From NCBI GenBank assembly GCA_902606585.1, contig CACLGX010000003.1, forward strand, positions 1 to 64,000: 64,000 bases of DNA, written 5' to 3'. This DNA is from Paracoccaceae bacterium (GTDB lineage: Bacteria > Pseudomonadota > Alphaproteobacteria > Rhodobacterales > Rhodobacteraceae). Under the pieces are notes generated by a model. It saw only the letters and a program-made list of their open reading frames with translations, searched no databases and was not told the origin of the DNA. Shown here piece by piece: positions 1-64,000 of this stretch (its first letter is position 1; every line of letters starts with the position of its first letter). The translations under genes were made by a program, and so were the position numbers.

Positions 1-1042
1 TGTTTGGGCTGGTCTAGGTGTTCCTATAAGCCCATTTGATGTACATAAAGCCGAATACCATATTGCCGGTTCAGACGCTTCTGGCGTTGTTTGGGCCGTA
101 GGTGATAAAGTGACCCGCTGGAAAGTAGGCGATGAAGTTGTGATACATTGCAATCAAGACAATGGTGACGATGAAGAGTGTAACGGTGGTGACCCAATGT
201 ATTCAAACAGCCAGAGGATTTGGGGTTATGAAACTCCGGATGGTTCTTTTGCTCAATTTACGGCCGTACAAAGCCAACAACTTATGCCGCGCCCTAAACA
301 CTTAAGCTGGGAAGAGAGTGCTTGTTACACATTGACCTTGGCAACGGCCTATCGAATGCTTTTTGGTCACCAGCCTCATGACTTGAAACCTGGCCAAAAT
401 GTTTTGGTTTGGGGTGCATCTGGTGGATTGGGTTCTTACGCAATTCAATTGATTAAAACTGCTGGCGCTAACGCTATAGCCGTTATATCGGACGAAGATA
501 AACGAGAGTTTGTAACTAAACTAGGTGCTAAAGGGGTTATTAACCGGAAAGATTTTAATTGTTGGGAACAATTGCCCACTGTCAACAGTCCCGAATTCAA
601 GGATTGGTTCGCTGAAGCTAGAAAATTTGGCAAAGCAATTTGGGACATAACTGGTAAGGGCGTAAATGTTGATATGGTATTTGAGCATCCTGGGGAAACA
701 ACTTTTCCAGTTTCAACCTTCGTATGTAAGACAGGTGGAATGGTAGTGATATGTGCGGGAACGACAGGGTATAACCTTACCATGGATGCCCGTTATGTAT
801 GGATGAACCAAAAAAGGATCCAAGGTAGCCACTTTGCACACCTTAAGCAGGCTTCCGCAGCTAACCAACTGATGATTGAGCAAAGACTAGATCCATGTAT
901 GTCGGAAGTTTTGTCTTGGAATGAGATACCTGAGGCACATATGAAAATGCGCAGAAATGAACATAAGCCAGGAAATATGGCAGTTTTGATACAGTCTCCG
1001 CGCAAGGGTCTTAGCACTTTATCAGAAGCTCTAATCGATTAA
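1..1042 (+). CDS. ccr: Crotonyl-CoA carboxylase/reductase, 5' truncated by the window edge
   Basis: This enzyme reductively carboxylates crotonyl-CoA to ethylmalonyl-CoA with NADPH and CO2, the key step of the ethylmalonyl-CoA pathway for acetate and C1-derived carbon. The reading frame is open from base 2, so the N-terminal part (roughly 80-90 residues against the usual ~430) lies outside the window. Visible family marks are GSDASGVVWAVG, the Rossmann motif GASGGLGSYAIQ, the Ccr-specific segment around FVCKTGGMVVICAGTTGYN, and the C-terminal RRNEHKPGNMAVLI. An internal GTG at 110 is not the true start, because homology continues upstream of it. I am confident of the family. Confidence 0.93.
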   Translation, partial: VWAGLGVPISPFDVHKAEYHIAGSDASGVVWAVGDKVTRWKVGDEVVIHCNQDNGDDEECNGGDPMYSNSQRIWGYETPDGSFAQFTAVQSQQLMPRPKHLSWEESACYTLTLATAYRMLFGHQPHDLKPGQNVLVWGASGGLGSYAIQLIKTAGANAIAVISDEDKREFVTKLGAKGVINRKDFNCWEQLPTVNSPEFKDWFAEARKFGKAIWDITGKGVNVDMVFEHPGETTFPVSTFVCKTGGMVVICAGTTGYNLTMDARYVWMNQKRIQGSHFAHLKQASAANQLMIEQRLDPCMSEVLSWNEIPEAHMKMRRNEHKPGNMAVLIQSPRKGLSTLSEALID

Positions 1043-1056
1043 AAAATAAAATAATT

Positions 1057-1082
1057 AATCGTTTCGCTCACGATTTTGGTTT
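1057..1082 (+). terminator. Possible weak terminator after ccr
   Basis: A 6-bp stem (AATCGT/ACGATT) with a 7-base loop is followed by a T-rich stretch just after the ccr stop codon. It is weak and A/T rich, so it is only a candidate. Confidence 0.35.
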
Positions 1083-1203
1083 AAGATTTTGCGCTCCAGC
1101 ATGGAACACAAAATAATATTCAAATATTTTTACTATGGATAGGCCATTTATAAAATAAGAATATGAGTGGCCTAATTCAGGGCAAAAGTATAAACAATTG
1201 TTT

Positions 1204-2691
1204 ATGGCAAGCGACGTAGTTTATTTTTCTGACGACCAAACCAAAGCCTATAATGAAGTCGTATCAACTCTAAGACTTTCCGGCATAGATTTAGATCAAG
1301 AAAAGTTATCAGCAAAATTTGATCGACAATCTTCTCTTCTGAGTATCATTGGAAGAGCTGGAACAGGAAAAACATTATTAATTTCAAAACTTTTTGAGGC
1401 TTTGAAGTTATTGGGTATTAATATTATTTCGGGCGATTATGAAAGTAAAAGACTTAGAGCAGAACGGTCCTTATCTATTTTAGCGTCTACAAATAAAGCG
1501 GCTAGCGTTTTGAGAAGAAAGGGTGTTCCTGCGACTACTCTTCATCGTATCTTGTACACTCCAATATATGATCCTGAATATGAAAAAATTGCTGAGTGGT
1601 TGATTGGAAATTCTGTTCGACCCGACAATGAGAATTTTGAAAAATCGACCTTGGATCGCATTTTCGAATTTTATAAAACAAATAAATCTATCCCGGGGGC
1701 TTTAGCTTCTGCTGGTTTAAAAGGGTCAGACTTTATCCAAGGTTGGAAACGCAGAGAAGAGCCGCTGGATGTTGGTTTCGTTGATGAGGCATCAATGCTT
1801 GATAATCAGCAGTTCGAAGATTTAAAGGAAATATTTTCCAATTTAATTCTATTTGGTGATCCAGCCCAACTCGCTCCCATTAATCAATCAGGAAGTATGG
1901 TTTTCGATAAAATCCCTGACAAAAGAAAATATTTTCTACGGCAAATTCATCGCCAACAAAACGATAATCCAATTTTAGATTTAGCTAACAAATTACAAGA
2001 CCCTGCTATTGATTTTCCGGCTTTTGATCAGTTGGTTAGGGAAGCCTCGATATCCGATGAAAGAATTATTTACAGTCAGAGAGTAAATATCGATTTGATG
2101 GCATTTAGTCCAGTTTTAGTGTGGCGGAACTCGACCAGAATTCGCCTAATAAATGCTTTTAGAGAAGCTCATTTAATAAACGAAACTGAGTTAGTTCCTG
2201 GGGAACCATTAATTTGTGACGGTATTGAACTACCTCTCAAACATCGAAAAAAAAGAATAGATCTAGAGGCGCGGGGCCTTGTGAAAGGAGCTCTTGTCAT
2301 TTATTTAGGACCCGGAAGAAAGCCAGGCTTTTCCAAACTCTACATTATAGGCTCAGACGACCCAAAGGTTTCAGCAGCGTCAATCGTTAAAATTGAAAAG
2401 CCTGATGTTGAAGAACCATTTATACCATTTGCCGCTCGCATGGGCGCCACTTTTTTACATGGTTCAGCTGTAACGATCCATAAATCCCAGGGATCTCAAT
2501 GGGAGCAAGTGCAAGTTATTTCGAGCGATTTGGCCATAGCTGCACGAACAGGAACAGTAGAGTCGGGACAGCCGCTTTGGAAGCGACTAACCTACGTTGC
2601 AATCACAAGGGCGCAGCATCAACTTAACTGGGTAACTAGAAACCGTCTATCCAAGCCAAAAATTCCACTGGACACTACGAAATTAATATAA
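1204..2691 (+). CDS. RecD-like / Pif1-like superfamily 1B DNA helicase
   Basis: This is a stand-alone ATP-dependent DNA helicase of about 495 residues. It shows Walker A GRAGTGKT near residue 50, Walker B GFVDEAS, helicase motif III FGDPAQLAPI, and the C-terminal UvrD_C_2-type motifs VTIHKSQGSQWEQV and VAITRAQHQL. No nuclease domain or RecB/RecC partners are nearby, so a role in general repair or replication is inferred. A TTG lies two codons upstream (1198), but ATG at 1204 is the better start. The gene stands alone between ccr and dmdB. Confidence 0.85.
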   Translation: MASDVVYFSDDQTKAYNEVVSTLRLSGIDLDQEKLSAKFDRQSSLLSIIGRAGTGKTLLISKLFEALKLLGINIISGDYESKRLRAERSLSILASTNKAASVLRRKGVPATTLHRILYTPIYDPEYEKIAEWLIGNSVRPDNENFEKSTLDRIFEFYKTNKSIPGALASAGLKGSDFIQGWKRREEPLDVGFVDEASMLDNQQFEDLKEIFSNLILFGDPAQLAPINQSGSMVFDKIPDKRKYFLRQIHRQQNDNPILDLANKLQDPAIDFPAFDQLVREASISDERIIYSQRVNIDLMAFSPVLVWRNSTRIRLINAFREAHLINETELVPGEPLICDGIELPLKHRKKRIDLEARGLVKGALVIYLGPGRKPGFSKLYIIGSDDPKVSAASIVKIEKPDVEEPFIPFAARMGATFLHGSAVTIHKSQGSQWEQVQVISSDLAIAARTGTVESGQPLWKRLTYVAITRAQHQLNWVTRNRLSKPKIPLDTTKLI

Positions 2692-2769
2692 CATAAATTT
2701 TTTTTATTTTGTGGTCTTATAAAAGTAATTTTTCAATAAAAAAGTACGAAACCTTTGGAGGAAATTTAA

Positions 2770-4395
2770 ATGCTTGGCCAGATGATGCAGCGCGATCTTT
2801 CAATAATAGAGATTCTAAAATTTGCTGCGGAAAATCATTCTGACAGTGAGGTTGTATCCTTAAGAACAGAAGGTGATATTCATCGTTATAACTACAGGGA
2901 TTGTCTAGTCAGAGTTTGCAAAGTGGCTAATGCTCTTTTGGATTTAGGTGTAAAAAAAGGTGACAGGGTCGCTACTTTGGCATGGAATGGCTATCGTCAT
3001 TTAGAGTTATACTATGCCATTAGTGGCGTTGGTGCTATATGCCATACAATCAATCCCCGATTAAGCGCTGAGCAAATGCTTTATATAATTGAGCATGCAG
3101 GCGATAGTGTATTATTCATTGATACTACTTTTGTTCCAATTATAGAGCAGCTAGCTCCTAAGCTACCTAAAAATTTAGTGGTTGTTGTTATGGCAGACAC
3201 TGCAATTATGTCTAACTTTTCCAACCATTACTTGTGCTATGAAACTTTAATTTTAAAGAGTTCTAAAAATATTATATGGCCAGATTTGCCAGAAAACTCG
3301 GCAGCGGGTTTGTGTTATACCTCAGGAACTACGGGAAACCCAAAGGGAGCGCTGTATTCACATCGGTCTACCGTACTTCACGCACTTACGCTTTCATTAA
3401 ATATGGGGCGCTATCTTGGTCATGGTTTGAAAGTTTTGCCAGTGGTCCCATTGTTTCATGTTAACGCTTGGGGTCTTCCTTATGGTGCGCCTTTGACAGG
3501 AACGTCATTGGTTTTTCCAGGTTCAAACCTTGATGGCGCCTCATTATTTAAGTTAATCGATAATGAACGTGTTAATTCTGCGTGGGGAGTGCCTACAGTA
3601 TGGCTTGGACTTCTTGAGGAAATTCGTAAGCAGGATAGAGCTCCTTCCCAATTCCAAAATGTTGTCATCGGTGGTTCTGCCGCACCTAAATCAATGATTG
3701 AAGAATTCGAGGAGCTAGGAATTACGGTTTGTCATGCATGGGGCATGACTGAAATGAGCCCAATTGGGACGCAAGGTTTTCTGCCTCAATCTATGAATAA
3801 ACTGCTTTCTCCAGGTGAGCAAATATCAAAAAAATGTTATCAAGGGCGCCGAGTATTTGGAGTTGATCTAAAAATTATCGACGAAAAAGGTAATTCTTTA
3901 CCTCATGACGGTAAAGCTTCAGGCGAATTACATGTTCGGGGAAATGCAATTATTTCTGGCTATTATAACAACGAACAAGCCACGGAAGAAGCTTTTGATC
4001 AAGAAGGTTGGTTTGGAACAGGTGATATCGCATCTATAACCTCAGATGGTTTTCTCAACATTCAGGATAGAGCTAAAGACTTGATAAAGTCAGGTGGTGA
4101 GTGGATTAGCTCGATTGATATTGAAAATATAGTCATGGGTCATCCAAAAGTTGCAAATTGTGCTGTCATTGCTGTTTCTCATCCAAAATGGGAGGAAAGA
4201 CCACTTCTTGTAGTCGTGTCAAACGGAAAAAATCGTGTTACGAAGAAAGAAATTGATGATTTACTTCTTGAGCATATTGCACAGTGGCAATTGCCAGATG
4301 CAATAGAGTTTTTAGATGCCTTACCATTAACGGCTACTGGTAAAGTCTCAAAGCTTACGCTCAGAGAAAAGTTTGCAAACTATAAATTAGCTTAG
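2770..4395 (+). CDS. dmdB: AMP-forming acyl-CoA ligase, DmdB-like (3-methylmercaptopropionate-CoA ligase)
   Basis: This protein activates a short carboxylic acid to its CoA thioester via an acyl-adenylate. Its N-terminus MLGQMM and the segments AWNGYRHLELYYAISG and CHTINPRLSAEQ match what I recall of roseobacter DmdB, the second enzyme of DMSP demethylation. The ANL-family P-loop is YTSGTTGNPKGALYSH (residues ~182-198), followed by HAWGMTEMSP and GWFGTGDIA, with the catalytic lysine in TGKVSK near the C-terminus. Its 541 residues are typical. A strong Shine-Dalgarno GGAGGAA precedes the ATG. An acyl-CoA dehydrogenase follows 13 bases downstream. Substrate is inferred, since other fatty-acyl ligases share the fold. 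Confidence 0.8.
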   Translation: MLGQMMQRDLSIIEILKFAAENHSDSEVVSLRTEGDIHRYNYRDCLVRVCKVANALLDLGVKKGDRVATLAWNGYRHLELYYAISGVGAICHTINPRLSAEQMLYIIEHAGDSVLFIDTTFVPIIEQLAPKLPKNLVVVVMADTAIMSNFSNHYLCYETLILKSSKNIIWPDLPENSAAGLCYTSGTTGNPKGALYSHRSTVLHALTLSLNMGRYLGHGLKVLPVVPLFHVNAWGLPYGAPLTGTSLVFPGSNLDGASLFKLIDNERVNSAWGVPTVWLGLLEEIRKQDRAPSQFQNVVIGGSAAPKSMIEEFEELGITVCHAWGMTEMSPIGTQGFLPQSMNKLLSPGEQISKKCYQGRRVFGVDLKIIDEKGNSLPHDGKASGELHVRGNAIISGYYNNEQATEEAFDQEGWFGTGDIASITSDGFLNIQDRAKDLIKSGGEWISSIDIENIVMGHPKVANCAVIAVSHPKWEERPLLVVVSNGKNRVTKKEIDDLLLEHIAQWQLPDAIEFLDALPLTATGKVSKLTLREKFANYKLA

Positions 4396-4408
4396 CTGAG
4401 GTAAAAAA

Positions 4409-5644
4409 ATGGATTTAGGTATCACAAAAAAAGTAGCTCCCGTGATCGATGCCGTTCGGGACATGGTAAATAATGAAATAGAGCCTTTAGATGCCGAGTT
4501 TCATTCTGAGGTAGGCAAACATCCCAGTGGAGATAGGTTTCAGCATACTGATAGACAGATGAAAATTTTGGATGAATTGAAAATTAAAGCTCGCGAACGT
4601 GGGTTATGGAATTTCTGGTTAACTGACAGCGAAAAAGGGTATGGTTTAACAACCGTAGAATATGCCTATTTGGCCGAAGAAATGGGAAAGGTGAGCATCG
4701 CAGCTGAAGTTTTTAATTGTAACGCTCCTGACACTGGGAACATGGAAGTTCTCGAGCGTTATGGAACCAGTGAACATAAAAATCGATGGCTCTATGACTT
4801 ATTAGATGGGAAAATTCGCTCAGCTTATGTCATGACAGAGCCCAATACTGCTTCGTCTGACGCCGCGCAGTTAACATTTAGTGCTGTAAAAGATGGTGAA
4901 AGCTGGGTGCTTAACGGTGAAAAATGGTGGATTTCTGGAGCAGGGGATCCGCGATGTAAACTATATATACTTTTGGCATGTACGGATCCAAGCGCACCAA
5001 AACATAATCGGCATACCATGTTTGTTCTTGATCCAAAAACACCCGGTATTGAAGTTTTGAGACCAATGCAAGTCTTTGGCAATGATGACGCGCCTCATGG
5101 ACATATGCATTTAAAATTTACGGATGTTCGCATTCCATCTTCTAGTATAGTACTCGGTGAGGGCAGGGGCTTTGAGGTTGCCCAAGGTAGGTTAGGACCC
5201 GGCCGAATACATCACTGTATGCGAGCTGTTGGGCAAGCTGAAAAAGCGTTGGAAATGATGTGTCGTCGTGGGCTTTCTCGCGAAGCTTTTGGCAAAAGGC
5301 TTACAGATTTAGGGGGAAATTTTGATATTATCGCAAACGCTCGTATGGAAATAGAAATGTCTCGGTTGTTATGCCTGAAAGCCGCTTACATGATGGATAC
5401 AGTCGGTGTCCGTGCCGCTCAGCCTTGGATCTCAAAAATTAAAGTTATTGCTCCGTTAATGGCTGGAAAAGTGATAGATGAAGCTATGCAATTGCATGGA
5501 GCAGCGGGAATAAGCCAAGATTTTGACTTGGCAAATATGTGGACGCATATCAGAACCCTTAGATTTGCAGACGGTCCAGATGCAGTACATCGTCGGCAGG
5601 TCGCTCGAGCAGAGTTAAAAAAATATACAAATTCTTTAACATAA
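4409..5644 (+). CDS. Acyl-CoA dehydrogenase (ACAD10/11-like)
   Basis: This FAD flavoprotein of 411 residues should oxidise an acyl-CoA to the 2-enoyl-CoA. Family marks are YVMTEPNTASSDA and WVLNGEKWWISGAGD in the middle domain, GRLGPGRIHHCMRAVGQAEKA, and the C-terminal LHGAAGISQDFDLANMWTHIRTLRFADG. It lies 13 bases after dmdB and is probably co-transcribed, which suggests it handles the CoA ester made by that ligase. It is too short to be classic DmdC (~590 residues), so a branched or short-chain acyl-CoA substrate is also possible. Confidence 0.85.
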   Translation: MDLGITKKVAPVIDAVRDMVNNEIEPLDAEFHSEVGKHPSGDRFQHTDRQMKILDELKIKARERGLWNFWLTDSEKGYGLTTVEYAYLAEEMGKVSIAAEVFNCNAPDTGNMEVLERYGTSEHKNRWLYDLLDGKIRSAYVMTEPNTASSDAAQLTFSAVKDGESWVLNGEKWWISGAGDPRCKLYILLACTDPSAPKHNRHTMFVLDPKTPGIEVLRPMQVFGNDDAPHGHMHLKFTDVRIPSSSIVLGEGRGFEVAQGRLGPGRIHHCMRAVGQAEKALEMMCRRGLSREAFGKRLTDLGGNFDIIANARMEIEMSRLLCLKAAYMMDTVGVRAAQPWISKIKVIAPLMAGKVIDEAMQLHGAAGISQDFDLANMWTHIRTLRFADGPDAVHRRQVARAELKKYTNSLT

Positions 5645-5687
5645 TATTACATTAATTATATGCTGGTTTAGTTGAGAGCGCCTGTTT

Positions 5688-6134
5688 CTAAAATTGATCT
5701 GTGTCTAGAAATATTGTTACTGGCCCATCATTTATTAGATTTACTGCCATCTCGCTTCCGAATTCTCCGGTTTGAGTAGATATTCCAGACTGCTCAAGGC
5801 AAGATACAAAATGATTATAAAGATCTTTTGCTTTTTCTGGTTCTGCCGCCTCTGAAAACCCAGGACGATTTCCTCGCTTTAAATCAGCAGCCAAAGTGAA
5901 TTGGCTAATGACCAACGCTGATCCATTTATATCTATTAAAGAGTGGTTCATTTTTTTGTTTTCATCTTGATATATTCTGATTTTGGAAATCTTGATTGCA
6001 AGTTTTTCTACTTGACTGATGGTATCATTTTTCATGGCACAAACTAGTATAAGTGCACCAATTTCACATTCGCCCACAATTCGATCTGAGATCGAAACAC
6101 TTGCATTTTTTACCCTTTGAACGACAGCTCTCAT
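5688..6134 (-). CDS. dtd: D-aminoacyl-tRNA deacylase
   Basis: Dtd removes D-amino acids mischarged onto tRNA in the cytoplasm. The protein starts MRAVVQRV and carries the two signature motifs SQFTLAAD and the C-terminal GPVTIFLDT. The open frame extends 27 codons further upstream, but ATG at 6134 follows a good AGAGGA site and gives the usual length (148 residues). The gene is read after rluB on the same strand, about 90 bases downstream of it. Confidence 0.94.
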   Translation of the reverse strand: MRAVVQRVKNASVSISDRIVGECEIGALILVCAMKNDTISQVEKLAIKISKIRIYQDENKKMNHSLIDINGSALVISQFTLAADLKRGNRPGFSEAAEPEKAKDLYNHFVSCLEQSGISTQTGEFGSEMAVNLINDGPVTIFLDTDQF

Positions 6135-6225
6135 TTTAGAATTTCCTCTATTAATCAATGCCAAAAACTCTTTTAAAAACTCGGCCCCCTTGCTCACATA
6201 CGAAATAATTTTCAATGCATTTTTC

Positions 6226-7017
6226 TTAAAACTTGTGAGTATTTATTTTGGCTTTTTCTTTGTTATTTGCTTTTGTAATGTCGATATTAACGGTCTTTAG
6301 CGAGCGCCTGATTGATTTGTTATTTATCTCGACTAATTCACCCCGTTTTAAATTTCCCAGTTTAAATGGGCCATACTCAATCCTTATCAGTCGATTAACT
6401 TGCATTCCAAGTTCGCTCATTGCGCGCCTTATTTCTCGGTTTTTGCCTTCCTTCAATTCAATCGTTAGCCATGCATTAGCACCCTGCTGGCGGTCCACTG
6501 AAACTTTCATTGGTCTAAAGGATTCTTTATCAATGGGGATACCAGATCTGAGTAATTCTAAACTTACTTCTTTTGGACGCCCTTTGACGCGAACCCTATA
6601 TATCCGACTAAGTTCAGAGCTTGGCAGCTCAAGCTTTCTTTTTAATTCACCACTATTTGTCAAAAGCAATAAGCCCTCAGAATTGAGATCTAAACGGCCG
6701 ACTGGCATCACACGCGGTAAGTTTGAGGGGAAATAGTCATAAATTGTTTTGCGGTTTTTATCATCCTTAGCTGTTGTTATAGCTCCCACTGGTTTGTGAA
6801 AGCACCACAGCCGCTCTTCGTCGGGTTTGGCGATTGGATCGCCATCGATAAGGATAATATCGCTATCAAAAACATTAAAAGCTGGGGAAGTAAGTATTTC
6901 GCCATTAACTTTGACGCGGCCTGCCAATATTATTTTTTCAGCTTCACGACGGCTTGCTATTCCCGCTCTTGATAGGACTTTAGCAATACGATTGCCTTTA
7001 GACGATTGATTATTCAT
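6226..7017 (-). CDS. rluB: 23S rRNA pseudouridine synthase, RluB/RsuA family
   Basis: This enzyme isomerises a uridine of ribosomal RNA. It has an N-terminal S4 RNA-binding domain (RIAKVLSRAGIASRREAEKI) and the catalytic GRLDLNSEGLLLLTN with the active aspartate, then KEGKNREIRRAMSELG. The basic C-terminal tail (KANNKEKAKINTHKF) is typical. It is divergent from tadA, with about 60 bases between the starts. RluB is favoured over RsuA by recall of that neighbourhood, so the exact target is inferred. Confidence 0.88.
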   Translation of the reverse strand: MNNQSSKGNRIAKVLSRAGIASRREAEKIILAGRVKVNGEILTSPAFNVFDSDIILIDGDPIAKPDEERLWCFHKPVGAITTAKDDKNRKTIYDYFPSNLPRVMPVGRLDLNSEGLLLLTNSGELKRKLELPSSELSRIYRVRVKGRPKEVSLELLRSGIPIDKESFRPMKVSVDRQQGANAWLTIELKEGKNREIRRAMSELGMQVNRLIRIEYGPFKLGNLKRGELVEINNKSIRRSLKTVNIDITKANNKEKAKINTHKF

Positions 7018-7076
7018 ATCTGTGACTTATGATAAAAAGCCAGATCGGGAAACCCCTCATAAAAATATGAAAATTT

Positions 7077-7532
7077 ATGTTTAGAACTTATATGGATGAT
7101 GCGCTTGAAGAAGCAGCCAAAGCCCTTGAAAGAGGTGAGGTTCCAGTTGGTGCTATTATTGTAGAAGCTTCTGGTAATATCATTGCTCGGGCTGGAAACG
7201 AAAAACGTGCTAGGTTAGATCCCTCTGCACACGCGGAAGTTTTAGCTATCAGGCAAGCTTGTACTGCCTTAAAAACAGATAGGCTCGTAAATTGCGACAT
7301 ATATGTGACTTTAGAGCCTTGTGCGATGTGTGCTGCGCTAATTGCAAATGCTAGAATTAGACGTATTTACTTTGCCGCCTCAGACCCAAAATCAGGTGGA
7401 ATTCAGCAGGGTGCGAGAGTTTTTGATCACAAACAAACGCACCACGTTCCGGAAATATATTCGGGCATAGGTGAAGAAAAAGCAGTAAAACTCTTAAGGA
7501 ATTTTTTTGCTACGAAACGTATGAAATTGTAA
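7077..7532 (+). CDS. tadA: tRNA-specific adenosine deaminase
   Basis: TadA converts adenosine 34 of tRNA-Arg(ACG) to inosine. The zinc site is plain: HAEVLAIRQ holds the His ligand and catalytic Glu, and PCAMCAALI the two Cys ligands. Length (151 residues) is normal. It is divergent from rluB and convergent with ileS, whose stop lies 4 bases beyond its own. Confidence 0.95.
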   Translation: MFRTYMDDALEEAAKALERGEVPVGAIIVEASGNIIARAGNEKRARLDPSAHAEVLAIRQACTALKTDRLVNCDIYVTLEPCAMCAALIANARIRRIYFAASDPKSGGIQQGARVFDHKQTHHVPEIYSGIGEEKAVKLLRNFFATKRMKL

Positions 7533-7536
7533 CCTT

Positions 7537-10470
7537 TTAAAGGCTAAAATTTCTGAATTTTTCTTTACCTTGCAAAGCTTCATTACACCTACCACAAATT
7601 GGATTTGCAGCGGTCACTTCCGGAAGTATCTTCCAACAACGTTGACACTTTTCTCCTGATGCAATTTGAAAATCGACCTTAATGCCTGTGACCTCTTCAG
7701 TTGAAAAAGCTCCCTGGGGAGCTGTATCTAAGGACAGTTTTATAGAAGAGGTTATACAGATGTCAGTAAATGGAATGCTGTTCAATATATCAAATGTTTC
7801 TTGGTCTTCTAAGTAAACAACTGGAGAAGCTTCAAGACTAGAGCCTATGACTTTGTCAGTTCGTTGTACTTCCAATGCCGCGGTAACAACTCTTCTTGCT
7901 TGACGAATAACAGCCCATTTTACTGCTAATTCTTCATTTATCCATGTTTTTGGAGTGTTCGGCATATCGGTCAGATGAATAGAACTTTCATCACCTGGAT
8001 ATTTTTCAAGCCAAACCTCTTCCATAGTAAATACTAGTACAGGAGCAAGCCAAGCGGTCAATCTAAGGAATATATGATCAAGAACCGATAGCGCGGAACG
8101 CCGTTCCAGAGTGTCTCCATCGCAGTAAAGAACATCTTTTCTTATATCGAAATAAAATGAGGAGAGCTCAACTGTCGCAAAGGTGAATACAGATTGAAAT
8201 ACACCCTGAAAGTCGTAGTCACTATATCCTTTACGTACGCGTTCGTCGAGTTCAGATAACCGATGTAAAACCCACTGTTCGAGTTCTGGCATATCTTCGG
8301 GCTCAATTTTTTCATCTTCCGTTAGTTCTGAAAGTGATCCCAAAATAAATCTCATTGTATTACGGAGCCGTCGATAACTATCCGAAACCCCTTTCAAAAT
8401 TTCCGGGCCAATACGAAGATCTGCTGTGTAGTCTGACTGCGCAACCCACAGGCGCAAAATATCTGCCCCATATTGTTTTACAACTTGTTCCGGGGCTATT
8501 GTGTTTCCAAGAGATTTGGACATTTTCATGCCCTTTTCATCTAATGTGAAGCCGTGGGTTAGGACCCCTCGGTATGGTGCTCTTCCATTCGTTCCGCAGG
8601 ACTGTAGCATTGAAGAGTGAAACCAACCTCGGTGTTGGTCTGTTCCCTCTAAATACAAATCAGCCAGTCCATCATTGGATCCATCTTCACGTTCCTTCAA
8701 AACGAATGCGTGTGTTGAGCCGCTATCGAACCAAACATCTAATATATCGTATACCTGCTCGTAGTCTGTTGGGTCTACGATCCCTTCTAAAAAACGCTCT
8801 TTCGAATTTTCAAGATACCAAGCATCAGCTCCTTCGTTTTCGAAAGCTTTGGCAATTCGTTCGTTTACTTCAGCGTTTTTTAAAAGAAAATCACTGTCGG
8901 TTGGCAACGCCCCTTTTTTTGTGAAGCAAGTTAGGGGTACACCCCATGCTCGCTGTCTCGACAAAACCCAATCTGGACGCGTCTCAATCATTGAATAAAG
9001 GCGATTTCTTCCTGTCTGAGGGGTCCACGAAACCAACTTATCTATAGAATTTAGTGCTCGCTCTCTTATCGTTCTGCCAAATTCATCTTTATTATCACCA
9101 ACCTCGCGATCTATCGATGCAAACCATTGAGGTGTGTTTCTGTATATTACTGGAGCTTTGGAGCGCCATGAATGCGGGTAACTATGTTTGATTTTCCCAC
9201 GAGCCAATAATCCATTAACTTCTATTAACTTGTCGATGACCGCTTTATTAGCATCGCCCTCACCGCCCTTTCGGCTAAGGATATACTTTCCTCCAAAGAA
9301 TGGAAGATCATCTCTGAAACTTCCATCGTCTTTTACATTGTATGTGATGACCTCAGCCAACATCCCCAATTCGCGATAGAGTTCATACTCTTCCATTCCA
9401 TGAGAGGGTGCACAGTGGACAAATCCGGTGCCCTCAGTCTCAGTTACGAAATCTGCAGCCCTAAAATCTCTAATTTCATCCCACTCACCATTAGAGTCTT
9501 TTGCTGAAAATAATGGATGTTTTAAGCTAATTGTTGATAATTTCTCTGCTGTAACATCGCTAATCCGACGATACATGGTGTCCTCTAGTCTTGCCTTTTC
9601 CATAACTCGACCAGCTAAATTATCGGCCAATATGTATCGATCACCAATATTTGCCCAACATTCATCTGGTCGAGAGAGTACTTCGTATAAGCCGTACTTG
9701 ATATCAGGCCCAAAAACTACTGCTTTGTTTGATGGAATGGTCCAGGGCGTAGTAGTCCATATTACGACTTGAGAGCCATTCAGTACCGTATCTTCGTTAT
9801 CAACTACTTTGAATTTTACCCAGACAGTAAAACTCTCTTTATCATGATACTCAACTTCAGCCTCGGCTAAGGCTGTCTTTTCAACAGGTGACCACATAAC
9901 TGGTTTAGAACCTTGATAAAGGGTGCCGTTCATTAAAAACTTTATAAATTCTTGTGCGATAGTTCGCTCGGCTTTGAAATCCATTGTAAGATATGGGTTT
10001 TCCCAGTTCCCAGTAATACCCAGCCGTTTAAATTCTTCTCTCTGAATATCTATCCAGTCATCCGCAAATTTTCGGCATTCTTGGCGAAAATCTACTATTG
10101 GAACGTCGTCTTTATTTTTTCCTTTTTTTCGATATTTTTCCTCTATTTTCCATTCAATTGGTAATCCATGGCAATCCCAACCTGGAATATATCTAGCGTC
10201 GTTACCCATCATTTGTTGGCTTCTTACCACCATATCCTTCAAAATTTTATTTAGAGCGTGACCAATATGAAGGTTACCGTTTGCATAGGGTGGACCATCG
10301 TGCAAAATAAATGGCTTACGAGAGGTTTTTTGTCTCAATTTTTTATAGATGCCAATTTTTTCCCATCTTTCCAACCAACCAGGTTCCCGATTAGGTAAAC
10401 CTGCTCTCATTGGAAAATCAGTTTTAGGTAAATTTAATGTATTTTTGTAGTCGATTGCTTCAGCAGTCAT
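7537..10470 (-). CDS. ileS: Isoleucyl-tRNA synthetase
   Basis: This class I synthetase of 977 residues charges tRNA-Ile. The HIGH motif is in PPYANGNLHIGHALNK, the KMSKS loop in GMKMSKSLGNT, and the editing domain contains VIWTTTPWTIPSNKAV. A C-terminal zinc finger of two CxxC pairs (CQRC and CGRC) is intact. It lies 200 bases downstream of ptsP on the same strand, with a strong hairpin in the gap. Confidence 0.97.
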   Translation of the reverse strand: MTAEAIDYKNTLNLPKTDFPMRAGLPNREPGWLERWEKIGIYKKLRQKTSRKPFILHDGPPYANGNLHIGHALNKILKDMVVRSQQMMGNDARYIPGWDCHGLPIEWKIEEKYRKKGKNKDDVPIVDFRQECRKFADDWIDIQREEFKRLGITGNWENPYLTMDFKAERTIAQEFIKFLMNGTLYQGSKPVMWSPVEKTALAEAEVEYHDKESFTVWVKFKVVDNEDTVLNGSQVVIWTTTPWTIPSNKAVVFGPDIKYGLYEVLSRPDECWANIGDRYILADNLAGRVMEKARLEDTMYRRISDVTAEKLSTISLKHPLFSAKDSNGEWDEIRDFRAADFVTETEGTGFVHCAPSHGMEEYELYRELGMLAEVITYNVKDDGSFRDDLPFFGGKYILSRKGGEGDANKAVIDKLIEVNGLLARGKIKHSYPHSWRSKAPVIYRNTPQWFASIDREVGDNKDEFGRTIRERALNSIDKLVSWTPQTGRNRLYSMIETRPDWVLSRQRAWGVPLTCFTKKGALPTDSDFLLKNAEVNERIAKAFENEGADAWYLENSKERFLEGIVDPTDYEQVYDILDVWFDSGSTHAFVLKEREDGSNDGLADLYLEGTDQHRGWFHSSMLQSCGTNGRAPYRGVLTHGFTLDEKGMKMSKSLGNTIAPEQVVKQYGADILRLWVAQSDYTADLRIGPEILKGVSDSYRRLRNTMRFILGSLSELTEDEKIEPEDMPELEQWVLHRLSELDERVRKGYSDYDFQGVFQSVFTFATVELSSFYFDIRKDVLYCDGDTLERRSALSVLDHIFLRLTAWLAPVLVFTMEEVWLEKYPGDESSIHLTDMPNTPKTWINEELAVKWAVIRQARRVVTAALEVQRTDKVIGSSLEASPVVYLEDQETFDILNSIPFTDICITSSIKLSLDTAPQGAFSTEEVTGIKVDFQIASGEKCQRCWKILPEVTAANPICGRCNEALQGKEKFRNFSL

Positions 10471-10537
10471 TGCCGCTATTCCTTAAATATTTTTGAATTT
10501 TAGGACTTAAGACGGTGCGCAATTTCGATCACCTTGA

Positions 10538-10564
10538 CCCGGCTCCTCTTGTCAGAGTGCCGGG
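10538..10564 (-). promoter_or_regulatory. Strong hairpin in the leader upstream of ileS
   Basis: A CCCGGC/GCCGGG outer stem encloses a CTCT/AGAG inner stem with a 4-base loop. It lies in the 200-base gap between ptsP and ileS, about 70 bases upstream of the ileS start. There is no T-run after it on either strand, so it is not a standard terminator. It could be a leader structure or a processing signal. Confidence 0.45.
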
Positions 10565-10670
10565 AAAATAATTCGTATCATGAAGTCTATATCTAAATTC
10601 ATGACGCCCTTATAGGGTAGTGGTATACCATGGTCCAGTAGTAGAATTGAATTTTATTTTTTAACCTTAA

Positions 10671-12917
10671 TTAGCTTTTAGCTATGTATTCAGTAATCTT
10701 TTTTCGCAAAGTTGTTTCACCATCAACTTTCGATTTGTCTATTATTTTTCTAACTTGAGCTAAATCACTTTTGAGTAACATATTTTTCACTGGACCTATT
10801 GAGGCTGGTCTCATAGACAATGTTTTTATCCCTATTGCTGCTAGACAAAGCGCCTCAACTGGTCTGCCCGCGTCCTCGCCGCAAAAAGATAAATTAGTGT
10901 TATTTTTTTTACACTTGTCTACGATCGTTTGTAAGAAATCGATAAAGGATAGATTGAGGGTGTCGTAGCGCTTCCGAACCAACTCATTTTCTCGATCAGC
11001 TGCGAAAAAAAATTGTTTCAAGTCATTTCCACCAATCGACAAGAAATCAACTTCCTGGAAGAATTTATCGGATTCAAAAGCTAGTGATGGAGTTTCTAGC
11101 ATTGCACCAATGTTAATCTTTTTTGGCACTTTGTGACCTAACTTTAACTCCCTTTCTTTTACTTTTGCCATCTCGAGTTTTGCGAAATCAAACTCACTAG
11201 TTTGAGCTATAAATGGAAACATAATAGATAACGGTCGGCCCTCTGCGGCGCGTAAAAGCGCCTGGAGTTGCATACGTAAGACGCCGGGTTTATCAAAACC
11301 TACTCTGATTGCTCGCCAACCTAACGCAGGGTTTGGTTCTTCTACATTTGGCATGTAAGATAATACTTTGTCCGATCCAATATCCAAGGACCTGAAAACT
11401 ACTGTTTTTCCTCCAGCTGCGTCCATGACCCTTTTGTACATTGCGCTTAGTTCGGATCTTTTTGGCATTTGGTTTCGAATAAGAAATTGCAATTCTGTTC
11501 GAAAAAGCCCAACGCCCTCGGCCCCTGAACTATCTAGGCTGGGCAAGTCTGCCATTAAGCCTGCATTCATAAGTAGATTCACTTTACTTCCATCTATGGT
11601 ATTTGCTGGCAAGTGTCTTATGGCCGAGTATCTCTCTTGTGCCTTGGCTTCCATGGCAATTTTGTCTTTGAAAGCTGAACTTACGCTTTCATCTGGTCGA
11701 AGATGCACGAGACCCTGTTCTCCATCAACTAAGATTTCATCTCCATTCAAAGCTTCAGCAGTAATATTTTGGGCATGGATAACAAGTGGAATTGCCAATG
11801 CTCTTGCTACTATGGTAGCATGACTGCCCACTGAACCTTCTTCGAGTACGATACCTTTTAAAGATCGCCCATAATCCAGTAGCTCTGCGGGTCCTATATT
11901 GCTTGCCACCAATATGGGGTTTTGCGGCATTGATGCGCCAGTCTGCTTGCCTTGTCCTGTCAAGATACGAAGAAGACGATTAGATAAATCATCCAAGTCA
12001 TGAAGCCTATCTCTCATATAGGGATCGGTAGCCTGTCCTAACCTTGCCCTGGCAGAAGACTGTTCTTTATCAACTGCTGCTTCTGCACTCAAGCCAGAAT
12101 TTATGTCAGTTACCATCCGTTTCATCCAGCCGCGAGAATTTGCAAACATTTTGTAAGCTTCAAGAATTTCTGCTTGTTCCTTATCCATCTGCCTACTCTG
12201 CTCAAGCATTCCATCGACATGATTTCTAAGCTCTTGAACGGCTTCTTCAAGGCGATCGATTTCTGCTTCTGGGTCATCTGATACAAGATTAGTTACTACA
12301 ACCCGAGGCTCGTGGAGCCAAACATTGCCTCGTGTGGCTCCCTCCTGGGCGACTGATCCTCGAATAAGTATGGATTGTTGATGTAAAGCCTTCAATCCGC
12401 TTTCTTCACTAACAAATGCTCCCAGTTCTGCCATTTCTGCCAAAACCATTGCGACGACTTCTAGGGCGTAAATTTCATCTGTATTATATTCTCGAGCTGT
12501 TTTTGATTGGACAACCAAAACGCCTAAAAGTTCGCCTAGTCTTTGGATTGGAAGACCTAAAAAAGAGGAAAACCTTTCCTCACCTGTTTCTGGCATGTAG
12601 CGGAAGCCAGGATATGACGGAGCATCGGCAGTGTTTATTGCTTTATTTCTTTTTGCAACTTTTCCAACTAAACCTTCACCAATTCTCATTCTGGTTTGGT
12701 GAACCGCTTCAATTTCGAGGCCTTCAGTTGCGCACAATTCTAAAGTTTCTGAATCGCGTAGTAAGTAAATAGAACAAACTTCGGTTCCTGTGGTTGATGC
12801 AATAAGCTGGGTGATTTTGTCTAGGCGATCTTGTCCTTTTGCTTCTTCTGCCATTGTGTCTCGCAGGCGTTTAAGAAGCTTTCGGCTATCACTTTCAATT
12901 TTATTTGGCATGGTCAT
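10671..12917 (-). CDS. ptsP: Phosphoenolpyruvate-protein phosphotransferase PtsP (EI-Ntr)
   Basis: PtsP takes phosphate from PEP and starts the nitrogen-type PTS cascade, a regulatory system rather than a sugar importer. The 748-residue protein has an N-terminal GAF domain (about residues 20-165), a swivelling domain with the phosphorylated His in GSVGSHATIVARALAIP, and a PEP-binding barrel with RTELQFL, GWRAIRVG and FCGEDAGRP. It follows lysC on the same strand after 42 bases, an order I recall from Rhodobacterales. No NPr or EIIA-Ntr gene is in the window. Confidence 0.94.
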   Translation of the reverse strand: MTMPNKIESDSRKLLKRLRDTMAEEAKGQDRLDKITQLIASTTGTEVCSIYLLRDSETLELCATEGLEIEAVHQTRMRIGEGLVGKVAKRNKAINTADAPSYPGFRYMPETGEERFSSFLGLPIQRLGELLGVLVVQSKTAREYNTDEIYALEVVAMVLAEMAELGAFVSEESGLKALHQQSILIRGSVAQEGATRGNVWLHEPRVVVTNLVSDDPEAEIDRLEEAVQELRNHVDGMLEQSRQMDKEQAEILEAYKMFANSRGWMKRMVTDINSGLSAEAAVDKEQSSARARLGQATDPYMRDRLHDLDDLSNRLLRILTGQGKQTGASMPQNPILVASNIGPAELLDYGRSLKGIVLEEGSVGSHATIVARALAIPLVIHAQNITAEALNGDEILVDGEQGLVHLRPDESVSSAFKDKIAMEAKAQERYSAIRHLPANTIDGSKVNLLMNAGLMADLPSLDSSGAEGVGLFRTELQFLIRNQMPKRSELSAMYKRVMDAAGGKTVVFRSLDIGSDKVLSYMPNVEEPNPALGWRAIRVGFDKPGVLRMQLQALLRAAEGRPLSIMFPFIAQTSEFDFAKLEMAKVKERELKLGHKVPKKINIGAMLETPSLAFESDKFFQEVDFLSIGGNDLKQFFFAADRENELVRKRYDTLNLSFIDFLQTIVDKCKKNNTNLSFCGEDAGRPVEALCLAAIGIKTLSMRPASIGPVKNMLLKSDLAQVRKIIDKSKVDGETTLRKKITEYIAKS

Positions 12918-12959
12918 TAGGTCGCAGTATAGACGTCTTAATTGTTGTGGTGAAATTAA

Positions 12960-14198
12960 TTAAGCAATTTTTTCTAAGTCAAAGGCATCATGTAACGATT
13001 GAACAGCCAGTTCCATATACTTTCTATCTATCAAGACGGAAATTTTTATTTCAGATGTTGCAATCACTTTTATATTAATTCCTTCATCAGATAACGTACG
13101 AAACATTTTTGCTGCTACACCTGATTGGCTTCGCATACCAATGCCGACCGCAGAGATTTTAGCCACATTGGTATCTGCTACAAGTTGTGAAAAATTGATA
13201 TCACCTTCATTTTTTGCACTATTGAGCGCTTTTTCTGCTTTCAACACTTGGTCGGTGGGACACGAAAATGTCATATCAGTACGCCCTTCTTCGGCAATAT
13301 TCTGAATAATCATATCAACGTTAACGCCTGCTTCTGAGAGTGGGCCAAATATTGCTGCCGCAATCCCAGGCCGGTCTGCTACAGATATTAAAGTCATTTT
13401 TGCTTCATCTCTGGAATGTGCAATACCTGATACAATATTTGATTCCATAATTTCCTCCTCACTGCATACGAGTGTTCCCGCATTACTTTCTGGCTTATCG
13501 AAACTCGAAAGAACTCTGAGTTTTACATTAAAACGCATCGCCAACTCAACGGATCGTGTTTGCAAAACTTTTGCTCCCAGCGAAGCAAGCTCAAGCATCT
13601 CTTCAAATGAAATTTTATTTAATTTTCTGGCTTTTTCAGTTATTCTGGGATCTGTTGTGTAAATTCCGTCTACATCTGTGTAGATATCGCATCTAACGGC
13701 CTCAAAAGCAGCTGCAAAGGCAACAGCTGTTGTGTCAGACCCCCCGCGTCCAAGAGTTGTGACCCTTTCGGTTTCAGTTATGCCTTGAAATCCTGCTACT
13801 ACGGCAACACGCATTCCTTCCTTGAATTTGTCCATTATATTTTTCGTAGGTATTTCTTCAATCCTGGCTGAAGAGTGTGCCGAAGATGTTTTAACCGGGA
13901 CTTGCCAACCTTGCCAACTCCGAGCTGGGACATCCATGTCTTGCAAAGTCAGGGCCATAAGTCCAGCGGTTACATGCTCTCCAGAGGATACAATAGCGTC
14001 ATATTCCCGGGCATCATAAAGCGTTGATGTTTCATTCACCCAGTCAACAAGTTCATTTGTTTTTCCAGCCATAGCTGAAACAATTACAATAACCGAATGG
14101 CCTGCTGATACCTCTAAAGCAACACGTTTTGCAGCACTCTTTATTTTATCGAGAGACGCTACAGAGGTGCCGCCAAATTTCATTACCAATATAGGCAT
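12960..14198 (-). CDS. lysC: Aspartate kinase
   Basis: This kinase phosphorylates aspartate in the first step towards lysine, threonine, methionine and diaminopimelate. It starts MPILVMKFGGTSVAS. GRGGSDTTAVAFAAAF and YTDVDGIYTTDPR mark the kinase domain, and two C-terminal ACT domains (from about residue 265) would bind an amino-acid effector. At 412 residues it is a normal monofunctional enzyme. Confidence 0.96.
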   Translation of the reverse strand: MPILVMKFGGTSVASLDKIKSAAKRVALEVSAGHSVIVIVSAMAGKTNELVDWVNETSTLYDAREYDAIVSSGEHVTAGLMALTLQDMDVPARSWQGWQVPVKTSSAHSSARIEEIPTKNIMDKFKEGMRVAVVAGFQGITETERVTTLGRGGSDTTAVAFAAAFEAVRCDIYTDVDGIYTTDPRITEKARKLNKISFEEMLELASLGAKVLQTRSVELAMRFNVKLRVLSSFDKPESNAGTLVCSEEEIMESNIVSGIAHSRDEAKMTLISVADRPGIAAAIFGPLSEAGVNVDMIIQNIAEEGRTDMTFSCPTDQVLKAEKALNSAKNEGDINFSQLVADTNVAKISAVGIGMRSQSGVAAKMFRTLSDEGINIKVIATSEIKISVLIDRKYMELAVQSLHDAFDLEKIA

Positions 14199-14329
14199 AA
14201 CAATTCCCTAAAGGTGCAATACGCACATGGTGTATTTCACCAAGAAAGATAGCACAAGTCTCAATGGCAAAGAGAAAAGAAAGGTTCTTCCGATAAAAAT
14301 GTAAATTAAATATACATTTATAGCTAAGG

Positions 14330-14740
14330 CTAATTGGTTTTTCTATTTGGAGTGAATGGTAAGGGGGTTACGGGAATACCGTCATCGATGAGTGATTTAG
14401 CTTCTTCCGCCTTTGCTTCGCCGTATATGGGTCGTTCTGGCAAGTCTCCTAAATGCATAGCTCTTGCTTCTTTTGCAAAGTCTTTACCCACGTAGTTCGA
14501 GTTTTCTTCAACATGTTTTTTAATTTCTGCGATTGCTTGTTCTGCAGGATGCTTCTTCTTGACACTGATTTTCGCGTTTTTATTTACGCGTGGCGCCATT
14601 ATGGCTTTTTTGATCTTCGAACTTCCACAAATTGAACAAACGACCATTTTACTAGTTTTAAGTTTTTCAAAAGCAGAACTTGATTGAAACCAACTATCGA
14701 AGGTATGCTCGTTATCACATTTTAATGTGTATTGGATCAT
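14330..14740 (-). CDS. DUF1178 family protein with a zinc-ribbon-like start
   Basis: A 136-residue protein of unknown function common in alphaproteobacteria. The N-terminus MIQYTLKCDNEHTFDSWF and the CSICGS pair look like a small zinc site (Cys8, CxxC near residue 36). The rest is charged and ends in a proline-rich tail. It lies alone, upstream of lysC on the same strand with 131 bases between. Confidence 0.8.
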   Translation of the reverse strand: MIQYTLKCDNEHTFDSWFQSSSAFEKLKTSKMVVCSICGSSKIKKAIMAPRVNKNAKISVKKKHPAEQAIAEIKKHVEENSNYVGKDFAKEARAMHLGDLPERPIYGEAKAEEAKSLIDDGIPVTPLPFTPNRKTN

Positions 14741-15017
14741 TTCTTTATAAATTTCCTGCGTTTTTTTGTAAGCTACTTAAGACCATGCAGGATATATCAC
14801 CTGTTTTTACTTTGTTTATGACTAAATATCTTTAGGAACTAAATAAGTAATTTATTAAGAAATTCAATTAGTACAAAAGACATAAAACTACTTTTTAATC
14901 AAAATAAACGCAGTATTATTACTTTTTCGCTTGCCGCTGTCGTTTTTTAGTCTAAATACAGCGCACCTGTATTCGATAGGAATCGATTAAATTTTTTTAA
15001 CGACTGGGAGACATTTT
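14741..15017. other. Intergenic region before the TRAP operon
   Basis: These 277 A/T-rich bases separate the divergent DUF1178 and TRAP operons and must hold both promoters. I see no clear hairpin or riboswitch. A Shine-Dalgarno (GGGAG) lies just before the ATG at 15018. Confidence 0.4.
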
Positions 15018-16100
15018 ATGGAACGTCGTAACTTTTTAAGAGGTGCTGCGCTAGCGGGAACTGGCGCTGCCCTTGCAACACCCGCTGTGTCAGGTGGACA
15101 CGGCACTGTATTAACAATGGTTCAATCATGGAGTCGTGGCTTTGCTGTGCTTGATGATGCTGCGCGCTACTTTGCTGACTTTGTCGCAAAAGCGTCAGAT
15201 GGAACTCTAACAATTGACCGGAAAGCACCTGGCGAATTAGTTGGTGCTTTGGAAGTGTTTGATGCCGTGACTTCTGGCCAAGCTGACATGTATCACTCAG
15301 CAGACTACTATTTTATTGGTCAGCACCCAGCTCTAGCTTTTTTCACAGCAGTGCCTTTTGGCGGTACGGCTCAGGAAGTTACCAATTGGTATTACCATGG
15401 TGGCGGAGAGCAAATCCATGACGAAATTGGGCAAATTTTCAATTTTAAGGGTTTGCTTGCTGGTAACTCAGGTGGTCAGTCTGGCGGTTGGTTTCGTAAA
15501 GAAATGACTTCGCCTGACGATTTTAATGGTCTTAAGTATCGTATGCCTGGTCTAGGCGGTAAAGTGCTAGGTAAACTTGGTGCGTCTGTTCAAAATATTC
15601 CAGGCGGCGAGTTGTACCAAGCCCTTTCATCTGGCGCTCTAGATGGCCTAGAGTGGGTTGGTCCAGCTGCTGACGAACGGGCTGGTTTTTGGGAAGTGGC
15701 GAAAGTTTACTATACCGCTGGTTTTCATGAGCCAGGATCAGCGCTATCAGCTAACATGAATTTGGATAAGTGGAATTCACTCTCAGAACAACATCAGCAC
15801 ATATTGCGAATTGCTGGAATGGCAACTACACTTTATCAGCTTGCTGAAACATTTTCTGCAAACGGTGCTGCTCTGCAACGAATGCAGGCTCAGGGTGTAA
15901 AAGCTCTGCAATTTCCTGATAGTATTTGGGATGCGTATGGTGAAAAGTCTGCTGAAGTTATGGACGAGAATATGGATGATGAACTGTTCAGAACAACGCG
16001 TGCCAGCTTCGAAGCTTCATTGGCAGACTCTGCCGCATGGATCAGTAAGTCAGACGGTTACTACGTGCAACAGCGTGTTCGCGTTCTAGGCGGATCATAA
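15018..16100 (+). CDS. TRAP transporter substrate-binding protein, TakP-like
   Basis: This periplasmic binding protein captures a carboxylate ligand for the TRAP permease encoded next. A twin-arginine-type signal (ERRNFLRGAALAGTGAALA) occupies the first ~25 residues. Similarity to the alpha-keto-acid binder TakP is suggested by YRMPGLGGKVLGKLGAS, NIPGGELYQALSSGALDG and EWVGPAADERAGFWE; the conserved Arg in YRMPG normally contacts the ligand carboxylate. Length is 360 residues. It heads a three-gene operon (binding protein, DctQ, DctM), and a stem-loop separates it from the permease genes. Confidence 0.9.
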   Translation: MERRNFLRGAALAGTGAALATPAVSGGHGTVLTMVQSWSRGFAVLDDAARYFADFVAKASDGTLTIDRKAPGELVGALEVFDAVTSGQADMYHSADYYFIGQHPALAFFTAVPFGGTAQEVTNWYYHGGGEQIHDEIGQIFNFKGLLAGNSGGQSGGWFRKEMTSPDDFNGLKYRMPGLGGKVLGKLGASVQNIPGGELYQALSSGALDGLEWVGPAADERAGFWEVAKVYYTAGFHEPGSALSANMNLDKWNSLSEQHQHILRIAGMATTLYQLAETFSANGAALQRMQAQGVKALQFPDSIWDAYGEKSAEVMDENMDDELFRTTRASFEASLADSAAWISKSDGYYVQQRVRVLGGS

Positions 16101-16108
16101 TAAAATAT

Positions 16109-16135
16109 TTTCTGGGGTCGAATAGACCCCAGGAA
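16109..16135 (+). promoter_or_regulatory. Stem-loop between TRAP binding-protein and permease genes
   Basis: An 8-bp GC-rich perfect stem (CTGGGGTC/GACCCCAG) with a 5-base loop lies 11 bases after the binding-protein stop codon. It lacks a following T-run. Such hairpins often protect the 3' end of the binding-protein mRNA and give more of that protein than of the permease; that role is inferred. Confidence 0.55.
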
Positions 16136-16155
16136 CGCCAAACCAGAGTTTTTCT

Positions 16156-17091
16156 ATGGAAAATGAGCAAACATTAAGCTTAGCTACCACTGTGGCAGCT
16201 ATTTACGACGGGGTATTATGGTTTTTTCAAAACCTTGTATTTGCCTTTTACAATATAGGATATGCAGCTTTAAATCCGGGCCTTTGGCTGGATTGGAGCG
16301 AGAAAAAATCAATCATGAGATTTGTCTACTACGGCGGGTCTGGTGAGTTTTTTTTCGCTGTATTATTAATAGTACTAATTTTATTTTTTATCGGTGTATT
16401 AAGGCCCTCTGTCATGTGGGGACAAATAAGAATTCTTGAGGGATTTGCTAACACCGTTGGTCGGTTTTTTGCTTGGGCCGGGCTTTTGATGGTTTTGCAG
16501 CAAGTATTAATCGTTGTACTACAGCGGATTTTTACGAGACCCGACATTGTGCTGAGTTTCGGGGTCCCTTTGAGTTTTGATATTAGTTGGTACGCTGAAG
16601 AACTTAAGCTTTACAATGCGCTTGTTGTCAGTCTGTGTGCCACTTACACATTTGTGCAAGGTGGTCATGTGCGTGTGGATTTGTTTTATGCAGGCGCCAA
16701 GTTTCGGACGAAAAAAATCGTCGATATGTTTGGTTCGATAGTATTTATGGTTCCGATGGCTGTCATTATTTGGATGTATGGTTGGTATTTTTTATGGCGA
16801 CATTTGATTGTGCCAAAACCTTCTGCGTCAGATACTTTGGATCGATTGCTTGCTAAATCCAGGGTGTTGAAATGGAACGTTGAGACAATCGGGTTTTCGC
16901 CCAACGGTTTTACGGGATACTTTATCTTCAAGATCTTGTTAGTTGCATTTGCCGGGATGGTATTTATTCACGCCATAGCATTTTTCATGCGCTCGTTTCA
17001 GGAACTTCGAGAGGGGCAATCGAGCGAAAACAAATACAAAGATCTCGATCAGCTTCCAGATTTAACTGAAATCGCGAAAACTGAAAATTAG
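16156..17091 (+). CDS. TRAP transporter small permease, DctQ family (long form)
   Basis: This inner-membrane subunit couples to the large permease and binding protein. At 311 residues it is longer than ordinary DctQ (~170), with several hydrophobic segments, including FFFAVLLIVLILFFIGVL, the DctQ core around LVVSLCATYTFVQGGHVRVDLFY, and a late helix near residues 255-275. The GGHVRVDLF motif is the clearest DctQ mark. The long form fits transporters with TakP-type binding proteins. Confidence 0.85.
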   Translation: MENEQTLSLATTVAAIYDGVLWFFQNLVFAFYNIGYAALNPGLWLDWSEKKSIMRFVYYGGSGEFFFAVLLIVLILFFIGVLRPSVMWGQIRILEGFANTVGRFFAWAGLLMVLQQVLIVVLQRIFTRPDIVLSFGVPLSFDISWYAEELKLYNALVVSLCATYTFVQGGHVRVDLFYAGAKFRTKKIVDMFGSIVFMVPMAVIIWMYGWYFLWRHLIVPKPSASDTLDRLLAKSRVLKWNVETIGFSPNGFTGYFIFKILLVAFAGMVFIHAIAFFMRSFQELREGQSSENKYKDLDQLPDLTEIAKTEN

Positions 17092-17102
17092 GAACGGAAG
17101 TT

Positions 17103-19460
17103 ATGTTGTTTGGTCTTGATGGCGTAGAAATTGGTTTAATAATTGTATTCGTATGCCTTTTTGGAGGCATACTTTCTGGGTTTCCCGTTGCCTTTGCCAT
17201 TGGGGGCGCTGGTGTCGTTTCTTTTGGCATAATAGCTATGCTGGATAGTGCTGGTATATTGGTCCATCAAGCCATTGATACAACGTCGCAGATGTATCGG
17301 GAATTGTTGGCCTCAGGGGTGAAAGCTGACCAGATTTCATCTTTTCGCTATCCTGATTTGCCTAAAATAATTGAACCACTCTTCAAAGGTGGTTGGGAAA
17401 CCGCTCTGGAAAGAAACATCTCTTTTATAGTGAACCGGATAAATGAGCGAGTTCTGGCGGGTCAATCTATTGAAGTCCTGCTTGCAGTTTTGATGTTCGT
17501 TTTAATGGGCATAACACTAGAAAGATCCAAAATAGCAAATGATCTACTTACTACGATGGCGCGAGTTTTTGGACCTTTACCCGGAGGTTTGGCTGTTTCT
17601 GTTGTTGTTGTCGGAGCTTTTTTGGCGGCATCAACGGGTATTGTTGGAGCTACGGTTGTTACCATGGGCTTACTGTCCCTGCCGACAATGCTCCGAAGTG
17701 GATATTCGCCTGAGCTTTCCACTGGTGTAATAGCTGCCTCTGGAACGTTGGGTCAGATTATTCCTCCCTCAATTGTTATCGTCTTGCTGGGGACTTTAAC
17801 CGGTGATTTATATTCTGCTGCTCAAGAGGCGAGAGCTCAGAGCATGGGCTGCACAGACGCTCTTACGTATTTAGGTAAGCCAGCTGTTGTTTCTGTTGGT
17901 TCATTATTCCAGGCCGCGCTACTTCCAGGGATAATGCTTGCCCTTCTATATGCCATATATGCATTCGGGTATGCTTTACTTAATCCGTCAAAAGCCCCTG
18001 CCGTCGCGGGTGAGGCTATGGATACCAAAACAGGCTCAACCCAACAGTCTTTGACCTGGTTTGTGTATGTACCCGTAGGGGTAATTGGTGCAGCAGTCTT
18101 ATTAAACATGGGCGGTGTATCGGGGAGCCAATCTATTTACGTTGACTCGTACTCAGATATTGGCCAGGAGGCAAGCTTAAGGACAAATGTATCCGAGGAA
18201 TGTCAGCAATCCATGATAGAGCTACATGGACAGGAAGCCTGGGATAAAGCGATTGCACAGCAAGTGGCAATTGATGCATCAGGCGGCGTTGCACAAAGTG
18301 AGAAACGTTCTGACGAGGAGATAGCTGCCCTAGTTGCGGAGAAAATTTCTTCTGCTCCTCCAATAGGCACCGGTATACTTATGCTTTTTGTACTGTCTGC
18401 AATTTTCTTTTCTTTTGCTAAAGGTGTGGCGCCTAATTTAGATCAGAAGCTTATACTTGTTGGTGGCTTGGGAACAGCACTATTATTAGTTACTGATATC
18501 GTTCTCATTAAACCGGATGCTTCTTCCTCAATGACTTGGGCGTTTCTAGCCTTACCTGTAATTTTAATCCTCTACTCTTCCAAAACCGCAGTTGCACGTC
18601 TAGCTGACAATGAGTTATTGAGGGTTGTTTTTCCTCCTCTTGTTCTGATCGTTGCTGTGTTAGGGTCAATCCTTGGCGGTATTACTAATCCCACACCAGC
18701 GGCTGCTCTTGGTGCAGCCGGAGCGATCATGCTGGCAGCGTATCGAAAGTTAAAGGAAACGGACCGTTCTGGAAAGTTTATTATTAACGCGACATTTGCA
18801 TTAATTATTATGCTGCTTATTGGAATTAATTTTGACTTGCGCATTAATACGGAACAAGTGTCCCTCGAAAGCTGGGTAGCGTTTTTCGTTGCCTACGGCG
18901 CGTATTTAACAGCAATTATTGGTCTTCTCTATGCTTGTTGGGTTTTGTATGCCGCCGGTGTCATGACGTCAGTTGTTCAAGAGACTAGTAAGGTTACAAC
19001 AATGGTTTTCGCGATCTTAATCGGTTCGCAGTTACTAAACTTAGTTGTGATTTCGTTTGGTGGCGAACATTACATCCAACAATTCCTTCGCTCCTTCGAT
19101 AGCGAAGTGACGGTATTCTTAATCGTGATGCTTGTGTTATTTATTTTAGGTTTTGTACTTGATTTTCTTGAGATTATTTACATTGTGATACCAATCGTTG
19201 GACCAGTAATATACGGTGGAACTTTCGATCCTCTTTGGGTCACCATTATGGTTGCGATTAATCTTCAAACATCGTTTCTAACCCCACCTTTCGGATTTGC
19301 ATTGTTTTATTTGAGGGGTGTTGCGCCAAAGTCTGTTACGACTGGTCATATATACCGAGGAGTGGTTCCATTTGTGTTGATCCAAATCATTGGATTAACA
19401 ATGCTCTATTTTGCACCATCCATTGTGACGATTGTTCCTCAACTGCTTGGTGGAAACTAG
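17103..19460 (+). CDS. TRAP transporter large permease, DctM family (long form)
   Basis: This is the main ion-coupled transport subunit. It is 785 residues against about 425 for standard DctM. Core motifs are FPVAFAIGG near the start, ASTGIVGATVVTMGLLSLP, GTLGQIIPPSIVIVLLG, and ITNPTPAAALGAAGA. Two insertions are visible: one at about residues 55-110, and a larger one at about 295-500 with a hydrophilic stretch and extra membrane segments. The gene follows dctQ by 11 bases. Confidence 0.9.
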   Translation: MLFGLDGVEIGLIIVFVCLFGGILSGFPVAFAIGGAGVVSFGIIAMLDSAGILVHQAIDTTSQMYRELLASGVKADQISSFRYPDLPKIIEPLFKGGWETALERNISFIVNRINERVLAGQSIEVLLAVLMFVLMGITLERSKIANDLLTTMARVFGPLPGGLAVSVVVVGAFLAASTGIVGATVVTMGLLSLPTMLRSGYSPELSTGVIAASGTLGQIIPPSIVIVLLGTLTGDLYSAAQEARAQSMGCTDALTYLGKPAVVSVGSLFQAALLPGIMLALLYAIYAFGYALLNPSKAPAVAGEAMDTKTGSTQQSLTWFVYVPVGVIGAAVLLNMGGVSGSQSIYVDSYSDIGQEASLRTNVSEECQQSMIELHGQEAWDKAIAQQVAIDASGGVAQSEKRSDEEIAALVAEKISSAPPIGTGILMLFVLSAIFFSFAKGVAPNLDQKLILVGGLGTALLLVTDIVLIKPDASSSMTWAFLALPVILILYSSKTAVARLADNELLRVVFPPLVLIVAVLGSILGGITNPTPAAALGAAGAIMLAAYRKLKETDRSGKFIINATFALIIMLLIGINFDLRINTEQVSLESWVAFFVAYGAYLTAIIGLLYACWVLYAAGVMTSVVQETSKVTTMVFAILIGSQLLNLVVISFGGEHYIQQFLRSFDSEVTVFLIVMLVLFILGFVLDFLEIIYIVIPIVGPVIYGGTFDPLWVTIMVAINLQTSFLTPPFGFALFYLRGVAPKSVTTGHIYRGVVPFVLIQIIGLTMLYFAPSIVTIVPQLLGGN

Positions 19461-19575
19461 ACTAAAGGTCATCCATTGATAATTTTTGGCGAATTAAGCT
19501 TTAGTATGTTTGCAAATATTGGCTTATATTAGCCTTATTACGTAGTCGATAGGTTTTTTGGGCGGGAAGACTGTA

Positions 19576-20646
19576 GTGCTTTTGGGCGTTAAAATTATTG
19601 AGTTTGAAGGTTTAGGACCAGCCCCTTTTGCAGGACGCATGTTAGCTGAGCTTGGCGCAGATGTACTAGTTATAAAAAACTTCAATCAAAGGGAAAAATC
19701 ATTAAAGAATAGTGTATTAAATGCGGGGAAAAAATCAATCTTTCTTGATTTAAAAGATGCACATGACCATTCCATAGCTTTAGAATTAATCAGAAAAAGC
19801 GATGTCCTTATTGAAGGCTTTCGTCCTGGTGTAATGGAGCGCTTAAATCTTGGTCCCAAAGATCTCAAAAAAGCAAATAAAAGATTGGTCTATGGACGAA
19901 TGACAGGCTGGGGTCAGACAGGGCCACGGTCTAAACAAGCTGGCCACGATCTCAACTATATTGGGCTAAGTGGTGCTCTGCATTACGCTTCTCAGGCTGG
20001 AGATATACCACAAACGATCCCGACCTTGGTGGGGGATATTGGAGGGGGATCACTTTATTTAATCATTGGAATATTATCTGGACTATTAAACGCTCAAAAT
20101 ACGGGAGAAGGCACTATAGTAGATGCAGCAATTGTTGATGGTTCAGCCCATATGATGAACCTTTTGATGTCAATGCAAGATACAGGCTCAATTGAAATGA
20201 AACGAGGTCTCAGCCTTTTAGATGGGTCACACTTGTCGCGGTGTTACAGATGTTCTGATGGGAAATATATTTCAGTACAATGCTTGGAACCCAAATTTTA
20301 TAATCAATTTTTAGAAGTTTTATCGGTTGATAAAAACCCTCTGATGAAAACACAGTACGATAGTTCTCAGTGGAAGGCTCAAACTGAATTTTTAAGTAAT
20401 ATATTCCAGAAAAATTCACAATCTTATTGGATAAAACTATTTTTGGATTTAGATGCCTGCGTGGCTCCAATTTTAAATCCTGAAGAAGCTGAAACTGATC
20501 CTCATATTAAATCAAGAGAAATATGGGTCCGCGAAAATGGCTATTTGATGGCTTCTGCTGCACCGCGGTTTGATGATAAAAGGCCAAAAATCCTTAAATC
20601 TGAACTAACAATCGATAAAAAAGATATTATTTCTGACTGGACTTGA
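19576..20646 (+). CDS. CaiB/BaiF-type CoA-transferase (alpha-methylacyl-CoA racemase-like)
   Basis: This family III CoA-transferase either moves CoA between acids or racemises 2-methylacyl-CoA. It opens LLGVKIIEFEGLGPAPFAGRMLAELGADV, as in AMACR proteins, and has YGRMTGWGQTGPRSKQAGHDLNYIGLSG with the conserved aspartate. I prefer GTG at 19576, after GGGAAG, to a TTG six codons upstream; neither is certain. The following nitroreductase gene starts 11 bases after its stop. It may act in fatty or branched acid breakdown. Confidence 0.85.
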   Translation: MLLGVKIIEFEGLGPAPFAGRMLAELGADVLVIKNFNQREKSLKNSVLNAGKKSIFLDLKDAHDHSIALELIRKSDVLIEGFRPGVMERLNLGPKDLKKANKRLVYGRMTGWGQTGPRSKQAGHDLNYIGLSGALHYASQAGDIPQTIPTLVGDIGGGSLYLIIGILSGLLNAQNTGEGTIVDAAIVDGSAHMMNLLMSMQDTGSIEMKRGLSLLDGSHLSRCYRCSDGKYISVQCLEPKFYNQFLEVLSVDKNPLMKTQYDSSQWKAQTEFLSNIFQKNSQSYWIKLFLDLDACVAPILNPEEAETDPHIKSREIWVRENGYLMASAAPRFDDKRPKILKSELTIDKKDIISDWT

Positions 20647-20657
20647 GAGAAACAATT

Positions 20658-21329
20658 ATGTCACCGAAGCTTAAAGATTTTGATGAACTCATGAATAGTC
20701 GCTTTTCTTGTCGTGCCTTTTTGACAAAAGAAGTTGACCAAAAAACTATAGATCAAATAATTGAGACTGCGCAAAAAGTCCCATCTTGGTGCAACTCGCA
20801 ACCTTGGCAGGTTATTTTGCTCCGGCAAGAGACACGAAGGTTACTTTCTGAAAAGTTAGTTTATTCAGCAGATCAAGCTTTTGAAACGCCCGATATAGAT
20901 TTTCCTAAGCGTTATACTGGTGTTTACAAAACCCGTCGATCTACTTGTGGATGGCAATTGTATAATGCGGTTGGCGTTCAAAAGGGTGATAGAGAAGGCG
21001 CAAGTCAGCAAATGGCGAAGAATTATGAATTTTTTGGTGCGCCAAACGTTGCTATAATAACAACTCCAAAAGACCTTGGAGCTTATGGAGTTTTAGACTG
21101 TGGAGCTTTTATAACTGCTTTTACTTTAGCAGCTGCGGCAATTGGAATTTCATCAATACCGCAAGCTGCAATTGCTGGGCGTGCACCGATTGTCCGTGAA
21201 GTTTTAAATATTGAAGAAGATCGCGATGTATTATGCGCCATCTCATTCGGTTTTGCGGATAAAGATAACCCAGCAAATAGTTTTAGAACCCAAAGAGCCG
21301 ATTCAGTTGAATTCGTAGAGTGGGCGTAA
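20658..21329 (+). CDS. Nitroreductase family protein
   Basis: A flavin (FMN) oxidoreductase of about 223 residues. Marks are the N-terminal NSRFSCRAFLTKEVD, QKVPSWCNSQPWQVILL with FMN-contacting residues, and GVLDCGAFITAFTLAAAAIGISSIPQA. Start ATG at 20658 follows a GAGAGAAA site; an upstream TTG at 20643 overlaps the previous gene and is less likely. Substrate cannot be told from sequence. It is probably co-transcribed with the CoA-transferase. Confidence 0.87.
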   Translation: MSPKLKDFDELMNSRFSCRAFLTKEVDQKTIDQIIETAQKVPSWCNSQPWQVILLRQETRRLLSEKLVYSADQAFETPDIDFPKRYTGVYKTRRSTCGWQLYNAVGVQKGDREGASQQMAKNYEFFGAPNVAIITTPKDLGAYGVLDCGAFITAFTLAAAAIGISSIPQAAIAGRAPIVREVLNIEEDRDVLCAISFGFADKDNPANSFRTQRADSVEFVEWA

Positions 21330-21352
21330 ACTTGAAAATTTTTCAACATTAA

Positions 21353-22033
21353 ATGTTTTTATTCTTGATGGATCTGTCCAAACCAATTGATATTTACTGT
21401 GAGCGTCTGGATGTCGGCATATGGGCCGAACCAATAAACTCAGTTACTAATGCGGCTTTCATTTTGGCTGCTATTTTTATGTGGTTAAGATGTAAGAATT
21501 TAGTTGAGGGCAGGATATTATCCTTTATTTTGTTCTCAATCGGATGTGGTTCCTTTCTGTTTCATACTTTTGCGCAAACTTGGGCAGCCATTTTAGACGT
21601 CACTGCGATACTTATTTTTATATTAACTTATATCTTCGTAGCAAACCGTAGATTCTTGGCTTGGTCAAAAATGGTTAGTTTAATTGGCGTCATATTATTT
21701 TTTCCATATCATTTATTTTTGGTGAGTATTTTATCAAATATTCAGTTCTTAGGTTCATCGCTACAATATATTCCCGTTGCAATTTTGATATTTATCTACT
21801 CAGGTTTATTACGTAAATCTGAACCAAATTTATCTCGTGGATTATTTATTGGTGCGACTATTCTATGTTTATCTATTATTTTCAGGACTATTGATGAGCC
21901 ATTTTGTTCAATAGTTTCAATAGGAACTCATTTTGTTTGGCATATTTTGAATGCTATAATGCTATCATGGATGATAGAAATTTTAAGAAGACATATGCTT
22001 GCAGGTTACTCTCTAGGGCGTTACACGGTTTAA
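21353..22033 (+). CDS. Ceramidase-family membrane protein
   Basis: A membrane protein of about 226 residues with seven or so hydrophobic segments. The alkaline-ceramidase-like pattern is visible: YCERLDVGIWAEPINSVTNAAF near the start, GCGSFLFHTFAQTWAAILD (Ser-His-Asp cluster) in the middle, and a final HFVWHIL with one more His. In this superfamily these His, Asp and Ser residues form a zinc hydrolase site. Family membership is a fair call; the substrate is unknown. A second ATG at 21368 is an alternative start. Confidence 0.75.
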   Translation: MFLFLMDLSKPIDIYCERLDVGIWAEPINSVTNAAFILAAIFMWLRCKNLVEGRILSFILFSIGCGSFLFHTFAQTWAAILDVTAILIFILTYIFVANRRFLAWSKMVSLIGVILFFPYHLFLVSILSNIQFLGSSLQYIPVAILIFIYSGLLRKSEPNLSRGLFIGATILCLSIIFRTIDEPFCSIVSIGTHFVWHILNAIMLSWMIEILRRHMLAGYSLGRYTV

Positions 22034-22051
22034 CAAAAACGGAGTTTCAGT

Positions 22052-22339
22052 ATGTCGATTGATGAGAATACAGCAGCTAAGGTCGCGAAACTCGCCCGCA
22101 TTGAAGTTGAAAGCCAAGACTTAACAGCTTTGGCCAAAGAATTTAACGATATTTTGGGCTTCATTGAGCAGCTAAATGAGGTTGACGTTGAAGGCATTGA
22201 ACCCATGACATCAGTTACTCCACAGAAGTTAATACGTCGTGGCGATAATATTACTGATGGTAATAAGCAAACTTCTGTACTAAAAAATGCACCTATCTCC
22301 AGAGAGGGTTTTTACGCTGTACCAAAGGTTGTGGAGTAA
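22052..22339 (+). CDS. gatC: Asp-tRNA(Asn)/Glu-tRNA(Gln) amidotransferase subunit C
   Basis: GatC is the small subunit of the amidotransferase that converts misacylated Glu-tRNA-Gln or Asp-tRNA-Asn. It shows [12 protein letters not shown] and [24 protein letters not shown]. Length (95 residues) is normal. Its TAA overlaps the gatA ATG by one base, showing translational coupling. gatB is not in the window. Confidence 0.96.
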
Positions 22340-23820
22340 TGACAAACTTAAACAATCTTACGATTGCCGAAGCACGAGATAAGTTGAAATCGAAGGAAAT
22401 ATCTTCTCTTGAATTAACAAATAGTTGTCTATCTGCAATAGATGCAGCGGATGCTTTAGGTGCTTTTGTCCATAAAACTCCCGAACTCGCCATAGAGCAG
22501 GCAAAGCGTGCTGATGAGCGGCTCAAAAAAGAAAACGCTCCTGACCTCTGCGGTATTCCTTTGGGGATAAAAGATCTTTTTTGTACAAAGGGAGTTGAAA
22601 GCCAGGCGGCCAGCCGCATATTGGAAAATTTCAAACCTGAATATGAAAGTACTGTAAGCCAGAACCTTCTTGATAATGGTACAGTCATGTTGGGCAAACT
22701 AAACATGGATGAGTTTGCAATGGGTAGCTCCAATGAAACCTCCATATATGGAAATGCCATCAATCCTTGGAAAACTGATGACCGTGGATTAACCCCAGGC
22801 GGTTCATCTGGAGGATCAGCTTCGGCTGTTGCTGCTGACTTATGTTTGGCAGCTACTGGTACTGATACTGGGGGATCAATTAGGCAGCCGGCGGCATTCA
22901 CTGGCATAGTAGGAATAAAACCGACATATGGACGTTGCTCTCGCTGGGGAATAATCGCATTTGCTAGTTCATTGGATCAGGCAGGTCCGATGACTAAAAC
23001 AGTTCGTGATGGTGCAATTATGCTTGAGGCTATGGCGGGAAATGATCCAAAAGATAGCACTTCAGCTAATATAGAAGTTCCAAACTTTGAAGCCATGTTG
23101 ACTGGTGATATTAAAGGTAAAAGAATAGGTATTCCAAAAGAGTATCGATTAGATGGGATGCCTAGTGAAATAGAAAAATTATGGTCAGATGGCACTGAAA
23201 TGTTGCGTCAGGCGGGTGCCAAGATTGAAAATATATCATTACCGCATACAAAATATGCTTTGCCTGCATATTACGTTATTGCTCCGGCGGAGGCCTCTTC
23301 AAATTTAGCCCGATATGACGGTGTTCGATACGGTCGAAGAGCCAACTTATCATCAGGAGATGGCATAAACGAAATGTACGAAAAGACGCGTGCGGAGGGC
23401 TTTGGCTCTGAGGTAAAAAGGCGGGTGATGATTGGCACTTACGTTTTGTCTGCTGGTTTCTATGATGCATACTACAATAGAGCTCGCAGAGTTAGAGCAT
23501 TAATTAAAAAGGATTTTGATGAGGTGTTTGCGGATGGTGTCGATGCCATTTTGACACCAACAACGCCATCTGCTGCTTTTGGCTTAGGAGAGATGTCAGA
23601 TGCAGATCCTGTGCAAATGTACTTAAATGATGTATTTACAGTGACCGTTAATTTAGCGGGCCTTCCTGGTGTCTCTGTTCCTGCGGGAGCTGATAAATCT
23701 GGATTACCATTGGGTCTTCAGGTAATAGGTAGGCCTTGGGAGGAGGGTGATATGCTAAATATCGCGTACTCTTTGGAGAAATCTGTGGGTTTCTCCGCTA
23801 AACCATCAAAATGGTGGTAG
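22339..23820 (+). CDS. gatA: Asp-tRNA(Asn)/Glu-tRNA(Gln) amidotransferase subunit A
   Basis: GatA is the glutaminase/amidase subunit. The amidase-signature catalytic triad is visible: the Lys in [14 protein letters not shown], and the two Ser in [32 protein letters not shown]. At 493 residues it is full length. It directly follows gatC. Confidence 0.97.
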
Positions 23821-23824
23821 TTTG

Positions 23825-24676
23825 ATGTTAAAACCACAAAATTTTTTTCTTGGATTGGTAATCTTAATGTTTGTCAGTGGCTGTGAACCAACTATTAATT
23901 CGCAACAAATCACTCAGAATGCACAAAATTTGAGAGAAAATGTTCGAAATATAGATACACAAAGAATAGTCCAAAGTGCGCAAAACGTTAGAGAAAGTGT
24001 TCGAAACATAGATACACAGAGAATAGTCCAAAGTGCTCAATCCGTTAGAGAAAATGTTCAAAATATTGATACAAAAAAAATAGTTCAGAGCGCCCAAAAT
24101 TTGAGGGAAAATTTACAAAATATTAAACCATCCTCGCCTTTGAAAATTAAGGAACCAAAGGCGGTGCCAGAAAGTTTAGAAAATACGGATCCCGTTTTGG
24201 CTGAAATTATAGGAACTGTTTTAGAAGAGGAGCCACCTTCGACATCAAAGCCAAGTCCAGATGCTGATGAGTTGGATACAACTAAGTTATCTGATGAAAA
24301 TGATTTTGAGGCTGTATCGGAACGACAATCGATAGAGAGTGATGCGGAAAGATTACAAAATAATCGAGCTTTGTATATACTTGTAGAGCCTACATCTCTT
24401 CCAAGAAGGCCAGGCTCAACGGCGCCTAGTATCGTTGAATTTGCCATAAAGACCACAAACCCAGTGGGCACACAATTATACTCGCGACCATTTGCTAGTG
24501 AAACTCGATTTGAATGGAATTGTGCCAAATATAGCTCTCAAAGCGCTGCTCAGGAGGCTTTTTTATCAAAAGGAGGCCCCAAATTTGATGCAAATGGTTT
24601 AGATCCAGATGGAGATGGATTTGCATGTTACTGGGATCCTGAGCCTTTTAGAAGTGTCTTAAAAGAAAATAATTAA
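23825..24676 (+). CDS. Lipoprotein with 19-residue repeats and an Excalibur-like C-terminal domain
   Basis: This is a predicted lipoprotein of about 283 residues. The signal sequence ends in a lipobox (FVSGC) with the lipidated Cys near position 20. Residues ~30-100 are about four tandem copies of a 19-residue unit like RIVQSAQNVRESVRNIDTQ (57-base DNA period), probably a coiled or extended surface stalk. An acidic linker follows. The C-terminus has WNC...DANGLDPDGDGFACYWD, a calcium-binding Excalibur-like motif. It sits between gatA and an amidase, so an envelope role is reasonable. The true start is ATG at 23825, one codon after a TTG. Confidence 0.75.
   Translation: MLKPQNFFLGLVILMFVSGCEPTINSQQITQNAQNLRENVRNIDTQRIVQSAQNVRESVRNIDTQRIVQSAQSVRENVQNIDTKKIVQSAQNLRENLQNIKPSSPLKIKEPKAVPESLENTDPVLAEIIGTVLEEEPPSTSKPSPDADELDTTKLSDENDFEAVSERQSIESDAERLQNNRALYILVEPTSLPRRPGSTAPSIVEFAIKTTNPVGTQLYSRPFASETRFEWNCAKYSSQSAAQEAFLSKGGPKFDANGLDPDGDGFACYWDPEPFRSVLKENN
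23926..24120 (+). repeat. Tandem 57-base repeats inside the lipoprotein gene
   Basis: About three and a half in-frame copies of a 57-base unit. AGAATAGTCC recurs at 23963 and 24020, exactly 57 bases apart, with a diverged copy after each end. The repeat is coding and in phase, so copy number could vary without breaking the gene. Confidence 0.85.
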
Positions 24677-24685
24677 AAAGTTTCA

Positions 24686-25360
24686 ATGAAATTTATCAAA
24701 AAACCCTCTCCAAACTTTGGTTTACGTACCGAGGGAACTGATATTGAATTTATAATTTTGCACTATACTGCAATGAGTACTGAAAACTCTCTGGAAAGAC
24801 TGTGTGACCCCGTTCATGAGGTTTCTTGTCATTATCTTATCGATCCAAGCGGCAATTGTTATCAGCTTGTAAATGACAGCAAACGTGCTTGGCATGCAGG
24901 AAAATCATACTGGCGAGGTTATGTCGATCTTAACTCTCGGTCATTTGGAATAGAGTTGGTGAACTCAGGTAATGAGAACTATCCTGAGGCTCAGATGAAA
25001 AGCTTAATAAGGCTTTTAAAGTATCTTATTGGATCATTTAAACTTAATCCCAAAAATGTTTTAGGCCATTCCGACATTGCGCCGTCTCGAAAGCTTGATC
25101 CTGGTAAACGGTTTAACTGGAAAAAACTTTCAGCCAATGGAGTTGGGTTGTTTCCAGAGGTGAGTGTACCAATTGAGTGTGATAAAAAAATATTTTTAGC
25201 TCAAGCTGAGCGTGCTGGTTTTAACCCCAATACTAAATTTGATCATATTTTAACGACTTTCAGGAATCGTTGCCGGCAGAACTTCACAGGAGAATTTGAT
25301 GGATATGATTGTGCGTTGATGCAAAAATTTGCAGATGCCTTTGATATTGACGATTCATGA
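24686..25360 (+). CDS. N-acetylmuramoyl-L-alanine amidase (Amidase_2, AmpD/AmiD type)
   Basis: This zinc amidase of 224 residues cleaves the bond between muramic acid and the peptide stem. Zinc ligands are likely the His in FIILHYTAMS, the His in VLGHSDIAPSRKLDPG and the Asp of the same segment. A C-terminal peptidoglycan-binding-like part follows (residues ~165-220). No signal peptide is clear, which fits a cytoplasmic AmpD-like muropeptide recycler. It ends just before rnpB, and the likely rnpB promoter overlaps its last codons. Confidence 0.9.
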   Translation: MKFIKKPSPNFGLRTEGTDIEFIILHYTAMSTENSLERLCDPVHEVSCHYLIDPSGNCYQLVNDSKRAWHAGKSYWRGYVDLNSRSFGIELVNSGNENYPEAQMKSLIRLLKYLIGSFKLNPKNVLGHSDIAPSRKLDPGKRFNWKKLSANGVGLFPEVSVPIECDKKIFLAQAERAGFNPNTKFDHILTTFRNRCRQNFTGEFDGYDCALMQKFADAFDIDDS

Positions 25361-25375
25361 AATTCACAATAAGCA
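25347..25375 (+). promoter_or_regulatory. Likely sigma-70 promoter of rnpB
   Basis: TTGACG at 25347-25352 and TAAGCA at 25370-25375 are 17 bases apart. They would start transcription close to 25382, the expected 5' end of RNase P RNA. The -10 match is only fair. Confidence 0.5.
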
Positions 25376-25380
25376 CATAC

Positions 25381-25757
25381 TCTGCGGATGGCTGGATGGT
25401 CGCGAGTACTCTCGAGGAAAGTCCGGACTCCTCAAAGCAGCGGTGCCGGGTAACGCCCGGGCGGGGTAACCCGACGGAAAGTGCAACAGAAAGTAAACCG
25501 CCCGTTTTTTCGGGTAAGGGTGAAAGGGTGGGGTAAGAGCCCACCGGGGTCTTGGTAACAAGGCCTGCATGGCAAACCCCACCGGGAGCAATGCTGAATA
25601 GGAACCTATAAGAAAGCTTGAAAAGGCCTTCTACTTTGCTTTGGAGTTAGGTTCGGGTAGGCAGCTATAGGGTTTGTAGTAATACAGACTTTAGATGAAT
25701 GATCATCCAAAAGGTTTTTACCTTTGGACAGAATCCGGCTTATAGGCCATCCGCATT
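25381..25757 (+). ncRNA. rnpB: RNase P RNA, bacterial class A
   Basis: This is the catalytic RNA that matures tRNA 5' ends. Conserved blocks are present in order: GAGGAAAGTCCGGACTCC, the ACAGAAA region, GGTAAGAGCCCACCG, and the final ACAGAATCCGGCTTATAGGCC. The 5' GCGGATGGC (25384) pairs with the 3' GCCATCCGC (25746-25754), closing helix P1. A T-rich tail after 25757 may terminate it. Exact ends are estimated. Confidence 0.96.
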
Positions 25758-25888
25758 TTATTTTTATTTTGTTGATTAAAGTATAATTTTTCAATGTCTA
25801 AGTGTTGACTTGGCACGTAGCTTGTTTAAAAAGCAACCTTCATACACGTTATTTGGTCGATTGAATGGCCTAATGCAGGAGTTAAATT

Positions 25889-26056
25889 ATGGCTAAGCCT
25901 ACAACCATTAAGATCCGCCTTAATTCAAGCGCTGGAACTGGCCACTTTTATGTGACAAAAAAAAACGCTCGCACGATGACTGATAAGATGGTTGTTCGTA
26001 AATATGACCCTGTTGCTCGTAAACATGTTGAGTATAAAGAAGGAAAGATTAAATAG
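25889..26056 (+). CDS. rpmG: 50S ribosomal protein L33
   Basis: A 55-residue large-subunit ribosomal protein. It starts [21 protein letters not shown] and continues [32 protein letters not shown], lacking the zinc cysteines found in some L33 forms. An AGGAG site precedes the ATG. It stands alone between rnpB and a terminator. Confidence 0.97.
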
Positions 26057-26066
26057 TTAACTAAAT

Positions 26067-26090
26067 AAAAAAGGCCGCTTGTGAGCGGCC
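26067..26090 (-). terminator. Rho-independent terminator for the BI-1 gene
   Basis: The GGCCGC/GCGGCC stem, read on the minus strand, is followed by TTTTTTATTTAG. It ends transcripts coming from the BI-1 gene that stops at 26139. Confidence 0.8.
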
Positions 26091-26107
26091 TCTCAATATT
26101 AGATTTG

Positions 26108-26136
26108 CGCCATTAAGTTTCTTAATGGCGTTTTTT
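26108..26136 (+). terminator. Rho-independent terminator for rpmG
   Basis: A 10-bp stem (CGCCATTAAG/CTTAATGGCG) with a 3-base loop is followed by TTTTTT on the plus strand. It lies 50 bases after the rpmG stop. Confidence 0.85.
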
Positions 26137-26138
26137 AT

Positions 26139-26915
26139 TTACTCTGAGTTACCCATGAACATTAGTAAAAATTGGAACATATTTAAAAAGTCTAGATATA
26201 AACTTAGTGCACCATGAATTGCCGACTTATCTAACCAATCGGTGTCTCCATGGTGAGCATGAGCCACATACATATTTTTGATATTTTGCGTATCATATGC
26301 TGTAAGACCAGCAAATATAAGAACCCCAAGCATTGAAATGATCATCATCATCATGCCAGAGCCAATGAATATATTTATAATCATTGCCACAATCAGCCCG
26401 ATAACACCCATGATGAGAAATGACCCCCAACCGGAAATATCTTTCTTAGTTGTATAACCCCACAGTGATAATCCAGCAAAAGCGATTGCTGTGACCAAGA
26501 ACGTCTGAGTGATTGAAAATGTGGTGTAAAAGATAAAAATTGAACTCAATGACACGCCAATTAAAGTAGCAAATACATAGAAAAATAGTTGTGCAGCTTG
26601 CGCTGTTGATCTTCTCATAATCGCGCCAAAACCAAAGATCATTAGAAGAGGTGCGAACATAATCACCCATCGTAAAGGTGAAGTATAAATTGTAGCGCCC
26701 AAACCTGTGAGCATTGTGCCATTTTGCATCTGATCCACCGCAAGAGCTGGATCCGATGTTGTTGCTAAGCCTGAAATAGCCCAAGCCGCTAAAGCTGTAA
26801 TAATCATTCCCACGGACATTGTGCCGTAGACTTTATTCATATGAGCCCGCAGGCCCTCGTCAATTTGACTGGCTCGAGCGCCTGACACTGAGCGAATTGT
26901 TTCAAAATCTGCCAT
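26139..26915 (-). CDS. Bax inhibitor-1 / YccA family membrane protein
   Basis: An inner-membrane protein of about 258 residues with seven hydrophobic segments. It shows GFGAIMRRSTAQAAQLFFYVFATLIGVSLSS and LTAYDTQNIKNMY with the conserved C-terminal aspartate, as in BI-1/YbhL proteins, which are suggested pH-sensitive calcium channels. ATG at 26915 follows CTGGAGG and is preferred over an upstream start. Confidence 0.9.
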   Translation of the reverse strand: MADFETIRSVSGARASQIDEGLRAHMNKVYGTMSVGMIITALAAWAISGLATTSDPALAVDQMQNGTMLTGLGATIYTSPLRWVIMFAPLLMIFGFGAIMRRSTAQAAQLFFYVFATLIGVSLSSIFIFYTTFSITQTFLVTAIAFAGLSLWGYTTKKDISGWGSFLIMGVIGLIVAMIINIFIGSGMMMMIISMLGVLIFAGLTAYDTQNIKNMYVAHAHHGDTDWLDKSAIHGALSLYLDFLNMFQFLLMFMGNSE

Positions 26916-27021
26916 TAAAACCTCCAGAAACAAGGATTACTTCTAATAAATATAATATTGGTAAACTCTTTCAAATTTTCAAGCCATTATTAGATGAAAC
27001 TTAATAAAATCAATTAAATTT

Positions 27022-27990
27022 TTAACTTTTGTGAATTTTAACTACAACTTTTCCTGTTGATTTTCGATTTTTCAATAAACCAAGTGCATCTTCAGCCTGA
27101 TCTAAAGTAAATTTATGGCTAATGTGCGGTTTTATCTGACCAGATTCATACCATTCGAAAAGTTGCTTTAGACTTTCTGTGACTACCTTTGGCTTAAATT
27201 GTAGAAAGCCCCCCCAGTAAAAACCATGAACAGTAACATTTTTAACCAATAGATGATTGGCTTTTAGCTGCGGTAAATTACCACTAGCAAATCCAATTAA
27301 AATTATTCGAGCTTCTGGATTACATGATTTGAAAGCTGATTTGAATTGATCTCCTCCGACTGCATCGTAAACAATATCGATACCACCAAGATCTTTTAAA
27401 CGGGAAATTAAATCAGGATCGTCTGAATCTAAAACGAAATCTGCTCCCTCTTTCTTGATAATTTCCATTTTTTCGGTACCACGCGCCACACCTACAACCC
27501 GCGCTCCCATCAACTTTCCTAGTTGTACCGCCGTTAGTCCTACGCCCCCCGAGGCTCCAAGAACAAGTAATGTATCACCGGGCTTGGTCTGTACTTTGTA
27601 TCCAAGCGCTAAATGACTTGTTCCGTAGGCTATTTGAAAAGCAGCAGCATCATCAAAATTCATTTTTTGAGGAAGTTGAACACATCTTGATACATCGAAG
27701 CAGCCAAATTCAGCAAGGCCCCCATGTCCCCCAAAAACAGCGACTCTATCACCAATTGAAAAATTAGTAACATTTGAACCTAAAGCGTCTACTACTCCAG
27801 ATACTTCCATACCCAGAACAAACGGAAGTTCAGGAGTCTCTTGATATGTTCCATTTTTTAAAAGTATGTCTGCAAAGTTTAATCCACATGACATTATTTT
27901 TAATCTAATCTGGTCTGGTTGTGGATTTGGTGTTTGAATATGTTCAATAGTGGGATTTTTTTCAAAATCGGTAACTTGAAATGCTTTCAA
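27022..27990 (-). CDS. NADPH:quinone oxidoreductase-like zinc-free MDR family protein
   Basis: A 322-residue medium-chain reductase. The substrate domain opens MKAFQVTDFEKNPTIEHIQ and has GMEVSGVVDALG. The NADPH-binding Rossmann motif is LVLGASGGVGLTAVQLGK. Structural zinc cysteines are absent. Physiological substrate cannot be read from sequence; neighbours are unrelated. Confidence 0.87.
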   Translation of the reverse strand: MKAFQVTDFEKNPTIEHIQTPNPQPDQIRLKIMSCGLNFADILLKNGTYQETPELPFVLGMEVSGVVDALGSNVTNFSIGDRVAVFGGHGGLAEFGCFDVSRCVQLPQKMNFDDAAAFQIAYGTSHLALGYKVQTKPGDTLLVLGASGGVGLTAVQLGKLMGARVVGVARGTEKMEIIKKEGADFVLDSDDPDLISRLKDLGGIDIVYDAVGGDQFKSAFKSCNPEARIILIGFASGNLPQLKANHLLVKNVTVHGFYWGGFLQFKPKVVTESLKQLFEWYESGQIKPHISHKFTLDQAEDALGLLKNRKSTGKVVVKIHKS

Positions 27991-28172
27991 TATTTCATCC
28001 TCAAATCTTGCATAGAAAATTTATTTTGTTCAGATGATATAGCTTTTTATTTCTGAAAAAAACAGCTTATTGATTTTACGAATGTATATTAAAAATTTTA
28101 CAACGATAATTAAACTACTGTTTGTTATGCCCTTCGTTTCTTGATAACTAGCACTTAATAAAAAGGTGCTCT

Positions 28173-28985
28173 ATGATTGATAGTCAGAGTTTAACTGCCG
28201 CAGAGACTAAAAGTATAATAGATACTGCTAATGCTATGGCAGATGCTGCAAGAGAAGTTATACTTCCTCGCTTTAGATCGAACTCATTAGTAGCTGAGAA
28301 CAAGAGTTTGCATGGTTTTGATCCCGTTACTGATGCAGATAAAGTTGCCGAAAAAGCGATGATTAGTGAATTAAAGAAAAGACGTCCAACTGATGGTGTG
28401 TTTGGTGAAGAGTTTGGTGAATTAAACGGTGAAAGTTTGTATAGATGGGTATTGGACCCAATAGATGGAACTAGAGCATTTATTGCAGGTGCTCCTACTT
28501 GGGGCGTGCTAATTTCTTTGGAGAAAATAGGTGCAGGCCCAATATTTGGGATTATTGATCAACCTTATATTGGCGAAAGGTTTTTTGGAGGGCTTGGTCT
28601 GGCCGAATATGAAAAGCGTGATGAAAATATAAAATTGAAAACTAGTGATGTAGAGGGAGTTGAGAATGCAATTCTACTTTCGACTTTCCCTGAAATTGGA
28701 ACTGAAAAAGATAGGAAAGCTTTCGAAAGGGTTTCTGAAAATGCTAAACTCACTCGGTATGGTCTTGACTGCTATGGGTATGCCCTCGTGGCAATGGGAA
28801 CAGCTGACCTGGTAATTGAAGCGGGTTTGAGTGTCTATGATATTCAAGCGCCAGCTTGCGTGATCGAGGCAGCTGGCGGTGTTGTTACCAACTGGGATGG
28901 GAAACCAGCCAGTAATGGAGGTCGTATTATTGCCGCATCAAACGAAAAGTTACACAAGAACGCCCTGGAGCAATTAAATTCATGA
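28173..28985 (+). CDS. hisN: Inositol-monophosphatase-family histidinol-phosphatase
   Basis: A Mg-dependent phosphatase of 270 residues. Metal-site motifs are VFGEEFGE, WVLDPIDGTRAFIAGAPTWG and the C-terminal DIQAPACVIEAAGG. The RAFIAG.P.WG form is that of HisN histidinol-phosphatases rather than inositol phosphatases (family recall), so it may complete histidine synthesis. Other his genes are not nearby. Confidence 0.82.
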   Translation: MIDSQSLTAAETKSIIDTANAMADAAREVILPRFRSNSLVAENKSLHGFDPVTDADKVAEKAMISELKKRRPTDGVFGEEFGELNGESLYRWVLDPIDGTRAFIAGAPTWGVLISLEKIGAGPIFGIIDQPYIGERFFGGLGLAEYEKRDENIKLKTSDVEGVENAILLSTFPEIGTEKDRKAFERVSENAKLTRYGLDCYGYALVAMGTADLVIEAGLSVYDIQAPACVIEAAGGVVTNWDGKPASNGGRIIAASNEKLHKNALEQLNS

Positions 28986-29094
28986 TTGTTTTTAATCTAG
29001 CTTAAGATATCAAATAACTAGCCACTTGGCTGGTAAATATAGGCCTTTGGTTATTCTGACTTTTTTGGGCTCTCACCGTTTGGATTTTAATTTA

Positions 29095-29658
29095 ATGATA
29101 CAAGAATTGAAAAAAAAAATTCGTAAAGAAGCCTTTACTAATAGGCAGAAGGCATTTGCCGCTGACATTGGGAACTCAGCGTCGTTGCTTTCTTCTGTCT
29201 TAGCTGGTTATCGAGGGGTTCCAATTGCAGGTTATTTACCTATCAAAACGGAAATCAATCCTTTGTCCGCAATGGAAGAGGCATCTGCACATAGTTTAGT
29301 GGGAGTACCGGTTATCCAGGGAAATTCAAAACCACTTAAGTTTTCAAGATGGGAACCGGGTTGTCATCTTGAAAAAGGTCCTTTTAATGTGCAAGTACCA
29401 ATGAATTCATATTATTTTGTTCCGGAAGTTTTAATAGTCCCTATGGTCGGTTTTGATCGAAATGGTGGCAGATTGGGATACGGAGGAGGTTTTTATGATA
29501 GGACCTTGGAACATTTGCGATCCAGACACGCCACCTTAGCAATTGGATTTGCTTACTCGGAACAGGAATTTGAAAATTTACCCTTGGAACCCACAGATCA
29601 AAAATTGGATTTAATAATAACTGAAAGTGAGATTATCGAATTTAAACATTCTAAATAA
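29095..29658 (+). CDS. 5-formyltetrahydrofolate cyclo-ligase
   Basis: This enzyme converts 5-formyl-THF to 5,10-methenyl-THF with ATP. Marks are KKKIRKEA at the N-terminus, the ATP-site segment NGGRLGYGGGFYDRTLE, and AIGFAYSEQEF. An open frame starts at a TTG (29026), but the internal ATG at 29095 gives the usual ~187 residues. A YmdB-like gene follows. Confidence 0.9.
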   Translation: MIQELKKKIRKEAFTNRQKAFAADIGNSASLLSSVLAGYRGVPIAGYLPIKTEINPLSAMEEASAHSLVGVPVIQGNSKPLKFSRWEPGCHLEKGPFNVQVPMNSYYFVPEVLIVPMVGFDRNGGRLGYGGGFYDRTLEHLRSRHATLAIGFAYSEQEFENLPLEPTDQKLDLIITESEIIEFKHSK

Positions 29659-29696
29659 ACTCTTGAACTTTTTTATTTCTTCTATAGATGGAGGCG

Positions 29697-30503
29697 ATGA
29701 AAATCTTGTTTCTTGGAGACATAGTTGGTCGTTCCGGCCGGTCCGCTGTTATTAACAACCTTCCCACGATTATTAAAATAAATAAGATAGACTTTTCAAT
29801 TGTTAATGGTGAAAACGCGACAAGTGGCGTAGGTTTAAGCGTTAAACATGCCAAAGAAATTTTAGAAATTGGAGCAGATTGCATTACGCTAGGCGATCAT
29901 GCTTTTGATCAAAAAGACATGCTACAATTTATCGAAACAGAACATAGAATTTTAAGGCCTTTAAATTTCTCAAAATCAGCGCCTGGCAAGGGTTCAAACA
30001 TATATGCTGACAAAAGAGGTAGAAAAATATTGGTTTCACAAGTTTTAGGTCAAGTTTTTATGAAGCGACCCTTCGATGATCCATTTTCTAAAATAGATGG
30101 AATTTTAAGCAAAAATATATTGGGAGGTGGGATACAAGCATCTCTGGTCGATATTCATTGTGAGGCGACTTCTGAAAAAATGGCTTTTGGTCATTTTTGC
30201 GATGGTCGGGTTTCCGCGGTTATTGGAACACACACTCACGTACCGACATCTGATGCCATGATTTTACCAAAAGGGACTGCTTATCAGTCGGATGCTGGAA
30301 TGTGCGGAAATTTTAATAGTGTTATAGGCATGGACAAGTCAGAACCTTTAAGGCGTTTTGTAACGGGCATGTCAAAAGAGCGCTTTACGCCAGCTGATGG
30401 CGAAGGAACTGTCTGCGGCGCAATAATAGAAACAGATGATAAATCGGGGCTAGCCAACTCCATCGAAATGCTGCGTTTGGGTGGCTGTCTTCGTTCAACT
30501 TAG
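29697..30503 (+). CDS. YmdB-like metallophosphoesterase (TIGR00282 family)
   Basis: A dinuclear metal phosphodiesterase of about 268 residues. Metal ligands are visible in FLGDIVGRSGR, VNGENATSGVG, LGDHAFDQ and VIGTHTHVPTSD. In Bacillus the relative YmdB hydrolyses cyclic nucleotides; here activity is inferred only. ATG at 29697 has GGAGGCG right upstream and is preferred over ATG at 29688. It pairs with the cyclo-ligase gene. Confidence 0.88.
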   Translation: MKILFLGDIVGRSGRSAVINNLPTIIKINKIDFSIVNGENATSGVGLSVKHAKEILEIGADCITLGDHAFDQKDMLQFIETEHRILRPLNFSKSAPGKGSNIYADKRGRKILVSQVLGQVFMKRPFDDPFSKIDGILSKNILGGGIQASLVDIHCEATSEKMAFGHFCDGRVSAVIGTHTHVPTSDAMILPKGTAYQSDAGMCGNFNSVIGMDKSEPLRRFVTGMSKERFTPADGEGTVCGAIIETDDKSGLANSIEMLRLGGCLRST

Positions 30504-30508
30504 CCTGC

Positions 30509-31387
30509 ATGACTTTAATCTGGCCCTATATAGTGCTGGTCTTACTCGGTTGTGGCTGGGGTTTAACTATTCCTTTGACTGTAATTGCTGTAAAAACTGG
30601 TTTGGGTCATTTAGGAATAATCTTTTGGCAGTTTTTCATTGTCATGGTTTTATTTGGCTTAAGACAAATTTTTTTAAAAAATCAACTATCTCTTGCTAGA
30701 AGTTCCCTGCAAATATTCTGTGTGATCGCCTTTATTGGAACAATATTCCCTAATTCAGCCTCCTTAATTGCTGCATCTTATCTTCCGGGAGGAGTCCTTT
30801 CAATTTTAATTGCTACAGTACCAATGTTTGCGTTCCCTATTGCTTTGTTTTTGGGAATAGATAAGTTCGAATTTTCACGCGTACTAGGAATTATTTTTGG
30901 TTTTCTGGGAGTTTATTTATTGATTGCTCCTGAAGCAGCACTGCCAGGTACTAGTGTTATTTGGGTTATTCCAATAGCGCTTATAGCGCCAATTTTTTAT
31001 GGTCTAGAAGGTAATTTCGTTGCTAAGTTTGGTACTGGTAATAGCTCTCCCATTGAGGTGCTGTTAGGGGCTTCAATAATAGGGTGTTTTATTACGTTTC
31101 CACTAGCGATCTTGTCCAACCAATTTGTAAATCCCTTTGTCCTATGGACTTCAGCTCACTACGCATTAGTTTTTTCATCCATAATTCATGGCATAGTGTA
31201 CGCAACTTACGTTTGGTTGGTAACCAAAGTAGGCGTGGTGTTTTCGGCACAAGTCAGCTATTTTGTCACACTGGCAGGGGTATTATGGTCTATGGTCATA
31301 TTAGATGAAGTACATTCAAAGTTCATTTGGATGTCTTTAATATGCATGATTTTAGGTATGGCTTTAGTCAAACCCAGATCTCGTTAG
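30509..31387 (+). CDS. EamA-type DMT superfamily transporter
   Basis: An inner-membrane protein of 292 residues with about ten hydrophobic helices in two EamA repeats (YIVLVLLGCGWGL... and a second half from WVIPIALIAPIF). Such proteins export or import small metabolites; the ligand is unknown. It starts 5 bases after the phosphoesterase stop, so it is probably co-transcribed. Confidence 0.85.
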   Translation: MTLIWPYIVLVLLGCGWGLTIPLTVIAVKTGLGHLGIIFWQFFIVMVLFGLRQIFLKNQLSLARSSLQIFCVIAFIGTIFPNSASLIAASYLPGGVLSILIATVPMFAFPIALFLGIDKFEFSRVLGIIFGFLGVYLLIAPEAALPGTSVIWVIPIALIAPIFYGLEGNFVAKFGTGNSSPIEVLLGASIIGCFITFPLAILSNQFVNPFVLWTSAHYALVFSSIIHGIVYATYVWLVTKVGVVFSAQVSYFVTLAGVLWSMVILDEVHSKFIWMSLICMILGMALVKPRSR

Positions 31388-31490
31388 CATGGATTTTAGA
31401 GAGGCTGTTATTCATTATTTTGGATTTATCTGTCTTGCTCACAGGCGAATGAAATATTAATAAAGACGAGTAATTCGTTTGGGAGGTTCT

Positions 31491-32237
31491 ATGGCAGGTC
31501 ATTCAAAATGGGCAAATATCCAGCATAGAAAAGGCAGGCAAGATGCTGCTCGCTCCAAGCTTTTTTCAAAATTGTCAAAAGAGATTACAGTTGCTGCTAA
31601 AATGGGCGATCCCGATCCAGAAAAAAACCCTCGTTTGAGGCTAGCTGTCAAAGAAGCTAAACAAAATTCAGTTCCAAAAGATGTAATTGAACGAGCTATT
31701 AAGAAATCAACTGCTGGAGAGGGTGATGATTACGAAGAAATCAGATACGAAGGTTATGGACCAAATGGTATAGCTGTCATAGTCGAAGCAATGACAGATA
31801 ATAAAAATCGCACAGCATCTAATGTGCGATCAATTTTTTCCAAAAATGGAGGCAATCTGGGAGAGACGGGATCTGTCGGTTTTATGTTTGAGCGTAAAGG
31901 TGAAATAATTTTTCCTTCGGAGATTGGAGACGAAGATACTGTGATGATGGCTGCCATCGAGTCTGGAGCTGAGGATGTTGAAAGCTCTGAAGATGGACAT
32001 ATCATTTGGTGTATTGATACAAATTTAAGTGATGTTGCAGCTGTTTTAGAAAGTGAATTAGGAGAGAGCCAGTCGACGAAATTAGTTTGGAAACCTAATA
32101 CCACAACAGAACTAGACTTAGAGGGTATGCAAAAACTTATGAAGTTAGTTGAAGCACTTGAAGATGATGACGATGTTCAACGCGTTACAACGAATTTTGA
32201 AATCAACGATGAGGTAATGTCTCAGATATCGCAATGA
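31491..32237 (+). CDS. yebC: YebC/PmpR family protein
   Basis: A 248-residue protein of the family regarded as DNA-binding regulators and, for some members, as translation factors easing polyproline stalls. It starts [28 protein letters not shown] and has the [18 protein letters not shown] core. ATG at 31491 has a GGGAGG site. It overlaps the next gene by 4 bases (ATGA). Confidence 0.95.
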
Positions 32238-32830
32238 ATACTTTTCTAGCGGGGTTTGGTTTAGGACTTTCTTTAATTGTAGCGATTGGTGCCCAAAATG
32301 CTTTCATTCTAAGGGCTGGTTTGCTAAGGCAACATGTTTTTATTTTATGTTCTGTCTGTGCCGTCTCGGATGCGTTGCTAATTGCGGCGGGTGTTTCTGG
32401 TCTAGGAATGCTTGTTAGCAAAGCTCCAGTTTTTTTGGCTTTCATGAAATATGGGGGTGCAGCATTTCTTTTTGTCTATGGGGTTCGATCTCTATTAAAT
32501 TCTTTTAGGGGCGGGCGATTTCTGTTGGCTAAAGGTGAAGTGGGATCTTTGAGAGAGGCAGCTATAATATGTTTGCTATTAACTTGGCTTAATCCTCATG
32601 TTTACCTAGATACTGTGATACTTTTGGGTATTGCTTCCACACAATACAGTGAAAATACCTACTTTGCAGCCGGCGCAATAACCGCGAGTTTCATATTTTT
32701 TTATTCGCTTGGCTTTGGAGCCAGATTACTGTCAAACTTTTTTGAGCACTCGTTTTCATGGAAAATACTAGATGGAATTATTGGAATAGTTATGTGGAGC
32801 ATTGCTTTTTCTCTTGTTTATAGCAGTTAA
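32234..32830 (+). CDS. LysE/ArgO-type amino-acid exporter
   Basis: An inner-membrane exporter of 198 residues with six hydrophobic segments. It starts [33 protein letters not shown] and has [16 protein letters not shown], both ArgO/LysE marks. It overlaps yebC by 4 bases and is 5 bases before the next transporter. Substrate is likely a basic amino acid. Confidence 0.9.
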
Positions 32831-32835
32831 ACTTT

Positions 32836-33750
32836 ATGAACGAAGAACTTACAAAACAAAAATCGCAAAACTTTACTGGCGTATTCTGGATGATCATAAC
32901 AGGGATATGTTTTCTTGGAGTCACCGCTCTGGTAAAATTTATGGGAACGCGAATTCCAGCTGCTGAGGCGGCCTTTTTACGATATGCTCTTGGTCTCATT
33001 TTGCTTTTACCAATGTTGAAAGACTTTTCTCAGAATTTACCAAACCGAAAGTTGTCTATTTTATTTGCTGCTAGGGGTGTTGTTCATACAGTCGGGGTTG
33101 TGCTTTGGTTTTTTGCTATGTCAAGGATACCATTAGCAGATGTAACGGCTATGAATTACATGTCACCTATTTATGTGACGCTTGGTGCCGCAATTTTCTT
33201 AGGTGAACCTCTCGCTCTGCGCAGAATTTTAGCTATTCTACTCGCTATTGTTGGCGCATTTCTAATACTGAGGCCTGGCTTTCGAGAAGTAAGCATTGGC
33301 CATTTAGCAATGATTTTTACAGCAATATTTTTCGCCTTCTCATACTTGATAGCCAAACATACTAGTGGTAAAACGACCGCATCGGTCGTTGTGGTTATGC
33401 TTTCAATTTATGTAACGATCGGATTAGCGCCTTTGGCATTTTTAAATTGGGTGACACCGACTTGGGTAGAATTAATCATACTTTTTGCAGTGGCTTGTTT
33501 CGCGACAGCTGGCCATTATACAATGACACTAGCATTCGCCGCAGCACCGATTTCGGTAACACAACCAGCCACGTTTCTCCAACTAGTTTGGGCTGTTCTT
33601 GTTGGATCCATTATTTTTAGTGAAGAAATTGACCTTTATGTGATTGGGGGAGGGGGTTTAATTCTTTGCTCAATTACATTTATGTCTTGGAGAGAAGCGG
33701 TTATACAAAGAAAAGCAACAACACCTACAATGCCGCAAACAAAGGTTTAA
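32836..33750 (+). CDS. EamA-type DMT superfamily transporter
   Basis: A 304-residue, ten-helix transporter with two EamA repeats (first around GVFWMIITGICFLGVTAL, second around GHLAMIFTAIFFAFSYLIAK). It resembles roseobacter DMT permeases of unknown ligand. Its last 85 bases overlap the longest possible frame of the following VOC gene. Confidence 0.87.
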   Translation: MNEELTKQKSQNFTGVFWMIITGICFLGVTALVKFMGTRIPAAEAAFLRYALGLILLLPMLKDFSQNLPNRKLSILFAARGVVHTVGVVLWFFAMSRIPLADVTAMNYMSPIYVTLGAAIFLGEPLALRRILAILLAIVGAFLILRPGFREVSIGHLAMIFTAIFFAFSYLIAKHTSGKTTASVVVVMLSIYVTIGLAPLAFLNWVTPTWVELIILFAVACFATAGHYTMTLAFAAAPISVTQPATFLQLVWAVLVGSIIFSEEIDLYVIGGGGLILCSITFMSWREAVIQRKATTPTMPQTKV

Positions 33751-34379
33751 AGAAAATACAAACAGAAATTAAATTTGATCATTTTGCCATAGCAACAAAG
33801 GATTTAGACCAGACCTCTCAATATTTGGAGAAGATTCTAGAATATCCGCTGTCGACGGGTGGTGAGCATAAGATGTTTGGCACGCACAATCGGTTGTTTC
33901 GATTAAGTGATGTTTACTTTGAAGTGATTTCTATCAATCCTCTTGCGAAATCTTTTCAGCATCCAAGATGGTTTGATCTTGATAACTTTTCTGGTAAGCC
34001 GCGCATCATTACCTGGGTCGCTAATACCGATGACATTTTAGCTCTGTTGCCGAACATTTGGGATAATCCTGGTGAAATCAAAAAACTCTCTAGGGATGAA
34101 CTTAAATGGGATTTTACGGTACCAAACAAGGGTAAAATGCCTATGGATGGAGCTGCTCCTGCTCTAATAAACTGGGGCTCTACTCAGCATCCCACTTTAA
34201 GTATGGATGATCATAGTTGTCGATTGGAATGTTTTATAATTAATACGCCTTTTGCTGGAGACTTGGCCCCTATACTGAAAAATATACTTTCTGACCAAAG
34301 AATAGAAGTAAATTTTTCACAGTTTTCATCATTTGAAGCTCATATATCGACACCTAAAGGAATAGTGGTTTTGGAATGA
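33687..34379 (+). CDS. VOC-superfamily (glyoxalase-like) protein
   Basis: A vicinal-oxygen-chelate protein of about 230 residues with FDHFAIATKDLDQTSQYLEKIL at the start of the fold, resembling the glyoxalase-like domain of PF13468. Its start is unclear: no ATG or GTG precedes the conserved part in frame. The candidates are TTG codons inside the upstream transporter gene (33666, 33687) or a rare ATT or ATA near 33760. It overlaps the next gene by 4 bases (ATGA), so translation is coupled. Substrate unknown. Confidence 0.75.
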   Translation: MERSGYTKKSNNTYNAANKGLKKIQTEIKFDHFAIATKDLDQTSQYLEKILEYPLSTGGEHKMFGTHNRLFRLSDVYFEVISINPLAKSFQHPRWFDLDNFSGKPRIITWVANTDDILALLPNIWDNPGEIKKLSRDELKWDFTVPNKGKMPMDGAAPALINWGSTQHPTLSMDDHSCRLECFIINTPFAGDLAPILKNILSDQRIEVNFSQFSSFEAHISTPKGIVVLE

Positions 34380-34864
34380 AAGTTAGGCCTGCAAAATTTT
34401 CAGATAGTACTGAAATCGTAGAAATCTGGAATCCTTACATAAAAAAAACGTTTGTCACATTTAATGCTTCTGAAAAGAATCCAGAAGAAGTTTGCGACCT
34501 AATTATAGATCGACGCAATAATGGCCATGAATTTTGGGTAGCAAGTCAAGATGATAAAATAATAGGATTTGCTAGTTATGATCAATTGAGAGCAGGTGTA
34601 GGGTACAGATATTCCATGGAGCATACAATTATTGTTTCGGAAAAACATAAGTCTTTGGGGGTTGGTAAAAATTTAATGGGTACCTTATGTGGTCATGCTA
34701 AGAACCGAGGTATAAATTCGATGTGGGCAGGCGTGAGTTCTTTAAATGTTCCTGCGATCAAGTTTCATGAAGGCTTGGACTTTAAAATTGTCGCCAGGTT
34801 ACCAGAAGTAGGTTATAAATTTGATACTTTCGTAGATTTAGTTTTAATGCGTAAACTTTTGTAA
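34376..34864 (+). CDS. GNAT N-acetyltransferase, phosphinothricin-acetyltransferase-like
   Basis: A 162-residue acetyltransferase. It starts MKVRPAKFSDSTEIVEIWNPYIKK and has the acetyl-CoA loop HKSLGVGKNLMGTLC and the terminal VDLVLMRKLL. It looks like the PAT/Bar/YncA subgroup that acetylates amines. Coupled to the VOC gene by a 4-base overlap. Confidence 0.86.
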   Translation: MKVRPAKFSDSTEIVEIWNPYIKKTFVTFNASEKNPEEVCDLIIDRRNNGHEFWVASQDDKIIGFASYDQLRAGVGYRYSMEHTIIVSEKHKSLGVGKNLMGTLCGHAKNRGINSMWAGVSSLNVPAIKFHEGLDFKIVARLPEVGYKFDTFVDLVLMRKLL

Positions 34865-34892
34865 TTAGTGTATTAAATTTAAGAATATAAGT

Positions 34893-35573
34893 ATGTCGAT
34901 CTGGACCCGTGTAATTAAAGCAATTGAGGCTTTAGCAAAAGGTGAAAGCTTATCAGATGTTTTTGATAAGCTTAAAGCTCCACCAGAACGTTCAATAGCA
35001 TTTACAATAGCCGTAATCGCGTTGGGTGCAAAAATGGCAAAGGCTGACGGTTATGTGACACCGGGAGAAGTGAAGGCTTTTAGACAAGTATTTCGGATTC
35101 CTACCGGCGAGGAAAGCAATGCTGCTAGGGTTTTCAACTTGGCTAGGCAAGATGTTTCTGGCTATGAGCTCTATGCAAAGAGAATTTCGTCAATGTTTGG
35201 GCAAGGACATCAAACATTAATTGATCTTTTAGAGGGCCTATTTCACATTGCTACCGCCGATAATGATTATCATCCAAATGAAGATAAATTTCTATCAACA
35301 GTAGGTTCTATTTTTGGTCTCAAGGGTGCTCAGTTCAAGGCCATTCGAGCCCGATGTGTTCCAAATATGGAACCGGATCCGTACACAGTTTTAGGGGTGA
35401 AATTAAATGATGACTTTGAAAAAATAAGAGGTGCTTGGAGGGATCTAGTGCGTACTTATCACCCTGATCGAATGATAGCACGAGGATTACCGGAAGAAGC
35501 TATCAATCTTGCAGAAAAAAGGATTATTCAGATCAACAAAGCTTATGAAATTATTAAAAAAGACTTTGTTTAA
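34893..35573 (+). CDS. DjlA-like co-chaperone: TerB-like domain plus J domain
   Basis: A 226-residue protein. Residues ~30-150 form a TerB-like helical domain (IALGAKMAKADGYVTPGEVKAFRQVF). Residues ~165-226 form a J domain with the Hsp70-stimulating HPD in VRTYHPDRM. No N-terminal membrane anchor is obvious, unlike E. coli DjlA. It should recruit DnaK to unknown clients. Confidence 0.87.
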   Translation: MSIWTRVIKAIEALAKGESLSDVFDKLKAPPERSIAFTIAVIALGAKMAKADGYVTPGEVKAFRQVFRIPTGEESNAARVFNLARQDVSGYELYAKRISSMFGQGHQTLIDLLEGLFHIATADNDYHPNEDKFLSTVGSIFGLKGAQFKAIRARCVPNMEPDPYTVLGVKLNDDFEKIRGAWRDLVRTYHPDRMIARGLPEEAINLAEKRIIQINKAYEIIKKDFV

Positions 35574-35598
35574 GTAAATTCCTTGGCTTCGATAGAAT

Positions 35599-37152
35599 TT
35601 AATTTTTCCATTCAGTTTTTATTTCAAAATCTTTTGCTTGAAGAGCATTAGCTAAAGAAAGGTACCGCGCTTGTGCAACTTCCCCAAATAAACTTTTGCC
35701 AATTGAATTAAGTTTTAGAGTTAAATGTTTGGATCTAGGTCTCCAATCCAATTGGGCAGGTTGTTTGTTACCATTCACCCATAGCATCGCTCCTAATCGC
35801 ATAGCTTTTCCAAGAACTTCGGCTTGTTGAACAAATCTCGGTTTCAGAAGGCAGACAAGATTTTCAAATTGAGATCCAGTAGGTGTATTTCGATAGCGGT
35901 ACATAAGAGATATACCAAGAAAAATTCTTTCTGTGTGCTTTAGGCCTCCTAAATTTGACCTTGTTGCATTATCAAAGCAAACCTCGGCTCTATAATCAGG
36001 ATTTGCTCTCCAACTCACGTCATGCAAAAGACAAGCGGCGTGGATTAGCCGCTTTAATTCTTCGCTAGGTCTTGAAAATAATGGCAGTACGAATTTGTAA
36101 AGATGGTTTCCAGAACCTGGCACACGGGCATCTTTTGCTTCTGAGAAATAACAAGCTTCAATTAGAGGATCTCTGTCTCGCAACTCTTGTGGCATATTTT
36201 CGTATAATAAACCTTCGCGGATGCCATAGCTGGAAATAGCTATATCCTTCGGCTTAAAAGAGCCAACGAGATGCGAGAGGATTTCGCAGGCCATTGGTAC
36301 TAGTGCAATTCTTGCCATCGTAATTCCGCATTTTTTACGAATTTCTTCGAGTTCACTATTTTCAATAAACTGGATTGTTTTTTTAACTGAACTTAGGGAA
36401 ATTCGGTATTCATGCATAACATGCAGAGGATAATCCCTGCGCAACATATCTATTTTAGCAAAGGCTCTCCAAGAACCGCCAACTAAAAAAAGCCTATTAT
36501 GCTGTGGTCCCATTTCTGTTGCAAGTTTAGCCATAGTTTCTTTAATGTGTTGTTTGCGATTTTTTCTGCCGCCCTTAAGCTCTTTTAGAATTAACGGCCC
36601 TAAATCTGAAGTTAAGCATTTTCCTACAATGCCTTTATTGATCTCTGCTAATTCCATAGATGACCCGCCTAGATCGCAAACTAATCCGTAAGCCCCGGGC
36701 CAACCTAGCATCACTCCTTGTGCCGAGAGGCGTGCCTCCTCAATGCCATCAATAATATTTATCTCTTTTCCCGTTTTTCTTTTAATTTCATTACAGAATA
36801 ATAAGCCATCCGAGGCTGATCTTACTGCTGCTGTTGCAATTAAGGTTAATTGGGGGACTTCCATGACGTAGGCCATATTTACAAACCGTTCAATTGCAGA
36901 AATTGCTCTTAATCTGCCTTCTGAGTGAAGTCTTCCGGAGTGAGCTAACCCTGAGCCCAAGCCGCATAAAATCTTTTCATTAAAAAAATAAGCTGGTGAT
37001 CTGGCTGCTCCATCAAATATTACCATTCGCACTGAATTGGACCCAATGTCGATAACGCCTAGTTTTCTAAGGTAGTGAAAGGCCCCAGTTTCAGGAATAT
37101 TTGTATTACTATAACCAAAAAAAGGTTCAAAATCTTGCAAGATTTCTGCCAT
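35599..37152 (-). CDS. ppx: Ppx/GppA exopolyphosphatase
   Basis: This hydrolyses polyphosphate or (p)ppGpp. The ASKHA-fold phosphate motif VIDIGSNSVRMVIFDG starts at about residue 33, after a longer-than-usual N-terminus. Further marks are VCDLGGSSMELAE, FLVGGSWRA and a C-terminal HD-like part with ACLLHDVSW. Length 517. Lies downstream of hdaA on the same strand. Confidence 0.92.
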   Translation of the reverse strand: MAEILQDFEPFFGYSNTNIPETGAFHYLRKLGVIDIGSNSVRMVIFDGAARSPAYFFNEKILCGLGSGLAHSGRLHSEGRLRAISAIERFVNMAYVMEVPQLTLIATAAVRSASDGLLFCNEIKRKTGKEINIIDGIEEARLSAQGVMLGWPGAYGLVCDLGGSSMELAEINKGIVGKCLTSDLGPLILKELKGGRKNRKQHIKETMAKLATEMGPQHNRLFLVGGSWRAFAKIDMLRRDYPLHVMHEYRISLSSVKKTIQFIENSELEEIRKKCGITMARIALVPMACEILSHLVGSFKPKDIAISSYGIREGLLYENMPQELRDRDPLIEACYFSEAKDARVPGSGNHLYKFVLPLFSRPSEELKRLIHAACLLHDVSWRANPDYRAEVCFDNATRSNLGGLKHTERIFLGISLMYRYRNTPTGSQFENLVCLLKPRFVQQAEVLGKAMRLGAMLWVNGNKQPAQLDWRPRSKHLTLKLNSIGKSLFGEVAQARYLSLANALQAKDFEIKTEWKN

Positions 37153-37223
37153 AAAGCTTGTCCTGAAAATCTATACATATCAGACTCTTACTAAAAAGCA
37201 TATTTATGCGTAATTGAAAGGAT

Positions 37224-37895
37224 TTATTTTAAATTTTTGAAAATTTTTGCAACCAAGGATCTGGTTATAGGGCGCTTTTTTTCAATCGACACACGGTCGA
37301 TTTTTTCAACAATTGAATAAATTGATAAAAAAGACCTATCTATTCTTCTGCTGAGATACTCAAAAACATCTGGGCTTGGATACATTTGTCTATCGGCAAA
37401 AAGCTTTGCCATAATTAATGGAAACAACTTGTCATCTAATTCGTTAATCTGGGCGTTTCTAGTACCTTCTATTCTTGATCTTAAGTCAGAAAGAGAAATT
37501 TTCCAGAATTGAGGAGAGCCCGTTCCTATCAGAAGAAAGGGTATTTCCCTCTCTTGTAAAAGATTATGCAAATGGAAAAGTGATCCTTCTAGGTCTTTGT
37601 GACAGCTCATTTCTGATACATTGTCTATGACTAATGCAGTAGTTGCAATTTCATCAATGTTATTAACTTTGAGACTTCTGGCGTCAGTGTAAGTTGCACT
37701 TACTTGCTTTGCCCAAATTCGGCCTAAGTGGGTTTTGCCAGATGCGGGCGGCCCTGATAAAACATGTTTTAAATTTGGCCAATTTTTCCAATTCTCCAAA
37801 AGATTGACTGCCATTGTATTGCAGTCAGATATATAGAATTCGTCAATTCCTTCGGACGATTGAACTGGTAGACTAAGGCCAATTTGTTCCGCCAT
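37224..37895 (-). CDS. hdaA: HdaA/DnaA-related AAA+ regulator of replication initiation
   Basis: A 223-residue AAA+ protein like the DnaA central domain. Walker A is SGPPASGKTHLGR and the Walker B segment is ALVIDNVSEM. The C-terminal DnaA DNA-binding domain is missing, as in Hda, which with the sliding clamp inactivates DnaA-ATP. N-terminal QIGLSLPV fits a clamp-binding QxxLxxP-like peptide. It starts 11 bases after the AI-2E gene. Confidence 0.85.
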   Translation of the reverse strand: MAEQIGLSLPVQSSEGIDEFYISDCNTMAVNLLENWKNWPNLKHVLSGPPASGKTHLGRIWAKQVSATYTDARSLKVNNIDEIATTALVIDNVSEMSCHKDLEGSLFHLHNLLQEREIPFLLIGTGSPQFWKISLSDLRSRIEGTRNAQINELDDKLFPLIMAKLFADRQMYPSPDVFEYLSRRIDRSFLSIYSIVEKIDRVSIEKKRPITRSLVAKIFKNLK

Positions 37896-37906
37896 CAATT
37901 GCTACC

Positions 37907-38965
37907 CTATTTTCTGCGTTTACCCGAATAAACTTGACTGTTTAGGTATTGATTTATCAAAAACTTAACTAATACACCTATTGAGGCCGCTATTGGGACA
38001 GCTACCATCATGCCGACTAGTCCGAATATCGATCCAAAAATAGATAGAGCAAGTAGAAGTAAAACGGGATGTAAACCAACTGAATTACCTACAAGTTTCG
38101 GAGTTAAAAAATTGCCTTCAATCAGTTGGCCTAAGACAAAAATTCCAATGACCAATAAAATAGTATTCCAATCTCCCCAGAATTGAACGGTAGATAAACC
38201 TATTGCCAGTATACCACCTAAGATAGCTCCCAGATATGGTATAAAAGTCAATAATCCAGCGAATACTCCTATAACCAGCCCAAATTCCAAGCCTAAAAAC
38301 ATTAGGGCAACGGCATAATAGATACCTAATATGCAGCAAACCGATCCCATACCTCTAATGAACCCAGCGATAACCTCGTGTATTTCTTTAGATAAGTTCC
38401 GGATGGTTTCGGCATGATCTAGGGGAAGTAATTTATCAATTTTCGCTACTAATCGATCCCAATCTAGCAATAAGTAAATTGTCACAATAGGAGTTATCAG
38501 CATTAATCCTACTATGCTTAAGAGAGAGGAAAAAGAATTAACTAAAGTCGACAAAACGATTACAATCGTGGATTTCAAAAATTCGCCCACTGGTAAATTA
38601 GATTGATCCAAATTGAAAGTCTCACTCAGTTTTGAAGGAAGGGTTCCATTTAATGCTTTAGTTAATTTTTCTGAGATTACGGGTGCGGCAGATATCAGTT
38701 TTGTTAGTTGGTCAACCAGGTTTGCAAATATAAATACAGCTAAAGGAGCAAAAACTAGGATGAAAATAAATGAAATAAAAATGACCGCCCATAACCTATT
38801 AAATCCTACCCTTTGAAGTCGGTCTGCTAATGGATCAAGCAAGTAAGCTAGGGCTGTTCCCGCTACAAAAGGAAGTAAAATATTTCCAATGAAAGAGAGC
38901 AGAATAATGCTCACTATCAATAATATTCCCCAAAAAAATAGTTGTTGGCGAACTGAAAAGCTCAT
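37907..38965 (-). CDS. AI-2E (PerM) family transporter
   Basis: An inner-membrane protein of 352 residues with about eight helices. Marks are LLPFVAGTALAYLLDPLADRLQRVG near the start, GLLTFIPYLGAILGG and the final LVGNSVGLHPVLLLLALSIFG. Family members export diverse small molecules or drive sodium/proton exchange. It heads a unit with hdaA. Confidence 0.9.
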   Translation of the reverse strand: MSFSVRQQLFFWGILLIVSIILLSFIGNILLPFVAGTALAYLLDPLADRLQRVGFNRLWAVIFISFIFILVFAPLAVFIFANLVDQLTKLISAAPVISEKLTKALNGTLPSKLSETFNLDQSNLPVGEFLKSTIVIVLSTLVNSFSSLLSIVGLMLITPIVTIYLLLDWDRLVAKIDKLLPLDHAETIRNLSKEIHEVIAGFIRGMGSVCCILGIYYAVALMFLGLEFGLVIGVFAGLLTFIPYLGAILGGILAIGLSTVQFWGDWNTILLVIGIFVLGQLIEGNFLTPKLVGNSVGLHPVLLLLALSIFGSIFGLVGMMVAVPIAASIGVLVKFLINQYLNSQVYSGKRRK

Positions 38966-39104
38966 ATGGTCTCCGATCTAGTTCTTTAGTATTAATGTGA
39001 GCTACTAATGCAACGCATGCAAGTACGAAAACGTGATCTGAGGCTTGTGTAGTTTTCATCATGGCGCTACATGTTCACTAATTTTTGAATAGTTTGGAAA
39101 GCCC

Positions 39105-40436
39105 ATGCGCCTATCTCGATACTTTGTTCCAGTATTAAAAGAAAACCCAGCAGAGGCTCAAATTGTGAGTCACAGATTAATGCTTAGGGCTGGTTTAATT
39201 AAGCAAGCCACGGCAGGAATTTATTCCTGGCTTCCTTTAGGTTTCAAAGTCCTTCGACGCTTAGAAAATATCATTCATGAAGAGCAACAGCGCGCTGGTC
39301 ACCAGGCTATTCAAATGCCTATACTTCAATCTGCTGACTTATGGAGAGAAAGTGGCCGTTACGATGATTATGGTCAAGAAATGCTTAGAATGAAAGATCG
39401 TCACGACCGCGACTTGCTATTTACGCCAACGGCTGAGGAATTAGTTACGGATATTTTTAGAAGTCATATAACAAGTTACAAAGATTTACCTTTGACGCTC
39501 TATCAAATTCAGTGGAAGTTCAGAGATGAGATACGTCCAAGGTTTGGAGTTATGCGAGGTAGAGAGTTTTATATGAAAGATGGTTATAATTTTGATTTAA
39601 CGAAACAAGATGCCCTTCATTCGTATAACCGTCATCTAGTCAGCTATTTGAAAACTTATGAACGAATGGGATTAAAGGCTATACCTATGCGAGCTGATAG
39701 TGGACCGATAGGGGGAGAAGACACCCATGAATTTTTAGTACTGGCTGAAACCGGAGAGTCAGAGGTTTTTTATGATAGCAAGGTGACTGATTTAAACTTT
39801 GGAGATCGTAACATAGATTATGAGGACCATTCCGCTTGTCAGTCTATATTAGATGAATTTACCTCACTATACGCTAGAACAGATGAAACGCATGAACCGT
39901 CTCTATTCGAAAAAATTCCTCAGGAAAGGCAATGCAAAGCCCGTGGTATAGAAGTTGGCCAAATTTTTTATTTTGGCACAAAATACTCCGATGCTATGGG
40001 CGCCACCGTAACTGATGCTAATGGTCAGGATACTCCAGTACATATGGGTAGCCATGGTATTGGTGTGAGTCGATTAGTCGGAGCCATTATTGAGGCTAAT
40101 CATGATGAGAAAGGTATTATTTGGCCTGAAGGCGTGACACCATTTCATTGCGGTTTAGTAAATCTAAAACAAGGCGACCCAGAAGCTGATAAGGCTTGTG
40201 AAAATATTTATCAAAACTTAGTAAAAGCAGGTTTAGAGCCTCTTTATGATGATCGGACAGAAAGAGCGGGAGGAAAGTTTGCCACTATGGATTTGATTGG
40301 TCTTCCGTGGCGAATAACTGTGGGGCCACGTGGATTAAAGAATGGTGTTGTTGAGCTAACTTCAAGAAGTTCGGGGGTTAGTGAAGAGTTAACTCCCGAA
40401 AGCACCATAAATAAATTGATATCAATATATCGATAA
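39105..40436 (+). CDS. proS: Prolyl-tRNA synthetase, short alphaproteobacterial type
   Basis: A class II synthetase of 443 residues, without the large editing insertion of the E. coli enzyme. Motif 2 is [28 protein letters not shown], and motif 3 is around [17 protein letters not shown]. The C-terminal anticodon-binding domain follows. Confidence 0.96.
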
Positions 40437-40483
40437 GGCTCTAAGAATATCTAATTGAGGTTTATTCATAATATAATAAAAAC

Positions 40484-40861
40484 TTAAATATTTTCAGAAT
40501 AAAGCTCTAAAATTTCCAGTGGGACGACTTCAAGTGCTCTTTGGTGAGTGCTATTCAGGTTAACTTTTGGCGCACAACCTTCGTAATGAGCCTGCAGAAA
40601 CCTACTCGCGCATAGGCACCAAGACTCTCCGGCCTTTAAGCCAAGAAATTCGAATTCAGGCCGTGGGGTCGATAGATCATTTCCCACATATTTTGAAAAA
40701 GCTAAAAATTCTGAAGTCATAATCGCACAGACCGTGTGGCTTCCTTGATCAGCGTCGCAGGTATTACAATAGCCATCCCTGAAGAAACCCGTTTTAGGCT
40801 CATCTGAGCAGGTTTTTAGCTCTTCTCCTATAACATTGACTGATTTATCTTTTAAAAACAT
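40484..40861 (-). CDS. DUF2237 family protein
   Basis: A 125-residue protein of unknown function with seven Cys residues. Its segments GFFRDGYCNTCDADQGSHTVCAIMT and GNDLSTPRPEFEFLGLKAGE are the DUF2237 marks as I recall them. It lies 4 bases after pth. Confidence 0.88.
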   Translation of the reverse strand: MFLKDKSVNVIGEELKTCSDEPKTGFFRDGYCNTCDADQGSHTVCAIMTSEFLAFSKYVGNDLSTPRPEFEFLGLKAGESWCLCASRFLQAHYEGCAPKVNLNSTHQRALEVVPLEILELYSENI

Positions 40862-40865
40862 TTGT

Positions 40866-41567
40866 TTACTTTCTACTAAACTTTTCCATCAATTTTTGCA
40901 GAGTAGATTTCTGCATTTTGTTTTCATCCGTCTGGAAATTAGTTTTTTCAGATGGAGTTACAACTTTTAATTCCTTACTTTTTTTATCTTTTTTATTTTC
41001 GTTTTTGGAGCCAAGAGAAATTTGATTAATAAATTTTTCTGAAGCATCATTAGCTAGGTGAGTAGCTTCGTCAGCAATTTTTTTCAGGAGCTTTTCAAGC
41101 CACTGTTGCTCTTTTTTTGAGAAATTTTCCAAAACATAGTTTGAGACCAGATCTTTTTGACCAGGATGTCCAATTCCTAGCCTTATGCGTTTATAGTTTT
41201 CACCTATGTGGCTGTGGATTGATTTTAAACCATTGTGGCCGGCGTGGCCCCCACTTAACTTAAAACGGCATTTCCCAGGAGTTAAATCCAGTTCATCGTG
41301 AAAAACAGTTATATCCTGCGAATTAATCTTATAAAAACGAGCTAGTTCGCCCACTGATTGTCCTGATAGATTCATAAAAGTTGATGGCTTCAGAATTAAA
41401 ACCTTCTGGTTTTCTAGACTTCCTTCACAAAATAGACCTTGGAACTTGGAACGCCAAGGGCCAAATGAATTTGCATTTGCTATTTCGTCTACAGCCATAA
41501 AACCAATGTTATGACGGTTCAATTGGTACTGTTGTCCTGGGTTTCCGAGACCAACAAATAGTTGCAT
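40866..41567 (-). CDS. pth: Peptidyl-tRNA hydrolase
   Basis: Pth frees tRNA from stalled peptidyl-tRNA. It begins [27 protein letters not shown] with the catalytic His, and has [13 protein letters not shown] and FHDELDL. A lysine-rich C-terminal extension of about 45 residues goes beyond the usual length. The order rplY-pth is typical, but a terminator separates the two here. Confidence 0.95.
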
Positions 41568-41666
41568 TTTTTCTTTCAGACTCTTTGAGCTTTTATTTTA
41601 AAGATATTATAAAGTAACTTGGCCGAAAAATTAATATAATTTTGCAATTAAAGTTCTATGAATCGA

Positions 41667-41692
41667 AAAGGCCCCAATAAAGCGAGGCCTTT
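41667..41692 (-). terminator. Terminator after rplY
   Basis: On the minus strand AAAGGCC/GGCCTTT form a 7-bp stem with a 12-base loop, followed by TTTTCG. It follows the rplY stop (41714) and precedes pth, so it should limit read-through into pth. Confidence 0.7.
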
Positions 41693-41713
41693 GAAAATTT
41701 GATTAGCAAAAAC

Positions 41714-42379
41714 CTACTCTTCAGCAGTTTCTTCATCAGATGTTTCGACATTCTCTGTATCTACTTCTGGTGCGTCGGTATCTTCCACCGCCTCCTCAGA
41801 AGACTTCAGGCTTGAAGGAGCGGAGATATTTGCGATTACAAAGTCCCTATCGATGGTCGGTTTTGCACCATCTGGTATCTTAACGCTTGAGATCGTTATG
41901 ACATCGCCAACTTCTAACCCGGTTAAATCTACTGTAATACTCTCAGGGATTTCGCTTGCTGTAACGATTAATTCAATCTCTGGTCTGACAACTGTTAAAA
42001 CGCCACCTTTCTTCAATCCGGGAGCTTCATTTTCGTTTATAAAATTAACTGTGATAAACAGATTTACTTTTGAGGCTCTTCTCAGTCTCATGAGGTCTAG
42101 GTGAGTTGGCAAATCCTTTACCACATCGCGTTGCACATCCCTGCAAATAACGCGGACGTCATCGTGGCCTTCTACTTTCAGATTAAACAGCGTGGACAGG
42201 AACCGGCCTGCCTTCAATCGCTTTAACAAGTCATTGAAAGGAATTTGTACAGGTAAGGGGTCAACCCCACCGCCATATACGACGCCTGGTACCATTCCAT
42301 CGCGTCTTGCTTGACGAGCGGCGCCCTTGCCTGTGCCCGTGCGTTCTTGAGCTATAAGATCAGGTATCTCACCAGCCAT
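41714..42379 (-). CDS. rplY: 50S ribosomal protein L25 (Ctc/TL5 form)
   Basis: A 5S rRNA-binding protein of about 221 residues: an N-terminal L25 domain ([23 protein letters not shown]) plus the C-terminal TL5 domain ([13 protein letters not shown]) and an acidic tail. ATG at 42379 follows TTGGAG and is preferred over TTG at 42391. Confidence 0.95.
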
Positions 42380-42505
42380 TTTGTTCTCCAATTCTATAAG
42401 GGCAGGGCACCTCCAAGGCTGTAATCCTGCGTGAATGAAGCTCTATAAACTTAAAATTTCAGATTGAAAAGGCTTTGATTATGTTTTCATAAGCCTTTTA
42501 AATCT

Positions 42506-43669
42506 TTAGAGCCATTCTGGGATAAAGTCTTTGGGTATAAGTAAATTTTTCTTACTAACGTTTAGAATATTTTTTTCTCCGCACAAGGCCATTGTAACAT
42601 CCATCTCTTTTTGAAGAATTTCTAAAGTTTTAGTTACGCCTTTCTCCCCTAAAGCACCTAATCCATAGGTGTAGGCTCGTCCAATGTAAGTTCCTTTGGC
42701 ACCCATTGCCATACATTTAAGCACATCTTGGCCCGTTCTTATTCCTCCATCTATGTGAACTTCAGTTTTATCACCAACAGCTTCGAGAATTGATGGAAGT
42801 GCTTTGATTGAGCTAATGGCACCATCTAGTTGGCGGCCGCCGTGGTTGGATACAATAATCGCATCTGCACCAACATTTAGAGCCATTTTAGCATCTTCAG
42901 AATCTAGGATCCCTTTCAAGATAACTTTGCCGCCCCATTCCTCTTTGATTTTCTTTACTTTGTCCCAGTCTAGACTCGGGTCAAATTGTTCTGAAGTCCA
43001 TGCTGACAAGCTGGAGGCATCTGAAATATTTTTTACGTGACCTACTATATTGCCAAAAAACCTTCTCTTTGTACCTAGCATTTCCAAACCCCAACGCCAC
43101 TTCGTTGCCAGATTTGCTATTGTTTTTAGAGTTAACTTCGGTGGAGCTGATAGGCCATTCTTAAGATCCTTGTGGCGCTGTCCAAGAATTTGTAAATCAA
43201 GCGTAATAACAAGTGCCGAAACTTTAGCATCTTTTGCGCGTTGTATAAGTCTAGAAATGTAATCTGTATCTCTCATCATGTACAACTGCATCCAAAATGG
43301 CTTAGTGGTGTTTTCAGCTACATCTTCGATAGAGCAAATAGACATCGTTGAAAGGGTAAACGGTACGCCAAATTGTTCTGCTGCTCGAGCTGCATGGATC
43401 TCTCCATCTGCGCGTTGCATTCCGGTAAAACCAACTGGAGCCAATGCGACAGGAATTGAAACTTTCTCACCGATCATTTGAGATGCAGTGCTTCTCCCGG
43501 TCATGTCAACCGCAACACGCTGGCGAAATCGCAGTTTTTCAAAATCGTTCACATTATCGCGAAAAGTTTGTTCTGTCCAACTGCCACTTTCTGCATAATC
43601 ATAAAACATTTTTGGTACACGACGTTTATAGATTTTTTTTAAATCTTCTACATTTGTAATCGTGGCCAT
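42506..43669 (-). CDS. lldD: FMN-dependent alpha-hydroxy-acid dehydrogenase (L-lactate dehydrogenase type)
   Basis: A 387-residue FMN barrel oxidising L-lactate or a related 2-hydroxy acid. Active-site marks are VALAPVGFTGM, ALVITLDLQILGQRHKDLKNG and the catalytic His in SNHGGRQLDG. C-terminal DGGIRTGQDVLKCMAMGAKGTYIG binds the FMN phosphate. It lies about 20 bases downstream of trpA. Confidence 0.9.
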   Translation of the reverse strand: MATITNVEDLKKIYKRRVPKMFYDYAESGSWTEQTFRDNVNDFEKLRFRQRVAVDMTGRSTASQMIGEKVSIPVALAPVGFTGMQRADGEIHAARAAEQFGVPFTLSTMSICSIEDVAENTTKPFWMQLYMMRDTDYISRLIQRAKDAKVSALVITLDLQILGQRHKDLKNGLSAPPKLTLKTIANLATKWRWGLEMLGTKRRFFGNIVGHVKNISDASSLSAWTSEQFDPSLDWDKVKKIKEEWGGKVILKGILDSEDAKMALNVGADAIIVSNHGGRQLDGAISSIKALPSILEAVGDKTEVHIDGGIRTGQDVLKCMAMGAKGTYIGRAYTYGLGALGEKGVTKTLEILQKEMDVTMALCGEKNILNVSKKNLLIPKDFIPEWL

Positions 43670-43690
43670 AATTCCTACTTTCCCTAAAAG

Positions 43691-44482
43691 TTAAGCTGAA
43701 TGCGCACCATCTGCTAATGTTTTGACGAATGTTAAAACGTCAGCCACAGGTTTGCCCTTGGCTAGCTCCGATACAATCGCCGATCCAACTACCGCGCCGT
43801 CAGCAACCTCTGCAATTGCCTTAGCTTTTTCTGGTGTGTTTATTCCAAAGCCGACAACAACTGGCAAGCCGCTATTTTTTTGTATTCGTGCGACTTCAGG
43901 ACCAACATCTATAGCCTGAGCCTCAGCAGCTCCGGTTATTCCAGTAATTGAAACATAGTAGACAAAACCTGAAGTATTTTGCAAAACTTTTGGTAACCGA
44001 TGCTCATCGGTAGTTGGCGTCGCTAGTCGGATAAAATTTATGCCTGCTGCCTGTGCCGGTATACAAAGTTCATCATCCTCTTCTGGAGGAAGATCGACAA
44101 CTATAAGCCCATCAATTCCTGCAGATTTTGCATCGGTTAAAAACTGTTCTACACCGTGACTGTAAATTGGGTTATAATAGCCCATTATTACGATCGGCGT
44201 GCTATCATCTTTTTCTCTGAATCTTTTTGCCATTGCTAGTGTTTTAACCAGTGTCATTCCGCTGTCTAATGAACGACCACCGGCTAACTGAATTGTCGGG
44301 CCATCCGCCATCGGGTCAGTGAAGGGCAAACCTAACTCGATTATGTCAACACCAGCAGCTGGAAGTCCCATTACCAATTCTAAAGATGTTTCGAAATCAG
44401 GATCTCCTGCCATAATATATGAAACAAAAGCTTTTTTGCCCTCAGATTTAAGCTTTTTAAAGGTCTGATCTATTCTTGTCAT
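43691..44482 (-). CDS. trpA: Tryptophan synthase alpha subunit
   Basis: TrpA cleaves indole-glycerol phosphate and passes indole to TrpB. Catalytic Glu and Asp are in [21 protein letters not shown]; the phosphate loop lies around [15 protein letters not shown] at 44482 follows GGAG and is preferred over an upstream frame start at 44506. trpB is not in the window. Confidence 0.96.
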
Positions 44483-44668
44483 CTCGGTGCTCCAACTCAC
44501 TAACATTCACTTGCCTAAATTTCTCTAAGAAATCAATCCTTACACTCCAAGGACAGTTAAATCTTTTTTTTGCTCAATAGCACTTTGAGGGGGTTTCCCT
44601 CTATTTTGCTTGATTTGGCAAAAAACAAGTCTTAGAAGCAGGCCGAATTATTTAATCAAGGTTTTCTT

Positions 44669-45766
44669 ATGGGTTTCAAGATGGGAATAGTTGGGCTCCC
44701 GAATGTTGGTAAGTCCACTCTCTTTAATGCATTGACAAAAACAGCCGCTGCACAGGCAGCGAATTTTCCATTTTGTACAATTGAGCCAAACGTAGGCGAA
44801 GTAGCCGTACCCGATGGTCGATTGGATACACTGGCAAAAATCGCTCAGTCAAATCAGATTATCCCAACGCGAATGACCTTTGTCGATATAGCTGGTCTTG
44901 TGAAAGGCGCATCCAAAGGAGAAGGATTGGGAAATCAATTTTTAGCAAATATCCGGGAAGTTGACGCCATTGCCCATGTTTTAAGATGTTTCGATGATAA
45001 AGACGTAACGCACGTGCAAGATAGAATAAATCCAGTTGAGGATGCAAAAACGATAGAAACTGAGTTGATGCTGGCTGATATTGAAAGCATTGAAAAAAGA
45101 ACAGCTGGTCTTGTTCGCAAAATTAGAGGTGGAGATAAAGAAGCTATTGAACAGGATCGTCTCTTGAATTTGGCAATGGATGCCCTTGAAAAAGGACAAC
45201 CTGCACGTTCAGTAGAAATTTCTGGGGATGATAAGGTTGCTTGGAGAAAACTTCAGTTACTAACTTCAAAGCCTACTCTTTTTGTTTGCAATGTGGATGA
45301 AGAAAGTTCTTCTAGTGGAAATAAGTACTCTGAACAAGTGAAAAAAATGGCCGCTGAACAAGGTGCTGGAACAGTTATTATTAGTGCTCAAATCGAGGAA
45401 GAGATAAGTCAGTTAGAAGACGATGAAGCTGAACTTTTTCTGGGTGAAATGGGACTTTCTGAGGCGGGTTTGGATCGTTTGATCCGTGCAGGGTATAGTT
45501 TGTTGCAATTGGAAACATATTTTACATGTGGGCCTAAAGAGGCAAGAGCGTGGACGGTTAAAAAAGGGACACTTGCACCCCAGGCCGCTGGTGTTATCCA
45601 TGGTGATTTTGAACGTGGATTTATTAGAGCTGAAACAATTTCTTTTGATGATTATGTAAACTGCAAAGGTGAGGGCGGAGCCAAAGAGGCAGGAAAGATG
45701 CGTGTAGAAGGTAAATCCTATTTAGTCCAAGATGGGGACGTAATGCATTTTCTATTTAATACGTGA
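44669..45766 (+). CDS. ychF: YchF/Ola1 family ATP/GTP-binding protein
   Basis: A 365-residue P-loop NTPase that binds ribosomes and prefers ATP. G1 is GLPNVGKSTLFNALT, G3 is VDIAGLVKGASKGEGLGNQFL, the G4 variant is CNVDE and the TGS domain ends ...LVQDGDVMHFLFNT. The next feature is tRNA-Ser. Confidence 0.96.
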   Translation: MGFKMGIVGLPNVGKSTLFNALTKTAAAQAANFPFCTIEPNVGEVAVPDGRLDTLAKIAQSNQIIPTRMTFVDIAGLVKGASKGEGLGNQFLANIREVDAIAHVLRCFDDKDVTHVQDRINPVEDAKTIETELMLADIESIEKRTAGLVRKIRGGDKEAIEQDRLLNLAMDALEKGQPARSVEISGDDKVAWRKLQLLTSKPTLFVCNVDEESSSSGNKYSEQVKKMAAEQGAGTVIISAQIEEEISQLEDDEAELFLGEMGLSEAGLDRLIRAGYSLLQLETYFTCGPKEARAWTVKKGTLAPQAAGVIHGDFERGFIRAETISFDDYVNCKGEGGAKEAGKMRVEGKSYLVQDGDVMHFLFNT

Positions 45767-45845
45767 TTAATATTGCAGTTAAAAACTTTGATATTTTTAA
45801 TATGAGACCTTGTTCTTGCTGAAACAGATAGTTAAACCGGTCGAC

Positions 45846-45935
45846 GGAGACGTGGCCGAGTGGTCGAAGGCGCTCCCCTGCTAAGGGAGTAGGCGAGGAA
45901 TCGTCTCGAGGGTTCGAATCCCTTCGTCTCCGCCA
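45846..45935 (+). tRNA. tRNA-Ser, anticodon GCU
   Basis: A 90-base type II tRNA including an encoded CCA. The acceptor GGAGACG pairs with CGTCTCC; the anticodon loop in CTCCCCTGCTAAGGGAG reads GCU; a long variable arm and a TTCGAAT T-loop are present. Its 3' end (45922-45939) recurs at 55897, marking it as an integration target. Confidence 0.95.
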
Positions 45936-45939
45936 TTCA
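45922..45939 (+). repeat. attL-like site: 3' end of tRNA-Ser
   Basis: The 18 bases CTTCGTCTCCGCCATTCA overlap the tRNA 3' end and are identical to 55897-55914, about 10 kb away in the same orientation. This is the classic mark of site-specific integration by a tyrosine recombinase. Confidence 0.85.
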
Positions 45940-45985
45940 CTATTTTTATATTTAAAAACAATTACTTAGTTTTGGTATAAATTGT

Positions 45986-46052
45986 TGTTGTACCCAGTTT
46001 GTACCCAGTTTCAGGCTGGATTTTAGGGTGTATATTATTCAAATAAACAACT
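45986..46052 (-). pseudogene. Conserved box next to the att site, possibly an integrase 3' remnant
   Basis: This ~65-base stretch resembles 55961-56032, located the same distance after the second att copy. Read on the minus strand both give KLGTNW near the end of a short open tail, as might remain from an integrase C-terminus. The integrase reading is a guess; the DNA likeness is directly visible. Confidence 0.4.
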
Positions 46053-46057
46053 ATATT

Positions 46058-46486
46058 TTAACTAGCCTCCTTCACAATTCTGTTATAACTGGTCTTGCTA
46101 ATACCTAATTCACGCATGATGGACGCAGGTTTTATGCCCTCTTTAAGTGCCATCAAAACCATGTCTGTTTTATTCCTAGCAGTGGGCTTTCTCCCCTTGT
46201 ATTTACCTTCAGCTTTCGCTTTGGCTATACCTTCACGCTGTCGCTCCAACATCATCTCACGCTCAAACTGTGCAACAGAGGACATGACATTTAGTATCAG
46301 CTTACCTGTGGGGTTAGATGTGTTTAGAGCAGTACCACCCATATCTAATATGACTAGTGATGCATAAGCTTTATTAACTGTCTCTACTATCTCACCTAAG
46401 TGTTTTACACTTCTAGCTAACTTTTCAAGAAGCCCTTTAGTTTGTTTCGCTTGCAGCATCGCTCCTGGCGGTGTATTATCAAACAA
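46058..46486 (-). pseudogene. Serine recombinase (resolvase/invertase), N-terminally truncated
   Basis: The C-terminal two-thirds of a Pin/Hin-type recombinase: RSVKHLGEIVETV, the NPTGKLILNVMSSVAQFEREMMLERQ core, then the HTH tail GRKPTAR...GISKTSYNRIVKEAS. The N-terminal catalytic part with its nucleophilic Ser (about 60-70 residues) is missing and replaced by unrelated codons, with only a TTG as start. It is probably inactive. Its end abuts the upstream region of the selenoprotein gene. Confidence 0.75.
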
Positions 46487-46519
46487 AACCGCATTTCATT
46501 CATTTGCAGGAGATGTGAT

Positions 46520-47755
46520 TTGACCAAGATATCAGAAATGCCCGCTGTCGCCCGGGGTTTCATTTCAAATCTCGAATTGCCAGTCATTGACGATCCCTCA
46601 TGGACGCAACCCGTGCCCGCAAATAAGCGGCGGATCTCAATTGTATCGACAGCAGCTGTTCATAGGCGCGGGGATAAGCCTTTTTCCTGGTTAGCCAAAG
46701 ATTTCCGGGCTTTTCATAAATCGGAGCGCGATCTGGTGATGACCCATGTTGCAGTGGAGTTTGACCGATCAGCCTGGCAGCAAGACCTAAACACAATCAT
46801 TCCACTTGAACGGCTTGAAGAGATGGCCGATGATGGCGAAATCGGTTCGGTTGCAGAAGAGCACTATTCCTTCATGGGGGCCGCTGATCCTGTCACCATG
46901 GAAAAATCCGCTCGCCAAGCCGCCGCGCGAATGAAGCAGGACGGTGTGGATACGGTTTTTCTGATACCTATATGACCGTTTTGTACGCGCGCCGTGTGCG
47001 GGCTGGCTCATTACTTTGAATCCGAAGGTTTATCGACCATTCTGGTTGGCTTTGTGCGCGAGCATATTGAAGCGATAAGACCGCCTCGGGCGCTGTTTCT
47101 GGATTTCCCAATGGGCCGCGGCATGGGCAAGCCAAATGATCGAGTGTTTCAGAAAAAAGTCATACGCGAGGCCTTTAGCCTGTTGGACACAGATAGCGGC
47201 CCGGTGATCAGCGATTTCCCAGAGGTCATCCTCGTGAAAGACGGACGCATGGGGTATGCGCTGCCGCCAGATCTTGTTTTGAGTGTCGAAGATATTGGTG
47301 ATGTGGACGCTGTTCTGGCTGAGGTGAAGGCTGAAATTGCTGATCTGCGACCGGATTATGAGACTGCGGTAGCCGCACGAGGACGCACCACTGTCGGGGC
47401 CAGTGGGTTAGATATTGAAGAGTTTGCGCCCTTTGTGGCTGGCTTCCTGAATGGGGAAATTCCTCAAAGCCCCAGAAAAGACATGCCGGCCATTCCATTG
47501 CTGAAGCTAGTGGTAGAGGATCTGGAAGCCTATTTCACCGAGACGCGAACGCACCGCGACAGCATTGATGATCTGGAGCTAATGGGTAAATGGTTTTGGG
47601 AAGAGAGTAAGACCGGACGGATGTTGCTTTTGCTGGAAGCCGTTTCGATCGCATCCAAAAACAAAGTGATGCTTCAGATTGTAGAAATGTCCCTTATGGC
47701 ACCTCGTTTCTGGTCGGAGGGGCCACTGCCGGGAACATCAGCAGCTGGTTGGTGA
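46520..47755 (+). CDS. Selenoprotein B-like protein of the glycine/betaine/sarcosine/D-proline reductase family, with in-frame TGA = Sec
   Basis: Read through the TGA at 46973, the frame gives one protein of about 411 residues with selenocysteine at residue 152 in DTVFLIPI-U-PFC, a redox-type UxxC motif. Family relatives (GrdB and PrdB) carry Sec at this place. Flanking family segments are IVSTAAVHRRGDKPF before the Sec, and SEGLSTILVGF and ALFLDFPMGRGMGKPNDRVFQ after it. Both sides are in one frame and neither is complete alone. The C-terminal ~130 residues are less familiar. The Grd/Prd partner subunits (pyruvoyl protein, GrdA, GrdC/D) are absent, so the reaction is unknown; a thiol-based redox reduction is inferred. 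TTG at 46520 follows AGGAG; ATG at 46538 is the other candidate start. G+C is higher than in the core genes. The machinery genes selD, selA, selB and selC follow. Confidence 0.9.
46973..46975 (+). other. UGA selenocysteine codon
   Basis: This in-frame TGA lies between codons for Ile-Pro-Ile and Pro-Phe-Cys and would be decoded as Sec by the SelB/tRNA-Sec pair encoded 2-6 kb downstream. Confidence 0.88.
46983..47003 (+). promoter_or_regulatory. Candidate bacterial SECIS hairpin
   Basis: Right after the TGA, GT-a-CGCGC can pair with GTGCG-g-GC (with one mismatch and two G-U pairs), leaving a 5-base apical loop GCCGT that starts 15 bases after the UGA. Position and size fit a coding-region SECIS. 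No fold was computed, so this is tentative. Confidence 0.45.
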
Positions 47756-47896
47756 CGCCCGCAGCAGATGGACAAATAGAGGGCAATACTGCAATAAGCA
47801 CTTATTTAAAATATCTGGCGGTTGTATTGGCAGATAATATTTTGACACATGCGTACTTTGCTTTGATTTTAGAACGCTAATAAAGGTTTACTCACA

Positions 47897-48964
47897 ATGT
47901 CCTCCATACCTTCTCTTACCAGTTTGGCGAAATCAGTAGGCTGCGCTGCTAAGATTGCGCAAGCCGATCTCGTTAAAGCACTGAACCATCTGCCCAAATC
48001 GGAGGATCCCAATTTGATAGTGGACCACGCAGGATCAGATGATGCTGCAGTTTATCGGCTTACGGCCGAACTGGCGCTTGTAGAAACAGTTGATATTTTC
48101 CCACCTATTGTCGACGATCCATTTGATTATGGACGAATCGCAGCTGCTAATGCACTTAGTGATATTTATGCAATGGGCGGAAAGCCAATCAGTGCACTCA
48201 GTTTTGTTGGCTGGCCAGTCGAAGTGTTGGGTATGGATCAACTTGGCTCAGTATTGAAGGGTGCCGCCAGCATTTGTAGTCAAGCCGGAATTGCGATTGC
48301 TGGTGGCCATTCAATTGTAGATAGTGAGCCAAAGTTTGGTCTATTCGTGACCGGCTTGTTACATCCAGAAAAAATCATTGATAATGCTGGTGCGCGAGCA
48401 GGTGATTATTTGGTTTTAACCAAAAAGATTGGAACAGGCGTATTAACGACTGCAGCCAAACGTGGATACTTGCCAACTACCGGTTTAGATGAGGCAGTCG
48501 CATCGATGACCACTCTAAATTGCGCCGCAGCATCCGTAATGTTGTCTCAAAACATAAAGGCTGCGACAGACGTTACTGGTTTCGGCCTACTTGGGCATCT
48601 TGGCAATATGCTTAAAGCATCTTCAATAGCTTCTCAAACTACACTTGGAGCAAACCTATCCTACTCTAAAATACCCCTATTCGAAGGTGTAGAGGCGCTC
48701 CTAAAGCAAGGTCTCTGTCCCGCTGGTACTCGCCGAAATCTTGAAACTGCAGCACCACTAACAGAATTTTCTGCCAGTATCAGTTCAAGCCATCAACTTC
48801 TTTTGGCTGATGCACAGACCTCCGGTGGATTACTTATGGCAGTACCCGAGGCGCATCTAGAGGCCCTAATAAGCCAACTTCAAGAGAATACGGTTGCAAA
48901 CTGCGCAGTGATTGGCCAAGTTGTACGATCAATTGAACCAGCTTCCATTAAAGTTGGATACTAG
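47897..48964 (+). CDS. selD: Selenide, water dikinase (selenophosphate synthetase)
   Basis: SelD makes selenophosphate from selenide and ATP, the selenium donor for Sec synthesis. The active segment is SVGCAAKIAQADL with Cys16 and Lys19 in the positions of E. coli Cys17 and Lys20; the second Cys of the common GCGCK is Ala here. ATP-metal marks are GSDDAAVY, ANALSDIYAMGGKPISAL and AIAGGHSIVDSEPKFG. Length 355. It lies 141 bases after the selenoprotein stop, same strand. Codon composition is less G+C rich than in selA and selB. Confidence 0.95.
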   Translation: MSSIPSLTSLAKSVGCAAKIAQADLVKALNHLPKSEDPNLIVDHAGSDDAAVYRLTAELALVETVDIFPPIVDDPFDYGRIAAANALSDIYAMGGKPISALSFVGWPVEVLGMDQLGSVLKGAASICSQAGIAIAGGHSIVDSEPKFGLFVTGLLHPEKIIDNAGARAGDYLVLTKKIGTGVLTTAAKRGYLPTTGLDEAVASMTTLNCAAASVMLSQNIKAATDVTGFGLLGHLGNMLKASSIASQTTLGANLSYSKIPLFEGVEALLKQGLCPAGTRRNLETAAPLTEFSASISSSHQLLLADAQTSGGLLMAVPEAHLEALISQLQENTVANCAVIGQVVRSIEPASIKVGY

Positions 48965-49040
48965 AAAATCCAGAACGCACACAACCTACGTCACCTTGTG
49001 CTAATTAAGCTTCACTTTTGTAATGCACAGAATAAGTATT

Positions 49041-49136
49041 TGGCGAAAGAGAGTGGGAGTCGAACCCACCAAGGACGTTGTACGCCCCTCACTAGATTTG
49101 AAGTCTAGGCGCCCCACCAGGGTGCGATCCTCTTCC
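49041..49136 (-). tRNA. selC: tRNA-Sec, anticodon UCA
   Basis: On the minus strand a 96-base tRNA with CCA: 8-bp acceptor beginning GGAAGAGG, anticodon arm CTAGA-CTTCAAA-TCTAG reading UCA, a long variable arm, and T arm GTGGG-TTCGACT-CCCAC. It aligns well with E. coli selC as recalled (GGAAGATC, GGACTTCAAATCC). Its first base directly follows the selB stop codon. Confidence 0.95.
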
Positions 49137-51077
49137 CTATCTAACATCAGATGATACCATGAAAACATCTTTCACGGAACGCCGAATATAACGGGTGTTG
49201 CCATTTCTTTCGGTGAAACCGATCTGGTCGAAATACTCTAAAACATCTATGACAAAGTTTCGGCCCAGCGTCGTTTGCTTCCGATACTCGGCAGTCGTAA
49301 AACACCGATCAGCAGAATTTGCTGCCAGCCGCTCTGCAACTACGCCAAGCTTTGCCACGAAGTGCGTTGGCGCATAGCGATTTTTACCAATCAAAACCAT
49401 TTTGCCTAATCTACTGGCCGTTTTCAGAGCCATTTCCAGGGTCTTAAGATCAACTTTCAGATCCGCCGCGGCCTGATGCAGGCTGAGCGGCGTGCCTGAC
49501 CGTGGCGCAAGTTTGGGGGCCACACGGTCGAGAAGCCGCTGGTCTCGCACGGAGATGCGGATGCTGTGCGATGGCAAATGAAAGCGGGTGCCACGGCTGT
49601 TCAATCGCTGCTCTTCGACCAGAGTACCAAGCAAAACTTCAAGGATTGAAGTCTCGATGTGGGGCGAGAGCGCCAGTTGAATGTCCTTGACGCTCGCACC
49701 AGGCGACATCGGCTTCGAGCGATGAAATCCCTTAACCGCTCCAACGACTTTGGCACCTAGCCTGTGCCATTGTGTTTCGCAGAAAACCCGTTGCTTTGAT
49801 TGTTGGCCCACCCGCCGCAAACTAAGCCTTTCAATCAGCATGTCTAACCTTGGCGCAGGAAGATTGTATGCAACTGAAAACGGAGTAAGCAGGACCCCAG
49901 TTTCGCTGCCGTCGGTCAGTGCCCTTAGGGCATCAGTGACGTTTCGATGTTGCATAGCGTTCAGCGCTGCAATCCGGGCGGGCCTTGCGCGCCCACGTTT
50001 TGGGGAAAAAGGATCAATCACGCGTCCACCAGCAATCGTGCGTTGGGCAGACTGATCGCGTAGCACAAAAGTATCGCCATGAACTGCAAAGGCATCCCGC
50101 GAAACCACCAATTGAGCCAATCCTTGCCCACCCGCAGGGATAGCACCGCCTGACAAAACTGCGACGCGGGCGGACAGATGATCAGCACCGATATGCAGAT
50201 GGGTAGGTGTCCAGTGTTTTAGTGGGCCAGTTTCGCTCGCCAGCACTTTCACCTCGACGTCGATGCGCCGTGTCGGGGCGTACAAACTGGGATGCATCAG
50301 CCAGTTCCCACGGCGAACCACCTCTTCGTTCAGGCCACGGCCGGCGATGTTGATGGCACATCTCTCTCCCGCCTTTGCACCATTACTTGCAGTATTGTGC
50401 GCCCTGATCCCGCGCACACGAACTTGGGATCCATCAGTCGAGAGTGTCATACTTTCGCCTTTACGGACGGCCCCAGAAAAGACCATTCCAGTGACAACCA
50501 AGCCAACACCTTTCAGCGTGAACACCCGATCTATGGACATACGAAAATGATGCTCGGCTGTCCAAGCAGCGCTCGCTGCCTTTACACGCGACTTCAGCGC
50601 TTTCATCAACTCCCCAATGCCTTGGTTTTCAGGCGCACAGACGGGATAGATGGTAACGCCCTCATGCCCTTCGGCAGTCAAAAGTCTATCCACTTGATCA
50701 GCAACTTCGTAAACACGGCCAGACGACACGCGATCAATCTTGGTTAGCGCGACGATATACTGGCGAATCTCCATTAGGCTCAATATGGCAAGATGCTCGC
50801 GTGTTTGCGGCATTACCCCATCGTCAGCTGCAACCACAAGCAAACCTAAATCGATACCCGCGACACCTGCAAGCATGTTGCGAATGAAATTCTCATGACC
50901 AGGGACGTCAACGAACCCCAAAATTGTATTGTCGGGCAGAGTATGGTAGGCGAAACCCAGATCCACAGACAACCCTCGGGCTTTTTCCTCCAGGAGACGG
51001 TCTGTATCAATTCCGGTCAACGCCTTTACGAGTTCGGTCTTGCCGTGGTCCACATGTCCTGATGTCGCTATGATCAT
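49137..51077 (-). CDS. selB: Selenocysteine-specific elongation factor
   Basis: SelB brings Sec-tRNA to the ribosome at UGA codons with a SECIS. The 646-residue protein has a GTPase domain with [20 protein letters not shown] (G1), [15 protein letters not shown] (G3) and TKID (G4), EF-Tu-like barrels, and C-terminal winged-helix domains (from about residue 390) that bind the SECIS. It overlaps selA by 4 bases (ATGA), and its TAG is followed at once by tRNA-Sec. High G+C for this genome. Confidence 0.97.
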
Positions 51078-52537
51078 GACATCTCCAGATCTTGTAGGTT
51101 TCGGACAAACGCCTCCTCGTCTTCAAGACATCTGAGATCAAACCAAAGCGCATCATCGGAAATGCGTCCAATCACTGGAACTGGCAATTTTCGAAAAGCC
51201 TTGGCAAGCCTGTTCAACGCAGAACCGGGGCGGCGCACATCCGGCCGCGTTATCTTGAGAGCAGCGCTTTGCAATTTATCGATTGGCAGGGCCCCGCTGC
51301 CCACCTGGCTGTGGGTTTGCGAGACCGCAACTTCAAATTTTTTGCAACAGTCTTGAAGGACCGAGGCCAAGCGGCCAGCTAATTGTTCGATTTCTACAGG
51401 GTTGCGCGTCAAAAGACGCAATGTCGGCAGCTCATCCGTCAGGCGCTCGGGGTTGGTGTATAACCTCAGAACAGCTTGCAGGGCTGCTAGGGTGATTTTG
51501 TCTGGCCGCATGGCCCGGGTCATGGGGTTACGTTTGAGTTTGTCGATAAGATCGCGGCGGCCCGCAATAATGCCCGCCTGCGGCCCACCTAGCAGCTTGT
51601 CACCACTAAATGTCACCAGATCCGCCCCTGACGCCAAAGCTTCTGTGACAGTAGTTTCGTGCGGGAGATTGTAGGGCTCTAGGTCAATCAAAGTGCCGCT
51701 TCCCAAATCTGTGATAAAGGGTAGATTGTAACGATGCGCGATCCCCGCAAGGTCCTTGTCCGAGACGCTTTTGGTAAAGCCTTTTATCTCAAAGTTGCTT
51801 GTATGGACCTTCATTAGCAATGCGGTTTTAGGACCGATCACAGCGTCGAAATCTGCTCTATGAGTGCGGTTGGTCGTCCCAACTTCCACCAACTTGCATC
51901 CTGCACGTGCCATGATGTCCGGCATGCGGAAGGCTCCACCGATCTCGATCAGTTCGCCACGTGAAACAGGCACCTCCTTGCGTTGGGCCAGGCTGTTGAG
52001 CGTCAGCAACACGGCTGCTGCATTGTTGTTTACAACAAGCGCGCCTTCTGCCCCAGTTAACTGGCACAGCAGAGCTTCGGCATGCCTATGCCGATCACCG
52101 CGTTTACCCGTTTCCAAATCAAATTCCACGTTACTTGCGCCGCGCGAAACATCCACCATCGACTGTATCGCGGATTGAGGCAGGGGTGCGCGGCCAAGAT
52201 TGGTGTGCAGCACAGTGCCCGTCAGATTGTAAACTGGACGAAGTGAGGGGAGCAAAATATGCTCAATCTCTTCGGACAGCGATTGGATCAGCGTAGCCAT
52301 ATCTGTAGACTCACCAGCCAGAACCCTAAGTCGCGCCCGCGCCAAGATACTCTGCGCACAGCGTGTGACCAAGGCCAGGCCATGATCACACGCGAAATTC
52401 TGCACAGTTGGCGTGTTCAAAAGGCGATCCACCGAAGGCAAATATTGTGGCGACTCTATGCGTGTCATCTCTACTCCTTGTAGCAGGCACTGTGAGAATA
52501 ACCCAGCTTCCCTGACATTGAAATGGGGCTTAGCCAT
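51074..52537 (-). CDS. selA: L-seryl-tRNA(Sec) selenium transferase
   Basis: This PLP enzyme turns seryl-tRNA-Sec into selenocysteinyl-tRNA-Sec with selenophosphate. PLP-site marks are the Lys in [34 protein letters not shown] and [15 protein letters not shown]. Length 487, normal. Likely operon selA-selB-selC. An upstream region of 277 bases should carry its promoter. Confidence 0.96.
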
Positions 52538-52814
52538 TCAGCTATGTCCTATCCTATATCATTCCGCGATTTCAAAACCAGTCCCGAGATCATCCAACTT
52601 TCAGTTATGCTTCATATAAGGTCTCCACACGCTGCTGATGACTAAGTTCGCGGGACTGCAAGCACCGCCATTATCTTTATTTTTATTCTATTAAATCAAT
52701 GGGGTATGGGTTTTTTCTATTATCTGTCCCCTTATCTGTCCCCTATAAAAGCTTTAAATACGGCCTCGCGCGCGCGTAGCACTGTCACTGGGCCTTTATT
52801 TAACCAGCAATAAA
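52538..52814. other. Intergenic region upstream of selA
   Basis: No gene is evident in these 277 bases. Positions ~52,730-52,745 carry the direct repeat TTATCTGTCCCC twice in a row, and ~52,765 has a short run of alternating CG. The selA promoter probably lies here; no clear -35/-10 pair was chosen. Confidence 0.4.
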
Positions 52815-53180
52815 TTACGTACGTAGAGATATTTGTTTGTTTTCGATAAGGTTTTTATGGGTTTTCTCTAAACGTGAAGAATTAGATTTAGACAGTCCAG
52901 ATTTTTCACAACTCTTTTTGGGATCAATTCCATCTCGTCTGAGTTCAATGTATTGTGCAACCTTTAAAGAAAATTTTTTACCACCTTTGCTGGCTTGCAT
53001 AAATTCTCTTGAACTTGTTAGGTAAGCAGACCTTTGACTTATGCCTCTATCTATTTTTTCTTTTGCCGAGGCTATTAAATTTCTTGTTTCAGTTAAATTA
53101 AGACCCCATCGTTGGCATTTTGCGATGTAACCGTCAGAGCAATCAAAATAGCGATCCAGACCAGCATAAGTTTTGAACAT
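52815..53180 (-). CDS. Hypothetical protein with a C-terminal HTH-like part
   Basis: A 121-residue basic protein not recognised. The C-terminus FSLKVAQYIELRRDGIDPKKSCEKSGLSKSNSSRLEK looks like a resolvase-type helix-turn-helix. It lies on the island near mobile remnants, so it may itself be a fragment. Confidence 0.45.
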   Translation of the reverse strand: MFKTYAGLDRYFDCSDGYIAKCQRWGLNLTETRNLIASAKEKIDRGISQRSAYLTSSREFMQASKGGKKFSLKVAQYIELRRDGIDPKKSCEKSGLSKSNSSRLEKTHKNLIENKQISLRT

Positions 53181-53282
53181 ATGTCCTTGATAATGAATCG
53201 GATCTAGTTTTGTGAAGCTTTAATTTATTGCAATTTGGTGAAACCTGCATAAATTTTATAAAATTATCATATCACAAATGTT

Positions 53283-53442
53283 TATGGCTTATAAGGATGT
53301 CTCAAAAACTAACACGGATAGACGGTAATAATAGCCATAAACGTCACAAATTTTGATACTGTAAGAACTTTATAATTCATAATTTTGAGCAAACGTCACA
53401 AGTTTTAATACGGGACCATATTAAGATTTGCGACGGGGTTTT
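53283..53442 (+). repeat. Direct repeat, copy A
   Basis: About 160 bases resembling 55716-55875 in the same direction. Shared blocks include TATGGCTTATAAGG, AACGTCACA, TTTATAATTCA, AATTTTGAG and GCGACGGGGTTTT. The repeat ends within the last codons of a winged-helix-like gene fragment. Confidence 0.75.
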
Positions 53443-53739
53443 GTTTTTACAGGAGAGATAACGGGATAATCATTTCCTTGCGTCCAGCTAGCGTAAAGAT
53501 GTCTGCCGCCTCTAGATCCTGGCAATGGTAACTTAGTAATCTCATACAATTGTAATTTTGCTTTGCCCTCGACTCCGAGCCGGCTTGATTTGGTAACGAA
53601 AAAAAATCCCTTGGCTTGGAGCTTTCTAAAGGCAGATGCTGCTGTGTTTACAGATACACCCATTTTCTGATCCGCTTGCTTGCATAATAAAGCTATTATA
53701 GAAATGATATTTTGCCAATATATTAGCTTTAATTTCCTA
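53421..53739 (-). pseudogene. Truncated winged-helix-like protein, 3' part only
   Basis: The frame holds SVNTAASAFRKLQAKGFFFV and LQLYEITKLPLPG, resembling regulators or replication proteins of mobile elements. The upstream part of the open frame is only a shifted reading of the mechanosensitive-channel gene, so the real gene has lost its N-terminus. It ends ...KPRRKS. The same 3' end occurs in repeat copy B (KPRRKT). Confidence 0.5.
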
Positions 53740-55440
53740 CTATGGGCCCTGAAAAAATTTGATAATTGAATTTTTGATAGCCTGCAAAATGCCTTTTTGT
53801 CCATCACCGGTATCTCCAGCATTTCCTATAGCGTTTTTAATTGCTGCAAGTTCTTGCTGTCGGGACGCCAGAATTTGAGATAAAGACTCTACAACAGCAT
53901 CATTTTTTTTCAGAATCTCAGAAAAAATTGCCTTGTTGATCTCGAACAATACTGTGGGGCGCTTTGCCGTAACTGTTGCGGCCCGCCTTGCACCAGTTAA
54001 TAGAGACATCTCACCAAAAACCTCGCCTATTGTCAGATTTCCAACAACAGCTTCATCGCTATCATCATTTTCTACGCTCACTTGAACCACTCCTTCGACA
54101 ATCAAAAACATAGATGGCCCTCGGGCGCCTTGTTCAATAATGACCTCACCTGCCCTGAAATGGCGTTTTGTGGCTGCGGAAGAAAGCAAAGCACATTCGT
54201 TGTCATCCAATGCTTCAAATAAATCTACCCTACGGAACCAATATTCGGCTTTTTGGGACTCTAGGTAAATGTTATGCTCAGGTGCATAAAGTTTGTCGTA
54301 AGTTTGTTCATCTTGGCTGTAATCTTGAATTGCCGACAAACTGGCATCTGGTTTGATTGTTTGGAAAATGTGGCCAAGGGACATCGTTACCCCAGCTTTA
54401 GTAAGCACATAATTTATTGACATCATAATTGATGATCTTTGACTAAATAGTAACGCACGGTCCAAGCAATCGTATGCTATCCAAAACTCTAATCCACCGT
54501 CTTTCGCGCCCCCAAACCAAACATCTGTGTATCCAAAAAAGGAGCGCTTGTCGGCTGGAACAGCCTTGGCCAAAGCGTCTTTTAAAAGAGCCATAATGTT
54601 TTCAGGGTTGTGGCGCGGATGAACGACTATTGAGTCATAAGTGATAAATCCACCGCTGGCGAAATTTGGATCATTCTTTGCAAGATTAATGACAGTGGCT
54701 TGTGCTAATTTATCGTTTGGGATCACTATTTCCATGTTGTCAATGGAGACCAGCTTAGTAGTTCTCCATGAAATGTTTTTGACTTGTCCTAACTGGCCAT
54801 CGACAGTGATCCAATCATTTTGTTGAAAGGGTTTTTCCAGATTTAAAAAAATTCCTGACACCACGTTACTTAGATTGCCTTGCAGTGCCAATCCGATAAT
54901 TGCAGTGATCAAACCAGATGTGGCCAAAGCGGCCGTCAATGGTACTTGATAACCTTGAGACAAAAATATCAAGCAAGGAGTGGTAAGCAGAATGGTAATA
55001 ACCAAGAACCTCAAAATACTTGGAAAGTTCCGTTCGTTCGGGTCACGAGATTGAGAGTTATCAATATTTTCGAAGGTAAGAATCAACAGTATGAAAGGTT
55101 GAAAGACCTTGTATGCGAGATTTGGGTTAAATTTATCGTCTAAAAAACTTAAGGTAGTTGCTAAAATAAAATTCTGGTTACTAAGGTCTGTAGGAAATAT
55201 CGCTACGGCATAAAGGTAAGTTGAAAAAATCAAGCAAACAAAAGAAAAATTCCTCGCTTTGCTATTCTTATGAGAGATTTTGACTGTGAAGGCCATGGAC
55301 AGGGCAAGGATAGAGTAATTTGCGATCAATGTTGCCGTTCCAAAACCTGATGCTCCGGCATATGGCACGATTAAAATTGCCAGAAAGATCAGGCACCCTT
55401 TCAAAATCGGATAAAGATTCATTGAGGCTTTAGACGCCAT
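53740..55440 (-). CDS. MscS-type mechanosensitive channel with C-terminal cyclic-nucleotide-binding domain
   Basis: A 566-residue membrane protein. N-terminal membrane helices are followed by the MscS core: LALQGNLSNVVSGIFLNLEKPF (pore region) and DWITVDGQLGQVKNISWRTTKLVS. A C-terminal cNMP-binding domain (residues ~415-530) has GEVIIEQGARGPSMFLIVEGVVQV and GEVFGEMSLLTGARRAATV with the phosphate-binding cassette. Likely gated by tension and tuned by a cyclic nucleotide. It stands between direct repeats A and B, so it may have been moved or copied as a unit. Confidence 0.88.
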   Translation of the reverse strand: MASKASMNLYPILKGCLIFLAILIVPYAGASGFGTATLIANYSILALSMAFTVKISHKNSKARNFSFVCLIFSTYLYAVAIFPTDLSNQNFILATTLSFLDDKFNPNLAYKVFQPFILLILTFENIDNSQSRDPNERNFPSILRFLVITILLTTPCLIFLSQGYQVPLTAALATSGLITAIIGLALQGNLSNVVSGIFLNLEKPFQQNDWITVDGQLGQVKNISWRTTKLVSIDNMEIVIPNDKLAQATVINLAKNDPNFASGGFITYDSIVVHPRHNPENIMALLKDALAKAVPADKRSFFGYTDVWFGGAKDGGLEFWIAYDCLDRALLFSQRSSIMMSINYVLTKAGVTMSLGHIFQTIKPDASLSAIQDYSQDEQTYDKLYAPEHNIYLESQKAEYWFRRVDLFEALDDNECALLSSAATKRHFRAGEVIIEQGARGPSMFLIVEGVVQVSVENDDSDEAVVGNLTIGEVFGEMSLLTGARRAATVTAKRPTVLFEINKAIFSEILKKNDAVVESLSQILASRQQELAAIKNAIGNAGDTGDGQKGILQAIKNSIIKFFQGP

Positions 55441-55445
55441 GATTT

Positions 55446-55535
55446 TTACCTTTGAATTTTTGTACGCCTTATTTTACCTTCAAAACCTGATGTAAAACAA
55501 TCATATCCTTTTTGAACTACTTCTTTTGGTGTCAT
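55446..55535 (-). pseudogene. Truncated N-terminal fragment, possibly SnoaL/NTF2-like
   Basis: A 29-codon frame (MTPKEVVQKGYDCFTSGF...) with a GGAGAG site that looks like the first ~18 residues of a SnoaL-like protein fused to unrelated codons. It ends 5 bases before the channel gene, so the channel may be translated by coupling from this leader. Confidence 0.4.
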
Positions 55536-55715
55536 TCTTCTCTCCGATTAATTTTAAACAGAAGCCTAATCTGTAGTTATAACGAACTTGCGATAGTGTA
55601 GGAACTGTACCTCAACATCATAAAGTCTTGCCACTTTCGATTGTAGAACTGAGAATTACTTTTTAGACGAAATCTTTGAAGCAATTAGAAAAGTAAATAG
55701 TTTTAAGTAAGGTTA
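55536..55715. other. Intergenic stretch before repeat B
   Basis: About 180 A/T-rich bases. Nothing coding is seen; a promoter for the leader fragment and channel gene is expected here. Confidence 0.3.
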
Positions 55716-55875
55716 TATGGCTTATAAGGCTGTCTCGAAAACTAATACGAATTGAGCGTGAAAATAGCTACAAACGTCACACACTTTGATACGGATAAAG
55801 TTTTATAATTCACAATTTTGAGTAAACGTTACAATTTTTAATACAGGATTGTATTAAGTTTTGCGACGGGGTTTT
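55716..55875 (+). repeat. Direct repeat, copy B
   Basis: The second copy of the ~160-base repeat at 53283. On the minus strand its end encodes the same tail (KPRRKT stop) as the winged-helix fragment, followed by att site 2. Confidence 0.75.
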
Positions 55876-55896
55876 ATTAGAAATAAGAATGGCAGA

Positions 55897-55914
55897 CTTC
55901 GTCTCCGCCATTCA
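55897..55914 (+). repeat. attR-like site: copy of tRNA-Ser 3' end
   Basis: Identical to the 18 bases at 45922-45939, but without a tRNA in front of it. It should be the far boundary of the 10-kb island. Confidence 0.85.
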
Positions 55915-55960
55915 GTATTTATTTTCATAAAATCAATAACTTGAGGTGGGAGAAAATAGT

Positions 55961-56032
55961 TGATGTAACCAGTTTGTACCCAGTTTAAGGCAGGATTTTA
56001 GAGTGTATTCAAATAAGCAACTTGCTTTCGTT
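55961..56032 (-). pseudogene. Second copy of the box that follows the att site
   Basis: Resembles 45986-46052: CCAGTTTGTACCCAGTTT, then GGATTTTAG and TTCAAATAA, with small gaps. Both copies sit shortly after an att copy, as expected for tandem related elements. Confidence 0.45.
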
Positions 56033-56106
56033 AATATTGGTGAGTCTATTGATAATGATAAACATACAAATATTGTCATTCCAAACCCCAAAACTATTTA
56101 TCACAT

Positions 56107-56298
56107 ATGGTTAGACGAACTTATGAATCTGATGCTGCCAAGATAGAAGATGTTAATGATATTGAGGATCTTGTAGCTGATAAGCGTGAAGCTTGGAGAG
56201 CAACTTCTGATAACGCAAGACGCAGACAGCGTAGGTATAAAAAGCGTTTAACTAATAGGCTTGTGAGACAAGATTACTTTGAGGATGAAATAGAGTAA
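56107..56298 (+). CDS. Small highly charged hypothetical protein
   Basis: A 63-residue protein (MVRRTYESDAAKIEDVNDIE..., rich in Arg, Asp, Glu) not recognised. A second tiny gene follows. Small charged proteins like this are common on phage-like elements; no specific role can be given. Confidence 0.5.
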   Translation: MVRRTYESDAAKIEDVNDIEDLVADKREAWRATSDNARRRQRRYKKRLTNRLVRQDYFEDEIE

Positions 56299-56383
56299 GT
56301 TTTAGCATTAAATGTCTTGAAACTATAAGACTGCGGCACCATTTTTAGCTTATAAGATTTGCTTACATTTTCGGAAACCGCAC

Positions 56384-56515
56384 ATGAGAATGATGACGTT
56401 GGAAGGACTACGTCACAAGCGTTACGTAGTCTATGATGATAAAGGTAAAGTTGTTATAATAACACGTCAGAAAAACGTGGCCAGATATTTTTTCCAAACA
56501 GGAGATAAACCTTAG
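56384..56515 (+). CDS. Small hypothetical protein, 43 residues
   Basis: Starts MRMMTLEGLRHKRYVVYDD, continues as beta-strand-like sequence (GKVVIITRQKNVARYFF) and ends GDKP. Unrecognised, but its sequence looks like a genuine small phage or plasmid protein. Confidence 0.4.
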   Translation: MRMMTLEGLRHKRYVVYDDKGKVVIITRQKNVARYFFQTGDKP

Positions 56516-56530
56516 TTACTGCTGTTTCAT

Positions 56531-56606
56531 CTACCTAACCTGTTCATTCTTCAGCCAGTGCTTAACCACCTCAACAGCCAAGCATTTCTCACAGAGGTTA
56601 TTACGG
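56531..56606 (-). pseudogene. CxxC mini-gene, copy 1 (5' truncated)
   Basis: Encodes NNLCEKCLAVEVVKHWLKNEQVR after the join with the end of the monooxygenase-like gene. It matches copies at 56992 and 61084 but lacks the first CxxC and start codon. Confidence 0.6.
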
Positions 56607-56897
56607 ATGTTGGTACCTGATCGTTCCAGAGTATGCTTTGCAGACGTTCTCTTCATCAAAACGCTCACATAAATGTTCTATAAGCTCAATCATATTGTGA
56701 GGACCATTCACATAGTTCATAAAATCATCCATAGAAGCCCACTCATTCACAACAATCAATTGATCTTCATGTGTATGTACAATATTGAAACTGTCCAGCC
56801 CGTCAACACCGTCTTTTCTACTCTCAACAATTAAGTCCGTAATTTCATCCGCTGCTCCTTCTTTAGGGGTAACGGCTATTACACTCATCATTTTCAT
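56601..56897 (-). CDS. Antibiotic biosynthesis monooxygenase (ABM)-like protein
   Basis: A 98-residue ferredoxin-like single-domain protein: MKMMSVIAVTPKEGAADEITDLI, then LIVVNEWASMDDFMNYVNG. Such proteins form dimers and act on quinols or unknown small molecules. Start ATG at 56897 has GGAG nine bases upstream. Confidence 0.7.
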   Translation of the reverse strand: MKMMSVIAVTPKEGAADEITDLIVESRKDGVDGLDSFNIVHTHEDQLIVVNEWASMDDFMNYVNGPHNMIELIEHLCERFDEENVCKAYSGTIRYQHP

Positions 56898-56991
56898 AGA
56901 TACATTCTCCAACTGAACGGCCTATTACTATCTTTTTTTTATATTTACCAGTAGACCTCTGCTTCTTTTACTTCACCTCGTCACTCTTCAG

Positions 56992-57102
56992 TCAGTGCTT
57001 CACCACCTCAACAGCCAAGCACTTCTCACAGAGGTTATTACTTATGTCTTTAGCTTCAAAGAGTTTCTTGCAAGAGGAGCATGTGTTTGTTTGTTCATCC
57101 AT
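56992..57102 (-). CDS. CxxC mini-gene, copy 2 (36 residues)
   Basis: MDEQTNTCSSCKKLFEAKD then NNLCEKCLAVEVVKH: two CxxC pairs make a likely zinc knuckle. The stop TGA stands where copies 1 and 3 have TGG (Trp), and the downstream frame LKSDEVK resembles theirs, so this copy is probably shortened by one mutation. Its start overlaps the racemase stop by 8 bases. Confidence 0.55.
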   Translation of the reverse strand: MDEQTNTCSSCKKLFEAKDISNNLCEKCLAVEVVKH

Positions 57103-57766
57103 TAACAAATTCAAACAACTCCTGTACGTGAATTTTTGCACAATCAATTAAATTAAAGTTAACATTCTCTGAATTGTAAACTAACGCAAGATCAGTACCT
57201 CCTAACATGACAGCATCAGCATTGTGTTTATTAATAAATTGGTTACATGCTGCTTCAAAAACTTGACGCTGCTCATCATTTACAGAACCCAAAGTTGCCA
57301 TATCCACATAGGCTTTGTGTACTTTATCAAGCAGTTTACCTTCTGGTATAACCACTTCCGCAGTGGATATGGATGAGTAAAACTTGGATTCCATAACAGG
57401 TTTAGTGCCAAGTATTCCAATTTTAGTGTGACCGTTGTTTTTAATCTCTTTTTGGACACATAAAAGCATGTCAACAACTGGAAGAGTGGACTTTGCTTTA
57501 AAGTCCGAAATGCAAAAATGACCAGCGATGGAGGTTACTGCAACACAATCTGCTCCTGCGTCTTTTAATCGTTCAGTTAATACTTCATAAATTGCAACTT
57601 GTGCATCTGTGTCATTGTTCATCAAGTTATTTACAAGTGTAGGTGCATCTGCATGAACAATGGTAATCTCTAGTTTAACATATTCCGATGCAAATTTTTG
57701 GATTAGGTTCCTGTAATAAAAGTCAGTTGCTGCAGGACCAATCCCACCAATCAAACCAATCTGCAT
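57095..57766 (-). CDS. Aspartate/glutamate racemase-family protein lacking catalytic cysteines
   Basis: A 223-residue protein starting MQIGLIGGIGPAATDFYYRNL, as in PLP-independent Asp/Glu racemases. Yet the usual first catalytic Cys motif reads VTSIAGHF and the second, normally LGCT, reads MLGGTDLAL. Both catalytic cysteines appear to be missing, so racemase activity is doubtful; a changed reaction or binding role is possible. Confidence 0.75.
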   Translation of the reverse strand: MQIGLIGGIGPAATDFYYRNLIQKFASEYVKLEITIVHADAPTLVNNLMNNDTDAQVAIYEVLTERLKDAGADCVAVTSIAGHFCISDFKAKSTLPVVDMLLCVQKEIKNNGHTKIGILGTKPVMESKFYSSISTAEVVIPEGKLLDKVHKAYVDMATLGSVNDEQRQVFEAACNQFINKHNADAVMLGGTDLALVYNSENVNFNLIDCAKIHVQELFEFVNG

Positions 57767-57821
57767 AAATGTTACTCCATTGTAAAGAAAAGTTCAAATT
57801 CTATCCCACGGGTTGACCTGC

Positions 57822-58056
57822 TCATCCACCAACCATTCTAAAAGGTTTTTTGGGCTTTGTCTCTCTAAGCTTTTTTAAGATTCTGTTGTACTTCCTTCGA
57901 TCTATATTCAAGTCATAAATAATCTGTAAATCTGTCTTGCCTTCCTCCAGCTTCCTCAACTAAAGCTCTCATAGCAGGTTCTCTGTTCTGTTTTTTTTCG
58001 ATGATGCTCATATTGGCTTCCATTGTGTAACTATTAAATATCATTCGAACAGTCAT
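57822..58056 (-). pseudogene. Frameshifted small helical (HTH-like) protein
   Basis: ATG at 58056 opens MTVRMIFNSYTMEANMSII... and REPAMRALVEEA. One frame over, it continues LRKLEEGKTDLQIIYDLNID and RRKYNRILKKLRETKPKKPF. The two halves suit one protein joined at a frameshift near 57,960. Family unknown. Confidence 0.4.
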
Positions 58057-58057
58057 T

Positions 58058-58330
58058 TTATGTCTCCCTTAATTGTTGCAATTTGAAACTATCAGGAAAT
58101 TGTAACAAAGATAATAACATCGGTCTGGCGTTTGGCCATTTCACTGGAATTTTTAATTTTTGCTTATTTAATAGGCAGCTTCCAAAGACTTGAAGACTTT
58201 CTTCTATCTCAGTCAGCTCAAGAGTCCGTCTGTAGCTATCGATAAGCCCCATGGCACCTGTTCCTCAATCGCGGAGTAAGTTCGCCTTCACTGACGGCTG
58301 TGAGAACGTTGCTAGCGGCTTTAGAGGTAT
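58058..58330 (-). pseudogene. Remnant of a mobile-element hypothetical protein
   Basis: Frames on the minus strand give KAASNVLTAVSEGELTP and then, one frame shifted, LIDSYRRTLELTEIEESL. Together they recall the C-terminus of phage-island proteins (GELTP...SYRRTLE...E). A stop and a shift lie between, so it is broken. Family link is from recall only. Confidence 0.4.
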
Positions 58331-58410
58331 CCTGGGTTAATTTTTTCTCAATTTCGTGTATGCTCTTTCATATATTTTCGTAACTTTTCGATTCTCAATC
58401 GGTATTTCGT

Positions 58411-59295
58411 TTGATTTTATTTCTATCAGTTCTAGAAGTTTGTGCGCCTGTGTTTATCGTGGCTGGTATTGGTTTTTTTTGGATGAAGTTTGGATACGAA
58501 TATAGAATAGAATTTGTTACTCAACTTGTCATGAGCCTAACCATCCCGTGTCTTATATTTAACGCTCTTATACAAACTCAAATTGATTTTGAAATATTAA
58601 AAACTTTGCTCTACGCTACTCTAATTGTTCTAGCTATGATAGTCGTAGCGACATATTTAATTGTTGTGATTTTGGGCTTGAACCGTCAGACATTTCTCGC
58701 GCCAATGATTTTTGGAAATAGCGCCAATATTGGTATTCCCATCTGTTTACTAGCTTTTGGGCAAACTGGCTTTGAATTGGCAATATTCATATTTTCAATA
58801 ATGGCGATTTTTAGCATGACGTTTGGCGTTTGGCTGATTACCGACAGGGAATCTCCTGTCAGGTTGATTAAAGAACCTTTGGTAATAGCAGTACTACTGG
58901 GTGCGTTATTTCTATTAACTGGCTGGAAGCTGCCAGTTTTTTTTACAAATACTCTTCAATTGGTGGGCCAAACGTCTATTCCACTCATGTTGCTTACGCT
59001 TGGAGTAACGATTGCTAAATTACAAATCACAGCGATTTCAAAACTAATATTGCCCTCAATTTTGAAATTTATTGTTTGCCTGCTTTGTGGTGTCTTAGGG
59101 ATTTATATTTTTAAATTAGATGACGTAGCCGCTGCCGCATTGCTATTGCAAGTTACGATGCCGGTTGCAGTTTCTTCTTATATGCTCGCGGAAAAGTATA
59201 GCTCTGAGGCTCAAGAAGTTGCCGCCTTCGTTGTGGTTTCGACATTATTCGCGCTGATCTACATACCGTTTACTTTGGCATTTCTTTTAGCTTAA
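58411..59295 (+). CDS. AEC family (auxin efflux carrier-type) transporter
   Basis: A ~294-residue inner-membrane carrier with about ten helices. Marks are GFFWMKFGYE at the start, NALIQTQIDF, FGNSANIGIPICLLAFG (family N-x-G-P/I region) and the SIPLMLLTLGVTIAKLQ repeat half. Starts with TTG. Ligand unknown, commonly organic acids. Confidence 0.85.
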   Translation: MILFLSVLEVCAPVFIVAGIGFFWMKFGYEYRIEFVTQLVMSLTIPCLIFNALIQTQIDFEILKTLLYATLIVLAMIVVATYLIVVILGLNRQTFLAPMIFGNSANIGIPICLLAFGQTGFELAIFIFSIMAIFSMTFGVWLITDRESPVRLIKEPLVIAVLLGALFLLTGWKLPVFFTNTLQLVGQTSIPLMLLTLGVTIAKLQITAISKLILPSILKFIVCLLCGVLGIYIFKLDDVAAAALLLQVTMPVAVSSYMLAEKYSSEAQEVAAFVVVSTLFALIYIPFTLAFLLA

Positions 59296-59447
59296 TTTTG
59301 CAAGAGATTATAAAAGGCCTTAAACATCATTTTGAACTCGTTGATTTAATTAACTGGATTCTAAAACTTTGCTACTTTACTCAGCATTTTTTAAAGCTTC
59401 TTTCCAATTGAAGCCCACATTAGCTCCCACAATTTTAGGCTTTAAGC

Positions 59448-59555
59448 TCAATATTTGCCGACAAATGTGCCATTAGGCCAATAAGTCTCATACAGCTTCT
59501 TTCTGGGCTTAATGTTCTTTTCTAGCTTACTTAAACGTACTTTGAAGCTGCGCAT
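59448..59555 (-). CDS. Small basic hypothetical protein, 35 residues
   Basis: MRSFKVRLSKLEKNIKPRKKLYETYWP...: Lys-rich, follows the next upstream gene (59561) by five bases. Unrecognised; plausibility rests on spacing and amino-acid pattern. Confidence 0.4.
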   Translation of the reverse strand: MRSFKVRLSKLEKNIKPRKKLYETYWPNGTFVGKY

Positions 59556-59560
59556 TGAGG

Positions 59561-59824
59561 CTATTCGGTCATTACTTCCATACCGTAAACGGTATATTCG
59601 CAACCATTATCTTTATCCCACTGTAATTCTTCTGGGTTGCTCATAAACGCTCCCATTGCTGCCATGTCAGTAACATCCATACAAGCCATGAACTCTTTTT
59701 CACCTAATTCTGCAAAGCGCCATTCTGTTACAAATTCACCAGCCCCTGCTGCCATATCAGCTTTAACCTTTGCATGGAGAACATGCGCTCCTGTTTCTAT
59801 AGTTCCTCGAATAAATACGTTCAC
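59561..59824 (-). CDS. Small ABM-like / ferredoxin-fold hypothetical protein
   Basis: An 87-residue protein (MNVFIRGTIETGAHVLHAKV..., FMACMDVTDMAAMGAFMSNPE) with the alternating strand-helix pattern of dimeric alpha-beta barrel proteins. GGAGATAA precedes its ATG. Function unknown. One of several like genes between 56.6 and 61.9 kb. Confidence 0.6.
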   Translation of the reverse strand: MNVFIRGTIETGAHVLHAKVKADMAAGAGEFVTEWRFAELGEKEFMACMDVTDMAAMGAFMSNPEELQWDKDNGCEYTVYGMEVMTE

Positions 59825-59878
59825 TAGTTTATCTCCTTTGATTTTCTAATACTTGCTTTGAACCTAAGACTCTATGCG

Positions 59879-59968
59879 TTAATAACCATAAAAATCTTGA
59901 TCTGCTATACCCTTACATAATTGATAAGTTTCAGCTTTTGTCAGTTCTGCTCTGCTATCCTTTTTCAT
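59879..59968 (-). CDS. Very small hypothetical protein, 29 residues
   Basis: MKKDSRAELTKAETYQLCKG...DQDFYGY, encoded between two small genes. Low certainty; no ribosome site was singled out. Confidence 0.25.
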   Translation of the reverse strand: MKKDSRAELTKAETYQLCKGIADQDFYGY

Positions 59969-59995
59969 TTTAATGTTTTAAATACAGATGGCGCT

Positions 59996-60289
59996 TTAGG
60001 CTTCAGACATAATAGAAAGAATTGGTCCCATAGTTTCTTCCACCAACGAATGGCCAGTTTCCTCAATTGTTTGTTTACGCATTTCTTGTCGCCTTGCATT
60101 CTCTTCCTGCGCATCTGTTTTAGAAGAATAAATGATAACCGACTGGTGAGTGTTTTCGTCAATTTTAAACCAAATAATGTCTTCAGCTTTGGTGTTTGAT
60201 CTGTGCCCTCGGTGCCATTCTTTCATCGTTTCTGCGCTTGGAACACCATTTGGCCACGACCACTTTGTGTGAACTGCGTACTTTGCCAT
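59996..60289 (-). CDS. Small hypothetical protein (possible ferredoxin-like fold)
   Basis: A 97-residue protein: MAKYAVHTKWSWPNGVPSAETM, DIIWFKIDENTHQSVIIYSS, then a long helix. AAAGGAGA before ATG at 60289 decides this start; the open frame goes 20 codons further up. Not recognised. Confidence 0.6.
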   Translation of the reverse strand: MAKYAVHTKWSWPNGVPSAETMKEWHRGHRSNTKAEDIIWFKIDENTHQSVIIYSSKTDAQEENARRQEMRKQTIEETGHSLVEETMGPILSIMSEA

Positions 60290-60413
60290 TACGCTATCTC
60301 CTTTGTAGTATTCAAACAAATAGAACCACACAAGAGGCTTTTCTGACAACTTTAAAAAGGTCGACGTTAGGTCAATTGAAAAAGTCGCGGAAGACTTAGA
60401 ATAACCTAAATAC

Positions 60414-60713
60414 CTAGCTCTCTTTTAGAACAAAAGATGTTCTCGCTCTGGTGTGACCTTCTTCTTCACTGTACTCGATCAGGTACTTTCTAATTGTATC
60501 CAAAAATGAAAGAGCCTCATCTTGGTTTTCTATCAAGGTATCCATTCCATCTAGTATGATTGAGAACATTAACTCATCATCGTCTTGAACTAAGTATACC
60601 TTTGCATCAGCACCCCTAGTTGCCCATATATCAACACGATCTTTCAACTTATCGGTTATGAGATCAAAGTGCTCAGGTATTGGCTTCATTCGTATAGTCG
60701 ATATTGTTTTCAT
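60414..60713 (-). CDS. Small hypothetical protein, ABM-like pattern
   Basis: A 99-residue protein, MKTISTIRMKPIPEHFDLITDKLK then KVYLVQDDDELMFSIILDGMDTLIENQDEA, showing strand-helix-strand-strand order. It lies 2 bases after the preceding gene fragment and is likely in one unit with it. Function unknown. Confidence 0.55.
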   Translation of the reverse strand: MKTISTIRMKPIPEHFDLITDKLKDRVDIWATRGADAKVYLVQDDDELMFSIILDGMDTLIENQDEALSFLDTIRKYLIEYSEEEGHTRARTSFVLKES

Positions 60714-60715
60714 AT

Positions 60716-61051
60716 TTAACCTGACTTTTCTGCCTTTCTTTCAGCTTCAAAAAATTGCCTATCTTTTTCGGTGTATTCGGCAATAATCGCTGCCTTTGGG
60801 TCTCGGAAAAAATAGTGTAGATCACCTTCATAATAAAAGGTATTTTTCACGAATATATTAAAAGTATCATTAAACTTCTGCCTGCCGACTAGGTTTTTCT
60901 CAGCTTCCTCAAAACTCTCATATATTGCTAAGGACATCATAGATAGTGGACCAGTTTTGACATTGATAGCTGCCTGAGCGCTTGGAAAATATTCTTTTTG
61001 CGTGGAAAGGTATAGCGTAAAAGCGGCTTTGATGGCTTCATCACTTGTCCA
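60716..61051 (-). pseudogene. 5'-broken paralogue of the 61407 protein
   Basis: The homologous reading begins just after a TAG at 61052: SDEAIKAAFTLYLSTQKEYFPSAQ then SLAIYESFEEAEKNLVGRQKFND and NTFYYEGDL. This parallels DNLVARQEWFD and DTFYYEGEI of the intact 61407 protein. The first ATG (60940) lies inside the domain, so the protein lacks its first strand or is dead. Confidence 0.55.
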
Positions 61052-61083
61052 CTAACCATCGTTATTCTGCCAACGCTCATAGT

Positions 61084-61224
61084 CTAAAACCCTTTTATCT
61101 TATCATTCTTCAGCCAGTGCTTAACAACCTCCGCAGCCAAACACTTCTCACATAGGCTATTACTTATGTCTTTAGCTTCAATGGGTTTCTTGCATGAGGA
61201 GCATGATCTTGGAATTTTTTTCAT
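61084..61224 (-). CDS. CxxC mini-gene, copy 3 (46 residues, intact)
   Basis: MKKIPRSCSSCKKPIEAKDISNSLCEKC... to KHWLKNDKIKGF. The two CxxC pairs suggest a small zinc-binding protein. It is the most complete of three copies. Confidence 0.6.
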   Translation of the reverse strand: MKKIPRSCSSCKKPIEAKDISNSLCEKCLAAEVVKHWLKNDKIKGF

Positions 61225-61406
61225 TTAAGTCATCTTTTTGGATTTCTCTTATAAGACGTTACTTAACCTTTTCTAGAGTTCCAAATAGTTTTCACCTTTA
61301 TATTTTAGCGCATTGAATTGAGTACCAATCGCATGAAATTAGTTTCAGTTTCTGAATTTACATCGGATTGATTTTTAGAAAGGATAAACCAATGGAGGAA
61401 TAAATT

Positions 61407-61850
61407 ATGATCGCAAGAATAATTATGAGTGAGCATCCCGATGAAAAAGACTTAAAGCTTTTTACAGCTGATCACAAAGAAGCTGTTAAAGATGGATTTC
61501 TTGCCAACACTAAATTTAGCATTTCTGTTCAAACTAGTCCCACTTCATTACTGGTTGTTTCAGGATATGAAAATCAAGAGTCGGCGGACTCGAATCTTGT
61601 GGCACGTCAAGAATGGTTTGATAAAAGAAAAGGTAAATACATAGATACATTTTATTACGAAGGCGAAATTAAAACCATGTTGAAAGGTGGTGGAAAGTAC
61701 CTTCTTGATAAAAATGTTGAATTGGATTCAAACTTGAGAGACTCCAAAAAAGACTTGATAAAAGATGAAGTGCGGGACTTACGAAAAGAAGTAAATGACC
61801 TGAAAGAAATGATCAAATTACTGATTGAAATAAACGAGAGGAAGAAGTGA
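61407..61850 (+). CDS. Hypothetical ABM-like protein with C-terminal coiled coil
   Basis: 147 residues. The first ~100 form a ferredoxin-like domain (MIARIIMSEHPDEKDLKLF..., LVARQEWFDKRKGKYIDTFYYEGE); residues 115-147 form a heptad-rich helix (DEVRDLRKEVNDLKEMIKLLIEINE). GGAGGA precedes the ATG. It overlaps a tiny ORF downstream. Function unknown. Confidence 0.65.
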   Translation: MIARIIMSEHPDEKDLKLFTADHKEAVKDGFLANTKFSISVQTSPTSLLVVSGYENQESADSNLVARQEWFDKRKGKYIDTFYYEGEIKTMLKGGGKYLLDKNVELDSNLRDSKKDLIKDEVRDLRKEVNDLKEMIKLLIEINERKK

Positions 61851-61945
61851 ACCCTCAAAAACGAACAGCATATTTAATGCTATTTATAATTATTTTATTT
61901 CATGCTGTGGTTATACCTGTGTGGATGCGGAGCATAGGCCTGTGA
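61847..61945 (+). CDS. Tiny membrane peptide, 32 residues
   Basis: Starts GTG; MNPQKRTAYLMLFIIILFHAVV is one hydrophobic segment, ending WMRSIGL. Its start overlaps the upstream stop as GTGA, and its own stop overlaps the next start as GTGA. This double coupling supports translation despite the small size. Confidence 0.5.
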   Translation: MNPQKRTAYLMLFIIILFHAVVIPVWMRSIGL

Positions 61946-62151
61946 GTGATACTAAACTTAGAAGCATTTCTAAAACTATTTCCTGGAGAATAACTGGAAC
62001 TTTATGCACGTTTATAGTGAGCTGGTTGATCCTTGGTGATTTAACTGTCAGTGGAACTATTGCTATTATTCAGCTTACTCTTAACACTATTGTTTTCTAC
62101 ATTCATGAACGTCTTTGGAACTTTGTAAAGTGGGGTAAAATCTATGGATAA
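61942..62151 (+). CDS. DUF2061 family membrane protein
   Basis: 69 residues, MSDTKLRSISKTISWRITGTLCTF then SWLILGDLTVSGTIAII and HERLWNFVKWG. The SKTISWRITGT start and HERLW end are DUF2061 marks. Two hydrophobic helices. GTG at 61942 overlaps the previous stop by 4 bases. Function unknown. Confidence 0.8.
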   Translation: MSDTKLRSISKTISWRITGTLCTFIVSWLILGDLTVSGTIAIIQLTLNTIVFYIHERLWNFVKWGKIYG

Positions 62152-62242
62152 AGTTAATTATGTCATTTGCTGGCCCACAAAATTGTTTAAAGAACCCCTA
62201 AAACTATTTATTATCTAAGCGATCCTTGGTTATTCAAAAATA

Positions 62243-62830
62243 TTAATTGGGATTACAGTTATACTGATGCACTTTCTTATTATCTATTACGAAAAAACTG
62301 AATTGATCGTGGTTTAAAACAAGTGTTTGCTGTTTACTTAAATTCAGTAGTATTTTTCTCAAAGTCTTTGAAACCATCTCATGGCAGAACAATAAAATAT
62401 CTTCTGATGTATCAATATCGTTCAGAAAGGAAGTTAAACGATTTTCTAAAAGTGCGAAGCTTTCTCCTTCTGGCAACTGAAAGTTCCAGCAGTCTTTTTC
62501 CCTCTTTTCTTGCATCCCAGGAAAACGTATCTCGATTTCTTCTGAATTGAGGCCCTCCCAAGTCCCAAAGCCATGCTCTTTTAGCCTATCATCATAAGTA
62601 ATTTCTGATACAAAATGAGCGTCAGTCAAAGCAATTTTTGCTGTACTTTTAACCCGACCAAGTGGGCTGCAAATTACCTTAAAACTTTTTTCCCTACAGA
62701 AAGTTTTAAGGCCAAATTGTATAGCTTTAGCTTGGCTTTTCCCTAACTCTGTTAATTCTGAATCTAACCAACCTTGCTTACGATTTTCAAGGTTCCATTG
62801 TGTCTGACCGTGGCGGCAAATTAATATCAA
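62243..62830 (-). CDS. Histidine phosphatase family protein
   Basis: A 195-residue phosphoglycerate-mutase-like phosphatase. The phospho-His motif is ILICRHGQTQWNLENRKQGW; the second catalytic His is in LLFCHEMVSKTLR. Substrate unknown; small phosphoesters are usual. Confidence 0.87.
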   Translation of the reverse strand: MILICRHGQTQWNLENRKQGWLDSELTELGKSQAKAIQFGLKTFCREKSFKVICSPLGRVKSTAKIALTDAHFVSEITYDDRLKEHGFGTWEGLNSEEIEIRFPGMQEKREKDCWNFQLPEGESFALLENRLTSFLNDIDTSEDILLFCHEMVSKTLRKILLNLSKQQTLVLNHDQFSFFVIDNKKVHQYNCNPN

Positions 62831-62911
62831 AATTACTTCCCTTTTCAGATGGTGAGCTATAATTGGTTTGTCAATAAAAACAATAGATATTTAGTTTTCA
62901 GAATTAAGGCA

Positions 62912-64000
62912 TTAATTTTTGATGCTCGCCAATACCATCTTCACAAAATTAGGCATTTTATCTTTTTCAATCCACCTAGCAACAATTACGAGCTCATTTT
63001 TAGGATCTATATATATAATTTGAGTGCCAACTCCCATTGCATAAAAAGCTGAACTAGGTGCATCTGGAAACATACCATTTTTAGCATCATTTAACCACCA
63101 TAGATACCCATAAACCGGTGAAAGAGGACAGGGAGTGAGGCATTCATCTACCCATTTTTTAGGAATTATTTCGCGCCCATCCCACCATCCTTTATTAAGC
63201 ATCAATTGACCTACTCTGGCATGATCTAAACTGCTTATCCAAAGGCCGCCGCCCCAGTGAGCACCGCCCGATACCGACTGTACTCTTTTTCCATTAATAT
63301 CCAACCAAGAATTGTAGTAACCATGCCATTCCCACGTTTTCGATGCTCCGATGGGATCCATAATTCTTTCCTTTAAGACTTCAGGAAGGGGCCGGCCAAA
63401 CGCAAGCATTAAGGCCAACGATAAACGATTAACGCGCACATCATTATACTCCCAATATGTACCGGGTAGCTGCAAGTTACGTTTGCTCCCCCGTTTATCA
63501 GAGTGGACAGAATTACCGATTACATCCCGATAGTGATCAATCCAGTCGGGCTTTTCCCAAAGCGTTCCCTCCCATTCACTTGTGAGCTGTAACATATGAG
63601 CCCAGGTGATATTTTTATTTTGTTCAGTGTCAAAGCCGCCATCTTTTACGATATTTCTTATTGGGGCATGAATATCGGGAATGATACCGTCATTAACTGC
63701 AATTCCCATACACAAAGAAAGATAGCTTTTGCTGATGCTAAAAGTCATATCCACAAATTCAACATCTCCCCAAGTATTAATGAGTTTGCCTTTCCGAAGG
63801 ATGACCCCAGAGCCCGCCTTTCTGTTTTTCACGGGTCCTATAGTTTTGCCGATAGGCCATGGTTCTTCAAAATGTCCCTGTTCTAGGGCGGCCCCTATAT
63901 CGCGGTCCATTTTAGACTCGTTTCTAATTGCAAATTCTATAGCTTTCGAGAGTAATTTTTTTTGAACTCCCACTTTTTCTGGTTCAGTTAAGTTAAAACT
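62912..64000 (-). CDS. Serine hydrolase, class C beta-lactamase-like, 5' truncated by the window edge
   Basis: The frame stays open to the window end, beyond a GTG at 63973. The catalytic S-x-x-K is SISKSY in FVDMTFSISKSYLSLCMGIAVNDG; the second motif is YWEYNDV (Y-x-N). Such proteins include esterases, D-aminopeptidases and 6-aminohexanoate hydrolases; GTYWEYNDVRVNRL and the WGGGLWISSLDHARVGQLM segment fit this broader group rather than true beta-lactamases. Confidence 0.85.
   Translation of the reverse strand, partial: SFNLTEPEKVGVQKKLLSKAIEFAIRNESKMDRDIGAALEQGHFEEPWPIGKTIGPVKNRKAGSGVILRKGKLINTWGDVEFVDMTFSISKSYLSLCMGIAVNDGIIPDIHAPIRNIVKDGGFDTEQNKNITWAHMLQLTSEWEGTLWEKPDWIDHYRDVIGNSVHSDKRGSKRNLQLPGTYWEYNDVRVNRLSLALMLAFGRPLPEVLKERIMDPIGASKTWEWHGYYNSWLDINGKRVQSVSGGAHWGGGLWISSLDHARVGQLMLNKGWWDGREIIPKKWVDECLTPCPLSPVYGYLWWLNDAKNGMFPDAPSSAFYAMGVGTQIIYIDPKNELVIVARWIEKDKMPNFVKMVLASIKN

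Follow-up and report, generated by a model that had tools for sequence, protein, structure and literature searches.

A predicted PrdB-like selenoprotein and its adjacent selenocysteine genes form a probably mobile cassette in a Paracoccaceae bacterium

The stretch of DNA analyzed here (the window; contig CACLGX010000003.1 of a Paracoccaceae bacterium, positions 1 to 64,000, 64,000 nucleotides) contains a gene for a PrdB-like protein with an in-frame TGA. With moderate confidence, we read it as one gene whose TGA is decoded as selenocysteine (Sec) with the help of the sel genes next to it and whose product is likely a thiol-driven PrdB/GrdB-type reductase that works on its own. Judged from sequence comparison, the block that holds these genes is probably a mobile selenocysteine kit carrying its own user protein.

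One reading frame through an in-frame TGA

The gene and its signals are placed as follows:

46520..47755, plus strand: PrdB-like selenoprotein gene, long form; TTG start, 411 residues, predicted Sec at residue 152
46508..46512, plus strand: candidate ribosome binding site AGGAG before the TTG start, read from the sequence
46973..46975, plus strand: in-frame TGA, predicted Sec codon (UPFC); TGA in all 17 close relatives

Without recoding, the ORF listing gives two plus-strand ORFs, 46442–46975 and 46994–47755. Translation of 46520–47755 with TGA as Sec yields a protein of 411 residues with U152 in the sequence IUPFCTRAV, the UPFC motif at residues 152–155, and a final TGA at 47753–47755. The initial annotation had proposed that the two ORFs are a single selenoprotein frame, and conservation bears this out. 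Eighteen loci were recovered by scanning named genomes, and 17 of them are close, with 77–99% identity in the best segment. All 17 have TGA as codon 152, none has another stop before codon 412, and frame length is constant, the frame of L040 leaving its contig at codon 401. Each of the 17 has TTG, GTG, or ATG at the matching start position, and most have, by eye, a GGA or GGAG box ahead of it. The eighteenth locus (L049, 38% identical) carries TGA at the matching position, as do all 52 sequences of a larger set that was picked for having TGA. A cysteine codon at this site, which the initial annotation had suggested looking for in related strains, occurs in three distant relatives (L077, L078, and L081). 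One further distant homologue (L062:7890-9113) has a TAG at codon 281 in addition to the Sec TGA, which may reflect either decay or an error of sequencing.

In a sample of 394 genomes from the window's family, the gene was found in seven (E ≤ 1e-40), all with one internal TGA: the window's own genome, five at 67–84% identity, and one at 39%. No match to the gene came from the only other listed genome of the window's genus in this sample (96% complete).

Both halves of the gene are under purifying selection, with pN/pS of 0.07–0.17 before the TGA and 0.12–0.22 after it (17 comparisons, window as reference); hence, neither half looks decayed. If the TGA were a true stop, leaving two separate genes or a decaying pseudogene, two ORFs would be listed without recoding, as they are. 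We rejected this explanation, which we consider extremely improbable, because TGA, frame, and length are kept in 17 of 17 relatives and pN/pS stays within 0.07–0.22 on both sides. The adjoining sel genes also speak against it, as does the cysteine codon of the three distant relatives; no SelB scores over the cut-off in the genomes of these three. No homologue ending at the TGA and no decayed frame, the two observations that the initial annotation had named as damaging to its claim, was seen among the 17 relatives. The frames on either side of TGA 46973 are one gene of 411 codons, and their continuity is beyond chance.

The expectation that standard annotation would yield fragments was also supported. 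A protein database search, which excluded proteins shorter than 0.55 times the query, returned 349 relatives at E ≤ 0.001. The 120 matches listed are 226–253 residues long, most of them 253 (the length of the second ORF), cover 55–61% of the query at 68–93% identity, and are called hypothetical protein where a product name is given. Since their length is approximately that of the second half, the gene appears usually to be called in pieces; given the length floor, pieces of the first half could not appear in this search.

A predicted SECIS-like hairpin behind the TGA

46983..47007, plus strand: predicted SECIS-like hairpin with a conserved CGUGN loop; pair count and frozen synonymous sites

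Among 17 sequences (the window and 16 relatives), 230 degenerate codons encode an invariant residue. Only 10 of these are invariant as codons too, and six of the 10 are codons 156–161, directly after the TGA. In an alignment of 52 sequences (44 distinct), a nine-pair hairpin falls at +11 to +35, with the first TGA base as +1. Four of its nine pairs have changed on both sides, compared with 0–2 in control versions slid by one to three columns, and 81.1% of its cells are paired versus 17.7–56.1% in the slid versions. The number of pairs changed on both sides was reached by 10 of 500 shuffles and the pairing percentage by one of 500. The count of further pair types does not stand out, since 282 of 500 shuffles reached it. 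Most rows (29 and 28 of 44) fail to form two of the nine consensus pairs, and the stability of the window's hairpin by itself is not above that of shuffles (z −0.87). A covariance model of the hairpin matched the selenoprotein gene in all nine genomes searched and only one other place in them (E 0.92; 150 candidates scored per genome). On these computations, a SECIS hairpin is predicted.

Selenocysteine genes beside the selenoprotein gene

Genes for Sec synthesis and decoding, which had escaped the initial annotation along with the extra C-terminal domain, the signs of mobility, and the 2005 and 2008 ocean surveys discussed below, all lie within 4.8 kb downstream of the gene (47897–52537):

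47897..48964, plus strand: selD, selenophosphate synthase; Pfam AIRS and AIRS_C
49041..49136, minus strand: tRNA-Sec (selC), anticodon TCA; Rfam RF01852 71.7 bits, ARAGORN
49137..51077, minus strand: selB, Sec-specific elongation factor; TIGR00475 405 bits (over cut-off), Pfam SelB domains
51074..52537, minus strand: selA, L-seryl-tRNA(Sec) selenium transferase; Pfam SelA 522 bits

The name SelD rests on position and on the free-standing copies in seven related cassettes, six of which are 72–99% identical, the seventh (L045) being in two pieces of 58 and 66%. tRNA-Sec and selB are near the gene in 16 of the 17 close loci and selA in 14, the rest ending with the contig. For selD, the count near the gene is seven free-standing (with L045 as two frames), five fused, and five not seen, one of the last being cut off by the contig. 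The fused form occurs in the Roseovarius-type cassettes (L033, L034, L035, L036, and L048), where SelD stands behind a Pyr_redox_2 domain (checked in L048 and L036) in a protein of 733–740 residues encoded on the minus strand, about 1.3–3.5 kb after the start of the selenoprotein gene. SelD of the window's cassette is free-standing, with 355 residues, which suggests that the kit exchanges its selD.

The association extends to more distant genomes. Sel genes or tRNA-Sec were found at 14 of 37 distant loci. Long homologues occur in 33 of 385 genomes of the class, 30 with TGA and three with Cys; SelB scores over its cut-off in 28 of the 30 TGA-form genomes versus none of the three Cys-form genomes. 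In G338, one of the two exceptions, a partial SelB scoring 219 bits lies at the edge of a contig. Another 26 of the 385 genomes have SelB and no TGA-form gene, and 17 further ones gave weaker matches only.

Formate dehydrogenase was considered as a Sec user and rejected for the nine genomes carrying the gene, because no listed Fdh-alpha match in them has an internal stop.

Two other genes recur in these blocks. The first encodes GcvH (glycine cleavage H protein) and is part of the sel block in Roseovarius-type and SAR116 genomes (L048:15020-15439, minus strand; L034, L035, and L033; L038:1780-2142 and L044:3605-3967, both plus strand); it is broken in L042 and L047 and absent from the window's sel block, and among the genomes searched, G385, G387, G388, G390, and G392 have another copy at a different place. 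A LysR-type regulator is found beyond selA in nine of the 17 close loci (L033–L036, L038, L042, L044, L047, and L048); none was matched in the window.

The cassette as a probable mobile unit

46428..52711, no strand assigned: cassette as a unit; the only stretch common to the window and sister locus L032, 98.8% identical
46058..46486, minus strand: serine recombinase (resolvase) remnant; Pfam Resolvase, profile positions 72–145 of 145 only
45846..45935, plus strand: tRNA-Ser(GCT) beside the cassette; ARAGORN

The limits of the unit come from a blastn comparison of the window with 17 kb of L032, in which pieces longer than 80 bp were counted. The L032 genome is a near sister, with a ProRS 97% identical to the window's, and carries the cassette at a different place. 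The composition of the 6.3-kb block is foreign, at 52% G+C versus about 40% around it (0.517 for 46500–52540 versus 0.403 for 1–45800 and 0.378 for 53000–64000). The gene's distribution is patchy, and in four of the six other family carriers from the 394-genome sample, tRNA-Sec lies within roughly 4 kb around it. The shift in G+C, the other site in the sister genome, and the presence in seven of 394 genomes point to a mobile kit with its own user protein.

Traces of integration lie at the left end, where the resolvase remnant overlaps the cassette and lacks the start of its domain. The tRNA-Ser(GCT) gene, about 500 bp from the left end, is a possible integration landmark. On the L032 fragment there is also a phage-type integrase and, by eye, a tRNA 3′ end just right of the cassette. 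No direct or inverted repeat of at least 10 bp was found between the window stretches compared, and L032 gave one direct and one inverted 10-bp match.

Sequence identity between the window and Roseovarius aestuarii (L048) is 95% for the selenoprotein and 80% for ProRS. Within the R. aestuarii cassette, SelB is only 74% identical to the window's, and such uneven identity along the cassette suggests that the block has recombined internally. An 83% identical copy of the gene occurs in a gammaproteobacterial bin (L040), where contamination is possible. Both the window (57095-57766, minus strand) and L037 (1075-1749, minus strand) have an Asp/Glu/hydantoin racemase-like gene in the vicinity of the cassette, at differing distances and sides.

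A PrdB-like domain, an extra domain, and no partner subunit found

47237..47752, plus strand: C-terminal helical domain, residues 240–411; AlphaFold models, no Pfam family

The proposed kinship with selenoprotein B of the Grd/Prd type was upheld. Pfam GRDB (PF07355) scores 32.4 bits against a cut-off of 22, with residues 17–148 matching profile positions 205–344 of 347, that is, its end; the first half of the GRDB profile is missing from the protein, and no GrdE-type partner was found, which sets it apart from GrdB, GrdF, and GrdH. TIGR01917 (selenoprotein B) gave 27.1 bits versus an equivalog cut-off of 602.2, and the TIGR01918 cut-off was missed as well. The best-scoring family is NCBIfam PrdB (TIGR04483), at 100.7 bits and under its curated cut-off of 300.

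The similarity to PrdB and GRDB spans the first ∼222 residues. This part has a Rossmann-like fold in the AlphaFold model, with Sec152 at a helix start; pLDDT is 87.8 for the whole protein and 84.6 for the C-terminal domain alone. The latter, of ∼170 residues, gave no Pfam match and no convincing match in the PDB, and solved relatives that convince were found for neither domain.

A true D-proline reductase subunit PrdB, working with a PrdA that went unrecognised, has to be weighed at this point. The alignment covers positions 2–218 of the 238 in the PrdB profile, and identity to Terrisporobacter PrdB (WP_083399465.1, L122) is 28–29%, with the UxxC Sec and Cys in matching positions and active-site residues in common. 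Shared by seven of seven sequences, true PrdB included, are H76, D82, D89, N91, P95, position 152 (Sec or Cys), C155, E167, R190, G199, and Q211, among others. Against this, the score is far below the curated cut-off, the motif is UPFC versus UGTC in PrdB, and the C-terminal domain is absent from the PrdB proteins compared. No protein of the PrdA/GrdE family (PF09338) was found in the nine genomes carrying the gene, as the initial annotation had claimed for the window; both Clostridia control records matched, one annotated with prdA and the other an unannotated fetched stretch. Partner genes may have gone unseen in the window's genome, which is 73% complete. A heme-copper oxidase is present in eight of the nine genomes, including the window's, which agrees with the earlier impression of an aerobic host. 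We consider proline reductase quite improbable, and the label itself was rejected on the TIGR04483 score and the lack of a PF09338 protein in the nine genomes. The product is likely a stand-alone, selenium-based reductase of PrdB/GrdB type in oxygen-using bacteria; the host of the window is probably a marine bacterium.

Genomic neighbors and candidate reactions

A gene of GST fold lies directly upstream of the selenoprotein gene, on the same strand and at 27–119 bp, in six of the 54 loci. The six represent three genome families (L039 and L041; L059, L066, and L071; L075), and the window's locus is not one of them. This link, the one clue to the reductant that recurs, was noticed after the fact. 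Pfam support for the proteins of L039 and L041 as GST is weak, and two others of the six also match Glutaredoxin. The GST model was built from seven proteins (L034, L039, L059, L066, L071, L078, and L083), which match it by construction and include four of the six upstream genes; seven other hits were found by the model. Eight further model hits lie farther from the gene. Counting non-overlapping ORFs understates such neighbors: the GST gene L075:668-1534 was missed in that count and found among all ORFs.

The neighbors of distant homologues are otherwise diverse, with no Pfam family in more than six of 107; an ATC hydrolase, a CoA-transferase, and a 2-hydroxyacid dehydrogenase lie near one of them. 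Such diversity points to no single substrate.

Discussion

For the favored reading, a reductase acting on a small molecule, the following scheme may be drawn. The Sec152 selenolate would attack an electrophilic center of the substrate, in a C–N, C–S, C–halogen, or similar bond; PrdB and GrdB make such an attack on an electrophilic center with the help of a partner. Cys155 would then attack the selenium, release the reduced product, and leave an Se–S bond, which a cellular thiol might reduce, be it glutathione, a GST-fold or glutaredoxin-like partner, or thioredoxin. The C-terminal domain may close or shape the active site and so take the place of the absent partner subunit. The attack by Sec152, the resolution by Cys155, and the regeneration by a thiol are modeled on PrdB and GrdB chemistry, in part as given in PMC13188914. 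Thiol-linked reduction by the window's protein is plausible. Peroxide, which had been suggested as a substrate, received no support in this analysis.

The same UxxC redox motif could belong to an enzyme without a catabolic substrate, one that repairs or reduces proteins or glutathione adducts by thiol–disulfide exchange or deglutathionylation. The GST-fold neighbors, two with glutaredoxin similarity, fit such a role, and the catabolic neighbors are too varied for one substrate. The residues outside UxxC that are common with PrdB (H76, D82, D89, N91, R190, and Q211) argue the other way, since they suggest a small-molecule pocket, and a thioredoxin fold is absent among the listed structural matches, which is not proof. 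We regard this role as rather unlikely, though deserving of weight.

A further candidate role is to break down or detoxify halogenated compounds, or other organic electrophiles, by reductive cleavage. A haloalkane dehalogenase (441 bits versus a curated cut-off of 241) lies near the distant homologue at L055, genes of the same cluster occur close to L057 and, at a greater distance, in L077 and L078, and GSTs, CoA-transferases, and dehydrogenases lie near other distant homologues. This cluster is seen at four of the 37 distant loci, however, and none of it adjoins the window's gene, so we see little chance that the window's protein has this function.

Partial precedents exist for the gene and its setting. 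Surveys of marine metagenomes counted 42 Sec-type "proline reductase PrdB" genes in the Sargasso Sea in 2005 (PMC1088965) and 235 Sec and 110 Cys genes in the GOS data in 2008 (PMC2398784). The encoded proteins resemble the window's in UxxC motif, PrdB homology, predominance of Sec, and marine origin, and they likely belong to the same subfamily; the family itself is therefore probably known already. Unlike here, the accessible parts of these papers file them as proline reductase and make no mention of an extra domain, a missing partner, or a cassette. No function of marine PrdB-like proteins was reported in the literature searched, which left most subscription journals outside its coverage. 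Three elements are new as far as that literature shows: the added domain of the long form, the lack of a partner, and the gene's role as passenger of a mobile sel cassette.

Transfer of Sec machinery with a gene that uses it has been described for selA-selB-selC plus fdhA clusters of Pseudomonadales (PMC1794560). According to the accessible text of that 2006 study, transferred sel clusters are mostly accompanied by fdhA and otherwise by selD, and fdhA was the sole selenoprotein of the Sec decoders that it covered among Alpha- and Betaproteobacteria and Pseudomonadales; the passenger in the window is PrdB-like, not formate dehydrogenase or SelD. A parallel case is the 21.7-kb Terrisporobacter plasmid pTPHSE2 (NZ_CP154621.1, L122), a small replicon on which prdB (with one TGA) is kept together with prdA, selD, and selA. 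It differs in belonging to Clostridia, in having PrdA and a short PrdB, and in being typed as non-mobilizable. A short alphaproteobacterial relative from Roseomonas (WP_207415257.1, annotated "glycine/sarcosine/betaine reductase selenoprotein B family protein") has the PrdB-like domain and 29% identity to residues 1–240 of the window's protein, and neither PrdA nor GrdE is named among the eight other annotated features around its gene; unlike the window's protein, it has 302 residues, no long helical domain, and Cys (TGC) in place of Sec.

Tentatively, and with less confidence than for the gene itself, we propose that the ocean "PrdB" selenoproteins are not proline reductases and include a separate class of stand-alone, glutathione-linked selenoreductases with a fused partner domain in oxygen-using bacteria. 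One branch of this class would travel as a self-sufficient 6-kb kit, installing Sec in bacteria without it for the sake of a protein that is not formate dehydrogenase. The 6.3-kb block, decoding machinery and user protein together, likely moves as one unit between marine bacteria. Selenocysteine is costly and sensitive to oxygen, and a kit in which all of the machinery accompanies a single enzyme suggests that the enzyme repays this cost. Because the compact unit is present in a cultured strain, Roseovarius aestuarii KCTC 22174, the reason for keeping Sec becomes testable. A correction of labels may follow for an abundant class of ocean selenoproteins, now filed under a reaction whose partner is lacking in the genomes examined. 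Measured against the accessible text of the 2006 study, the PrdB-like gene would be a third kind of passenger of transferred sel clusters, besides fdhA and selD.
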